Assembly: GCA_946699065.1 (NCBI GenBank)
Contig: CAMPDV010000213.1
Location: 124,001 to 188,000, forward strand
DNA length: 64,000 nt
Origin: Loxodes magnus
Taxonomy: Eukaryota; Ciliophora; Karyorelictea; Loxodida; Loxodidae
Direction of reading: 5' to 3'
Under the pieces are notes generated by a model. That model ran no database searches and was not told the DNA's origin. It saw nothing but the letters and a program-made list of their open reading frames with translations. The position numbers were made by a program, and so were the translations under genes. This document shows, piece after piece, positions 1 to 64,000 of this stretch. The first letter of the stretch is position 1. Every line of letters begins with the position of its first letter.

Positions 1-540
1 AGCACTTTCATTCCAATTTGTCTGTTCTATTTTGTAAATTAATATCATTTTTTCCTTCTAGTTTCTACTTAATCGATTAATTTAATTAAGTCTCTTTTTA
101 TAATCACGTCTTTTTAATTGAAAACTATCAGTTGTGATTGCTCATAAAGAGACTGTTCTGAAACTAAGTTATTTTAGATTAGCTGACGACGTAGTATTAA
201 TAACTCATTATTTTAGTCGTCAATATGTTCACTAATTCTCTGATTTTGTACTCTTAATTGTAATTATTTCTTCATATTTTAGATTAGTTTTTGTATTCAG
301 TCTAGTAAATTTTAGAATTTTTTGGTCAATTTAATTTTAAGACTTCCCTATCTCTTAGGTTCCTATACCTTGTGTTGAGATCTTGATTCCTCATATTTCT
401 ATTGCTTTTTGTCCATTTCTTTAATCGTTTTTCCTCTTAAGTTTCTAAGTAAATTCTTAAAGAGATAATTAGATTAGGTATTTTTTCATAAGATGCTAAT
501 ATTTAAATATTGTTTTATTAAAGATAATTTAAATAAAAAA
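1..540. other. No gene recognised
   Basis: AT-rich sequence upstream of the first LINE. No domain, zinc knuckle or repeat shared with the rest of the window was recognised. It may hold the LINE 5' untranslated region, because ORF1 begins just downstream after a run of A. Confidence 0.4.
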
Positions 541-560
541 TAGGATTCTTTAAAAAAAAA

Positions 561-3060
561 ATGGACGAAATATAGAATTCACTAGTTTTTAATAGTGACT
601 CTTCTTTAATTAATTTCAAAGAAGCTACAAATTCATAGGAAAAGCATAGGCAGGTGCATTAAAATCTCCAAACGAAAGATTTGGAGTAACTACAAATTAA
701 ATAAGTAAACCTAATAATGAATTTATTAAGACAACTACTTTAAAAAATGTAGTCAAAAACCGGAAAACAAATTCATACGCGTCCCATTAAAACTACTTAG
801 GAACTCTCTTCAACGTGGATATTAATTGTAGCGTATTATGAAAGGGAAATCAACCTATAAATAGATGAACAGATTAACCGCCTAAAATAATACCGCGAAA
901 GATACGAAACGGTTACCTAAGAAATCTTTCCAAAAATAAGATATTATCTTAGATAGTTAGAATTCAAAAGATATACCTTAAAATCCTAATTAAAATTCAA
1001 ATAAAGATATCCTTTTATGGTAGTCAAAAATAACATAAACTTAAGATTAATTTTTGAATAATATTAATTAATAATTCTATTAAATTTCAAATAACTAAAT
1101 TAGTCAGAAATAAAATAATATTACTAATCCTGATAATTCAAATAATCATTATTTACCTGATCTTCAGAACAAACAACCTTAAAATTAAACTGCTAATTTA
1201 AGAAATGTAATATAAAATCAAATAATTAATTAGTCTAATGATAATTTATTTACCTTAGAAATAAAAGAACTTAAACATAATATATAAAGACTTATAGATA
1301 AGAACCAATAATTAAATGAAATGCTAATTAATATAAAGGCAAAATATGAACGAGATATTGAAACTTTGATAAGTAACTAAGAAATATCCAAAATATATTA
1401 TAAAACTTATATAAATAAAATTTATTAGAAATATAAACTATTATAGAACTATTTTTAGTCAATCAAATTTGATTTATAGTAATATCACAAAAAAATGCTA
1501 TCAAAAAAACTAGTTAATAAAATTACTTAAACAAACTTCTCCACTTATTACAGTAACTAAATAGTTTAAACAGATGAAATAATTAGTATAGTTCAAGAAA
1601 TTTAGATATAATAGAAAACTATGAGAATTAAGTCAATTCAAAAGATGAAATATAATCTAATTAAGAGATTCAAATTGAAGCCAATGCTAATTAAAGCTTT
1701 ACTTAAGCTTAAATGATAGGAGCAAATAATTCACTATGCCAAAACTTTAATAAAATTATAAATTTTACTTAAATTGAAATAGATAACTTTCTAAATAAAA
1801 CTTAGCAAGGATATCAATAGACTATATTAGAATAGAACTAATATTTACTTCAACAAATTATCTAATAAAAAATAATAACCGAAATTTAACTCCAAGAGTT
1901 ATATTCTTAATATTAAAAATTATAAAACTAAAATAAGTAATTTATAGATTAAGAATAGAAAGCTTAAATGGAAATTTTAACTTTTAAAATCGAATTAGAT
2001 AAGTAAAGATAATAAAACTATGAAATAAATATAGCTTTTCAAAATTAAATTCTATTAAAAAATAAGGAAATTCAAATGTATAAAGAATTATTTTAGAATT
2101 AAATCTAACATACAAAGAATTTAGTAATTAATAGTAATTTTAGAAGAAGTAATTTGTAGATGCATAAACTTAGACATTATATGGAAATATTTAAACAAAG
2201 GATAGTATTATCTAAACAGATAATATAAATAAATAATAAACAGCTTTTTTGTGTCAAAAATTTACTCAAACAAATATAATCAAGAAAGACAAGTTAATGT
2301 AAACTTAAAATAATTAATAGGAAGCATAAACTAATACTATTATAACATAACATAATAACTAAGACTGTCAAATAAAATTGCCAGATGAAGATTTTGTTTT
2401 ACTATAGCATTAATATCACTAACTCAACTTAAAATTCATTTAAAGTACCCAAAATATGTAGACACTAGAGATAAAAATAGAAGAGTTTTAAAAACTTAAT
2501 TAAAATTTGAAAACAGATATATTTAATTATTCTACTAAAAGATGAAAAAAAGATTAATAAAGCTAAACAGATTCGATCGATGCTATTTATCAGAATTAAA
2601 CCTTATCTTCCAATATTAATCTTAATATTCTTAAAAGGAAACATGAAGAAGAAGATAAAACAATTCCGCCAGCAAAACGTATGAGTAAACATAATAATAA
2701 AAAAGAGTGCGATTAAATAATATGTTATTTCAATCTGACTAGTCTATAACTTTAAAAGTTTATTCCGAAACTTGAAGACGTCCATAGTACGAAATGTACA
2801 ATATATAAGGTAGATATGTCACAGTTTCTTAAGATTTAGAATAAGGTACATGTGATAGTGTGAAAAGTAAAATTGATATAGATAGAAAGCTACTTAAAAA
2901 ATATACGACGTAAGTAATATATATTTTGATACAATATTTTCATTAACATCCTAAGTATGGAAAAAGATTAGTACATATTTAGATTAACCAATAAGGATAG
3001 AAAAGCATTTGCATTTACGAAAGTGGTCTACCTGCAGGATCGGAAAAAATTAGAAAGGAC
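561..3060 (+). pseudogene. LINE ORF1 (coiled-coil protein), decayed
   Basis: The start is the ATG after an A run at 551-560, and the same start context occurs in the second LINE family at about 23.66 kb. Read with TAA/TAG as Gln, the product is rich in Q, N and K. Around 1255-1430 the frame gives a clear coiled-coil stretch (IKELKHNIQRLIDKNQQLN). Around 2630-2860 it gives a basic tail including KRKHEEEDKTIPPAKRM. At least one frame change separates the N-terminal frame from the coiled coil, so the gene is broken. The likely role by family analogy is RNA binding in the retrotransposon particle. No CCHC knuckle was found in this copy. Confidence 0.55.
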
Positions 3061-3081
3061 TAATAAATTTAAAAAATAAAG

Positions 3082-6000
3082 ATGGGACATATAAATATTA
3101 ATGGAATAGCGAGCAAGTGCTTGAATATTGAAGAATTTATCAGAGATAACAGTATAGATATTTTATCTATAAACGAAACCTGATAAAAAGATGACTTTTC
3201 TCCAATATTGATAAATGGATTTAAAACATATTTTAAGAACTCAAAAAAAGGAGGAGGTGTATGCTTAATTGTAGAGAAGAATTTAATAGTACAGAAATAC
3301 ATATATAAGTTGAAAAAGAAATAAATAGATTCATAACAATTAAACTGGATAATATTTTAATCATGTCTTGTTACATGCCTGATAGTGGAAAAAGTTAAGA
3401 TGTTAAAGATTTAGCTTATGAACAACTAAATACATTGCTGAATTTATATAATGATAATTTACATATACTAATGGGAGATTTCAATGCTCTTTTATAAGGT
3501 TTCGGTGATAATCCTGAAAATGCTTATGATAATAACATTAGACTATAAGAATTCTTACTATAAAACGATCTTGAGATAGTGAATGATAGCAACATTAATA
3601 CATGTATTCACAAAGGAACAGGAAAAACGTATTGTAATGATTATATCATTATAAACAACCATTTGAACGTTAATTAGTTTGCAAATTTCACTGCTCATAA
3701 TAATAATTTATTTTCTGATCATATTCCAATCACTGTCGACTTTATAAATAATTCTATAGTATATTGGGAAAAGATAACTCAGAGAAAATATAAAATAAAT
3801 AGGTTATAAGATGCAATAGATAGGCAAAAATATTAAGAATCTTTCCTACAAACTTATCTAGAATTCTTTTAAATAGATTAAGATAATCTTGAAGATTAAT
3901 ATGAATGCATCAAAAGTAATATTTAAGACAATGCTGATCAAACATTAGGTTCGTTTATTCCAGACTTAAATTATAACAAACTTCCTCGAGCTCTCACAAA
4001 GAAATATATAGAGGCAAAAAGAACTAACTCAGAATATAAGGAAGCTCACGTAAAATTTGGAAGAATAAACTAGCAAGTAACTAATCTTCATGAGGAAGCA
4101 AAACGACTTTGGAAAGACTTCAAGTATAATCTATGAAAATTTAAAAAGAACAAAGCAAAAAAGAAATTTCTACTTCTTAATGGAGATTCTAAGGAAATTT
4201 TTTTTCAAGCTAAGAAAATTCTAAATCCTTTGAAGAGAAATACTATGAACTTTAATTAAGAAATCAAAAATAAATTCATCGAATCATGGGAAAATTGTGT
4301 TTTTAACAAGCATTCTAATCTAACTCAAGAATAGATAAATCTTAGTAATTAAAAAATAGATAAAATATACGATAATATTTAAGAAATTAAAGATTATCCA
4401 CTCTCGTATTTGTAACGATTTGATCTTTTTACCATAAAAGAAATATAAGAAATTATAAAAGAAATTCCAATGGAAAAGCAGCTGGTCCAGATGGAATAAA
4501 AGGCGAACTTCTGAAATATGGTGGATAATATTTATTAATAATTCTTCATTCTTTTCTGAATAATATGCTAAGACTTGGAAGAATCCCTTAGGAATTAAAT
4601 ATATCGGTGATAATTCCAATATTTAAAAAAGGAAATAAAGATGATTGGAAAAACTGACTACCTATTTCTCTTATTAATACTATTCTAAAACTATATGATA
4701 AAGCTTTAACAAAAAGACTATACAATCTGATTTATTAGAGAAATTTGATTCACCCTTCATAAATGGGATTTATGAAAAACAGATAAACAACTTAATAAAT
4801 TTGAATAATATAACAAATAATTGATAACTATCGGAAATGTGCTAAAGGTAAGACTAAATTGATAGCAACACTGATAGACGTTGAAAAAATGTTTGACTCA
4901 ATAGAAAGAAGACTCTTGTTTGATTAACTTAAGAGAGTTAAACTACCACTTGGAATAATAATAGCCTTAGAATCGTTTTATAAAAACCTAAATTCTTCAT
5001 TTATCATAGATGGTAAGAGCACCAGAACTTTATAGTTCAACAATGGAGTTATGTAAGGAAGTTCTCATGGACCAGTTTTAGCATTATTGTATTATGACAT
5101 AGTAATTAGATATCTGGAAAGTAAAAGAAACTAATTGGGATTTAAATGCCAGGATTCAAGTATTAGCTTCGCTTGTAGAGGATGGGCAGATGATCTTATT
5201 CTTCTTTCCAAATCTGCAAAGTAGATGTAGAATTTAATAAATGAAACAAATAAAGTTTTTGCATGAACACATTTAAAGATTAATGTTACCAAATCCGAAT
5301 GTATCTAATTTCTAAAGAAGAATCAGAAATAATAAATTTTAAATTTATAATTAGGAAATTAGCCAATTGCTTAAAAAGAACAAGTAACATATTTAGGAGT
5401 TATTCTACATTAGAAGAAGAACTTAAATCCCCATTGCAAAGAAACTGCATTCAAGTATATAGCTGCAATGAAGAAAGCTGTTTTTTAACTGATGAGATAT
5501 AAGAATGTAACTCCTTGACATTTTAAAACTTTATGTAGACTTTTTACATTACCTAAAGCAGAATATGGAGGAGACTTAGTACCATGAAGTATTCAAAAAG
5601 GAGTAACTGGAGTTCTGAACAGAATAGAATCAAGCATGAGATTAATTTCAAGAAAAGCTTTTTAAGTAGCAACTTCAACATTTAATGAATCATGTTATAT
5701 AGACCTGAATTGATTACCCTTTAAGCACATTATGGCTATAAAATTCTTCAGATTCTACCATAAAATTAAATAAGAAAGTACTGATTTTCCAAGATCAACA
5801 ATAAGCTTTCTTTTCATTAATATATGGAAAAAAGGATTTCAATACTACGATTAAGTGTAGCAATTATCAGACCTTTATAATATCGATCTGCAGAATTAAT
5901 AGAATAATACCAATCTTAAAACTTTTACTAAACATGTAAGAGAAAAAATACAACAATATTTCTACAAAGTAGCTACTAAAAATTTATGAGGATGAAAACA

Positions 6001-6575
6001 GCTAGAGTATATACTGAATAATTTGGTAATCTTTAACAATTTCCACAAATTACTTATACTAAATTAAACAAATAGTATAGACGAGAAATTATCAGTATAT
6101 ATAAACTTAGAACCTAAACTTATAATTTCCGTAAGGATCTTTAAGATCGTCATTACCCCATTGATAATCCCTATTGTATGTGTGGAGAGTATGAAACTTT
6201 CGAGCATATCTTTAAATGTGTGTACTATTCTAATATAATGAATTGATTATCGGAAAAGATCGGAAATTATGACTTAAGGCGCCTTATACTATACGATCAA
6301 GAATATCTAAACTCATTTTCAAGGTCTAAATTGGAGTATTTAGACTTATAGATCAAAATATTTCATAAGAAGCTAATGACAAGGAGACTTGAGATTCTAG
6401 AAATGGAGAAAGCAAAAAAGGAAGAAGCTAAAGATGAATAGAAAGAAGAAATAATTAAAGAAAAATGATGAGATGTAAACAAGATTAAAAAACAATTTAA
6501 AAACATTTACTAACGTCTATAATTGAAAGAAGCAATTCTTGCAATTAAAGACGTCAAAAAACTCTTTTAGTTTAA
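3082..6575 (+). pseudogene. LINE ORF2: endonuclease + reverse transcriptase, frameshifted
   Basis: The apurinic-like endonuclease domain lies at about 3082-3780: ININGIAS, then INETW encoded with TGA as Trp, then MGDFNALLQG and FSDHIPIT. The RT follows in one frame from about 4469 to 5975. It has NGKAAGPDGI, KNWLPISLINT (TGA = Trp), the catalytic box GWADDL near 5180 and TYLGVIL downstream. A C-terminal zinc motif CMCGEYETFEHIFKC lies at 6175-6220. Frames change near 3285 (inside the endonuclease), at 4467 (1-nt loss just before NGKAAGP) and near 5985 (1-nt loss before the C-terminal domain), so no full polymerase is made. TAA/TAG codons fall where related LINEs have Q or variable residues. 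Confidence 0.85.
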
Positions 6576-6589
6576 ATTTAATTAAATTT

Positions 6590-9235
6590 AAAATAAAATA
6601 AATGAAACACTTAATTAAATTTTTTAATTAATAATCAAAATTATAAACTAACTTTGCATTTACAAATAATATTTTAATTACTTCACAAAAAAAAATTAAA
6701 ATTTATAGCATAAAAAAAACTTAAACTTATTTTACGTCTTCATTTAACAAAATTATATTTTTAATATTTTTAAACATTACCACTTTAAATCAACATACCT
6801 CACTAATTTCAATAACCTATATTACTCAACCTTTTTTAAACCAAGAATATTTAAGAATATACAACCTTTTAATAAATAAATAAAAAACAAAAACTTCATA
6901 AAGCTAAAAACATAATTAACATTAAACATTCATTTAAATGCATTACCAATATCTTATATCTTTAATCGTAAAATTTAATTAAGTCAAATCATAAGTTACT
7001 CAACTCGAAACTCTCCGCTTTCTAATCGTCTTGTCAATTCCTCCCGATACCAACCATCTATTGTCAACACTCCATGCTATAGAAAATATTTCATATTAAT
7101 GCCCTTATAAAGTTTATATACACTCACCCGTATCAAAGTTCCAGATCTTGATTGTTTTGTCATAAGAACCAGAAAATATAACACTTGAATCAGCACTTAA
7201 CTGAATACTTGATACAGAACTTTAGTGACCTTGAAGAGAACGAATACACTAACCAGAACAGAAGTCCCATAACTTAATAGTACTGTCATCCGAACCTGAT
7301 ATTATATACCTATTATCCTTAGACACTATCACCGATTTAACTCCACCTGAATGCCCAGTAAGAGTTCGCACAAGCTGACCAGTCTATAAATCCCAAATCT
7401 TTATAGTGTTATCTTCAGATCCCGATATAATATATCTAGAGTCCGGGGAGATTACTACCGATCAAATTCAGTCAGTATGTCCCGACAAAGTTCTTATGAG
7501 AGAACCAGTCTATAAGTTTCAGATTTTTATGGTCTTGTCCCAAGATCCCGATACAATATAGCTAGAGTCAGTGGAGATTACTACAGATCTAACTGGGAAA
7601 GTATGCCCCGTTAAAGTTCTTTGGAGAGTACCTGTCTGGAAATTCCAGATCTTTATCGAATACTCAGGATATCCTGAACCTGATACAATTCAGGTCACTT
7701 GATATGGATACCGATTACACAGTCGAAGAGTGACCAGTGAGGATTTGATCTAAAAAATATAAAAGAAATACCTTTACTTTGGTCATAACTGATCTTATTT
7801 ATTAACTTTTAGTAGCATAAGTTGGGCAGAATTTCATACTTAAAATGAAGTAGAGATATTTTCCCTAAAATGTGGCTTCTCGCTCTTAAGAGTTTTCTTA
7901 AAAAAATACTTTTAGTAAATTGCTTTTCTTTTTTCTCCATTTTAATTTTTATAACTTATTTTAATAAATATTTAATTAAAATAACACAATGAATTTTACT
8001 GAATCAATTTCAATATAATTAAACATTTAAATTATTTATTAAACATACTTATAAATATCTTATTTCTTAAACATTGATTTTTCTATTTTTGTATTAAAAC
8101 AAGACAAGATATTAAACTAATAGTGTACAAACTTTTACAATTTTAATTATTTTATTTCTTTTTACTTTTAAATAAAAGGACAATTTATTATATCAAAAGT
8201 TTATAACGATAATTATATCCTTATTATAATAAATTTAATGTACATTTAATTACAACTTACTTGTGCTTTAAATCAAAGACTCTTAAAAAAAAACCTTATT
8301 TCTTTATAGACCCTTTTATATTATAAATAAAATATTACAATTCTTTTAAATCTACTGTTGTTAATTATTATTTTTGCACTTACTTTTAATTTAAAAAATA
8401 TTTATTTAAGCTTTTTACTAATTAAAAAAATGAAATAAAATAAGTTTCTTATTAATTAGTTTGAATAAATATTAAAAAACATAATTATTTAAAATAAAGC
8501 ATTTTTAGAATTTATAAGATAGTGTCTTTTAATTGTCCACTTTCTTACTACTATTTCATTAAAACTTTTTATTTATAAAGGTCTCTCTTAAAATAATAAA
8601 CTAATATAATTTATTACTTATAATGTTGATTCTAAGCAAAATATATAAATGTAATAAATATAATTAGTAGAAAGTAAATATTTAAACTAACTATAAATGT
8701 TGTATCACTAATTTTATCTTACAATTATTAAATAGTAATATTTAATTTTATTATTAAAATAAGCTTTAATATGTTTAATTATGTCTATTAAATACTTAAT
8801 ATTTTATCCTTTTAGCTTTATTAGTTATTAATTAATTTCTCTTTAATTAATAAAGATATTAGATTAGTTATAATTAATACATTTAGATAACTTTCCCTTT
8901 TTATAGCAAACTAATATTATATTTATTTTATTTTTGTAATTATCATTTCTAATTAATAATACCTAAATTATTCTAGATTATTTAAAGATAAAAACTTAAT
9001 TCTATTATTCTATACAAATCTAAGAAACATAGTTACCACTATTAATACTTTCTTTATTAAAATAACTTGTTTTATATTAAGAAAACTATAATCTTTTAAG
9101 AAAGAAAACATATTTTAAATATATTATATTATTATTTTCTGAATTAATAGAAAGAGTAAACTTAACATAGTATGTTTCTTTGTAATAAACATGAGATAAT
9201 ATAAGTATTAGATTAGTTAATATAAGCTATTTGAA
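6590..9235 (-). repeat. Inverted-repeat arm A, copy 1 (left)
   Basis: The reverse complement of this stretch reappears at 19580-22330, and again in other arms at 34190-37020 (same sense), 46110-48850 (inverted) and 57830-60830 (same sense). It includes the WD40 gene, about 400 bp of 3' flank and about 1.3 kb of 5' flank. A segment at about 8655-8870 is present here and in the other left arms but missing from the right arm at 19.9 kb. Apart from the WD40 gene no coding region was recognised in the arm. Confidence 0.8.
7000..7940 (-). pseudogene. WD40 propeller gene, copy 1 (six blades, frameshifted)
   Basis: This gene is homologous to the intact seven-blade copies in the window. The start ATG is at 7938-7940 and the terminal TGA at 7000-7002. 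A 22-nt GT...AG intron lies at 7750-7771, in phase 1. Blades carry GH...SGS..TIKIW motifs, with several Trp codons written TGA. Two defects set it apart: one whole blade (126 bp) is missing, and a 5-bp deletion just after the intron (TGAATTG where other copies have TGAATTGAATTG) shifts the frame. It also lacks the 15-nt in-frame start duplication seen in copies 2-5. It probably makes no complete propeller. Confidence 0.8.
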
Positions 9236-9339
9236 ACTAAAATTAATGTCACAATAAATCCTGAGTCTAGTTGATTTTAGTCATAAAATTTAAAAAGACT
9301 GCATCTTTAGTAGTAATAAGAAAGGATTTAAATAAACAT

Positions 9340-10860
9340 AATGAAAGTGATAAAAAAACCTACAAGATAAGATTTTAAATCTTAAATTGAATTTTATTAA
9401 TTAAAAGATTCAAGACTATCACTTACGAACTAGAATGAAATAACTACTAAATTTTAATTTTTTTCTGAATAAATTAAAATAATCAATTGCAACCAAAAGG
9501 CATGCTTGATATTTAAAAAATAATTAAGCTTTCAAGTAGTTACAGATTGGATATTGAACGTGATTTAACAAGTGTTTCTTAAGATAAAATAAAATAACAA
9601 AAGTTTTACAGAAGAATTAAATAATTATAGAATTCAGTGTTTCTAAATGAATAAAAAAGAAGTCACTAAAATTTAATTAATCAAAGTCTTAAATAAAAAA
9701 GCTGCTATTAAATCAGAAATGTACATGTCCAAAGGGGTTTCCAAAATATCTGCTTTGAACTTATAAATCTAAGAATTGCCCTTTTGAAAAAACGAAAAAA
9801 TAGAAATCCTTCTAGAACTACAAGTATTCAATGGCCTTTATAAAATTTAGATTGAAATATTCATGCAATAGTTTGAGATCTAAATTCTCAAAGTAGCATA
9901 CCTGTACACACTCTTTAAGTTTTTCAATTTCTTGATTATCTTAAATCAAAAATTTTCAGATGCGTTTATTTTTTATTTTCTTAGGAATATAAAAAATTGC
10001 TGTCTTTTTCTCCAACTTTGCAATATCTTAGATTGAATTTGCTGCTTCATTCACTACACTATTCAATAGGTATAAGTTTAAACCACAAAATTACAAAAGC
10101 ATTCATACTTTAGTCTCTTATAAACATTATCAGTCTAATCCTTTAAAGCTCTATCTGCTTAACTTCCCTTTTCTTAATTTAGATCATATTACCCTAATTT
10201 ATTTCTTATATCTCTAAGCTAAAATAAATCTAAAATATTAACTACCATAAAAAGCATTAAAGCTAAATTTTATTTTTAAATTAGTTTATTGATACTTATT
10301 AGCAAATCTCTTGTAAATAAAGCTTAGAATGAAATATATCGTATATTTAAAGGTTTAATGTATCTTGTTAGTTTATTAAGATACATAAATAAGAAGTATT
10401 ATACAGAATTAGGCTATCTTTAATTAAAGATACTTAGTCTAGTAATCTTAATAATTTATTAATTTAACTAGTAATGCTCTAATAAATAATCAATTAAATA
10501 CTTTAATGGATTTATTAACTCTGAGGCTAGTACTTTAAAGTTGTTTTTTGGTCAGTTTAAACTTGCTACTTTCAGTTTTTTATTACTTTTAATCCTTTAA
10601 ATATATACTTTAATTAAAATGAAACAAAACAAATTAAATTTTCCCTTAGATTATTAAAAATGTATAAAGAATGCTATATGGTCTAAGCTATTAATAGTAA
10701 TTTTAGTAAGAAGGCTAGCAAAGATGATTGAATATGATCAATAAGTTTATGATATAGTATTTGATGGGAAAAAGGGTTTTTATGCTTATGCATTGAATAG
10801 CTTTAATGCATATGATGCCATTTATTTTTTTAAGTGTCATTTTATTATTTTTATTTTAAA
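9340..10860 (+). other. Weak coding-like frame, function unknown
   Basis: Read with all stops as sense, one plus frame gives plausible protein-like stretches, for example KNEKIEILLELQVFNGLYK near 9800 and MIEYDQQVYDIVFDGKKGF near 10720. Only 3 of about 13 differences from the duplicate at 37.1-38.65 kb are silent in this frame, and the duplicate has 1-nt indels in A runs and near the GATTGAAATATT site. There is thus no sign of protein constraint. The last part (10720-10830) could be an upstream exon of the hydroxylase gene. I do not recognise a family. Confidence 0.2.
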
Positions 10861-11052
10861 GACTTTTTAAATACTTAATACTATTAATTTAACTATTTTC
10901 ATTAAAAAGGAAAAGCTCTAACGAGTATCCGCCTACATTTAGCTTCGAACAAATAAAATAAAAAAATTTATTAGCGTGGATCCATCTAAATCGGTATATC
11001 ACTCTATTTATAATCAAATATGAAAATTCAGAAGAAGAAGACTGATTACCTG

Positions 11053-11827
11053 ATGAACACAAGTGTATTCCTCTCATTGTATGTTATTGAAACTTATAAA
11101 AATCCAGAAATATCTAATTAAGAAGATATAAAGTAGATAGCACAGAATACCAACTGTTTTAAAGTATCTTCTCCTTGGGCAATGTGACTCATTTATTGGA
11201 TTGTTGACTTGGCTTCAATATCGTCGATCACTGCTTTCCTATATATCATTATTAAAGTTTTAGATAAAGATATATCTAACGATAGTTTCAAAAAGTGAAT
11301 AGATTCTATTTCAGTCAATATGTTGGTTTTATCTTTGATGCAAACGTTCATCAATTGAACTATCATATAGGGCATAACGAAAGTCACTACGGGTCGCACA
11401 TATTTTTAGTCTGTCATTCGTATGTTCTGTTATAGATGCTAGGTTTTTAACTTTGGTGGTATACATAGCATCACATAATATCAAATTTTTAAATCATTAC
11501 GGGCATTCATTTCATCACTAATGGTAAAAACCTGAAGATAAGATTGGAATAACTAATTTTGCATTCGATAACATAGTAAAAACTTATGTTTCTATGTCAA
11601 CTTTATTCTACCCTACACTAATATTTCCTATTAACTACTGGGCCAAAATATTTATATCATTAAGTCATAGGATGGTTGCCGTAATGTCACATTGGGATAA
11701 GTTCCCGTACAAATATCATCTCGATCATCATTATAAGATTATAGCTAACTATAGAACACTAATACCAACCTTCGACAAATTTTTTGGAACATATTACAGT
11801 CAAGAGAAAAAAGAGCACGACAAATGA
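11053..11827 (+). CDS. Fatty acid hydroxylase / sterol desaturase family membrane protein, copy 1
   Basis: Likely a membrane di-iron enzyme of the fatty-acid-hydroxylase superfamily (sterol desaturases, sterol C4/C5 oxidases, lipid hydroxylases) acting on a lipid in the ER membrane. From the ATG at 11053 the frame runs to 11419, skips a 16-nt intron (gtatgttctgttatag, 11420-11435) and continues to TGA at 11825-11827, giving about 252 residues. Hydrophobic segments fill residues 40-110. Histidine boxes follow: SHNIKFLNHYGHSFHHQW (about residues 135-152, containing H-x2-HH) and YHLDHH (about 216-221, H-x2-HH), then NYR and the family-typical FDKFFGT. Two in-frame TGA codons are read as Trp. In exon 1 three of four differences from copy 2 are silent, supporting the frame. 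An upstream exon near 10923-11070 (frame with NSEEEDWLP) is possible. The substrate cannot be told. Confidence 0.65.
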
Positions 11828-11971
11828 TAACTCTTTATAAAATCTTATTTAAAAATAAACGCTTTTTGTTTTCCTTTATTTTAACTTTTATTTTATTTAT
11901 TTTTCTCTAAAAATGTGAAATTTCTTTAAACCTGTTTCATCTGGGAAACTGGATAAAGAGAATCGTTTTAA

Positions 11972-12370
11972 AATTTTAGATATGTAGCGAGGCGTCATCT
12001 CTTTTAAAAAATCGAGAAAGAAAGTATACTACATCTTAACAAAACGTAAATTTCAGTGCTTCAGTATAAAAATGACTAATTATAATAATGTTTCAAATCT
12101 AGTCCTACTATTTTCAATCAAATAAAGATAAAAGTATCCATTCTTTAAATGCACATACTTGTGTTACCTCTTTGATATTTTTCATATCTATATCAACCTC
12201 AAGTTTTATAAATGTATTTTCTTAAAACTCTTTTCCGTTTTTACCGAAATATAAATCCCAGCTGGTATCACTATTAAAATTTAATTATTATATAAAACAA
12301 AATGCTAGTGATATGCAATTAATATGAGTTGAACGATGTGATAATCGAATTACTTTATAAAAGCATTGTA
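11972..12370 (-). CDS. Unknown protein fragment in a block identical between duplicates
   Basis: On the minus strand one frame reads convincingly as protein from 12370 down to about 12155, including HINCISLAFCF, SDTSWDLYFGKNGKEF and FIKLEVDIDMKNIKEV. It continues to about 11990 either directly or after a possible 51-nt GT...AG intron. All 399 bases are identical to 39785-40183 in the second duplicate. It is convergent with the hydroxylase gene, whose TGA is at 11827. I recognise no family. It may be the 3' part of a gene whose 5' part is degraded, since the sequence above 12370 differs between copies. Confidence 0.4.
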
Positions 12371-12412
12371 TGATTTAAATATCAGAAATATCTTAGATAT
12401 AAAAAAATCGAA

Positions 12413-12985
12413 AGAGAAGTTACTTTTAAATCAATGATAGATTTAAAAAATAACACCAGAGAAAACAAAGGTAAAGAAAATGTTTACTCTATGCTAGGTA
12501 AAGTTAAAAAAATAAAGAGCTGTAATAATTTAAATATCTTAGTCGTAATTTCGATCTATAAAACAGAGATCTTAAATTATGAATATCTTGATTTTTAATT
12601 TATATAAAATAGATCTTACATATCTCAGCTTATTTAAAATCGAATGCTTATTTATTTTTTGATTAAGATATTACTTAATTCCTTAAAGCAACATAAAAAT
12701 TTTTTAATAATTTTTTTTTCATATTTCCTTAGTTTGATTCACAGCTGTATACAATCTGAGACCTTTGAAATTATTTAATTCTAAAAATTATTGATTCCTT
12801 CAGACAATATTTTTATTTTGACTTCTATTTTTATATCAATTAGCTTTGCTTGGCTATCCTGTATTACCAAACAACGTAAGCTTTCTTATATCGATATTTT
12901 ATTTTATGATTTTCGCATGATTATAAACGTTTTAAGTAAAAACTCCTCATTACTATTTCTTGTTAGTGCAAATTTTTTTTAACTA
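12413..12985 (+). CDS. Putative membrane protein, unknown, copy 1
   Basis: A single frame with no TGA runs for about 190 codons. It starts REVTFKSMIDLKNNTREN and YSMLGKVKKIK (soluble part, with an internal ATG at 12434). It ends in two hydrophobic stretches around NIFILTSIFISISFAWL and SSLLFLVSANFF. The duplicate at about 40.23-40.80 kb has an extra A in an A run after the VKK codons and further indels in the hydrophobic part, so it cannot encode the same protein. No family recognised. The lack of TGA over this length and the charged N-terminal part favour a real or recently real gene. Confidence 0.35.
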
Positions 12986-13316
12986 TGACTGAATATGAAA
13001 AGTTTTTAGTTTAATATCTCTTTCATTTACTAAATTTCCTATTTATTTCGGAAAATAAAAATGTTCGAATATCTTTTTTAGTAGATTGTTAATTTACTAA
13101 ATTTTCATAGCATAAATCACCCAGTTTCTTCTTATCTTTGAACTTTAGATATTGCTTAATTTAAATCTGAGAATACTTCTAGCAAATTTTAGTATTTAAT
13201 TTTTAAATAATTCAAATTTTATCTTATAGAGCTGTAATTATAACTCTCTATTTCAATATAAAATGGAACTATAAATGAAAAGAAAATTAAAGGTATAATA
13301 TAAGACTTTTTGCAAA

Positions 13317-14790
13317 AATAAATTAAAATTAAAATTAAAAATTAAATGTTTGGCGATCTTGGAGATATTTCAACCTTTTCCCGCCAATTTCTAGATTGAT
13401 CTAGAAGCATAAAATAAAAGCTTGAAAATCTCTTCAACTCTTCTCCTTGCCATGCTTGTTGTTCTTGAATTCTTCTTTCACCTAGATACTAGATATCTTT
13501 TTTCTTGCAAATTTAACATATTTGTTATTATATAGTCTTTCTCTTTATAGTTTTAGTTGTTATTATATTTTCTTTTATTTTTTCAAATACTTCTACTAGT
13601 TTTAATATTCTTTCTTGAAATTGAGAAACTTCTAGCAACTTTTCCACAAATATGTTTGAGAATTACAGTAATAGTATCTTTTTGCTTGTCTTTTAGTTTA
13701 AATCTTGAGTTATTTAATTATTATTAGATTATTTCTTATTCTTTCAGTTTAATTTAATGGAGCAATTTGACCTGATTTTCTAATATTTTTCTAACTTGTT
13801 AATATGCTCCTTCTACTCTATTAATAGTTTTGAGTTTAACTGTTCTAGTCTTGTTAAATATTTCAAAATACGTTAAGGTCTCTTTCTTATGCCTTTGATC
13901 CAATTCTATCCTCTTTGCAAGTCAATTTTTCATCAACTTATTACTGTCTTTCTTCAATTTTTTGACTACTTCTTAGAGGCTCAACACCACTTTGATCAAC
14001 TAATTATAGCTTATTTATTATTATGTGGTGACATTTAAAATTCTGGGTTCATTTTATTTTTAGATTATTTCCTAGGCTTTTCTTCAGAGGTGGGAAACTC
14101 ATCCTGATGGGCGACTTTATGGTTCCCTTTTCCTGGTCCTAATCTTTCTAGGATGTCATTAACTCCTGTTTTTTTGAAGCCGCAAAGAATCCTTGTTTTA
14201 ACCCTGACATCTTTTTCTACGCAAAGGAAAGAGATGGAAAATTTTTATGTGATCGAGATAAGCAAAAGTTTTATAAGCGAAATTGAAGGAACTTTTAATT
14301 TTGAAAGTTATAGAAGTTTGTTTCATCTTTAAGAAGCATAAATATATTTAATATTTTCACAATAAGATTTTCTGTGACTCTTATCTTTATAAAAAAAAAA
14401 TATTTTACAGTCTTAGAAGAGAGCTTCATAACTAACTTCATTTGATCCTACTCTCTCCTAAACTAAAAGAATTGCGTAGAACTTCATAACATTTCAATGG
14501 TGCATTACTCTTTAATAAAGATTTTTAAAGCTAAATAATTATTACTGAAGTCTTGCAGAGGGCTAGCATTCTCTTATGAGTCTTGTCTTCTATAGGACCG
14601 TGAATGGAATGCTACCTTAATCTTAGTATCTGGCATCTTTCAACATTAACACCACTTGATGTCTTTTCAGTCTTGTCTTCTCTTAGCTTCTACCAAAATT
14701 CTTGTTCAGTTCTTCGCCCATGGGGTATTTCCTGATCCCAAAATTTTAATCAATCTCAGTTGTGGGATTGATCCTCCTGATTTAAAATAA
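13317..14790 (-). mobile_element. Gag-like retroelement, minus strand, copy 1
   Basis: The minus-strand unit ends (at 13317-13340) in a tail of repeated TTTTAA-type units, like the tails of the LINEs and of the Gag-only element at 24.5 kb. Its 5' part (14210-14790) is richer in GC than the surroundings and has no recognised gene. The words AAAATAAAT at both edges may be a target duplication but are weak in such AT-rich DNA. The duplicate copy (41163-41746) has lost the 5' half by a deletion of about 0.9 kb. Confidence 0.5.
13330..14210 (-). pseudogene. Gag-like coiled-coil protein, frameshifted
   Basis: The start ATG is at 14208-14210, followed by MSGLKQGFFAASKKTG and a charged region (HQDEFPTSEEKPRK). 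One frame then gives a long coiled coil (VEGAYQQVRKILENQ, HQIKLKEQEIIQQQL) between about 13980 and 13680. A second frame change leads to VSQFQERILKLVEVFEKI, then a degenerate knuckle region ICQICKKKDIQYLGERR and a tail ending RNWREKVEISPRSPN. The layout (short head, coiled coil, C-x2-C region) matches the intact ORF at 24563. At least two frame changes make it a probable pseudogene. The histidine of the knuckle is not visible. Confidence 0.5.
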
Positions 14791-15230
14791 ATAATGTATA
14801 ATAAATGAATATAAGATAAAATATTTTAACAATAATGTATTTAAATTTAAATTTTTACAAAAATATGAAAATTCTATTTTTAATTTTTAAATAAATAAAG
14901 AAAAAACATACTAGCTTTTCTATAAGTTTAATTTTCTCAATTAATTTACCAAAGTTTGTTTAAATCTTAAGTTTAAAAATTTTAGCATCTATCGAGTACA
15001 TATTTTTATGTAAAATAAAGACTTTTAGTAACTTAAAAAATGTATTTGAGATTAAATTAATTAAATTACATAATTAATTTATTTTCTTTTAAAAATCATT
15101 TCTTTAAAAACACGAGTATGAAAAAAGTTGATAATTATACAATAAAATAAACTTATATGATCTAAGTTTATCTCATTTACTTTGGTTAATTTATCTCTAT
15201 TTTTCTATATAAATTAATTAATTTAATTTT
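14791..15230. other. AT-rich spacer, nothing recognised
   Basis: A near-identical stretch occurs at 41750-42130 in the duplicate, joined there directly to the truncated Gag element. No coding signal or RNA motif seen. Confidence 0.4.
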
Positions 15231-15238
15231 AGAGCACG

Positions 15239-15265
15239 TTACACCTCGTTGGTGCGCAACTCTTT
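15239..15265 (+). promoter_or_regulatory. Hairpin 5' of the CCHC gene
   Basis: The sequence GTTACACCTCGTTGGTGC followed by GCAAC folds with CACC/GGTG inner and GTT/AAC outer pairs. It lies about 20 nt upstream of the ATG at 15282 and is kept in the duplicate at about 42144-42169 with one change just outside it. It could be a 5' UTR or promoter element. Confidence 0.3.
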
Positions 15266-15281
15266 CAATATTAATATAAAA

Positions 15282-15947
15282 ATGTTCTCATTATTCATGT
15301 TATTCATTCTATTCATTCAGTGAATCACATCAGCTTTTCCAAGTGGAAAATCGACTTATTATTAATAAAAAAAATGGAAAATTACTAGTAAAAAATCTCT
15401 TCTAAAAAGGAAGCATCTTAGTCAAGTTATGATTAATAAAAAAATACTTTAAAAACTTCAAGTCATGCAATTAGAAAATTTTAAGCATTTAAGAACTGTA
15501 CAAAAAATTGAAAGAAAAAATAAACACCTGATGATTAATTCATAAGAGAAAACATTGAATTAAAAAGCTAGGAATTATCAGGATAGAATAATTAGAAACA
15601 AATTTAATCAATTCACAGAGTTAACTGAAAGCATATTACTACAAAAAATGTAGATGAATAATCCGATGGATGTAAAGTGACAGCCTACAACAAATAATAT
15701 TCCCGATTGGAAAATAATAAGATGTTGATATTGCAAGTGACCAGGGCACAAAACTAGAAGCTGCTTACAATTCTAATTAAAATAAAAGACAAAAGTAGAG
15801 AACTAATTGGAAAATATTTTCAGAATCTATTGCAATCAATAAGGTAAATTATACAGGAAAAAATACTCCAGCTAAACAAAGAAGCAGTAAGCCTTAAAAT
15901 ATTATGATTTTATTTTTGATGTATATTAATTTCTTTTTGATTTATGA
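15282..15947 (+). CDS. Gag-like protein with CCHC zinc knuckle
   Basis: One frame runs from the ATG at 15282 to a TGA at 15945-15947, about 221 residues with no frameshift. It has a hydrophobic N-terminus (MFSLFMLFILFIQW), a basic Q/K/N-rich amphipathic middle, NNPMDVKWQP at about residues 127-136, and then a textbook retroviral-type knuckle RCWYCKWPGHKTRSC (C-x2-C-x4-H-x4-C). Two of the Trp residues in that knuckle, and others upstream, are encoded by TGA. By analogy such proteins bind nucleic acid. No protease, RT or integrase follows. It may be a Gag-only element, a LINE ORF1 relative or a domesticated Gag. The hydrophobic N-terminus is unusual for Gag, so translation may start later. Confidence 0.6.
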
Positions 15948-15949
15948 CT

Positions 15950-17100
15950 TAAAATTTCTTATTTGCAAATTATAATTGTTATTCTTATTTACTTGCTAAG
16001 TCTCAAATCCTTATTTTGGGATAGTTTTTCATCAATTTAGATGGAGTTAAGACTTTAGTGAAGTTTAGAAGGTATCCAAACATTTATTGTTCCCAGTTAA
16101 GTCTTTTATTTCTTTAATTTAAATGAAATAGGAAGCTTTCTTTTATTTAATAAAGACTTATATTAAATTAAAGATATTCAATTAATATATTAATAGAAAT
16201 ACTTTTAGCTAAGAAGTCTTCTACTATTATTATTTTTCTTATTCTTAAAATTATACTAATTCCCTTTATCTAAACTTGAGTCTTATTATTATTATTTTAA
16301 TCCACTTCTTATTTTTAAATAAGATGATACTATGATTTTGCTCTAATGCTTTATAGCTAAAAGATTAAAATTTAAATGTTATTAAAAGATAACCAAGCAA
16401 ACTAATGTTCTTATTCTAAATAATCTAATGAATGTTAAAAGTATTAGAAAAATCAAGTTCACTTGAAGGCTTAAATCATTATTTCATATCTATAACTTGT
16501 TCCTAAACTTTTCCTTTTTTCACTTCTTTTCCTTTTAGTTATTTTTGTTTTTTGGAGTTCTTGATGTTCCAGTTAATGGAGAATTGACTTCTATAAAATC
16601 CTTGAATTTAAATTACAAATTTCAGCTAGAATCTTTAATTAAATTCAATTATTTTAAACATCTTATTTGAAATTTTTTTTTTTGCTTAAAAATAGTCTTT
16701 TTAAGTTAAGTCCTAGTATTTTTAATAATTGATATCTCAGCATGATATCATTTAAGATCTTTGTTTGGAGCTTGAAATTTACACCTTTAAGTTGTATTCA
16801 ATTAAGTTATAATTATACATATTAGTGTATTAAAGTGTTCTTATCTTAGTCTTCATTTGTTACTTCTAATATTTATATTATTCTATCAAGAACTAAATCT
16901 CTTCCTCAATCTTGCAAGTTAACTGTTAACAACTTGTTTATGATTAATATCATAAAAATAGAAGGTTTTACTGATTCTATAAATCATTTATAATGACATT
17001 TAATCTCTAGAGCTAATACAATTGCTTAGTAAGTTTTATTAAGTTGATAATGCTTTACTTGCTTCAATAAATTAAGGATTAATTATTTTTCTTTTTTAAT
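15950..17100. other. AT-rich stretch unique to copy 1
   Basis: No counterpart in the second duplicate, where unrelated T-rich sequence stands at 42960-44180. No domain or RNA motif recognised. Confidence 0.35.
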
Positions 17101-17164
17101 AAATTTAATTTAAAAATTAATAAAATGTAAGTGTCTATTTATTAAAATAAAGTCAAGAAAAGAG

Positions 17165-17612
17165 TTCGTTAATAACCCTTCATTACAGTTAAGTCTTAAA
17201 TTATTAAAAATTAATAAAGTAATTTAAGCTTTTTAAGTAAACAGAACATAGATAGTCCAAGATTCCAATTATAAAAAAATTAGCCTGAATATTTACATAT
17301 ACAGCTAAACATTCCTATATATCTCATTGGAGATTAGATGAGAAGTAAAATTTATAAAAGACGGAACTGTATAAAAAGAGTAATAATATGAAAGACAATC
17401 TATATTGCACGAGGCTTAAAATAATAAAAGAGTAAGTATTTGTAAATTTAGAAAAGACAGAAGCATAAAGCTAATTAGAATCCTAATTAGTAAGATAATA
17501 AGACTAATTAGTTATCAATTGAAGAAAGTTTTAATAAAGAAAGTATAATTTATAATAAATCAGAGGAATCTAAATTATTAAAGAAATTTAAGAAAATAAG
17601 CTAAAATCTATA
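17165..17612 (+). CDS. Putative protein with 20-nt intron, unknown
   Basis: Exon 1 (to 17431) reads EFVNNPSLQLSLKLL, then EVKFIKDGTVQKEQQYERQ and ILHEAQNNKR. A 20-nt intron with a strong GTAAGTA donor and TTTAG acceptor (17432-17451, phase 0) joins it to exon 2. Exon 2 is a hydrophilic N/Q/S-rich stretch (KHKANQNPNQQDNKTNQ, SIEESFNKESIIYNKSEE). The intron makes two separately protein-like frames continuous, which is the main evidence. Exon 1 faintly resembles a protein-kinase N-lobe, but no kinase motif is present and I do not claim it. The end is uncertain (about 17600). There is no copy in the second duplicate. Confidence 0.4.
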
Positions 17613-17639
17613 GGTACTAAATTTAATAATAGTCTGTTT

Positions 17640-18500
17640 ATATAAATTCGTCTTTAGTGATCCATAAATATTAATATTCTAAGAAATATTCTTGGATATT
17701 ATATTTCTCAGCTGATGGAATTTTTTAATGCAAAAACTATAAAGTTAAGAAATAGAAGAGATATGAAAATGTATAAATTTAATTGAGAAACACTAAGAAA
17801 TAAAAAAATATGCAATCAATTTTGCTAGAATAAATAATGGCAAAAAATAAAATAAAATTTAGGCTTGAAAAAAACTCTAAAGGCTTAAATAAGCCAAAGC
17901 ACGCACTCAAAATTATCATAACATCTTTATAAATCGCAATTGGAGATCTAATTCTTGTTATTTTAAGTTTTGTTCGAATTTCTACAGTGATATATCGAAT
18001 GTAAGTTCTACTCATTAGAAACAAGTATTGCTTGAATTTATGGTTATTCAACTTTTTTTCTAGTTTTCTTTTCATAGTTATGTCTATATTCAGCATGCAT
18101 TATATTTCTTTTTCTTTTAGCGCTGATATCTAGCAGAAAAATTACACAAAATAACTTTATCAATAGATTTAGGCCTTCTTTTAATGTTATAACATCTTAG
18201 TTTTTTTCTTAAATTTATCTTTTTATTATTGTTGTTTCTCTCATTTTATCTTTTGTTTTATTCTATTTATCTTTCCTAAAATTGTTTTATGCAATAGCTA
18301 TTTCATACAATTTTTCAGCATTTGAAGGTAATTTCCATCAAAATTACAATCTAAAATTTCAGCTTTAACTTAAATATAATTTACTTAGTTATAAGTTTTC
18401 TAGATGTAATTTATTTTGATTGATTAAATGAAGTTTTTATTTTATTAGATTATAGATTTTCATTAGCTTTTAATCATATTATCTCTGTTATCCTTTTCTT
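17640..18500 (-). other. Weak minus-strand coding region, membrane-like
   Basis: Between 18096 and 17779 one minus frame is free of all three stop codons for 105 codons and includes VMIILSACFGLF and LNFILFFAIIY (hydrophobic). A neighbouring frame upstream reads LPSNAEKLYEIAIAQNNF and later LIKLFCVIFLLDISAKR. The duplicate (about 44200-45060) has three separate 1-nt losses here, so at least that copy is not coding. Family unknown. Confidence 0.25.
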
Positions 18501-18934
18501 GAATAATGTTTAACTAACTTTAATTTTATTGTTAAACAGCAACACCTAGCATAATTAAAAATGAGATCCTTAATTATATAGTAAAATAGCTTATTAATAG
18601 AATAAATTGTTAGTCTTAGTTAAAGAGATGTAAATTAAGTTAAAGCTAAAGGCTTAATATTAAGAGAGATAGTAAATTTAGTATAAATAAGTAATTTTTA
18701 AAGGTTTAATCCATAACTATTATATAAGGTAGCTCGTTTTTAGTTGTTAGAGACTTAATTTTAGTTTTAAATAGATTGATTAAAATAATTAGAAACTTAA
18801 TTTTAGTTTAGTTGATTGATTTTATAATGGTAATTGATGTGAATATCTGAGTAATAGAAATTAGATAATGCAACCTAATACAATTTAAATAAAGATAAGT
18901 GGTTAAAATAAGATAATAATTTTAGCTTATGCTT

Positions 18935-19575
18935 GGCTTTTAATTAAGCATAATATAATTAATTAATTTGAAAATTCTTTAGAGGTAAATTTGAGTTCTT
19001 AATTCATTTTCACTATCCGTTAATCTTTTTCACTTATCTTAGATTATATTCAACTTTTCTCTAAAATTCCTCTTGCTTAGTTTCTATTTTTTTTGTTTAG
19101 TTAATTCATTGTATAATAACGTATGTTCATTAGATTCCAAAAAAATATTTGCCAATTACTTTTTAATATGCTAAAATTCTTTCAATCTTTTCTTCCTTTT
19201 TTTAATATTTCTTTAATGTAATCTTTTACTATAAAGTCTATTTATTACTTCAGTTTTTCTTATTGATTACGTATTCAGTAATCAAAGTTGTAACTGCCTC
19301 ATATATGTGTATTAGTTCAAAGTTTGGTAGATCTATTAGTTCTAACCTGTTATTGAGGTAAATGTTGTACAATTAAAATTTACATCTTTCTCTTTCTTCC
19401 ATATATTATTCTCATGTACTTATGATGGAAGTTTCGTCTTATACTCCAATATTGCAGAATTTACAAATTATGATGTGCTATAAAGCAAAACATGAAGTAT
19501 TGCTGATTAGGAACAGAAAGATATAGAATAATAGTAGACTAATAAATGTATTAAGAGTAAATAATAATCTGTTAG
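18935..19575 (-). CDS. Unknown protein with hydrophobic N-terminus and CxxC
   Basis: One minus frame starts near the arm boundary (about 19575) with a hydrophobic, signal-like stretch (LLLFYIFLFLISNTSCFA). It continues HIIICKFCNIGVQDETSII with a CxxC pair, EQYMEERERCKFQLYN, NRLELIDLPNFELIHIYEAV, and then a lysine/glutamate-rich part (KKEEKIERILAYQK, KKIETKQEEFQRKVEYN). No ATG is in frame at the head, and the start may lie in the repeat arm after a frame change or intron. In the second duplicate the CxxC becomes CxxY. The arm at 60.7-60.83 kb keeps only the first part. No family recognised. Confidence 0.4.
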
Positions 19576-20669
19576 ATTAGTTTTAAATAACTTATATTAG
19601 CTAATCTAATACTTGTATTATCTCATACTTATTACAAATAAACATATTATGTTAAGTTTACTCTTTCTATTAATTCAGAAAATATTCATAGAAGATATTA
19701 AAAATATTTTTCTTTCTTGAAAGCTTATAAATTTTCTTAGTTTAAAACAATTTATTTTAAAAAATAGAGTATTAATAGTGGTAACTATATTTTTTGGATA
19801 AGTATAAAATAATAGATTTAAGTTTTTATCTTTAAATAATCTAGAATAATTTAGGTATTATTAATTTGAAATGATAATTCCAAAAATAGCATAAATAATA
19901 AATATAATATTAGTTTGCTATAAAAAGAGAAAATTATCTAAATGTATTTATTACATTTATATATTTTGCTTAGAATCAACATTAAAAGTAATAAATTATA
20001 TTAGTTTATTATTATAAGAGAGACCTTTATAAATAAAAAGTTCTAATGAAATAGTAGTAAGAAAGTGGACAATTAAAAGAGTTTATCTTATAAATACTAA
20101 AAATGCTTTATTTTAAATAATTTTATGTTTTTTAATATTTATTTAAACTAATTAATTAGAAACTTATTTTATTTCATTTTTTTTAATTAGTAAAAAGCTT
20201 AAATAAATCATTTTTTTTGATTAAATGAAAGAGAAAAATAATACCTAATAACAGTAGATTTAAAAGAATGGTATTATTTTATTTATCATTTAAAAGGGTC
20301 TACAACGAAATAAGGTTTTCTTATTAAAATTCTTTGATTTAAAGCACAAGTAAGTTGTAATTAAATGCATATTAAAGTTATTATAATAAGGATATAATTC
20401 TTCGTTATAAACTTTTGAAATAATAATTTATCCTTTTATTTAAAAGTAAAAAGAAATAAAATAATTAAAATTGTAAAAGTTTGTACACTATTAGTTTAAT
20501 ATCTGTCTTGTTTTAAGACATAAATAGAAAAATCAATGTTTTATAAATAAGATATTTATAAATATGCTTAATAAATAATTTATTTGTTTAATTATATTGA
20601 AATTAAATCAGTAAAATTTATTGAGTTATTTTATTTAAATATTTATTGAAGTAAGTTATAAAAATTAAA

Positions 20670-21756
20670 ATGGAGAAAAAATAAATGGAGAAAAAAGAAA
20701 AGCAATTTACTAAAAGTATTTTTTTAAGAAAACTCCTAAGAGCAAGAAACCACATTTTAGGGAAAATATCTCTTCTTCATTTTAAGTATGAAATTCTACC
20801 TAACTTATACTACTAAAAGCTAATAAATAAGATCAGTTATGACCAAAGTAAAGGTATTTCTTTAATATTTTTTAGACTAAGTCCTCACTAGTCACTCTTC
20901 AGCTGCTTTATCGGTTGCCATATCAGGGGACATGAATTGAATTGTATCAGGTTCAGGATATCCTGAGTATTCGATAAAGATCTGGAATTTCCAGACAGGT
21001 GCTCTCCAAAGAACTATAACAGGACATAATAATGCAGTTATGACGGTAGTAATCTCCCCAGACTCTAACTACATTGTATCAACATCTTCTGACAAAACCA
21101 TAAAGATCTGAAACTCGTAGAATGGTTCACTCATAAGAACTATAACGGGGCATACTACTACAGTTAACTCGGTAGTAATCTCCTATGACTCTAGCTATAT
21201 TATATCAGGATCCTACGATAACACTATAAATATCTGAAATTTCCACAATGGTGCTCTCATAAGAACTTTGTCGGGACATACTTCTACAGTTAACTCGGTA
21301 GTAATCTCCTATGACTCTAGATATATTATATCGGGATCTGCTGATAGCACTATAAAGATCTGGGATTTCTAGACTGGTCAGCTTGTGCAAACTCTTACTG
21401 GGCATTCAGGCTGAGTTTTATCAGTGATAGTGTCTAAGAATAATAGGTATATAATATCGGGTTCTCTTGACAATACTATTAAGATATGGGACTTCTCTTC
21501 TGGTTAGTGTATTCGTACTCTCTAAGGCCATGCATATGGTGTATCAAGTATTCAGTTAAGTGTTGATTCAAGTGTAATATTTTCTGGTTCTGATGACAGA
21601 ACAATCAAGATCTGGAATTTTGATAAGGGTGAGTGTATATAGACTTTATAAGGGCATTCAAGATCAATATATTCTATAGCATTGAGTGTTGATAATAGAT
21701 GGTTGGTATCGGGAGCGGATGATAAGATGATTAGAAAGTGGAGAGTTTCGGGTTGA
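20670..21756 (+). CDS. WD40 seven-blade propeller protein, copy 2
   Basis: 354 residues. ATG at 20670, with a second in-frame ATG at 20685 created by a 15-nt duplication. Exon 1 is 20670-20853, a 22-nt intron is at 20854-20875 (phase 1), and exon 2 ends with TGA at 21754-21756. Residues 1-62 form a basic leader (LRKLLRARNHILGKISLLHF) with no known domain. Seven WD40 repeats of about 42 residues follow, such as TLTGHSGWVLSVIVSKNN and YIISGSLDNTIKIWDF, enough for a closed beta-propeller, usually a protein-interaction platform. Blades 2-4 are very alike, a sign of recent internal duplication. Trp of the WD motif is TGG or TGA, and Gln is often TAA/TAG. The partner and pathway are not evident. 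Confidence 0.9.
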
Positions 21757-22235
21757 GTAACTTGCTATTTGACTTAATTAAATTTTACGATTAAATATAA
21801 GATATTGGTAATGAATTTAAATGAATGTTAAATGGTAATAATTTTTGTAGTTATATGAAGTGTTTGTTTTATATTTATTTAAAAATTTGTTATATTCTTA
21901 AATATTATTGGTTTAAAAAAAAGGTTGAGTAATATAGGTTATTGAAATTAGTGAGGTATGTTGATTTAAAGTGGAAATGTTTAAAAATATTTTTAATATA
22001 ATTTTGTTAAATGAAGACTTATAATAAGTTTAAGTTTAATTTTATGCTATAAAATTTTATAGATTTATTTTTAGATTTTGAAAAATTTCAAGTTAAGTAA
22101 AAATTTTTTTTTTTTTGTGGAGTAGTTATTATTTATAAGGTTAAATTTAGTTTATAATCTTGATTATAATTTAAAAAATTTAATTAAGTATTTTATTTAT
22201 TTTATTTTAAATTAAATTTTGTTATTTATTATTTA

Positions 22236-22238
22236 TTA

Positions 22239-22269
<31 letters not shown>

Positions 22270-22282
22270 ATTATTATAAAAT
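22236..22282. repeat. TTA/ATT simple repeat at arm edge
   Basis: A run of ATT units. Similar tracts mark the same arm/E boundary in other copies (about 34.08-34.2, 48.79 and 57.73-57.8 kb). Confidence 0.8.
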
Positions 22283-22329
22283 TTTTTATTTTATGTTTAA
22301 TATTTAATGTTTCGATTGGAAAATTAATT

Positions 22330-23345
22330 TTTCTGATAATAAGTTTTTTTATTTATCTTTCAGGTTTAGAGCATGAATTTCTTGAAAATGAAAAATTTGT
22401 TTTTGCTCAGCGTTTAACACTACCAAAAATTTTTGGAACGGAATAAATTTAATTATTTCGGGATAAATAATTCTAAATAGGAATAATTTTTTTTATTTCG
22501 GAATAAAAAGACTAAAAAGAAATAAAAAACACCTAAATAGGAATAAAAAATTTTGAAAATAGTTTTCTAAAATGGTTTAAAAAATTCTTTTATAAAATAG
22601 TTTTTGAAAGTGATTTTTGAAAATATTGGTTGGAAAATTTTTTTAAAATTTGTTTTTTTTAGGAAAATGAAATTTTAGCTTCCTTTGATTAAAAAATTTG
22701 TTTTGAAAAATTTCATATTTGTTATTTGCTCAGCGATTTATACTACCATAGATTTCTGGGACGGAATAAATTTAATTATTTCGGGATAAAAATTCTGAAT
22801 AGTAATAAATTTTTTTTATTTCGGGATGAAAAAAGTTAAAAGGGAATAAAATTTCAAAAAAAATTCCAAATATAAAATATTATTGAAAAAAATAGGAATT
22901 TACAATTTTTTTAGTATAATTAGAATTTGTAAATCTTTTTTTTTTAAATGGTATTTTGTAAAAATGGAAAAACTCATTTTTGTTTTAAGGAAAAATATTT
23001 GATTTTTTTTAATTTTAGCAAATTTTTTGTTGCTTTTTAATTTCAAGAAAAAAATTTGATAAGTTTAATTTTTTTTAAATGATAAAAAACAAAAGTTATT
23101 GCTTATGTTTTTGATAAAAATTCATTTTTTACTTGGAATTAAAATTTTTTTAATTTGAATTTCTTTTCGAGTAAATGAAAAAACTAGTGATAAAATTTTT
23201 AAATTTTATAAGAATTTACTTAATTGAACAGGATCTCAATTAAAAAGGAGAGAAAAGAAAGTAAAGAATGAAATTGTGAACAATTATTTTTTAGCTATGA
23301 GTCTTACACTACAGAAGATTTTCGGGATGGATAAATTAAAAAAGG
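22330..23345 (+). repeat. Subterminal repeat block E, copy 1
   Basis: A motif like CTACCAAAGATTTCTGGGAC followed by GGAATAAATTTAATTATTTC and GGGATAAA occurs at about 22405, 22728 and, worn, 23292. Between them are many GGAATAAA and TTTTGAAAAT words. The inverted block flanks the left arms at 33255-34070 and 57040-57740. The second duplicate keeps only the first unit (48880-49250). No coding function is proposed: a 72-codon frame over the counterpart at 48778 is not preserved between copies. Confidence 0.65.
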
Positions 23346-23384
23346 GTTAGAGTTTTGATAGATATAAAAATTTTTAACAATACT

Positions 23385-23645
23385 TTTTAAATTAAGATAT
23401 CAAAGATTAAGCCTATGAACTTCTTGACACATTGCTAAATAAGTTTGATGAGAATCAACATATACTGACGGGAGATTTCAACACCCTTTTATAAGGTTTT
23501 GTAGACAATCCTGAAAATAATTTGATAATACATATAGATTATAAGAATTTCTCCTGCTAAATGTCCTTGAAATAATGAATGATAGTAACGTTAATACATG
23601 TATACAAAAGAAACTGTATAATTGTGGTTTAATGATTATTCATTA
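23385..23645 (+). pseudogene. LINE endonuclease fragment
   Basis: A short piece of a LINE endonuclease domain reads DQAYELLDTLLNKFDEN, HILTGDFNTLLQGF and DNPENN, parallel to the first LINE at about 3410-3530. It is cut on both sides and lies directly before another LINE ORF1 start. The same piece occurs at about 49310-49560 in the second duplicate, so it predates the duplication. Confidence 0.75.
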
Positions 23646-24530
23646 TAAGCACCAGGTTAAATTAAAAAAATGGAAAATACTTAAAATTCACTAATTTTAA
23701 CTAGCGACTCTTCTTTAATTGATTATTAAGAAGCTGCAAACTGATAGATCAAACACAGGCAGGTGCATAAAAACCTCCAAATAAAAAAAAAGAAGTTGAT
23801 ACAAATCAAATAAGTAAACATAATAATGGATTTATTTAGAAAATTACTAAATATCTGTAGTCTAAAACTAGAAAATAAATTCTTACGCGTTCCACTGAAA
23901 TCACTTGGAAATTCTCTTCATCGTGGACATCAATTTTGGCATTTACTGAAAGAAAAATAAACCTATAGGTAGAAAACTAGTTTAAATGCCTAATATATTA
24001 CCGCAGAAGATACAAAAAGACCTTCCAAAAAGGCTTTGAAAAATTAAGATATTATCTAAGACACACCGATCTCTTAAGATAAGCTTTCAAATCTGAATTA
24101 AATTTAAATAAAAATATCCTTTTACAATAGACAAAAATTACATAAACTTAAGATTTATTTTTGAATAACAGTAATCAAATTAGATTAAATTGAATGTAAT
24201 AAAAACAGTTAAAAGTAAGACAATAATATTATTTCTGTTAATTCAAAGTATCACTATTATCTGATCTTTAGAATTAAAATAAACAACTATAATAAAATGG
24301 TGGCCCGATAAATGCAATTCAAAACTAAGCAATTAATAATTCGTTTAATGAAATTTAATTTTTTTTAGGTATAAAAGTACTTAAATAGGATATATAAAGA
24401 CTAATAGATAAGAACTTTTTATTAAATGAAAAATTAGATAGTACAGAAACAAAGTAAGAACTAGAAAAATAAACCTTGATAAATAACTAAGAATCATCAA
24501 AAGAATATTATAAAGCATATATTAATAAAA

Positions 24531-24546
24531 TTAATTAGAAATACAA
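24531..24546 (+). repeat. Target-site duplication, left
   Basis: ttaattagaaatacaa, identical to 25485-25500. The uninterrupted site is present once in the second duplicate near 50441-50456. Confidence 0.9.
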
Positions 24547-25484
24547 GGATAAAAAAAAAAATATGGTAGAAGGTTTCAAAAAGGGCTTCTATACCACCTC
24601 TTTCTAAGCTAAAAAGGGAGAGAGGAAGCAGGAAACCTAAATTTCTAAACACCACACGTCATCTTCCAAAACCAAACCTTCTTCTTAAACCATATAGGAG
24701 CAACTCTAAACAACACCCCCCAGACAACCCTAGAAACACTAACATGCAACAATATCGACTGAGGACCTTCCCAAGAAGCAAAAGATTAGTAACTTTCAGG
24801 CCTAGATTAGGACATTCAACCCCTACATGGACCTCGGAGATCTCAATAAAGAACAAATCTTAGGAATGACGAAGGAGGAAATGGCTAAGCTTATCTTAGC
24901 ATTAATAGGAAAAAATAAAGATCTGGAAAAACAGATTGAAGAACTAGCTTAAGAACAGCAAGAACATTTAGAAGATGAGGAAACCCATGCTCCTAGAAAC
25001 TTAAACCAGGCTGCAATGAATATCAGAATTGACGAATTCGATAGGCAGCTGGAACAATTATACGAATCGAATGAAAATATTCATATCAAATTGGAAAAAT
25101 TAGAGACAAGTGTAAAATAATAGGCTATGCAATCTATCCCAATGGAGATCGAATAAGAGAATAATAAGCCAATTGAGTAAACTAAAGAGAAATATTTTAG
25201 GAAAAAATGTTACATCTGCAGGAGAACAGACCACCTATGGAGACGATGCTGGAAGAGAAAGGAGATTTAATAGAAAATATGGAATGACCTAACCTAATTT
25301 TACCCAACCAGGAATGGAGAAATTTATAAGAAGAAAGCAAGCTATATGAAGAGACAACCATTCCGAAAACTTGACAGTGAAGGGAGGAGAAGACCACCTA
25401 GAGATCAAGTTCCTATTGGTTGGATAGGGAAGTAGGAAGCTTTTAAGTAGACGATCCTTCTTTAACACTTTAATTTAATTTAAT
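24547..25484 (+). mobile_element. Gag-only non-LTR-like element with TSD
   Basis: This 938-bp insertion is flanked by a perfect 16-bp target duplication and absent from the otherwise matching site in the second duplicate. It starts with GGATAAAAAAAAAAA and ends in repeated TTTAA units, like the tails of the local LINEs. It has no LTR, terminal inverted repeat or polymerase. The 16-bp TSD plus short-repeat tail point to target-primed reverse transcription, presumably by a LINE enzyme in trans. Its base composition is clearly less AT-rich than its surroundings. Confidence 0.85.
24563..25432 (+). CDS. Gag-like coiled-coil CCHC protein, intact
   Basis: An uninterrupted frame of 290 codons from the ATG at 24563 to the TAG at 25433 (or 295 codons to the TAG at 25448). 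The order is a basic Ser/Thr/Pro-rich head; MDLGDLNKEQILGMTKEEMA; a coiled coil (LIGKNKDLEKQIEELAQEQQ, FDRQLEQLYESNENIH); SIPMEIEQEN; then a zinc knuckle CYICRRTDHLWRRC (C-x2-C-x4-H-x4-C) at about residues 213-226; and a basic arginine-rich tail. This matches a nucleic-acid-binding Gag/ORF1 architecture. Gln is written TAA/TAG several times. Every Trp is TGG and TGA is absent from the frame through the end of the element, so termination must use TAG/TAA or read into the flank. Confidence 0.85.
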
Positions 25485-25500
25485 TTAATTAGAAATACAA
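25485..25500 (+). repeat. Target-site duplication, right
   Basis: ttaattagaaatacaa, matching 24531-24546. Confidence 0.9.
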
Positions 25501-27204
25501 AAAAATAAAAATAGTTACTAAAATTTGCCTTATAATATTATTAGGAAAAGTTATTTAAAAAATAATTAAATATTATAACAGATAAAAAATAACCTATTAA
25601 TAATTTTAAAGTAGAAGATTAAACTGAACAATTTCATTAGATAATGTTACTTATAAAAAATATCTTTCTTTAGTAAAACATAATTAATAACTACTTTATA
25701 AAAATTTTCAATAAAGATTTGAGAGGAATTAGTTTTCATTTTAATCCAAAGTGTAAATAAGAATTCACGAATAATCAGTATAAACAACTTATGTCAATTC
25801 TAAAGAGATAACTGTTTAAACAGATTTTATAATAAAATGTATTGAATAAAGAACTTACACTAACAATAGAGTTTTTATAAATTAAGAAGCGTAAACGCAA
25901 TAGATAAAATTAGAAATTGATCAAACATAAACTGAAGAATCATTATTATATTCAAAATAGAAATATTTAAAATAATAAATTTCATTCTACTAATAGTAAA
26001 TTTCTGGATAACAGCACATTTGGTAACTACTTTAAGAAGTTTGATAATAAAAAACTAATATTGAACTTGAATTAAACTATATTTTTAATTATAATTAATA
26101 ACTAAAATCTTAAAATTAAAAAGTAACTGATTAAGTATAAATATTATAAAACTAACTTTAAATTTTTAACTTTGACTGAGAAAAGAAATATTCTTAGAAA
26201 TCGGATTTATGTAATAATCTTTAATAGAATCTATAACTTAAAGAATTGGATTATTAAAGCATATTAAGTTCATTACATTTGTAAAAAAATAAGTATTTCA
26301 AGATTTTAAAGATGCTTTCACATAAACAAAAATACCTTAACTATAGAATGATTACACACAGGTTGAAATTTAATCCAGTGATTAAAAATTCAAACAGTTA
26401 TTTAGACTTTATACACGGCTACTGGACTACATTTGGATTAAATTTCCTAGTGCGATTTTATTGATTATAAATACATTAAACTGTAGAAATAATATGATAA
26501 AATAAATGAGCTATTAATCAATTTAAAAACTTTTGATAAAGTTGCATCAGAAAAATGTACTTTAATGGAAAATCTGAAATAGAGCCAAATATTAAAATAG
26601 TAAATTTCTTCCAATTTAACATTTCTATCCATAAAATTCTGTGAATAATCTTTTTAGATTTTTAACAACTCTCATTCATAAAATCTAAAATAGTATACTT
26701 AAGAAATTCTTTGGAATAAGATTCTATAAATTAATTAAAGAGAAAATATCCAGATCCATATTTTCCATCTACTAAATAACATATCAATAAATGGAAGAAA
26801 ATTAGGCTTTCATAAAAAATTACAATGTTAATTCAAAATAGCTAAGAGACTTTATATTATCTAACTTTTGAAGAAGAACTAATTTCTAAACTATAATTTA
26901 AAACAGATACGATGTACTTTACTAAGAACTTGATAAAGGATAGATTGACAGTCAAGTAGTTAAAATTAAATTGATAAGAGATTATTAAAGATATATAGCT
27001 GAAAATATCTCTATATTATAATTTAATTTTATGACTAAAATAAATAACATTAAAAAAATAGGTTCATCTTGAAATCAGTGGATAAAAAAAGAAATTTTAA
27101 TTTATGAACCTGGATGAAAGCCGGCTCTTAACTAAATCAACAAGGAAAACAAATTATTTTATATCAATATAATCACTAAAAAAGAAGTAGCTTCAATCAA
27201 ATTA

Positions 27205-29100
27205 AGATTGGATATGTCAACATAAATGGATTAGCAAGTAAACTATATAAAATAGAAAAATTCATAAGAGAAAATAGTATTGACATTTTTTCAATTAATG
27301 AAACTTGGTAAAAACAAGATTTCCATCCAATATTAATATAAGGTTATAGGACTTATTACAAAAATTCAGGAAAAGGAGGAATGTATGTCTAGTTATTAAA
27401 GAAGAACTCAGTAGTACTGAAGAAACTAATATAATTGATGTATCATAGAATCAATTTATCATAGCCAAACTAGATAATATATTTATTACGTCCAGTTACA
27501 TGTCAGATAATAGCTAACTTGAGAAATTAAAAGACCAAGCATATGACTATATTAATTTGCTATTTAATCAATTCCCAAATAACCCACATATTTTAATGGG
27601 AGATTTCAATGCTCCTCTATAAGATTATGGAGATAATCCTAATAATGACTAAGATAATACAAACAGATTCTCGGAATTTCTTATTCAGAAGTATCTTGAA
27701 ATAATAAATAATATGAACAGCAACACTTGCATACATAAAGGAACATATTTTATGTATTGCAATGACTATATTGTAATAAACAATCACCTGAATATTAATC
27801 AATTTGAAAACTTCTAGGCTCATTATAACTAACTATTACTGATCACATACCAATTACGGTAAATTTTCTCTTCAACACAATTCTCTATTAGGACATAATT
27901 ACCTAAAGAAAATATAAAATTAACAGGCTGCAAGACTCTATTGACAGATAAAAACATTAAGAATCTTTTTTTGAAACTTATAATGAATTTTTCAAATTGA
28001 TAGGAATAATTTAGAGGATTAATACTAATGTATTAAACGCAATATATAATATAATCCAGATGAAATATTAGGTTCATTTATTCCAGACCCTAAATATAAT
28101 AAACTTACAAAAGAACTCATAAAGAAGTATATTGAAGCTAAAAGAGCTAATAAAGTATATAAAGAAATTCACGCGTAGTTTGGAAGAATTAATTAATAAG
28201 TAATTCCCTTTTTAAGAACAATTGGTAAACAGGATATTATTATAGAGATTAAGTAACAAGACTATCTGAATGTTATGAAATAGATATTAATAATTAGGAA
28301 TATAATAGTAGCTTTAATACTTTTACAAAATATATTAAAAGTAAGATTCAGCATAAATTTTATGAAGAAACTATTAAAAGACTTAAAAGGATGCCCACTG
28401 CAAAGTTATTTATAGAATAATTAGAATAATAATAATAATTCCCGTAAATTACCTATCCAAAACTAAATAAATAGTATCGAAAAGAAATAATTAGTATATA
28501 CAAACTCAGAACCTAAAGTTACAACTTTTGCAAGGATTTTTAAGACAAACATTATTTAGTTGAGAATTCCATTGTATGTGTGGAGATTTGATTAATTTGA
28601 ACATATTCTGGAATGCGATTGCTATATAGATATGCGAGAATGGTTAAAAGCAAAAATTGGAAAATGCGACATTAGAAATTAATAACCTATGACCAAATTA
28701 TATCAATTAATTTACAAAAAACAAATTAGAATACATTGATCTGTAAATTAAAATTTTCCATAGGATGTTACTTAAAAGGAGATTAGAATTATTCTAATTA
28801 GAAAAAAACTTATAATAAGAAAGTTCTGAGACTAAGGGTAAAGAAGCGAAAGAGCAAGATAAAGATGAAGAGAATAATGAAAATAAGGAAGGAAAAGAAG
28901 AACAAGAAGAAAAAGAAGAAAAAGATGAGCAAGTGGAAGATTAGAATGAATAAAATGATAACGAAGATAATATAACTGAAGAAGAAGATGAATTAGAAAG
29001 TGTTTGAGTTGAAAAACTTTTAAAAACATTATAATATCTTTAATTGAAGGAAGTAATTCCAACAATGAAAAGATGTCTCAAGACTCTTTTAGCTAAATTT
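27205..29100 (+). pseudogene. LINE-B ORF2 lacking reverse transcriptase
   Basis: The endonuclease domain is at 27205-27870: GYVNINGLASKLYKIEKF, FSINETWQKQDF with Trp as TGG where the first LINE has TGA, and ILMGDFNAPLQDYG. The linker follows (GSFIPDPKYNKL, FGRINQQ near 28190). The sequence then jumps to the C-terminal part (NKQYRKEIISIYKLRTQ, CMCGD at about 28580) and a Glu/Lys/Asp-rich tail at 28830-29000. In the first LINE these points are separated by about 1.8 kb that holds the RT. Additional frame changes exist. The product could not reverse transcribe. Confidence 0.8.
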
Positions 29101-29115
29101 AAATTTAAGAACAAC

Positions 29116-30120
29116 ATGTGTAAGAGAAAGATTTACATTAGCTATCTATAAGTCATAAAATATTTCACAAGTGTTGGGAATACTAGTATTTTTACCTTTT
29201 ATTATAATATCAGCAATGCTAGCTCCAATTTAGCAAAAATAATTCTACTTAGTAAAAAAATAAAAATTACACCATTTAGTCTTTATTCTCAAAATCAGAG
29301 CAAAGAAATAAATCTGAAGTAAGATAACTATTTATTAAAAATTAAGAGTTGTCAAGATAATCAAAACTTTGCTTACTTATGAATATTTGCAAATAGATAT
29401 TATAATTGATTATTTCAAAGAGTTTAATAAGCATAACAATATTTAAATAAAAATGTTTATTCTAAGAATGCCTTTAAAGAAATGCAGTCATTTCAACAGT
29501 AAAAAGATTTGTTGATTTAATAAGAGATATATAAAAAGTTTTCTCTTTAATAATATACGCTAAATACAAGAGACATCTAATTTAAGAAACTATTTCGATC
29601 TAAAAACTAATTACTTATACTTATAATTTTAAATATGAACTGAATCATCGATATATCAAATTCAATTTAATAAACTTTGCTTAAGTAGATAGGAATTTGA
29701 TACATTTTAGCACATTTTCAAACCTAATCTTTTTTACAGATATTTAAAAATTTTTTAATAAGCTTTAAATAATTAATGAAAAATAGTGTAAAAAACTTGT
29801 TTTATAAGACCAAAACTATATTAATAAATAGTTTATAAAGATAAGATAATTAAATTAGATAAGTACATAAAAATATTTCATCAATAATATTTAGAAGACC
29901 ATTAGAGATTTTAAGAACTAAAGTGAATAGAAAATAGGTTATATTAAAAACCCATAAACAGATTTAATTAGCTGAAAAATTCTTTATCAAGATGAGAGTG
30001 AAAGAGAACCATGAATGAAATATACAAACTTTTAAATTTAGCGTAATTTGCCTGGTTAAATGCCAATAATTATACAATTATGTCTCAATACTTAAAATAT
30101 TTAAACTCTTATAGTTTATT
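29116..30120 (+). CDS. Putative Q-rich protein, unknown, single frame
   Basis: From the ATG at 29116, just after the LINE-B 3' end, one frame reads as coherent protein for about 335 codons without any frame change. Examples are MCKRKIYISYLQVIKYF, YLWIFANRYYNWLFQRVQQ, SFQQQKDLLIQQEIYKKF, FRRPLEILRTKVNRKQ and AEKFFIKMRVKENHEWN. At least five in-frame TGA codons fall where Trp is plausible. After about 30110 the sequence becomes low-complexity. The first TGA after that is at about 30468, so the end may be at a TAA/TAG. Family unknown. The region is not in the second duplicate. Since open frames are cheap in this code, the claim rests on composition and charge pattern only. Confidence 0.4.
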
Positions 30121-31280
30121 ATTAAGACTTATTATTTAAATTTTTAAATAGTAAATAAGATTTTTTAATTATTAATTTTAAAAAATTAAAATAAATTATT
30201 TTAATAATTATCATTTATTTTAATTATTTTTAAGCTAAAATATGAAAATTTTCTATTATAATTGTTGATATATATATAAATAATAAAAATGATAGGATAA
30301 ATAAAAGTTAATCTTTTAGCACTTATTATTTTAAAGGATAGTTTTAGTTAAAATATGTTTTTAAAGAAATAAAGTAATTTAATTATAGTTAAATATTTTA
30401 TGTAAGTATAATTTTCTTATTATTAGCAAATTAATAATAATGGCTTATATTTAAATTTCTTTAACTGACAATGATAAAATAATTAATTTTACATAATTAT
30501 AATAAGTTTAATTAAATTTATATAAATTAATAATTTATACTTAACTTTAAAATATAATAAAAGTTAGTTAAGATTATTATTATAATTACTTATATTACTT
30601 AGAACTAAAAATTATACATTCATTAAATTTATAATTATTGATAATTCTTTATTAATTTTATTTTATACAGTTATCTCTAAAGATATGTTTAACTATATTT
30701 ACTTTTTAATTTACTAAATTATTGTTTTAATTATTGTAGACATTAATTATTAAATGTGAACTTTTATATTTTTATAATCTAGTAATCAAATGCTTATTGT
30801 TAACCAATTATTTAAAACTCATATCAAAATTATGAAAAGCATCCTCTTTATTAGTTTTAAATTGATACAAAGATAATTAATTCTAGCTAAGCATATAATT
30901 ATTTAATTATTTTATATTTTTGATATAGTATTTTTAATATTAATATCTTACTATTATAAAGGATTATTTTAAACTATATTTTACTATCATTTAGAATTTT
31001 ATATTATTAAAGTAATAAAGCTAAAGTTTCCTTTAGTTTACTTAAAACTTAAATTCCTTTTAAATATTTATTCCTTTATATTATCTATGTTTTATTAATT
31101 ATAGTTAAATAAAGAGTTCATGGCTTAATTAGCAATTTAATTAGTTTTTAGAACTTAAATTTTAATATTTATTTATAAAAATGAATGGTATAAATTAAAG
31201 CTATTTAGTAATAATATTTCAATTTAATAATAGAGTTATTGTATGAAACTGTTTATTTAAATTTTAAATTAAAAGAGTTT
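30121..31280. other. Low-complexity AT-rich DNA
   Basis: Dense TAATTT/AATTTA words, no coding or RNA signal recognised. Not shared with the second duplicate. Confidence 0.5.
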
Positions 31281-31284
31281 TTTT

Positions 31285-31920
31285 GGCATCTATAACTGTA
31301 TGAATTGCTTCCTTTAATTATAGACATTAGTAAATGTTTTTAATGCTTTTTAATTATAATCTTGATCTCATCAATTTTTAATTACTCTTGTTATAGTCTC
31401 TCTTTTATGTTTTCCTTTTTTACTTTTTCCATTTCTAATAATTCTAATCTTCTTGATATAAGTTTCTTGTGAAATATTTTTATTTATAAATCTAAATATC
31501 CCAAATAAGACTTAGGAAAGAAGTTTATAAGTCCTTAATCATATATTATAAAGCGCTTAAGTCATAATTCCCAATATTTTACGATAGTCAATATCTTATA
31601 TTAGAATAGTATATACATCTAAAAATGTGCTAAAATGTATCATACTCTTCACACATACAGTAGGGATTATCAATAGGATAATGACGATCTTAAAGATCTT
31701 TTCTAAAATTATAAGATTGGGTTCTAAGTTTATATATACTGATAATTTCTTGTCTAAATTATTTGTTCAATTTAGTGTAAGTAATTACTAGAAATTGGTT
31801 AAGATACGAAACTGCTTAATATATATTTTAGCTTTTTTCATTCCCTTAAACTTTTGAGTAGCTATATTATAGAAATATTGTTGTATTTTGTCTCTTATAT
31901 ATTTAGTAAAATTTTTTTAA
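31285..31920 (-). pseudogene. LINE 3' fragment, inverted
   Basis: Reverse complement of the first LINE from about 5950 to 6575, including the region of the C-terminal zinc motif and the ACTCTTTTA tail. It faces the next fragment, so at least two insertions or a rearrangement made this junction. Confidence 0.75.
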
Positions 31921-31924
31921 TTGA

Positions 31925-32385
31925 AAGTTTAAAAAAATAAAGCAAAAAGGAAATTTTTACTTCTAAATGAAGATGCTAAAGAAATATTTTCACATACTAA
32001 GAAAATTAAAAACCCTAAAAAAATAAATTAAATGAACTTTAATTAAGAAATCAAAAATAATCCATTGATTCATGCGAGAATTAATTTTTAATAAAAATTT
32101 TAATCTAACTAAATAATATAATTCTCAGTAATTAAAAAATAGATAAAAATTTTATTAAAATATTTATTTTAAAAGCTTTATACTGTAGATAACTTTAGTA
32201 ACTTGAGTATAATATAAGATAGTATTTAGGAAATTAAAGATTATCAACTCTCATATTTATAAGGATTTTATCTTTTTACCATACAAGAAATACAAGAATT
32301 TATAATTGAAATTATGAATGGAAAAGCAGCTGGTCCAGACAGAATAAAAAGTGAACTTCTGAAATATGGTGGATAATATTTGTTT
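31925..32385 (+). pseudogene. LINE ORF2 fragment (start of RT)
   Basis: Parallels the first LINE at about 4145-4530. It reads NGKAAGPDRIKSELLKYGG at its 3' end without the frameshift present in the first LINE. It is cut off after the GG and followed by a run of A and the inverted Gag-like unit. Confidence 0.75.
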
Positions 32386-32389
32386 AAAA

Positions 32390-33243
32390 AAAAAGTTAAA
32401 AAGCTTTGTTAAAGCCTTAGTAGTCAGCCATCTAACCTATTCTATCAGCTTGTCTCCATTAGTTTGTCTTGAATTTCTACTAGACTTAGTTAGGCAGTGT
32501 AGCACTTCATTAGCGCACCATCCTTTAATATTCTGAATAGTTTTCATCTTGAATGTAGCGTTCCTAATTATTTCTCCAAGGATTAAGATTTGAATTAAAG
32601 AATTTTTTTCTATACATTTTTCCGCTTTATGTTGGATATATCCTAAATAGTTTTCTAAAAATATCTTATTTATTCTTTCTTTAAATTTCGCTTAGTTAGT
32701 AGCAGTATTTTCATTGGTGTTATTTATTGCACACGTAGCATTTTATTCTTCTTTTAAACTATTATTCCTGTAACACTTATTTAATTTAAATTTACTACTT
32801 ATTTTAAATAAACGTTTACTGTTTATTTTAATTTGAGGCTTCATTTTCTATTTCCATAGGATCTGATTAATTCTGTTAAATCGAAAATGGCGTACCTGAA
32901 TTTATTATTAAATTTAAAGAATTCTTTGTTCCAGTTTGTTTTCTATTTCTTATTATGATTAATATTGTTTCTCAAGTAAAGACGTTATTAGTTTTTCTAA
33001 TTGTTTTACTTTATCAGTGAGGTATCTATTTTTAAACATAAACTCTTTTAATGACTTAGATAATATTTCTATTTGAGTTTGTGTCGGAAGTTTTTTTAGT
33101 TCTGGATTTCCAAGTGGTTAATGTTCGTCATATCAATCATATTTCTCACTTTCACTCATTGTAATTATTTCGTTTTTTTATTTTTTAGAGAATTTTCCAG
33201 TTTAAATGTTTTGTTCAAAGTTCTGTTATTTCTTAGAAGCCAT
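32390..33243 (-). pseudogene. Gag-like coiled-coil protein, minus strand
   Basis: The ATG is at 33241-33243. The reading runs MASKKQQNFEQNIQTGKF, ESEKYDWYDEHQPLGNPEL, then a coiled coil (TDKVKQLEKLITSLLEKQ), SDPMEIENEASNQNKQQ (in a shifted frame), KERINKIFLENYLGYIQHK, and TIQNIKGWCANEVLHCLTK near the end. The PMEIE words match the intact ORF at 24563. The expected knuckle after them is not visible and two frame changes are needed, so this is a relic of the same family. It lies between a LINE fragment and the E block. Confidence 0.5.
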
Positions 33244-33254
33244 TTTATATTTAA

Positions 33255-34070
33255 TCATAATATTAAAAAATTTTAAAGCGAATTTTTTCATTTACTCAAA
33301 AAGAATTTCAAGATCAAAAAATGTTCTTTCTTCAAAACATTAACAATAATTTTTTTGTCATTTCAAAAATAAATTACCTTATCAAAAATATATTTTTAAA
33401 TCAAAAATAAAAAAATTTTGCAAAAGATTTTCAAATCAAAAAATTTTCCTAAAAAACAAAAAAATGTTTTTATTTTTACAAAATACCATTTCAACAAACA
33501 AGATTTCCAAATTCTATTTTAATATTAAAAAAATTTTTATTCCTATTATTTTCTCAAAAATCTTTTATATTTGGAATTTTTTCTTGAAATTTTATTCCTA
33601 TTTAGGATTTTTTATCCCAAAATAATTAAATTTATTCCTTCCCAGAAATATTTATAAAAAAAAATTTCAAAAAAATTCTTTAAAAAATTCAAAAATTTTT
33701 AAAATTAATTTCCAAATTTTATTTCCAAAACGATTTTAGATAACTATTTCCAAAACGATTTTAGATAACTATTTTCAAAATTATTTTAGAAACGCTTTTC
33801 AAAGAAATTTTAAAACTACTTTCAAAATTTTTATTCCTATTTTAAAATTTTTTATTCTTAAATAAAAAAAATTATTCCTAATTTGAATTTTTATCCCGAA
33901 ATAATTAAATTTATTCCGTCCCAGAAATCTTTGGAAGTGCAAAACGCTGAGAAAAAAACAAATTTTTCATTTTCATGAAATTAATGCTCTAAACCTGAAA
34001 GATAAATGAAATTTATTTTCAGAAAAATTAATTTTCAAATCGGAAACATAAAATATTAAACATAAAAATT
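33255..34070 (-). repeat. Subterminal repeat block E, inverted (unit 2 left edge)
   Basis: Inverted form of 22330-23345. The CCCGAAATAATTAAATTTAT and TCCGTCCCAGAAATCTTTGG words occur at about 33893-33950, and a worn unit at about 33610-33655. Together with arm A2 it forms a left terminal inverted repeat of about 3.7 kb, matched by 46110-49250. Confidence 0.6.
33721..33790. repeat. 25-bp tandem repeat
   Basis: ATTTCCAAAACGATTTTAGA plus TAACT repeats twice perfectly and then a third time with changes. Confidence 0.85.
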
Positions 34071-34189
34071 AAAATTTTATAATATAATAATAAATATTAT
34101 TAAATAATAAATAATAATACATAAATAATAATTAATTATAATAATATTAAATATTAAATATCAATCATAAAAAATAAATAATAAAAAAC

Positions 34190-37020
34190 AAAATTTAATT
34201 TAAAATAAATAAATAAATAAAATACTTAATTAAATTTTTTAATTAATAATCAAAATTATAAACTAACTTTAACCTTATAAATAATATTTTAACTACTTCA
34301 CAAAAAAAATGAAAATTTATACTCAACTTGAAATTTTTACAAAATCTAAAAATAAATCTATAAAATTTTATAGCATAAAATTAAACTTAAACTTATTATA
34401 CGTCTTCATTTAACAAAATTATATTTTAAATATTTTTAAACATTACCACTTTAAATCAATATATCTCACTAATTTATATAACCTATATTACTCAACCTTT
34501 TTTTAAACCAAGAATATTTAAAAATATGCAACCTTTTAATAAATATATAAAGCAAACACTTCATAAAACTAAAAACATAATTAACATTAAACATTCATTT
34601 AAATGAATAACCAATATCTTATATCTTTAATCGTAAAATTTAATTAAGTCAAACAACAAGTTACTCAACTCGAAATCCTCCACTTTCTTATCGTCTTGTC
34701 AAATCCTCCCGATACCAACCATCTATTGTCAACACTCAATGCTATAGAATATATTCATCCAATATGCCCTTATAAAGTCTAGATACACTCACCCTTATCA
34801 AAGTTTCAAATCTTGATTTTATTATCAATTGAACCAGAAAATATTACACTTGAATCAACACTTAACTGAATACTACGTACATCACCTGTATGACCTTAAA
34901 GAGTACGATTACACTAACCAGAAGAGAAGTCCCATAACTTAATAGTACTGTCATAAGAACCAGATATTATATACCTATTATCCTTAGACACTATTACCTA
35001 TAAAACTGAGTCTGAATGCCCAGTAAGAGTTCGCACAAGCTGACCAGTCTAGAAATCCCAAATCTTTATAGTTTTATCGTAAGATCCGGATATAATATAT
35101 CTAGAGTCATAGGAGAGTACTACCGATCTAACTACATTAGTATGTCCCGTTATAGTTCTTTGGAGAGCACCATTGTGGAAAATTCAGATCTTTATAGTTT
35201 TGTCATCAGATCCTGATACTATATAGCTAGAGTCAGGGGAGATTACTACAGATCTAACTGAGGAAGTATGTCCCGTTAAATTTCTTATGAGAGAACCAAT
35301 CTATAAATTTCAGATCTTTATGGTTTTATCTTCAGATCCTGATACGATATAGCTAGAGTCTGAGGAGAATATTACCGAGTTAACATCAGAAGTATGTCCT
35401 GTTATAGTTCTTTGGAGAGTACCTGTCACGAAATTCCAGATCTTTATTGAATTTTCAGGATATTCTGAACCTGATACAATTCAATTCAGGTCACTTGATA
35501 TGGCTACCGATAAAACAAATGTTTCAGTTAGGACTTAGTCTAAAAAATATTAAAGAAATACCTTTACTTTGGTCATAACTGATCTTATTTATAAGCTTTT
35601 AGTAGCATAAGTTAGGCAGAATTTCATACTTAAAATGAAGTAGAGATATTTTTCCTAGAATATGACTTCTCGCTCTTAAGAGTTTTCTTAAAAAAATGCT
35701 TTTAGTAAATTGCTTTTCTTTTTTCTCCATTTATTTTTTCTCCATTTTAATTTTTATAATTTACTTCAATAAATATTTAATAAAATAACTAAATAAATTT
35801 TACTTACTTAATTTAAATATAATTAAACAATTAAATTATTTATTAAGCATACTTATAAATATCTTCTTAAATATTTATTTAAAAATTCCACTTTTACCTT
35901 AAAACAAGACAAGATATTAAACTAATAGTGTACAAACTTTTACAATTTTAATTATTTTATATCTTTTTACTTTTAAATAAAAGGATAAATATTATATCAA
36001 AAGTTTATAACGAATAATTATATCCTTATTATAATAATTTTAATATGTATCTATTAATTACAACTTATTTGTGCTTTAAATCAAAGACTCTTAATAAAAA
36101 ATCTTTTTTCATTGTAACCCCTTTAAATGATAAATAAAATATTGCCATTTTTTAAAGCTACTGTTATTAATTATTATCTTTCACTTACATTTAATTTAAA
36201 AAATATTTATTTAAGCTTTTTACTAATTAAAAGAATGAAATAAAGTAAGTTTCTTATTAATTAGTTTGAATAAATATTAAAAAACATAATTATTTAAAAT
36301 AAAGCATTTTTAGAATTTATAAGATAAATTCTTTTAAGTGCCCACTTTCTTACTAGCATTTCATTAAAACTTTTTACTTATAAAGGTCTCTCTTAAAATA
36401 ATAAACTAATATAATTTATTATAATGTTGATTCTAAGCAAAATATATAAATGTAATAAATATAAGTAGTAGAAAGTAAATATTTAAAGTAACTATAAATG
36501 TTGTATCACTAATTATATCTTACAATTATTAAATAGTAATATTTAATTTTATTATTAAAATAAGCTTTAATATGTTTAATTATGTCTATTAAATACTTAA
36601 TATTTTATCCTTTTAGCTTTATTAGTTATTAATTAATTTCTCTTTAATTAATAAAGATATTAGATTAGTTATAATTAATACATTTAGATAACTTTCCCTT
36701 TTTATAGCAAACTAATATTATATTTATTTTATTTTTGTAATTATCATTTCTAATTAATAATACCTAAATTATTCTAGATTATTTAAAGATAAAAACTTAA
36801 TTCTATTATTCTATACAAATCTAAGAAACATAGTTACCACTATTAATACTTTCTTTATTAAAATAACTTGTTTTATATTAAGAAAACTATAATCTTTTAA
36901 GAAAGAAAACATATTTTAAATATATTATATTATTATTTTCTGAATTAATACAAAGAGTAAACTTAACATAGTATGTTTCTTTGTAATAAACATGAGATAA
37001 TATAAGTATTAGATTAGTTA
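34190..37020 (-). repeat. Inverted-repeat arm A, copy 2 (left)
   Basis: Same sense as 6590-9235 and inverted relative to 46110-48850. It carries WD40 copy 3 and its flanks. No other gene seen in the arm. Confidence 0.8.
34665..35745 (-). CDS. WD40 seven-blade propeller protein, copy 3
   Basis: 352 residues. ATG at 35743-35745 (second in-frame ATG at 35728-35730), 22-nt intron at 35540-35561, terminal TGA at 34665-34667. I followed the frame through all seven blades without a shift. Typical pieces are TIKIWDFQTGQLVRTLTGH and YIISGSYDSTIKLWDFSSG. Several WD-motif Trp codons are TGA and several Gln are TAA/TAG. The third blade from the N-terminus (SLIRNLTGHTSSVRSVVIS) differs from copy 2, which shows sequence exchange among blades. 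Same leader and splice site as the other copies. Likely functional as a protein-interaction propeller. Confidence 0.85.
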
Positions 37021-38850
37021 ATATAAGCTATTTGAAACTAAAATTAATGTCACAATAAATCCTGAGTCTAGTTGATTTTAGTCATAAAATTTAAAAAGAC
37101 TGCATCTTTAGTAGTAATAAGAAAGGATTTAAATAAACATAATGAAAGTGATAAAAAAAACCTACAAGATAAGATTTTAAATCTTAAATTGAATTTTATT
37201 AATTAAAAGATTCAAGACTATCACTTACGAACTAGAATTAAATAACTGCTAAATTTTAATTTTTTTCTGAATAAATTAAAATAATCAATTGCAACCAAAA
37301 GGCATGCTTGATATTTAAAAAATAATTAAGCTTCCAAGTAGTTACAGATTGGATATTGAACGTGATTTAACAAGTGTTTCTTAAGATAAAATAAAATAAC
37401 AAAAGTTTTGCAGAAGAATTAAATAATTATAGAATTCAGTGTTTCTAAATGAATAAAAAAGAAGTCACTAAAATTTAATTAATCAAAGTCTTAAATAAAA
37501 AAGCTGCTATTAAATCAGAAATGTACATGTCCAAAGGGGTTGCCAAAATATCTGCTTTGAACTTATAAATCTAAGAATTGCCCTTTTGAAAAAACGAAAA
37601 AATATAAATCCTTCTAGAACTACAAGTATTCAATGGCCTTTATAAAATTTAGATTAAATATTCATGCAATAGTTTGAGATTTAAATTCTCAAAGTAGCAT
37701 ACCTGTACACACTCTTTAAGTTTTTCAATTTCTTGATTATCTTAAATCAAAAATTTTCAGATGCGTTTATTTTTTATTTTCTTAGGAATATAAAAAATTG
37801 CTGTCTTTTTCTCCAACTTTGCAATATCTTAGATTGAATTTGCTGCTTCATTCACTACACTATTCAATAGGTATAAGTTTAAACCACAAAATTACAAAAG
37901 CATTCATACTTTAGTCTCTTATAAACATTATCAGTCTAATCCTTTAAAGCTCTATCTGCTTAACTTCCCTTTTCTTAATTTAGATCATATTACCCTAATT
38001 TATTTTTTATATCTCTAAGCTAAAATAAATCTAAAATATTAACTACCATAAAAAGCATTAAAGCTAAATTTTATTTTTAAATTAGTTTATTGATACTTAT
38101 TAGCAAATCTCTTGTAAATAAAGCTTAGAATGAAATATATCGTATATTTAAAGGTTTAATGTATCTTGTTAGTTTATTAAGATACATAAATAAGAAGTAT
38201 TATACAGAATTAGACTATCTTTAATTAAAGATACTCAGTCTAGTAATCTTAATAATTTATTAATTTAACTAGTAATGCTCTAATAAATAATCAATTAAAT
38301 ACTTTAATGGATTTATTAACTCTGAGGCTAGTACTTTAAAGTTGTTTTTTGGTCAGTTTGAACTTGCTACTTTCAGTTTTTTATTACTTTTAATCCTTTA
38401 AATATATACTTTAATTAAAATGAAACAAAACAAATTAAATTTTCCCTTAGATTATTAAAAAGGTATAAAGAATGCTATATGGTCTAAGCTATTAATAGTA
38501 ATTTTAGTAAGAAGGCTAGCAAAGATGATTGAATATAATCAATAAGTTTATGATATAGTATTTGATGGGAAAAAGGGTTTTTATGCTTATGCATTGAATA
38601 GCTTTAATGCATATGATGCCGTTTATTTTTTTAAGTGTCATTTTATTATTTTTATTTTAAAGACTTTTTAAATACTTAATACTATTAATTTAACTATTTT
38701 TATTAAAAAGTAAAAGCTCTAACGAGTATCCGACTACATTTAGCTTCGAGCAAATAAAATAAAAAAATTTATTAGCGTGGATCCACCTAAATCGGTATAT
38801 CACTCTATTTATAATCAAATATGAAAATTCAGAAGAAGAAGACTGATTAC
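37020..38850 (+). other. Duplicate of the weak coding region 9240-11050
   Basis: Nearly the same sequence as copy 1, with 1-nt indels at an A run (near 37150) and at GATTAAATATT (near 37650) and mostly non-silent differences. Treated as non-coding or decayed. Confidence 0.3.
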
Positions 38851-38853
38851 CTG

Positions 38854-39635
38854 TGGATCACAAGTGTACTCCTCTCATTGTATGTTTTTGGAACTTATAA
38901 AAATCCAGAAATATCTAATTAAGAAGATATAAAGTAGATAGCACAGAATACCAACTGTTTTAAAGTATCTTCTCCTTGGGCAATGTGACTCATTTATTGG
39001 ATTGTTGACTTGGCTTCAATATCGTCTATCACTGCTTTCCTATATATCATTATTAAAGTTTTAGATAAAGATATATCTAACGATAGTTTCAAAAAGTGAA
39101 TAAATTCTATTTCAGTCAATATGTTGGTTCTATCTTTAATGCAAACGTTCATCAATTGAACTATCATATAGGGCATAACGAAAGTCACTACGGGTCGCAC
39201 ATATTTTTAGTCTGTCATTCGTATGTTCTGTTATAGATGCTAGGTTTTGAACTTTGGTGGTATACATAGCATAGAGCATCACATAATATCAAATTTTTAA
39301 ATCATTACGGGCATTCATTTCATCACTAATGGTAAAAACCTGAAGATAAGATTGGAATAACTAATTCTGCATTCGATCACATAGTAGAAACTTATGTTTC
39401 TATGTCAACTTTATTCTACCCTACACTAATATTTCCTATTAACTACTGGGCCAAAGTATTTATATCATTAAGTTATATTATGGTTGCCGTAATGTCACAT
39501 TGGGATAAGTTCCCATAAAAATATCATCTCGATCATCGTTATAAGATTATAGCTAACTATGGAACACTAATACCAACCTTCGACAAATTTTTTGGAACAT
39601 ATTACAGTCAAGAGAAAAAAGAGCACGACAAATGA
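38854..39635 (+). pseudogene. Fatty acid hydroxylase family, copy 2, decayed
   Basis: Duplicate of the gene at 11053. The ATG is lost (CTGATGAAC is CTGTGGATC here). A 7-nt insertion (ATAGAGC after CATAGC, near 39270) shifts the frame before the first histidine box. The third box reads YHLDHR instead of YHLDHH. Yet it keeps residues that look more ancestral than copy 1 elsewhere (FDHIVE, NYGTL). The 16-nt intron is preserved. It almost certainly encodes no active enzyme. Confidence 0.75.
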
Positions 39636-39784
39636 TAACTCTTTATAAAATCTTATTTAAAAATAAACGCTTTTTGTTTTCCTTTATTTTAACTTTTATT
39701 TTATTTTATTTTATTTTTCTCTTAAAATGTAAAATTTCTTTAAACCTGTTTCAACTGGGAAACTAGATAAAGAGATCGTTTTGA

Positions 39785-40183
39785 AATTTTAGATATGTAG
39801 CGAGGCGTCATCTCTTTTAAAAAATCGAGAAAGAAAGTATACTACATCTTAACAAAACGTAAATTTCAGTGCTTCAGTATAAAAATGACTAATTATAATA
39901 ATGTTTCAAATCTAGTCCTACTATTTTCAATCAAATAAAGATAAAAGTATCCATTCTTTAAATGCACATACTTGTGTTACCTCTTTGATATTTTTCATAT
40001 CTATATCAACCTCAAGTTTTATAAATGTATTTTCTTAAAACTCTTTTCCGTTTTTACCGAAATATAAATCCCAGCTGGTATCACTATTAAAATTTAATTA
40101 TTATATAAAACAAAATGCTAGTGATATGCAATTAATATGAGTTGAACGATGTGATAATCGAATTACTTTATAAAAGCATTGTA
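39785..40183 (-). CDS. Unknown protein fragment, identical to 11972-12370
   Basis: All 399 bases match copy 1. The minus-strand frame includes SDTSWDLYFGKNGKEF and FIKLEVDIDMKNIKEV. Immediately above 40183 the sequence is LNHYNAFYKVIRLSHR here, one base longer than in copy 1, which changes the upstream frame. No family recognised. Confidence 0.4.
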
Positions 40184-40225
40184 ATGATTTAAATATCAGA
40201 AATATCTGAGATATAAATAAATCAA

Positions 40226-40800
40226 AAGAGAAGTTACTTTTATATCAATGATAGATTTAAAAAATAACACCAGAGAAAACAAAGGTAAATAAAATGTTTA
40301 CTCTATGCTAGGTAAAGTTAAAAAAAATAAAGAGCTGTAATAATTTAAATATCTTAGTCGTAATTTCGATCTATATAGCAGAGATCTTAAATTATGAATA
40401 TCTTGACTTTTAATTTATATAAAATAGACCTTATGTATCTCAGCTTATTTAAATTGCTTGATTGCTTATTTATTTATCTTTTGATTAAGATACTGCTTAA
40501 TTCCTTAAAGCAACATAAAAATTTTTTAATAATTTTTTTCATATTTCCTTAGTTTGATTCACAGCTGTATACGATCTGAGACCTTTAAAATTATTTAATT
40601 CTAAAAATTATTGATTCTTTCAGACAATATTTTTATTTTTATTTCTATTTTTATATCAATTAGCTTTGCTTGGCTTTCTGTACTACCAAACAACGTAATC
40701 TTTCTTTTTGAATATCGATATTTTATTTTATGATTTTCGCATGATTATAAACGTTTTAAGTAAAAACTCCTCATTACTATTTCTTGTTAGTGCAAATATT
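40226..40800 (+). pseudogene. Putative membrane protein, copy 2, frameshifted
   Basis: Counterpart of 12413-12985. One extra A after the VKK codons and several indels in the hydrophobic half break the frame. Confidence 0.35.
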
Positions 40801-41162
40801 TTTTAACTATGACTGAATATGAAAAGCTTTTTAGTTTAATATCTCTTTCATTTACTAAATTTCCTATTTATTTCGGAAAATAAAAATGTTCAAATAATTC
40901 TTTTTTAGTAGATTGTTAATTTGCTAAATTTTTATAGCATAAATCACCCAGTTTCTTCTTATCTTTGAACTTTAGATATTGCTTAATTTAAATCTGAGAA
41001 TACTTCTAGCAAATTTTAGTATTTAATTTTTAAATAATTCAAATTTTATCTTATAGAGCTGTAATTATAACTCTCTATTTCAATATAAAATGGAACTATA
41101 AATGAAAAGAAAATTAAAGGTATAATATAAGACTTTTTGCAAAAATAAATTAAAGTTAAAAT

Positions 41163-41746
41163 TAAAAATTAAATGTTTGGCGATCTTGGAGATATTTCAA
41201 CCTTTTTCCCGCCAATTTCTAGATTGATCTAGAAGCATAAAATAAAAGCTAGAAAATCTCTAAAACTCTTCTCCTTGCCCATGCTTGTTGTCCTTGAATT
41301 CTTAAATCACCTAGATACTAGATATCTTTTTTCTTGCAAGTTTAACATATTTGTTACTATATAGTCTTTCTCTTTATAGTTTTAGTTGTTACTGTCTCTT
41401 CTTTTATTTTTCCAAATACTTCTACTAGTTTAAATATTCTTTCTTGAAATTGAGAAACTTCTAGCAGCTTTTTCACAGATATATTTGAGAATTACAATAT
41501 TAACATCTTTTTACTTGTCTTTTAGTTGAAATCTTGAGTAATTTTTATCTTCAATTATTATTAGATTATTTCTTATTCTTTCAGTTTCATTTAATGGAGC
41601 AATTTGATCTTATTTTCTTATATTTTTCTAACTTGTGAATCAACTCTTTCTACTTTTATTGCTAGTTTTGAGTTCAGCTGTTCTAGTCTTGCTAAATATT
41701 TCAAAATACGTTAAGTTCTCTTTCTTATGCTTTGGTCTAATTCTGT
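41163..41746 (-). pseudogene. Gag-like element, minus strand, 5'-truncated
   Basis: Matches 13317-13915. The remainder, including the start codon, is deleted and the break joins straight to sequence equivalent to 14826. The TTTTAA-type tail is kept at the 41163 end. Confidence 0.6.
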
Positions 41747-42186
41747 ATTTAAATTTAAATTTTTACAAAAATATAAAAATTCTATTTTTAATTTTTAAAT
41801 AAATAAAGAAAAAACATACTAATTTTTCTATAAGTTAAATGTTCTCAATTAATTTACCAAAGTTTGTTTAAATCTTAAATTTAAAAAGATTTGCATCTAT
41901 CGACTACATATTTTTACGTAAAAATAAAGTTTTTAGTAATTTAAAAAATTTATTTGAGATTAATTAATTAAACGACAAAATTAATTAATTTTTTTAAAAA
42001 TCATTTCTTTAAAAACACGAGTATGAAAAAAGTTGATAATTATACAATAAAATAAACTTATATGATCTAAGTTTATCTCATTTACTTTGGTTAATTTATC
42101 TCTATTTTTCTATATAAATTAATTAATTTAATTTTAGAGCATGTTACACCTCGTTGGTGCGCAACTCTTTCAATATTAATATAAAA

Positions 42187-42790
42187 ATGTTCTCATTATT
42201 CATGTTATTCATTCTATTCATTCAGTGAATCACATCAACTTTTTCAAGTGGAAAAACGACCTATTAATAATAAAAAAAATGGAAAATTACTAGTAAAAAA
42301 TCTCTTCTAAAAAGGAATCATCTTAGTACAGTTATGCGTAATAAAAAATAATTTAAAAACTCTAAACCATGCAATAAAAAATTTTAAGCTATAAAGAACT
42401 GTACAAGAAATTGAAAGAAAAAATGAAAACTTGATGAGTAATTCAAAAGAGAAAACATTGAAAATGAAAAGCTAAGAATTATATGAATAGAATAACTAGA
42501 AAAAAAATTTAATCAAATCGTAGAGCTAACTGAAAGCATATTACTGCAAAAATTTAGATGAATGATCCTATGATTGTAAAGAGAAAGCCTAAGGAAGATT
42601 ATATTCCCGAATGGAAATCAAAAAGATGTTAAAAATTAAAGCGACCTAAGCAAAAGTTAGAAATTGTTTACATATCAAATGAAAAAAAATAAAGTAGAGA
42701 ACTAATAAGAAACAATCTTGAGGATTTTTTGAAAATAAGAAGGTAAATTAAACAGGAAAAATAACTCAAAATAAACAAAGAAATTATTAA
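42187..42790 (+). pseudogene. Gag-like CCHC gene, copy 2, knuckle lost
   Basis: Counterpart of 15282-15947. The start and hydrophobic head remain, but the sequence diverges strongly and shifts frame. The knuckle CWYCKWPGHKTRSC has become CQKLKRPKQKLEIV, with three of the four zinc ligands gone. The upstream hairpin is preserved. Confidence 0.65.
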
Positions 42791-42889
42791 CATAAAGAAT
42801 TCAGCAAACAATTTATTAAAAAAATGAATGAGAATCGATCTTTCAGAAACTCTAAGAAAAAAATAGAATAAAAATCTTTAGTTGATAAG

Positions 42890-42950
42890 ATATGCAAAAT
42901 GGCTAGAACCCACCAAATTAAGAGTCTGACTGAGCTAGCCGGGCTTATTC
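42890..42950 (+). other. GC-rich island with inverted GGCTAG/CTAGCC
   Basis: A roughly 60-bp island of clearly higher GC. GGCTAG and CTAGCC can pair as a 6-bp stem round about 30 nt. Not present in copy 1. It does not fold as a tRNA, and I cannot assign it. Confidence 0.3.
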
Positions 42951-42959
42951 TTTATAACT

Positions 42960-44180
42960 CATCTTTCTTAAATAATTTTTATTTGTTTTATTCTCAATAT
43001 TTTTAAATGTAAATATAATGTACATTTTTTTCGAACCTTTTAAATCTCTCATTTTTTTTTGATTTATTCTTTCTTTATCGATTATTTTACTTTTTTTACA
43101 TTTTTTTTTACAATTTTTTTATAATTTTGACATTTGGTTTTTTCATTTTATTTTTTTATCTTACTGTCTTAATTTCTTGTTAGGTTACATTTTTTTTTAT
43201 AGATTCCTGTTTTTTTTATGTAAGTGTTTGATTTCTTATATATTTTTTTCTTATTTTTTTTACAGTATTTATTTTTTTCTTTTAAAAAAAAATTTTTGAT
43301 TTGAGAGACCTTTTTTTCTCCAATAATATTCATTTTCATATTCTTTTTAACATTGTAAACAAACGATTTATGAATCTTTAGTTTTTGTTTTTTTTTGTTC
43401 TACTTTTTTTAATATTTTTTCAGATTAGATGGAAGATTTTTTTAATCTCTTAAATTGAGAAATTTCCGAATTGAGACATATTAACTTATATTAAAAAAAT
43501 GTTTTAGATACATTCTTTTTAATTATTCAAGAAAAGTGTTTTTTAATCGATTTTTTTTCGAATATTGTCATATTGAAATTAAAATTATATAAAAAATAAT
43601 CAAGAGGTTTTCTTTATCTTATGGCACTTTTAGATTTCTATGGTTTTTTGAATTTTTCTCAAGTCAAGCTTATTTTTTTCTTCCAAAAGAGTCTTTTTTT
43701 CAAAACAGCCTTAATTTTCACATCCTTTTCTCTTATATAGCGCAGTTAAAGCCTCTATCTTGTTTTCATCTCTTATTATATAAAAGATAAATTTATTTTA
43801 AATTTTAAATTAAGAAAAGGGATGGATATGAGAACGAGACAGACCATCTTTTAAATTATAATTAATAAATCTATAAAATAGGTTTGAACTTTTTACTCTT
43901 TTTAGTTTATATTTACTTTCGCAATTTTTTTAACAATTCATTTTTCGTATTATGGATTTTTTGGGAAGACTATAACTTCCTCGAACATAAATTCTGCCAA
44001 AGGACATTAGCTATCTCTTATAATAAATCATGGCATGACCCCAAACAATAGGTGGTAATTTTTCTTTTGTATTGGTGATTTAAATAAATTATTTTTATTT
44101 TAAATCTATTAGAATCATATCATTTAAAGGGTGTAATTCTTAGTATAGTCCTCCGTAAATGGCAATAAAATTGTCAAAAG
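42960..44180. other. T-rich stretch unique to copy 2
   Basis: The plus strand carries many T runs of 7-9 and few A runs, unlike the balanced AT-richness elsewhere. It replaces the 15.95-17.64 kb stretch of copy 1. No gene recognised. Confidence 0.45.
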
Positions 44181-44194
44181 ATAATGGCCTGCTT

Positions 44195-46105
44195 ATATAT
44201 TAGTCTTCATTGATCTTCAAATTAATATCCTAAGATTTATTCTTAGATATTATATTTCTCAGCTGTTGGAATTATTTAATGCAAAAATTGTAAAGTTAAG
44301 AAATAGAAGAGCTATGAAAATGTACAAATTTAATTGAGAAACACTAAGAAATAAAAAATATGCAATCAATTTTGCTAGAATAAATAATGGCAAAAAATAA
44401 AATAAAATTTAGGCTTGAAAAAACTCTAAAGGCTTAAATAAGCCAAAGCACGCACTCAAAATTATCATAACATCTTTATAAATCGCAATTAGAGATCTAA
44501 TTCTTGTTCTTTTAATTTTGTTCGAATTTCTACAGTGATATATCGAATTTAAGTTCTACTCATTAGAAACAAATATTCCTTGAATTTATGGTTATTCAAC
44601 TTTTTTTCTAGTTTTCTTTTCATAGTTATGTTTATATTCAGCATGTATTATATTTTTTTTTCTTTTAGCGCTGATATCTAACAGAAAAATTACACAAAAT
44701 AACTTTATCTATATATTTAGGCCTTCTTTTAATTTTATAGCATCTCATTTTTTTCTTAAATTTGACTTTTTATTATTGTTGTTTCTCTCATTTTATCTTT
44801 TGTTTTATTCTATTTATCTTTCCTAAAATTGTTTTAGGCAATAATTTTTCAGCTTTTGAAGGTAATTTTCATCAAAATTGCAATCTAAAATTCCAGCTTT
44901 AACTTAAATATATATTACTTAGTTATAGATTTTCTAGGTGTAATTTATTTTGGTTGATTTAATGAAGTTTTTATTTTATTAGATTATAGATTTTCATTAG
45001 CTTTTAATCATATTATCCCTGTTATCCTTTTCTTGAATAATGTTTAACTAGCTTTAATTTTATTGTTAAAAAGCAACACCTAGCATGATTAAAAATGAGA
45101 TCCTTAATTATATAGTAAAATAGCTTATAAATAGAATAAATTGTTAGTCTTAGTTAAAGAAATGTAAAGTGAGTTAAAGCTAAAGGCTTAATATTAAGAG
45201 AGATAGTAAATTTAGTATAAATAAGTAATTTTGAAAAGTCTAATTTATAGCTATTATATAAGGTAGCCTGTTTTTAGTTGTTAGAGACTTAATTTTAGTT
45301 TGAAATAGATTGATTAAAATAATTAGAAACTTTAGTTTAGTTGATTTATTTTATAATGGTAATTGATGTGAGTACCTGAGTAATAGAAATGAGATAATGC
45401 AATCTAATACAATTTAAATAAAGATAAGGGGTTAAAATAAGATAATAATTTTAGCTTATGCTTGGCTTTTAATTAAGCATAATATAATTAATTAATTTGA
45501 AAATTCTTTAATGCTAAATTTGAGTTCTTAATTCATTTTCACTATCCGTTAATCTTTTTTCACTTATCTTAGATTATATTCAACTTTTCTCTAAAATTCC
45601 TCTTGCTTAGTTTCTATTTTTTTTGTTTAGTTAATTCATTGTATAATAACGTATGTTCATTAGATTCCAAAAAAATATTTGCCAATAACTTTTTAATATG
45701 CTAAAATTCTTTTAATCTTTTCTTCCTTTTTTTAATATTTCTTTAATGTAATCTTTTACTATAAAGTCTATTTATTACTTCAGTTTTTCTTATTGATTAC
45801 GTATTCAGTAATCAAAGTTGTAACTGCCTCATATATGTGTATTAGTTCAAAGTTTGGTAGATCTATTAGTTCTAACCTGTTATTGAGGTAAATGTTGTAC
45901 AATTAAAATTTACATCTTTCTCTTTCTTCCATATATTATTCTCATGTAATTATGATGGAAGTTTCGTCTTATACTCCAATATTGTAGAATTTACAAATTA
46001 TGATGTGCTATAAAGCAAAACATGAAGTATTGCTGATTAGGAACAGAAAGATATAGAATAATAGTAGACTAATAAATGTATTAAGAGTAAATAATAATCT
46101 GTTAG
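44195..46105 (-). other. Duplicate of the minus-strand region 17640-19575
   Basis: Same content as copy 1, but with 1-nt losses at about 44357, 44427 and 44510 and a CxxC to CxxY change in the counterpart of the 18935-19575 gene. Probably decayed. Confidence 0.35.
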
Positions 46106-46109
46106 ATTA

Positions 46110-48850
46110 GTTTTAAATAGCTTATATTAGCTAATCTAATACTTGTATTATCTCATACTTATTACAAATAAACATATTATGTTAAGTTTACTCTTTCTAT
46201 TAATTCAGAAAATATTTATAGAAGATATTAAAAATATTTTTCTTTCTTGAAAGCTTATAAATTTTCTTAGTTTAAAACAATTTATTTTAAAAAATAGAGT
46301 ATTAATAGTGGTAGCAATATAATATAGATTTGTATAGAATAATAGAATTAAGTTTTTATCTTTAAATAATCTAGAATAATTTAGGTATTATTAATTTGAA
46401 ATGATAATTACAAAAATAGCATAAATAATAAATATAATATTAGTTTGCTATAAAAAGAGAAAATTATCTAAATGTATTTATTACATTTATATATTTTGCT
46501 TAGAATCAACATTAAAAGTAATAAATTATATTAGTTTATTATTATAAGAGAGACCTTTATAAATAAAAAGTTCTAATGAAATAGTAGTAAGAAAGTGGAC
46601 AATTAAAAGAGTTTATCTTATAAATACTAAAAATGCTTTATTTTAAATAATTTTATGTTTTTTAATATTTATTTAAACTAATTAATAAGAAACTTATTTT
46701 ATTTCATTTTTTTAATTAGTAAAAAGCTTAAATAAATCATTTTTTTTTGATTAAATGTAAGAGAAAAATAATGCCTAATAACAGTAGATTTAAAAGAATG
46801 GTATTATTTTATTTATTATTTAAAAGGGTCTACAACGAAATAAGGTTTTCTTATTAAAATTCTTTGATTTAAAACACAAGTAAGTTGTAATTAAATGCAT
46901 ATTAAAGTTATTATAATAAGGATATAATTCTTCGTTATAAACTTTTGAAATAATAGTTTATCCTTTTATTTAAAAGTAAAAAGAAATAAAATAATTAAAA
47001 TTGTAAAAGTTTGTACACTATTAGTTTAATATCTGTCTTGTTTTAAGACATAAATAGAAAAATCAATGTTTTATAAATAAGATATTTATAAATATGCTTA
47101 ATAAATAATTTATTTGTTTAATTATATTGAAATTAAATCAGTAAAATTTATTGAGTTATTTTATTTAAATATTTATTGAAGTAAGTTATAAAAATTAAAA
47201 TGGAGAAAAAATAAATGGAGAAAAAAGAAAAGCAATTTACTAAAAGTATTTTTTTAAGAAAACTCCTAAGAGCAAGAAACCACATTTTAGGGAAAATATC
47301 TCTTCTTCATTTTAAGTATGAAATTCTACCTAACTTATACTACTAAAAGCTAATAAATAAGATCAGTTATGACCAAAGTAAAGGTATTTCTTTAATATTT
47401 TTTAGACTAAGTCCTCACTAGTCACTCTTCAGCTGCTTTATCGGTAGCCATATCAGGGGACATGAATTGAATTGTATCAGGTTCAGGATATCCTGAGTAT
47501 TCGATAAAGATCTGGAATTTCCAGACAGGTGCTCTCCAAAGAACTATAACAGGACATAATAATGCAGTTATGACGGTAGTAATCTCCCCAGACTCTAACT
47601 ACATTGTATCAACATCTTCTGACAAAACCATAAAGATCTGAAACTCGTAGAATGGTTCACTCATAAGAACTATAACGGGGCATACTACTACAGTTAACTC
47701 GGTAGTAATCTCCTATGACTCTAGCTATATTATATCAGGATCCTACGATAACACTATAAATATCTGAAATTTCCACAATGGTGCTCTCATAAGAACTTCG
47801 TCGGGACATACTTCTACAGTTAACTCGGTAGTAATCTCCTATGACTCTAGATATATTATATCGGGATCTGCTGATAGCACTATAAAGATCTGGGATTTCT
47901 AGACTGGTCAGCTTGTGCAAACTCTTACTGGGCATTCAGGCTGAGTTTTATCAGTGATAGTGTCTAAGAATAATAGGTATATAATATCGGGTTCTCTTGA
48001 CAATACTATTAAGATATGGGACTTCTCTTCTGGTTAGTGTATTCGTACTCTTTAAGGCCATGCATATGGTGTATCAAGTATTCAGTTAAGTGTTGATTCA
48101 AGTGTAATATTTTCTGGTTCTGATGACAGAACAATCAAGATATGAAATTTTGATAAGGGTGAGTGTATATAGACAATATAAGGGCATTCAAGATCAATAT
48201 ATTCTATAGCATTGAGTGTTGATAATAGATGGTTGGTATCGGGAGCGGATGATAAGACGATTAGAAAGTGGAAAGTTTCGGGTTGAGTAACTTGCTATTT
48301 GACTTAATTAAATTTTACGATTAAATATAAGATATTGGTAATGAATTTAAATGAATGTTAAATGGTAATAATTTTTGTAGTTATATGAAGTGTTTGTTTT
48401 ATATTTATTTAAAAATTTGTTATATTCTTAAATATTCTTGGTTTAAAAAAAAGGTTGAGTAATATAGGTTATTGAAAATTAGTGAGGTATGCTGAAATAA
48501 AGTGGTAATGTTTTAAAATATTTAAAATATAATTTTGTTAAATGAAGACGTATAATAAATTTAAGTTTAAATTTATTCTATAAAATTTTATAGATTTATT
48601 TTTAGATTTTGTAAAAATTTCAAGTTGAGTTTAAATTTTAGATTTTTTGTGAAGTAGTTATTATTTATTAGGTTAAAGTTAGTTTATAATCTTGATTATA
48701 ATTTAAAAAATTTAATTAAGTATTTTATTTATTTTATTTTAAATTAAATTTTGTTTTTTATTATTTATTTTTTATGATTGATATTTATTATTGATTATTA
48801 TTATTTATTAATTATTATTATTATAAAATTTTTAATTTTATGTTTAACAT
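46110..48850 (+). repeat. Inverted-repeat arm A', copy 2 (right)
   Basis: Inverted relative to 34190-37020 and nearly identical to 19580-22330. Carries WD40 copy 4. Confidence 0.8.
47200..48286 (+). CDS. WD40 seven-blade propeller protein, copy 4
   Basis: 354 residues. ATG at 47200, 22-nt intron at 47384-47405, TGA at 48284-48286. It differs from copy 2 at only a handful of bases. One difference turns a WD-motif Trp from TGG (ATC TGG AAT TTT) into TGA (ATA TGA AAT TTT), silent only if TGA is Trp. Seven blades, all in frame. Same leader, splice phase and start duplication as copy 2. Confidence 0.9.
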
Positions 48851-48879
48851 TTAATGTTTCGATTGGAAAATTAATTTTT

Positions 48880-49250
48880 CTGATAATTAGTTTTTTTATT
48901 TATCTTTCAGGTTTAGAGCATGAATTTCTTGAAAATGAAAAATTTGTTTTTGCTCAGCGCTTAACACTACCAAAGATTTTTGGAACGGAATAAATTTAAT
49001 TATTTCGGGATAAATAATTCTAAATAGGAATAATTTTTTTTATTTCGGAATAAAAAGACTAAAAAGAAATAAAAAACACCTAAATAGGAATAAAAAATTT
49101 TGAAAATAGTTTTCTAAAATGGTTCAAAAATTTTTTTTATAAAATAGCTTTTGAAAGTGATTTTTGAAAATTTGGTTGGAAAATTTTTTTAAAGTTTGTT
49201 TTTTTTAGGAAAATGAAATTTTAGTTTCCTTTGATTAAAAAATTAAAAAA
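48880..49250 (+). repeat. Subterminal repeat block E, copy 2 (shortened)
   Basis: Only the first motif unit (CTCAGCGCTTAACACTACC and onward) is present. About 0.64 kb found in copy 1 (22690-23335) is deleted, joining directly to the LINE endonuclease fragment. Confidence 0.65.
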
Positions 49251-49259
49251 AAAGGGTTA

Positions 49260-52200
49260 GAGTTTTGATAGATATAAAAATTTTTAACAATGGTTTTTAA
49301 ATTAAGATATCAAAGATTAAGCTTATGAACTTCTTGACACATTGCTAAATAAATTTGATGAGAATCCACATATACTGACGGGAGATTTCAACACTCTTTT
49401 ATAAGGTTTTGCAGACAATCCTGAAAATAATTTGATAATACATATAGATTATAAGAATTTCTCCTGCTAAATGTCATTGAAATAATGAATGATAGTAACG
49501 TTAATACACATATGCAGAAGAAACTGTATAATTGTGGTTTAATGATTATTCATTATAAGCACCAGGCTAAATTAAAAAAATAGAAAATACTTAAAATTAA
49601 CTAGTTTTAACTAGTGACTCTTCTTTAATTGATTATTAAGAAGCTGCAAACTGATAGATCGAACACAGGCAGTGCATAAAAACCTCCAAATAAAAGAAAA
49701 GGAGTTGATACAAATCAAATAATTAAACATAATAATGGATTTATTTAGAAAATTATTAAATATCTGTAGTCAAAAACTAGAAAATAAATTCTTATGTGTT
49801 CCACTGAAATCACTTCGAACTTCTCTTCATCGTGGAAATCAATTTTGGCATCTATTGAAAGAAAAATAATCCTATAGGTAGAAAACTAGTTTAACACCTA
49901 AAATATTACCGCAGAAGATACAAAAAGATCATCCAAAAAATATTTGAAAAATGAAGATATTATCTAAGACACTCCGATCTCTTAAGATAAACTTTCAAAT
50001 CTGAATTAAATTTAAATAAAAATATCCTTTTACAATAGTCAAAAAGTACGTAAATTTTGATTTATTTTTGAATAATAGTAACCAGTAATTCGATTAAATT
50101 GAATGTAATAAAAACAGTTAAAAGTAAGACAATAATATTATTTCTGATAATTCAAAGTATCACTGTTATCTGATCTTTAGAATTAAAATAAACAACTATA
50201 ATAAAATGGTGGCCCGATAAATGCAATTCAAAATTAAGCAATTAATAATTCGTTTAATGAAATTTAATTTTTTTTAGGTATAAAAGTACTTAAATAGGAT
50301 ATATAAAGACTAATAGATAAGAACTTTTTATTAAATGAAAAATTAGATAGTACAGAAACAAAATAAGAACTAAAAATAAACCTTGATAAATAACTAAGAA
50401 TCATCAAAAGAATATTATAAAGCATATATTAATAAAATTAATTAGAAATACAAAAAAATAAAAATTGTTACTAAAATTTGCCTTATAATATTATTAGGAA
50501 AAGCTATTTAAAAAATAATTAAATATTATAACAGATAAAAAATAACCTATTATAATTTTAAAGTAGAAGATTAAACTGAACAATTTCATTAGATAATGTT
50601 ACTTATAAATAATATCTTTCTTTAGTAAAACATAACTAATAACTACTTTAGAAAAATTTTGAATAAAAATTTGAGAGGAATTAGTTTTCATTTTAATCCA
50701 AAGAGTAAATAATAGTTCAAGAATAATCAGTATAAACAACTTATGTTAATTCTAAAGAGATAACTGTTTAAACAGATTTTATAGAAATGTATTGAATAAA
50801 TAACTTAAACTAACAATAGAGTTTTTATAAATTAAGAAGCGTAAACGTAATGGATAAAATTAGAAATGAGTCAAACATAAACTGAAGAATCTTTATTATA
50901 TTCAGAACAAGAATATTTAAAATAATAACTTTCATTCTATTAATAGTAATTTTCTGAATAGCAACATATTTGGTAACTATTTTAAGAAGTTTTATAATAA
51001 AAAACTAATGTTGAACTTGAATTAAACTATATTTTGAATTATAATTAATAACTAAAATCTTAAAATTAAAAAGTAACTGATTAAGTATAAATATTATAAA
51101 ACTAATTTTAAATTTTGAACTTTGAATGAGAAAAGAAATATTCTTAGAAATCGGATTTATGTAATAATCTTTAATAGAATCTATAACTTAAATAATTGGA
51201 TTATTAAAGCATATTAAGTTCATTACATTTGTAAAAAAATAAATATATCCAAGAATTTAAAGATGCTTTCAGATAAACAAAAATACCTTAACTATAGAAT
51301 GATTACACACAGGTTGAAATTTAATCCAGTGATTAAAAAATTCAAACAATTATTTAGAATTTAGATAAGGCTACTGGAACAGACCTACTATATTTGGATT
51401 AAATTTCCTAGTGCGACTTTATTGATTATAAATACATAAAATTATAGAAATAATATGATAAACTAAATGAGCTATTAATCAATTAAATCAAAGCTTTTGA
51501 TAAAGTTGCATCAGAAAAATGTACTTTAATGGAAAATCTGAAATAGAGCCAAATTTTAAAGTAGTAAATTTCTTCCAATTTAACATTTCTATCCATAAAA
51601 TTCTGTGAATAATCTTTTTAGATTTTCAACAACTCTCATTCATAAAATCTAAAATAGGATACTTAAGAAATTCTTTGGAATAAGATTCTATAAATTAATT
51701 AAAGAGAAAATATACAGATCCATATTTTCCATCTACTAAATAACATATCAATAAAATGGAACAAAATTAGGTTTTCATAAAAAATTACAATGTTAATTCA
51801 AAATAGCTAAAAGACTTTATATTATCTAACTTTTGAAGAAGAACCTATTTCTAAACTATAATTAAAAACAGATATGTTGTACTAGACTAAGAACTTGATA
51901 AAGGATAGATTGACAGTTAAGTAGTTAAAATTAATATTGATAAGAGATTATTAAAGATATATAGCAGAAAATATCTCTATATTATAATTTAATTTTATGA
52001 CTAAAATAAATAACATTAAAAAAATAGGTTCATCTTGAAATGAGGGGACAAAAAAAGAAATTTTAATTTATGAACCTGAGTGGAAAGGAGGCTCTTAACT
52101 AAATCAACAAGGAAACAAATTATTTTAGATCAAGATAATCACTAAAAAAGAAGTAGCCTCAATCAAATTAAGATTGGATATGTCAACATAAATGGATTAC

Positions 52201-53545
52201 CAAGTAAACTATATAAAATAGAAAAATTCATAAGAGAAAATAGTATTGAAATTTTTCAATTAATGAAACTTGGTAAAAACAAGATTTCCATCCAATATTA
52301 ATATAAGGTTATAGGACTTATTACAAAAATTCAGGAAAAGGAGGAGTGTATGTCTAGTTATTAAAGAAGAACTCAGTAATACTGAAGAAACTAATATAAT
52401 TGATATATCCTAGAATCGATTTATCATAACCAAACTAGATAATATATTAATTACGTCCTGCTACATGCCAGATAATAGCTAAAATGAGAACATAAAAAAC
52501 CAAACATATGACTATATTAATTTGCTACTTAATCAATTCCCAAATAACCCAGATATTTTAATGGGAGATTTCAATGCTCCCCTATAAGATTATGGAGATA
52601 ATCCTAATAATGACTAAGATAATACAAACAGATTCCCGGAATTTCTTATTCAGAAGTATCTTGAAATAGTAAATAATATGAACAGCAACATTTGCATACA
52701 TAAAGTAACAGATTTTATGTATTGCAATGACTATATTGTAATAAATAATCACCTGAATATTAATCAATTTGAAAACTTCTAGGCTCATTATAACTAACTA
52801 TTTACTGATCACATACCAATTACGGTAAATTTTCTCTTCAACACAATTCTCTATTAGGACATAATTACCTAAAGAAAATATAAAATTAACAGGCTGCAAG
52901 ACTCTATTGACAGATAAAAATATTAAGAATCTTTTTTTTGAAACTTATAATGAATTTTTTTAGTCTGATAGGAATAATTTAGAGGATTAATACTAATGTA
53001 TTAAACGCAATATATAATATATTGTAGATGTAATATTAGGTTCATTTATTCCAGACCCTAAATATAATAAACTTACAAAATACCTCACAAAGAAGTATAT
53101 TGAAGTTAAAAGAGCTAATCAAGTATATAAAGAAACTCACGCGTAGTTTGCAAGAATTAATTAATAAGTAATTCCCTTTTTAAGAACAATTGGTAAACAG
53201 GATATTAATATAGAGATTAAGTAGCAAGACTATCTGAATGTTACGAAATAGATATTAATAATTAGGAATATAATAGTAGCTTTAATACTTTTACAAAATA
53301 TATTAAAAGTAAGATTCAACATAAATTTTATGAAGTAACTATTAAAAGATTAAAAAGGATGCCCACTGCAAAGTTATTTATAGAATAATTAGAATAATAA
53401 TAATAATTCCCGTAATTACCTATCCAAAACTAAATAAATACTATCGAAAAGAAATAATTAGTATATACAAACTCAGAACCTAAAGTTACAACTTCGCAAG
53501 GATCTTTAAGACAGACATTATTTAATTGAGAATTCCCATTATATG
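49260..53545 (+). mobile_element. LINE endonuclease fragment plus LINE-B copy 2, RT-deleted
   Basis: The endonuclease fragment is at about 49310-49560. The ORF1 start is near 49575, uninterrupted (no Gag insertion; the empty site is near 50441-50456). The endonuclease of ORF2 is at about 52170-52870 (NETWQKQDF, ILMGDFNAPLQDYG). The same deletion of the RT occurs near 53170. It ends in the C-terminal region at 53545. Extra small indels relative to copy 1 are frequent. Inactive. Confidence 0.8.
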
Positions 53546-53629
53546 TGTTTTATAATTGAATTTAAAAATCTTTTTACCATAATGTGTTTGAAAGATAACC
53601 AGTTTAAATCTATGAAACATAACTTATTT

Positions 53630-55460
53630 ATTGCTGAAGTTACTGCTTAAAATGCTTTTCTTGAAATCATTCTCATACTTGATTCAATTCTGTTCAAAAC
53701 TCCAGTTATTCCTTTCTGAATACACCATGGTACTAGCTCTCCTCCATATTCTGCTTTAGGTAGTGTAAAAAATCTACATAAAGTTTTAAAATGTCAAGAA
53801 GTCACATTCTTATATCTAATTAGTTAAAAAAGCAGCTATTTTCATTGCAATTTAGTACTTGATCACGACTTCTCTACAATGAGGATTAAAACTCTTCTTC
53901 TGATGTAGCATTACATCTAAATATGTTACTAGTTCCTTTTAAATATTTGGTTAATTATCTAATCATAAATTTAAATTTTATTATTTATAATGTTCTTTAA
54001 AATTTAGATGCATTCAGATTTGATAACATTGATCTTTAAGTTATTTTATGTAAAAATCTTACTTACTTCATTTATTAATTCCTTCAAGCACTTTGTAGTT
54101 TTGGAAAGAAGAATCAGATCATCTGCTCATCGTCTGCATGCGAAGTTAATATTCCAACCCTGGCATTTTGAATCCAAAATAGGTACTTTTACTTTCCAAA
54201 TATCTAATTACTATGTCATAATATAACGATGCTAAAATGGTCCATGCGAACTTCCTTTCATAACTCCATTGTTGTATTATAATCAAATGAAAGTCTTCTT
54301 TCTATCGAGTCAAACATTTTTTAAACATCTATCAATGTTGCTATCAATTTAGTCTTACTTTTAGCACTTTTCCAATAGTTATCAATTATTTGTTATATTA
54401 TTCAAATTTATTAAGTTTTTTATCTGATTTTCATAAATCCCATTTATGAAGAACTAATCAAATTTCTCTAATAAAGCAGATTATATAGTCTTTTTGTTAA
54501 AGCTTTATCATATAGTTTTATAATAATATTAATAAGAGAAATAGGTAATCAATTTTTCCAATATCTTTATTTCCTTTTTTAAATATTGGAATTACCGACA
54601 ATGTATTTAATTCCTAAGGGATTCTTCCAAATCTTAACATATTATTCAGAAAGGAGTGGCGAATTATTATCAAATATTATCCACCATATTTCAGAAATTC
54701 ACCTTTTATTCTGTCTGGACCAGCTGCATTTCCATTCGTAATTTCTTTTATAATTTCTTGTATTTCTTGTATGGTAAAAAGATAAAATCCTTATAAATAT
54801 GAGAGTTGATAATCTTTAATTTCTTAAAACTATCTTATATTTTATATTTTTTGTAATTACTAAGATTTATTTATTATTTAGTTAGATTAGAATGCTTTTT
54901 AAAAATAAATTCTTCCATGAATCAATGGATTTATTTTTGATTTCTTAATTAAAGTTCATTTAATTATTTTTTTAGGGTTTTTAATTTTCTTAGTATGTGA
55001 AAATATTTCTTTAGCATCTCCATTTAGAAGTAAAAATTTATTTTTTGCTTTATTTTATTAAACTTTCACAAATTAGAATTGAAGTCATTCAGAATATCGT
55101 TTCACTGTTTCATAAAGATTAGTTACTTATTAATTTATTCTTCCAGACATAATGTGTGCTTCTTTATATACTGAGTTAGCCCTTTTAGGCCTACATATTT
55201 CTTAATAAGATCTCGAGGAAATTTGTTATAACTTGTCTGGAATAAAGAATCCTAATGTTTAATCAGCATTGTATTAGATGTTATTTTTGATAAATTCATA
55301 TTAAACCTCAAGATTATCTTAATCTATCTAAAAGAATTCTAGATAAGTTTGTAGGAAAGATTTTAAATATTTTTGCCTATCTATTGCCTCTTATAACTTA
55401 TTTATTTTATATTTCCTCAAATTCTTGCTCATTTTCAATTAATCTCACATAAAATTAAGT
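53630..55460 (-). pseudogene. LINE reverse transcriptase fragment, inverted
   Basis: Reverse complement of the first LINE type from about 3790 to 5720, covering the end of the endonuclease linker, the RT and part of the thumb. Recognisable words are AAGPDRIKGEFLKYG (near 54700), the polymerase box FACRRWADDLILLSK (near 54112-54140) with Trp as TGA where the first LINE has TGG, and GVLNRIESSMR at the far end. Several frame changes. It joins the broken LINE-B at 53545-53630. Confidence 0.75.
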
Positions 55461-55469
55461 TTTGTTTTA

Positions 55470-57030
55470 TAAATCAATTTGCAGAAAAAATTTCTTTTTA
55501 AGCTATAATATCATCTTATCACTGTTTATCTTATAAAAGAATTCTTTTAATAATTAAGTTTTTATCTTTAAATATCTAATAATTTTCAGTTGATATCATA
55601 CTTTATGAATAAATATAATTACAATCTTTAAAATATCAATCAAATAGATCATTAAGCAAAAAATAATGACTATTTAATTATAAAATGAATATTAAAACAT
55701 TTTAATTTAATTTCTTGATAAGATATTTTAAATTTAAATAAGTGCTTAATCTTTTAAAAATCATATTTATTAAACCACTTTAAATGTTTTTATGTTTATG
55801 AATATTTAGTATCTTAAATTAAAAAATACTATATTATATAATAAAGCAAACATTTATTAAAGGAATGCTTAAATTATAAATTATAAATTATAATTTAGTT
55901 GTCTAATAATTTAGAATATAACAAAAATAGTTCATTATTAAGGTTATTTGGGAAATTGTGTACTATTAGCATTATCGGCTTATAGAAACTTTGCTTTTTA
56001 TTATGCTATATATGTTTCTTTTTATATTGTACAAAATATTTCTCATTTTTTATAGATATAATTATAATAGTTATTAAATTACACTTTGTATATTATTTTA
56101 ATTAATACAAAAGATTAAAGCTTTTCTTTTAACCTTTTTTGATATAATTAAGGTATATTGATTTCTTAATTATTTAGATTTCATTTTGGTAATTCTATTA
56201 TTTAATATTATAATATAATTTTATTCTTATTTTAGATGGAAGTATAAGATAATTTACAAGAAAGTGAAGATTTTTATAATTTTGTATATATTCAAATTAT
56301 TTATATAGTTTACTAGCAAATGTTTCTATATGATAAATAATCAATCAATTAAAAAAAAAAACTTCCAACTTTAAAAAAACAGCTTCATTAGAAATAAGAA
56401 TTTTTAGATTAATAAATAAAATTGATTTTCTACATGCACAGTAAATATACTTATGTTTCTTATAATCAGAAAGCTTATCTTTAGGGATTTTCTTTTAATA
56501 TTACAGAATGAGAAAAATTATATATATAAAAAATATTTAATATAGCAATTTTTCTTAAAAACTCGTTTTTCTCTTCTAAATTAACATCTTTTCGCAAAAT
56601 AAAAAACAGATAAATTAGTCGTAGTGAGCTCTTTTCAAAGCCCTTTTGTTCATCTTTTTAAATTTTTAATGTTTTTCTTATTATTTAAATAAAACTGTTT
56701 TTTAAACTTGATTAATAAGTTTTTATTTTTATATTTGATATAGTAAGGTTAGATATATTATTTAGATCCTTGTTTAATTAATTGTTTGGATTCTTTGTAG
56801 ATTTGCCAAAAATTTATTATTACAGATGCATTATACCTCATTTTTTCTATTTAACTATTAATATTTTTATAAATGGATTTTTAAACTCCTTTTAGATTAT
56901 TATTTTAACAATTCGCAATATCTATTATAAAAGGTAACTTTAACACTCTTATAGAGGTTTTATCACGAATTTAGTTTCTTCCTAAAATAGTCATTTATTT
57001 TTTTATCTTTACTTCTTAAAATTTATTTAA
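55470..57030. other. AT-rich DNA, nothing recognised
   Basis: No LINE, arm or E homology seen, and no protein or RNA motif. Confidence 0.4.
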
Positions 57031-57039
57031 AAAACTTTT

Positions 57040-57740
57040 CAAATCTTTTAAAATTCTATCCCTTTAAGAAAAGGATTTGTTCATCCCGAAATCTTTTGTA
57101 GCTTATAATTCAGAGCGAAAAAAGGATAATTTTTTCACGATTTCATGGTTTATTTAATTATATCTCCTTTTTTCTTGAGATCCTTTTTATCTAAGTAAAT
57201 TCTTATAACATTAAAAATTTTTAAAGCGAATTTTTTCATTTACTCGAAAAGAAGTTCAAAATTAAAAATTGTATATTTTTCCAAAGCATAAACAATAAAT
57301 TATTTTATAATTTAAAAAATAATTTACCTTATCAAAAATGTATTTTAAATCAAAAACAAAACAATTTTTTAAAAATTCTTCAAATCAAAAAATTTTCCTA
57401 ACAAAAAAAATGTTTTTTATTTTTACAAAATACCATTTCAACAAAAAATTTTCAAATTCTATTTTGAATATAAATTTTTTTTATTCCCATTTTTTTCTCA
57501 AAAATCTTTTATATTTGGAATTTTTTCTTGAAAATTTATTCCAATTTTAACATTTTTTATCCTGAAATAAATAAATTTATTCCGTCCCAGAAATCTTTGG
57601 TAATGTAAAACGTTGAGCAAAAAAACAAATTTTTCATTTTCATGAAATTCATGCTCTAAACCTGAAAGATAAATAAAAAATTTACCATCAGAAAAATTAT
57701 TTTTCCAATCAGAAACATAAAATTAAAAATTTTATATTAA
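57040..57740 (-). repeat. Subterminal repeat block E, inverted (third unit)
   Basis: Motif units at about 57062-57115 (worn) and 57545-57620 (TTATTCCGTCCCAGAAATCT). A 70-codon frame at 57338-57550 lies inside it and is low-complexity. Confidence 0.6.
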
Positions 57741-57829
57741 TAAATAATAATAAATAATAATAATTAATAATAATAAAAATTAATATTAATATTAAATATC
57801 AATCATAAAAAATAAATAATATAAAACTA

Positions 57830-60800
57830 AATTTAAAAAATTAAAATTTAATTTAAATTAAAATAAATAAAATACTTAATTAAATTTTTAATTAATAATC
57901 AAGATTATAAAGTAACTTTGCTCTTATAAATAATATTTTAACTACTTCACAAAAAAATCTAAAATTTAAACTCAACTTGAAATTTTTACAAAATCTAAAA
58001 ATAAATCTATAAAATTTTATAGAATAAATTTAAACTTAAATTTATTATACGTCTTCATTTAACAAAATTATATTTTAAATATTTTAAACATTACCACTTT
58101 ATTTCAACATACCTCACTAATTTTCAATAACCTATATTACTCAACCTTTTTTTTAAACCAATAATATTTAAGAATATAACAAATTTTTAAATAAATATAA
58201 AGCAAACACTTCATATAACAAAAACATTATTACCATTAAACATTCATTTAAATGCATAACCAATATCTTATATCTTTAATCGTAAAATGTAATTAAATCA
58301 AATAGCAAGTTACTCAACTCGAAACTCTCCACTTTCTTATCGTCTTGTCAAGTCCTCCCGATACTAACCATCTGTTATCAATACTCAATACTATAGAATA
58401 TATTCATCCAATATGCCCTTATAAAGTCTAGATACACTCACCCTTATCAAAGTTCCAGATGTTGATTGTTTTATCCCATGAGCAAGAAAATATAGCTCTT
58501 GGATCAACACTTAACTGAATATTTGATACAACACCTATATGACCTTGAAGAGAACGAATACACTAACCAGAAGAGAAGTCCCATATCTTAATAGTTCTGT
58601 CATCCGAACCTGATATTATATACCTATTATCCTTAGACACTATCACCGATCTAATTCCTCCTGAATGCCCAGTAAGAGTTCGCACAAGCTGACCAGTCTA
58701 GAAATCCCAGATCTTTACAGTTTTATCGCCAGATCCCGATATAATATAGCTAGAGTCATAGGAGGTTACTACCGATCTAACATCAGAAGTATGTCCCGTT
58801 ATAGTTCTTTGGAGAACACCATTGTGGAAATTTCAGATCCTTATGGTTTAGTCAGAAGATCCTGATACGATATAATTAGAGTCAGGGGAGATTACTACCG
58901 AGGTAACATATGAAATATGCCCCTTTAATGTTTTTATGAGAGCACCATTGTCGAAATTTCAGATCTTTATCGTGATGTCATCAGATCCTGATACTATATA
59001 GCTAGAGTCTGGGGAGATTACTATCGATCAAATAGTAGAAGTATGTCCTGTTATAGTTCTTAGGAGAGCACCTGTCTGGAAATTCCAGATCTTTATCGAA
59101 TATTCAGGATATCCAGAACCTGATACAATTCAATTCAGATCACTTGATATGGCGACAGAAAAAACATCTGAAATGTCAGTAAGGATTTAGTCTAAAAAAT
59201 AATAAAGAAATACCTTTACTTTGGTCATAACTGATCTTGCTTATTAACTTTTAGTAGCATAAGTTAGGCAGAATTTCATACTTAAAATGAAGTAGAGATA
59301 TTTTCCCTAGAATGTGGTTTCTTGCTCTTAAGAGTTTTCTTAAAAAAATACTTTTAGTAAATTGCTTTTCTTTTTTCTCCATTTATTTTTTCTCCATTTT
59401 AATTTTATAACTTACTTCAATAACTTTTTAATTAAATTAAATCAATAAATTTTACTTACTCAATTTCAATACAATTAAACAATTAAATTATTTATTAAAC
59501 ACTCTTATAAATATCTTATTTCTTAAACATTGATTTTTCTATTTTTGTATTAAAACAAGATAAGATATAAAGCTAATAGTGTACAAACTTTTACGATTTT
59601 AATTATTTTATATCCTTTTACTTTTAAATGAAAGGATAAATTATTATTTCAAAAGTTTATAATGAAGAATTATATCCTTATTATAATAACTTTAATCTGC
59701 ATTTATTAATTACAACTTATTTGTGCTTTAAATCAAAAACACTTAATAATAAAACCTTACTTCTTTGTAGACTAATTTAAATGATAAATAAAATATTACA
59801 ATTCTTTTAAAAACTATTGCTATTAATTATTATTTTTCACTTACATTTAATCAAAAAAATGATTTATTTAAGCTTTTTACTAATTAAAAAAATGAAATTA
59901 AATAAGTTTCTTATTAGTTAGTTTGAATAAATATATAAAAAACATCAAATTATTAAAAAAAATATTATTAGAATTTATAAGATAAACTCTTTTAATTGTA
60001 CACTTTCTTACTATTATTTCATTAAAACTTTTTATTTATAAAGGTCTCTCTTAAAATAATTAACTAATATAATTTATTATAATGTTGATTCTAAGCAAAA
60101 TATATAAATGTAATAAATATAAGTAGTAGAAAGTAAATATTTAAACTAACTATAAATGGTTGATCACTAATTTTAACTTACAATTATTAAATAGTAATAT
60201 TTATCTTTATTATTAAAATAAGCTTTAATATGTTTAATTATGTCTATTAATACTTAAAATTTTATCCTTTTAGCTTTATTAGTTATTAATTAATTTCTAT
60301 TTAATTAATAAAGATATTAGATTAGTTATAATTAATACATTTAGATAGCTTTCTCTTTTTATAGCAAACTAATATTATATTTATTATTTATGTTATTTTT
60401 GTAATTATCATTTCTAATTAATAATACCTAAATTATTCTAGATTATTTAAAGATAAAAACTTAATTCTATTATTCTATAAAAATCTATAAAACATAGTTA
60501 TCACTATTAATACTCTCTTTATTAAAATTAGTTGTTTGATATTTAGAAAATAATAGGCTTTTTTAAGAAGGAAAGCATATTTTTGCTATCTTCTATCATT
60601 ATTTTCTGAATTAATAGAAAGAGTAAACTTAACATAATATGTTTCTTTGTAATAAGTATGAGATAATATAAGTATTAGATTAGCTAACATACGTTATTTA
60701 AAACTAATCTAATAGATTATTATTTACTCTTAATACATTTTATTAGTCTACTATTATTCTATATCTTTCGGTTCCTAATCAGCAATTCTACATGTTTTGC

Positions 60801-60830
60801 TTTATAGCACATCATTATTTATTAATCTTA
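57830..60830 (-). repeat. Inverted-repeat arm A, third left arm
   Basis: Same sense as the arms at 6590 and 34190. It extends to about 60830, including the first about 130 bp of the region inside the arm (counterpart of 19470-19600), after which the sequence is unrelated. No matching right arm lies in the window. Confidence 0.75.
58314..59397 (-). CDS. WD40 seven-blade propeller protein, copy 5
   Basis: 353 residues. ATG at 59395-59397 (second in-frame ATG at 59380-59382), 22-nt intron at 59192-59213, TGA at 58314-58316. Length is a multiple of three and seven blades are present. One blade has DQTIRIWNFHNG, where Lys of other copies is Gln (TAA). The most diverged of the intact copies in blades 2-4, which suggests blade shuffling or older separation. 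Function as for copy 2. Confidence 0.85.
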
Positions 60831-60834
60831 TTAC

Positions 60835-61905
60835 AAAAGATTTAAACCTAAAAAGATGATATAGATAGTTATAGAATTATTTGAAACTTAGGCATTAAAA
60901 TAAGTTTGAATTTTAGATTATTTATAATTTTCCTAAATTTAAATTATATTTATATATTCCTTTTTTAACTATCTTTTGTAATTAACTTTTGTTTGGAAAA
61001 CTGATAAAAAGGTACATTTTGTAAAATATTTAGTCTAAATTTATCTAAGTTTAAAAATTTTTCTGAGTATAAGAATATATTAAATTTAAAGTATTAATGA
61101 TACTAGTTCTAAAAATAAGATATTTAGGTAATTATATGTACTAAAATAAATAGTCAAAAGAGAACATTATTCTTTTATATAATTAAATAAAGAATAGCTT
61201 AGCTTAAATCTTCAATTGAATCAATTATTCATATACCTAAAATCCTCTATTTTTCTTAAAATCAAGTGTTTAATATATTATAGCCTCCTTTACTATCTCA
61301 TTTAATTATATTAATTCATAAAAACTTAAAAGAAAATTCCTTTTTACTTTAACTGTACTTGGAAATATTCTAAGTACTTTAACTAGTTAAAGATAGGTTT
61401 AATTAGATACTAATAAGAAATTTTCTTATCCTCTAGATAAAATATTTAATAAAGCAGTGATTGTATTTCTTATTAATGAAGAATAATATTTTAAATTAAA
61501 ATAAGGAAAATTAATATTTTTCTATTTGTTTAATAAAAATTTAAAATAATTTATATATAATCTCTTAATATTTTATTTAAAACCAAAGTAAATGCAAAAA
61601 TATTAATTAAATATAATTTAAAAAACATTAAGAAAATTTATAATTCTAAATGATATTATAAATAAATATTTAAAATATTTAATAATGTTTAGATAAAACA
61701 TATAATAAATTATGTAATCTCTATTTTAACTTAGAAGAGTAGTAAAATATTTCTAAAAGTTAAATGAAAAATTATAAGGAAAACTTAAGAAATTAAATTT
61801 TTATATAAAAAGAGAATATAAAATTTACTAATGATTTAATTGACACTATCAATTTTATTAAATTATTTAAAATATTATTAAAAGAAAAAAATAAAGTATA
61901 ACTTA
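60835..61905. other. AT-rich DNA outside the repeats
   Basis: No match to other parts of the window and no gene recognised. Confidence 0.4.
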
Positions 61906-61908
61906 CTC

Positions 61909-62035
61909 ACTACATTTTTACCTTAAACTTAAACTTACAATCTTCAATTTACCCTTAAACTTTAACATACTTTCTTCATTTTCACCCTAAACTTTAACTT
62001 ACGATCTTCATTTTCACCTTAAACCTTTACTCTTT
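61909..62035. repeat. 32-33-bp tandem repeat, about 3.5 units
   Basis: Units run CTTAAACTTTAACTTAC, then a variable ATCTTC, then ATTTTCACC, at about 61922, 61954, 61987 and a partial one at 62019. Divergence among units is moderate. Confidence 0.75.
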
Positions 62036-62290
62036 ATTTCAAATTTTATTTTTTCTTTCTTTTTATGTTTTTTTTACTTCAATTTTTTTTTTATTTTTAT
62101 TTTTATTAAATTTTGCCTTTTTTTAGAGGGTTTTTTATTTTTTTATTTTTTTGTTTCAAAAATTTTGTTTAAAAAAGTATTTTTATTTTTTCATGAATAC
62201 AATTTTGCTTATTATAAGTTTTTACTTTTTCGTTAAATTTTCACTATTTATAAGCATTCGTTATACGGATTAAAGATATTTATTTTTAAT

Positions 62291-62586
62291 AAGTGAAACG
62301 ACTTTTTCAGCTGAGAATGCCATTCGTGACGACACTTTCTGGTTTTATGGCTAGGAACAAGTTACTTTTAGTTTCGCTGAGAAATTTCTTGATCAGAGTC
62401 AATTTCCTAATGGAATACTGTCTTTTCGATTATTGCTCTTGGTAAGGGTTTGAAGCCTGTCTACTCATTGAAATTGAGCTCCCTAGCACCTGTGCCTGGA
62501 GCACAACAGAATATCTAGTTATTCCATAAAAAGAGAGCGTCAGGTTGTGCAATCGGAAAGGAGTTTACGGTCCAAAAAACTTTTTT
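62291..62586 (+). ncRNA. Candidate structured RNA, Pol III-type end
   Basis: About 290 nt of much higher GC than anything nearby. The 5' part (AAGTGAAACGAC) can pair with the 3' part (GAGTTTACGG), closing the molecule. Internal hairpins include GCTCC...GGAGC at about 62478-62502 with an inner GCA/TGC, and GGTT-GTGC-AATC near 62543. It is followed by CTTTTTTA, a Pol III-like terminator, and preceded by a TATA-like TATTTATTTTTAAT. Size and end pairing fit SRP RNA or RNase P/MRP RNA, but I could not match their conserved cores. A GC-rich coding exon remains possible. Confidence 0.4.
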
Positions 62587-62589
62587 AGT

Positions 62590-63820
62590 TGAAATCAATT
62601 AAAGATAGTGATCTTGAGTAATATTTTTTTTATGATTTTGTGGTTATTCTGAGCGCTTAAGTAACAATGATTTTTTAATTATATTTTTTAAGAACATTTT
62701 TTTACGGATTTTTTCTTTTCTTTTTTTTAGTGAAATTCTTTGCAGAGATGCAAAAAATTCGTTTATTTTTAATTTAATTTTGATTTGAAATTTCAAAACA
62801 TAATATTATGTATTTATTTTATATTTTTAAATCAGAAATTTTTAGCTAAAAATTAGCTATTCTGCTTATGAGCGGAATTATTAGTATTTTTTTTTATTCA
62901 TAAGTACTAATTAAAACTATTGAATAGATTTCATAGCTTATTTTTTCTCATTTTAGATGTCACCTCTTTTATTTGCATTACTTTTTAGTTTAGTTAAAAA
63001 AATGTATTATTTTCAAATTTTCTGTTTCTTTACTTTCAAAGGTTTTTACATAATTATTTTATTTTTCCTGATTTTCTAATTTAGTTCAATTAAATTCAGA
63101 TTAATTAATTAATAATTTTTATATATAAGAAGAATCTTTTTAATTTAAAAATTTTTTTAATTTAAATAAGCATCTTGAGTGCATAAAATCGAAATAAATT
63201 TTCTTATATATTATCCACTGTTTTTTATTTCTTGTCTAGATTGGAACATATTATGTACAAGTGTTTTGAAATATCAGTATATAATTTTTCTTTTTTAATG
63301 AATATAATTTTTAAAGTTTTAGTTCTAATTCCAGTCAGTCATTCAATATTAAGGATTGCTTCTTTCTTAAAGTTTTTAATTTTGCTTTCTTATGATCTTT
63401 TATATCTATAAAATTATCCCTTAAATTTACTATAATGATGGTTTATATATATATTTTATCTTAGCATTGAGTTTTTTGATTATAAAATTTCATTCAAAGC
63501 CTAAAAGATCTTAGGTTAAATATCAAATGATTATTTATAATATTTTTTAATTTTTAAACATCTTAAAAAAAGCAAAATATCGTTTTCTCATCTTTACTGT
63601 ATAAAAATTAAATTTTAAAAGATGAGATTTCATTTTTTTATTTCAGATTTAAAACAGGGTGAACTAAAATATTTTTAAGAATAATTTGAAAAATCTACAT
63701 ATTTTATATTCTAAAAAAATAATTTATTAGATCTGAACGTGAGAAGTTATAAAAAGACCTCGGAATTTGTTTGAGTAGAAAAATTTCTGATAATATTTAT
63801 TATTCCTATTTGTTAGTCAT
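62590..63820. other. AT-rich DNA, nothing recognised
   Basis: T-rich on the plus strand. No domain found. Confidence 0.4.
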
Positions 63821-63824
63821 AAAA

Positions 63825-64000
63825 ATGGATTTAAAGCGATATACAACTCTCTACGAATATTTTGCCAAAGGGTAAATTAAAATATAAAATTTGCCTATTG
63901 ATAGTTTCAGCATTATTAAGTAATTATAACAAATATCTTTAATATTATATTTTTTTTAATTCTAATACACTGTTTATTTGATTTTTTCGATATATTTTTA
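63825..64000 (+). CDS. Possible 5' end of a gene, truncated by window
   Basis: The ATG at 63825 opens MDLKRYTTLYEYFAKGQIKI and QNLPIDSFSIIK, protein-like in composition, before AT-rich sequence that may be an intron. Too short to assign. Confidence 0.3.

Follow-up and report, generated by a model that had tools for sequence, protein, structure and literature searches.

To our knowledge, only a few non-autonomous retroelements retain a selected protein without a polymerase, and those described so far have been regarded as offshoots of a single LINE. HeT-A, found at Drosophila telomeres, is a non-LTR element encoding a Gag without reverse transcriptase (RT), the RT coming from elsewhere, while HAL1 (half-L1) of mammals has a poly(A) tail. 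The latter is described as a non-autonomous LINE derivative encoding ORF1p only (PMC5753468). Among ciliates, the REP non-LTR elements of Tetrahymena are presented as LINE-like, with two ORFs when functional (PMC6564038). These are autonomous, unlike the elements reported here. The macronuclear assembly of Loxodes magnus comprises 706 Mbp (Seah et al. 2024, PMC11441545), and the Loxodes retroelement families described in that article are 5-6 kb long and carry an RT, unlike the short RT-less units analysed here; the section on them describes no ORF1-only families. In this work, a window of 64,000 nucleotides of the L. magnus genome (contig CAMPDV010000213.1, positions 124,001 to 188,000 of the forward strand) was analysed, and a total of 705,730,643 bases of the genome were searched. 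An insertion in this window is best explained, with a probability of roughly 0.8, as a full-length non-autonomous ORF1-only non-LTR retrotransposon, for which RT and endonuclease would be supplied in trans by a LINE. A first-pass annotation of the window had considered that most non-autonomous elements carry no ORF; HAL1 and HeT-A are precedents of LINE derivatives that do. Moreover, HeT-A is targeted to chromosome ends, whereas the Loxodes copies are interspersed and flanked by target-site duplications (TSDs).

The net insertion, which belongs to a family here called gag1, spans 938 bp on the forward strand (24547-25484). It is flanked by a 16-bp duplication, TTAATTAGAAATACAA, the left copy lying at 24531-24546 and the right copy, with the same letters, at 25485-25500. 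A single copy of this target was found at 50438-50453 in the second segmental duplicate of the window, where the site is uninterrupted and the flanks show 95.4% and 96.2% identity to those of the insertion. The 3′ tail, (TTTAA)4 at 25469-25488 (+), overlaps the duplicated target and differs in length among copies, as does a short A-rich leader at 24547-24562 (+), for which the 5′ ends of 20 copies were compared. The boundary comparison between the duplicates bears out the insertion, its TSD, its TTTAA-repeat tail and its empty site as the first-pass annotation had given them. The G+C content of the insert was 36%, compared with 17-28% in 2-kb windows of the region. Furthermore, the insertion is hosted by the 5′ part of a LINE (LINE-1 copy B, 23657 to about 24546, forward strand), which is 75% identical to positions 550-1433 of copy A of the same LINE, and endonuclease pieces of LINE-1 appear downstream of the insertion at 27326-28193. 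Copy A extends over about 550-6590 and encodes an APE-type endonuclease at 3195-4133 (+) (Pfam Exo_endo_phos_2, E 3.7e-11) and an RT at 4805-5263 (+) (Pfam RVT_1, E 1.6e-13), and further LINE-1 pieces lie elsewhere in the window. As a correction to the first-pass annotation, the window does carry LINE endonuclease and RT genes, and the insertion itself lies within a LINE copy. Between the two duplicates, the identity was seen by eye to shift abruptly (6580-13907 vs. 34192-41744, and 14836-15883 vs. 41744-42782), as after gene conversion. About 929 bp (13907-14836, opposite 41744) are present in one duplicate only and may correspond to a deletion in the other copy; this segment was rejected as a second young insertion, since no TSD was seen.

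In L. magnus, TGA is described as the sole stop codon, which can also encode tryptophan (PMC11441545). With TAA and TAG read as Gln, an open reading frame was found at 24563-25480 (+), with no in-frame TGA inside the element, and the frame continues into the flank until 25624. The uninterrupted ORF noted at first is TGA-free across the insert, as proposed, but it exits into the flank, and its length tells little here: the window contains 37 TGA-free stop-to-stop frames of at least 300 codons, and one such frame arose in 4.6% of 1000 mononucleotide-shuffled versions of the insert. The putative protein begins with the head MVEGFKKGFYTTS (24563-24607, forward strand), which resembles the start of an abundant autonomous LINE (MVSFKKGFYTTSS). 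Long, coiled-coil-like helices were predicted for residues 104-190 (24872-25132, forward strand) by AlphaFold2 from the single sequence, where the pLDDT was about 52-78, against a mean of 51 overall; the coiled coil first proposed is thereby weakly suggested. The proposed PMEI motif was located at 25139 and the CCHC zinc-knuckle motif, CYICRRTDHLWRRC, at 25208-25249 (+) as an exact match to C-X2-C-X4-H-X4-C. In an alignment of four gag sequences, C216, C219, H224 and C229 were invariant, together with several other residues. Two Pfam families gave sub-threshold matches, zf-CCHC_4 with E 0.02 and zf-CCHC with E 0.078, in either case in one of the four members, and neither family matched the gag1 protein of the window insertion. 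No RT family was found by Pfam in the gag1 ORF, the whole unit having only 938 bp. Regarding more distant relatives, neither the gag1 protein nor the four-sequence alignment had a match at E 0.001 among 5.8 billion proteins, the gag1 protein gave nothing below E 0.5 against solved structures, Rfam gave no match at E 1 for the element and five loci, and the RNA folds predicted for both element ends were no better than those of shuffles.

A DNA search of the genome gave 1641 first-look candidates, of which the best 40 were scored and were thereby selected for length; apart from the window itself, the scored matches (39) had 927-948 bp and 99-100% identity. In 20 of these best-scored copies, read with their flanks (matches of 923-937 bp), a flank word of 8-18 bp was shared in each case, and TTTAA-type repeats of variable length formed the tail of all 20, followed by a short A run in three of them (L009, L015 and L021). 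A 35-base pattern of the 5′ end, allowing at most two mismatches, occurred at 402 places in the genome, while a pattern of the 3′ end occurred at 647, the reversed-pattern control giving 0 for both. The first 30 places with an exact 5′ end comprised 19 gag1 copies (96-99% identity), six copies of a subfamily gag1b (83-84%, about 960 bp) and five partial loci sharing only the first ~90-140 bp with gag1. The 25 gag1 and gag1b loci were delimited units of 0.92-0.97 kb with flanks sharing 10-21 bp, and four of the five partial loci belonged to another family, gag2, with 15-18-bp duplications and units of 0.92-1.35 kb. Consequently, 29 of the 30 loci were delimited units of 0.92-1.35 kb, which are too short for an RT, so that copies normally followed by an RT, considered earlier as a sign of an internally deleted LINE, were not what this sample contained. 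The remaining locus (L043) is not delimited and was rejected as a bounded copy, with only a 10-bp word found in a 1000-base search. Moreover, 40 of 41 gag1 and gag1b copies, the one in the window included, shared a flank word of at least 10 bp (L009-L058, minus five repeated or same-place copies and five partial ones). For comparison, 400 mismatched flank pairs gave such a word in 23 cases, with a maximum of 13 bp. Hundreds of copies exist genome-wide, in agreement with the family suggested at first.

Target duplications of variable length and sequence and a simple-repeat 3′ tail are features of non-LTR (TPRT) retroelements, and an ORF1-type protein without RT in a short bounded unit, as seen at 29 of the 30 loci, is HAL1-like. 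Units of full length, delimited by TSDs and sharing their 5′ end, would likewise be produced if a host (domesticated) gag gene had its mRNA repeatedly reverse transcribed by LINEs, the insertions being dead processed copies; near-neutral decay (private N:S ratio at 0.85 of the neutral one) and the short A run after the tail in a few copies would also suit such an origin. However, such an origin is very unlikely, given the TTTAA-repeat tails in the 20 copies read, the several families, each with its own copies, plus the mosaics between two of them, a 5′ head resembling that of a LINE, and the absence of the terminal TGA and short 3′ UTR of a normal Loxodes gene.

The occurrence of the patterns along the element, from 5′ to 3′, was 402 (5′ end), 399 (~290), 449 (CCHC), 593 (~795) and 647 (3′ end). 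This rise toward the 3′ end fits 5′ truncation, as a rough gradient in which the patterns vary in length, mismatch limit and subfamily reach (that of the 5′ end covering gag1, gag1b and gag2, and that at ~290 covering gag1 and gag1b). Among 100 exact 3′ ends listed, 33 had a partner among the 98 exact 5′ ends listed, the distance being 696-876 bp in 32 of these pairs, and 67 were unpaired, partly because 5′ ends with mismatches do not figure among the exact ones. Within contigs C1-C273, an exact pattern 96 bp upstream was present in 55 of 83 exact 3′ ends (25 of 28 paired vs. 30 of 55 unpaired). The 25 unpaired 3′ ends without it may be mutated or short copies, or may belong to a longer element sharing the last ~90 nt.

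Along the first ~360 bp, the subfamilies gag1 and gag1b had 98-100% identity; beyond this point the identity was mostly 60-88%, with a near-identical tail, so their alignment has the appearance of a mosaic, as template switching would give. Both gag1b and gag2 share the layout of gag1, namely a start codon no more than about 16 nt from the 5′ end, a length of ~0.9 kb, a CCHC motif, a TSD and no RT. A gag2 copy (L048) was about 420 bp longer than its relatives and had a 15-bp duplication at its two ends. An older member of a second ORF1-only family, gag32, lies at 32381-33257 (-), where its CCHC region was matched by tblastn within the window (E 1.6e-4). Its layout looks like that of gag1, although no TSD was seen, and its motif has one residue fewer between the second C and the H than C-X2-C-X4-H-X4-C. 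An 875-bp match at 93% identity was found in the duplicated loci L027/L028, and in four places (the window, L028, L029 and the flank of L059) the flanks diverge, by eye, a few nucleotides before ATGGCTTCTAAG. The proteins of gag1b and gag32 matched each other with E 7.8e-13, and those of gag1, gag2 and gag32, all in short form, were 26-29% identical. Furthermore, an older relative with a CCHC-like motif and TGA at two positions was recognized by eye at 15281-15900 (+), and also at 42.1-42.8 kb, and a probable decayed relative with a MSGLKQGFFAASKKQ head was weakly discerned, also by eye, at 13000-14200 (-). Among the decayed relatives first proposed, tblastn retrieves that of 32.4-33.26 kb, while those of 15.3-15.9 and 13.0-14.2 kb come from reading by eye, and part of the seeming decay of the 15.7-kb and 32.5-kb relatives is sense TGA, since this codon also encodes Trp. 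In particular, TGA aligns with TGG of relatives (HL-TGA-RKC in gag1b vs. HLWRRC in gag1), and 150 listed RT matches of the genome contain 3-9 in-frame TGA codons each. A single genome seems to hold several ORF1-only families whose proteins have diverged; recent copies are numerous, and two of the families form a mosaic.

Selection was studied over 285 codons in 41 copies (five repeats dropped), with a neutral N:S ratio of 2.44. Of the private changes, 124 were nonsynonymous and 60 synonymous (0.85 of the neutral ratio); the corresponding counts were 12 and 12 for shared polymorphisms and 56 and 43 (0.53) for fixed differences between gag1 and gag1b. Fixed and private changes did not differ significantly in this respect (Fisher P 0.09). 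In the diverged 3′ half that includes the CCHC motif, the Nei-Gojobori method gave a dN of 0.19 and a dS of 1.36-1.54 between gag1 and gag1b, that is, a dN/dS of 0.12-0.14 in six of six gag1b copies (147-149 codons), a ratio that is approximate because dS is near saturation, and still far below 1. As judged from these codon comparisons, the source lineages of gag1 and gag1b were under purifying selection, with single copies decaying nearly neutrally. This selection may have operated while the ORF was carried by the short form, or else in a long form not encountered here. The main ORF was intact in 17 of the 20 best-matching copies (the insertion in L017 falls in the tail), while 13 of the 19 gag1 copies found by their exact 5′ end were frameshifted (three of the 13 being duplicates of one insertion) and six were intact; frameshifts in single copies are as expected after insertion. 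The first-pass annotation would have given up its reading if dN/dS were near 1 and most copies frameshifted: the ratio between subfamilies departs from that expectation, whereas the frameshifts in gag1 copies agree with it.

Such frameshifts, together with the lack of a stop in gag1, would also be found if the ORF were unselected and open only through the youth of the copies, the element being a SINE-like passenger. With duplicates counted, 13 of 46 copies, from both subfamilies, have C5 in place of the C6 run at 24716-24721, and this common -1 change might reflect frameshifted copies moved in trans. However, since the run is a homopolymer and the C5 carriers share none of the substitutions scanned, recurrent slippage or assembly error is as likely as mobile frameshifted copies, and the shared frameshifts were rejected as proof of trans-mobilisation. 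An unselected ORF is unlikely in view of the dN/dS over 147-149 codons, the TGA of gag1b opposite the TGG of gag1, and the CCHC and other residues invariant in the four sequences. How an ORF1-type protein earns selection without an RT of its own becomes testable in these families.

With hundreds of copies and no copying enzyme of its own, the element most likely spreads with the enzymes of longer mobile elements, and we infer that a LINE RT is the one borrowed. A search for RVT_1 in the genome gave 3403 first-look candidates, and all 150 that were scored exceeded the cut-off. Tandem arrays of RT domains, with a period of 2,504 or 2,532 bp, were observed at G000:C5131:5395-26349 and G000:C20:2028-7877, and these are either head-to-tail LINE pieces or an assembly artefact. 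For LINE-1, no CCHC motif was seen by eye in the first ORF, the five gag proteins used as queries (those of gag1, gag1b, gag2 and gag32, and a probably out-of-frame piece for the 15.7-kb relative) did not match copy A with an E of 1 or less, and the 3′ end has a looser TTTAA-like tail, loosely similar to that of gag1. A second LINE, LINE-2, is represented by 30 copies of one family (L059-L088), its 5′ end being read in one copy (L089). Its start, AAAAAATGGTTAGCTTCAAGAAGGGTTTTTATACCACC, resembles the gag head, both in DNA (23/26 nt with gag1, E 1.2e-4; 37/47 nt with the gag2 copy L037, E 3e-6) and in protein (9/9 residues with gag1, E 0.18; 51% over 35 residues with gag2, E 0.031). By eye, the codon differences in this head are silent except at the S/EG position, so it looks coding. 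Moreover, gag2 weakly matched the CCHC region of the LINE-2 ORF1 (28% over 46 residues, E 0.072). The 3′ end of LINE-2, seen in 17 of the 30 copies, consists of a GC-rich hairpin-like stretch and (TTTA)n, unlike gag1. That stretch was not found in the window at up to three mismatches, while a reverse-strand sequence like it was noticed by eye at 15225-15262. The GC-rich part of 13907-14836 also resembles, by eye, a repeat downstream in L051 that terminates with a LINE-2-like stretch plus a TTTAT-type repeat and is possibly a SINE of LINE-2.

The longer LINE with this ORF1 that had been envisaged was not found in LINE-1 or LINE-2, the abundant LINE-2 sharing mainly the N-terminal head. While HAL1 derives from L1, gag1 has a TTTAA-repeat tail and gave no sequence relatives among the proteins searched. 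Neither a parent nor any other autonomous LINE encoding this ORF1 was encountered, so that gag1 is not assigned a HAL1-type origin. Nevertheless, an autonomous LINE with the same ORF1 may exist or have existed recently, the short form being its ORF2-deleted by-product and selection acting in the long form. This is a possible, though doubtful, explanation, for which the near-identical N-terminal head of LINE-2 and the weak gag2 match in the CCHC region speak, together with the description of HAL1 as an L1 derivative encoding only ORF1p (PMC5753468). In addition, dN/dS is silent on where selection acted, and some 3′ ends are unexplained. On the other hand, 29 of the 30 loci with an exact 5′ end are delimited short units, the gag proteins had no match in LINE-1 copy A at E 1 and weak ones in LINE-2, and families as diverged as gag1, gag2 and gag32 all occur in the short form.

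For a non-autonomous ORF1-only element served in trans, in the manner of HAL1 or HeT-A, the element RNA would be translated into a helical protein with a zinc knuckle, and this Gag protein would most likely coat its own RNA. One of the LINEs of the genome would then provide RT and endonuclease, and these would use a nicked site for priming on the TTTAA-type 3′ tail, the RNA being thereby copied into a new location. Target duplications of about 8-21 bp would result, and 5′-truncated copies would probably also arise. A missing stop codon is odd for a gene under selection such as gag1. Of the 36 gag1 copies with the CCHC motif in frame (duplicates included), 33 lacked a TGA between this motif and the point where the piece read stops; in the other three, the TGA falls in the flank (L016) or is private (L054 and L055). 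No TGA was present in the last 47 codons of gag2 (four of four pieces), and gag32 had no terminal stop by reading of its translation, while in four of the five gag1b copies matched a TGA lies 10 codons upstream of where the piece read stops. Since Loxodes 3′ UTRs are described as usually short (median 41 bp, PMC11441545), an expected stop is absent in three of the four families, which poses an unusual translation question in a genome with only a context-dependent stop. In a highly speculative and very unlikely version, a long-lived guild of ORF1-only families would be selected for its own protein, without an autonomous carrier. As the frame exits the 3′ end without TGA, the ribosome would stay on the RNA tail, and the new Gag would be tethered to its own RNA beside the priming site, giving cis-preference.

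Lastly, other repeated sequences and genes were observed in the window. A 126-nt unit, repeated in both direct and inverted orientation, makes up five related arrays, at 7.0-7.7, 20.9-21.8, 34.6-35.5, 47.4-48.3 and 58.3-59.2 kb, and the one of the five that was tested by Pfam (7003-7461, reverse strand) corresponds to WD40. Two copies of a fatty-acid-hydroxylase-like gene (PF04116) were located at 11339-11824 (E 8.2e-6, below the cut-off) and at 39009-39632 (E 2.4e-11).
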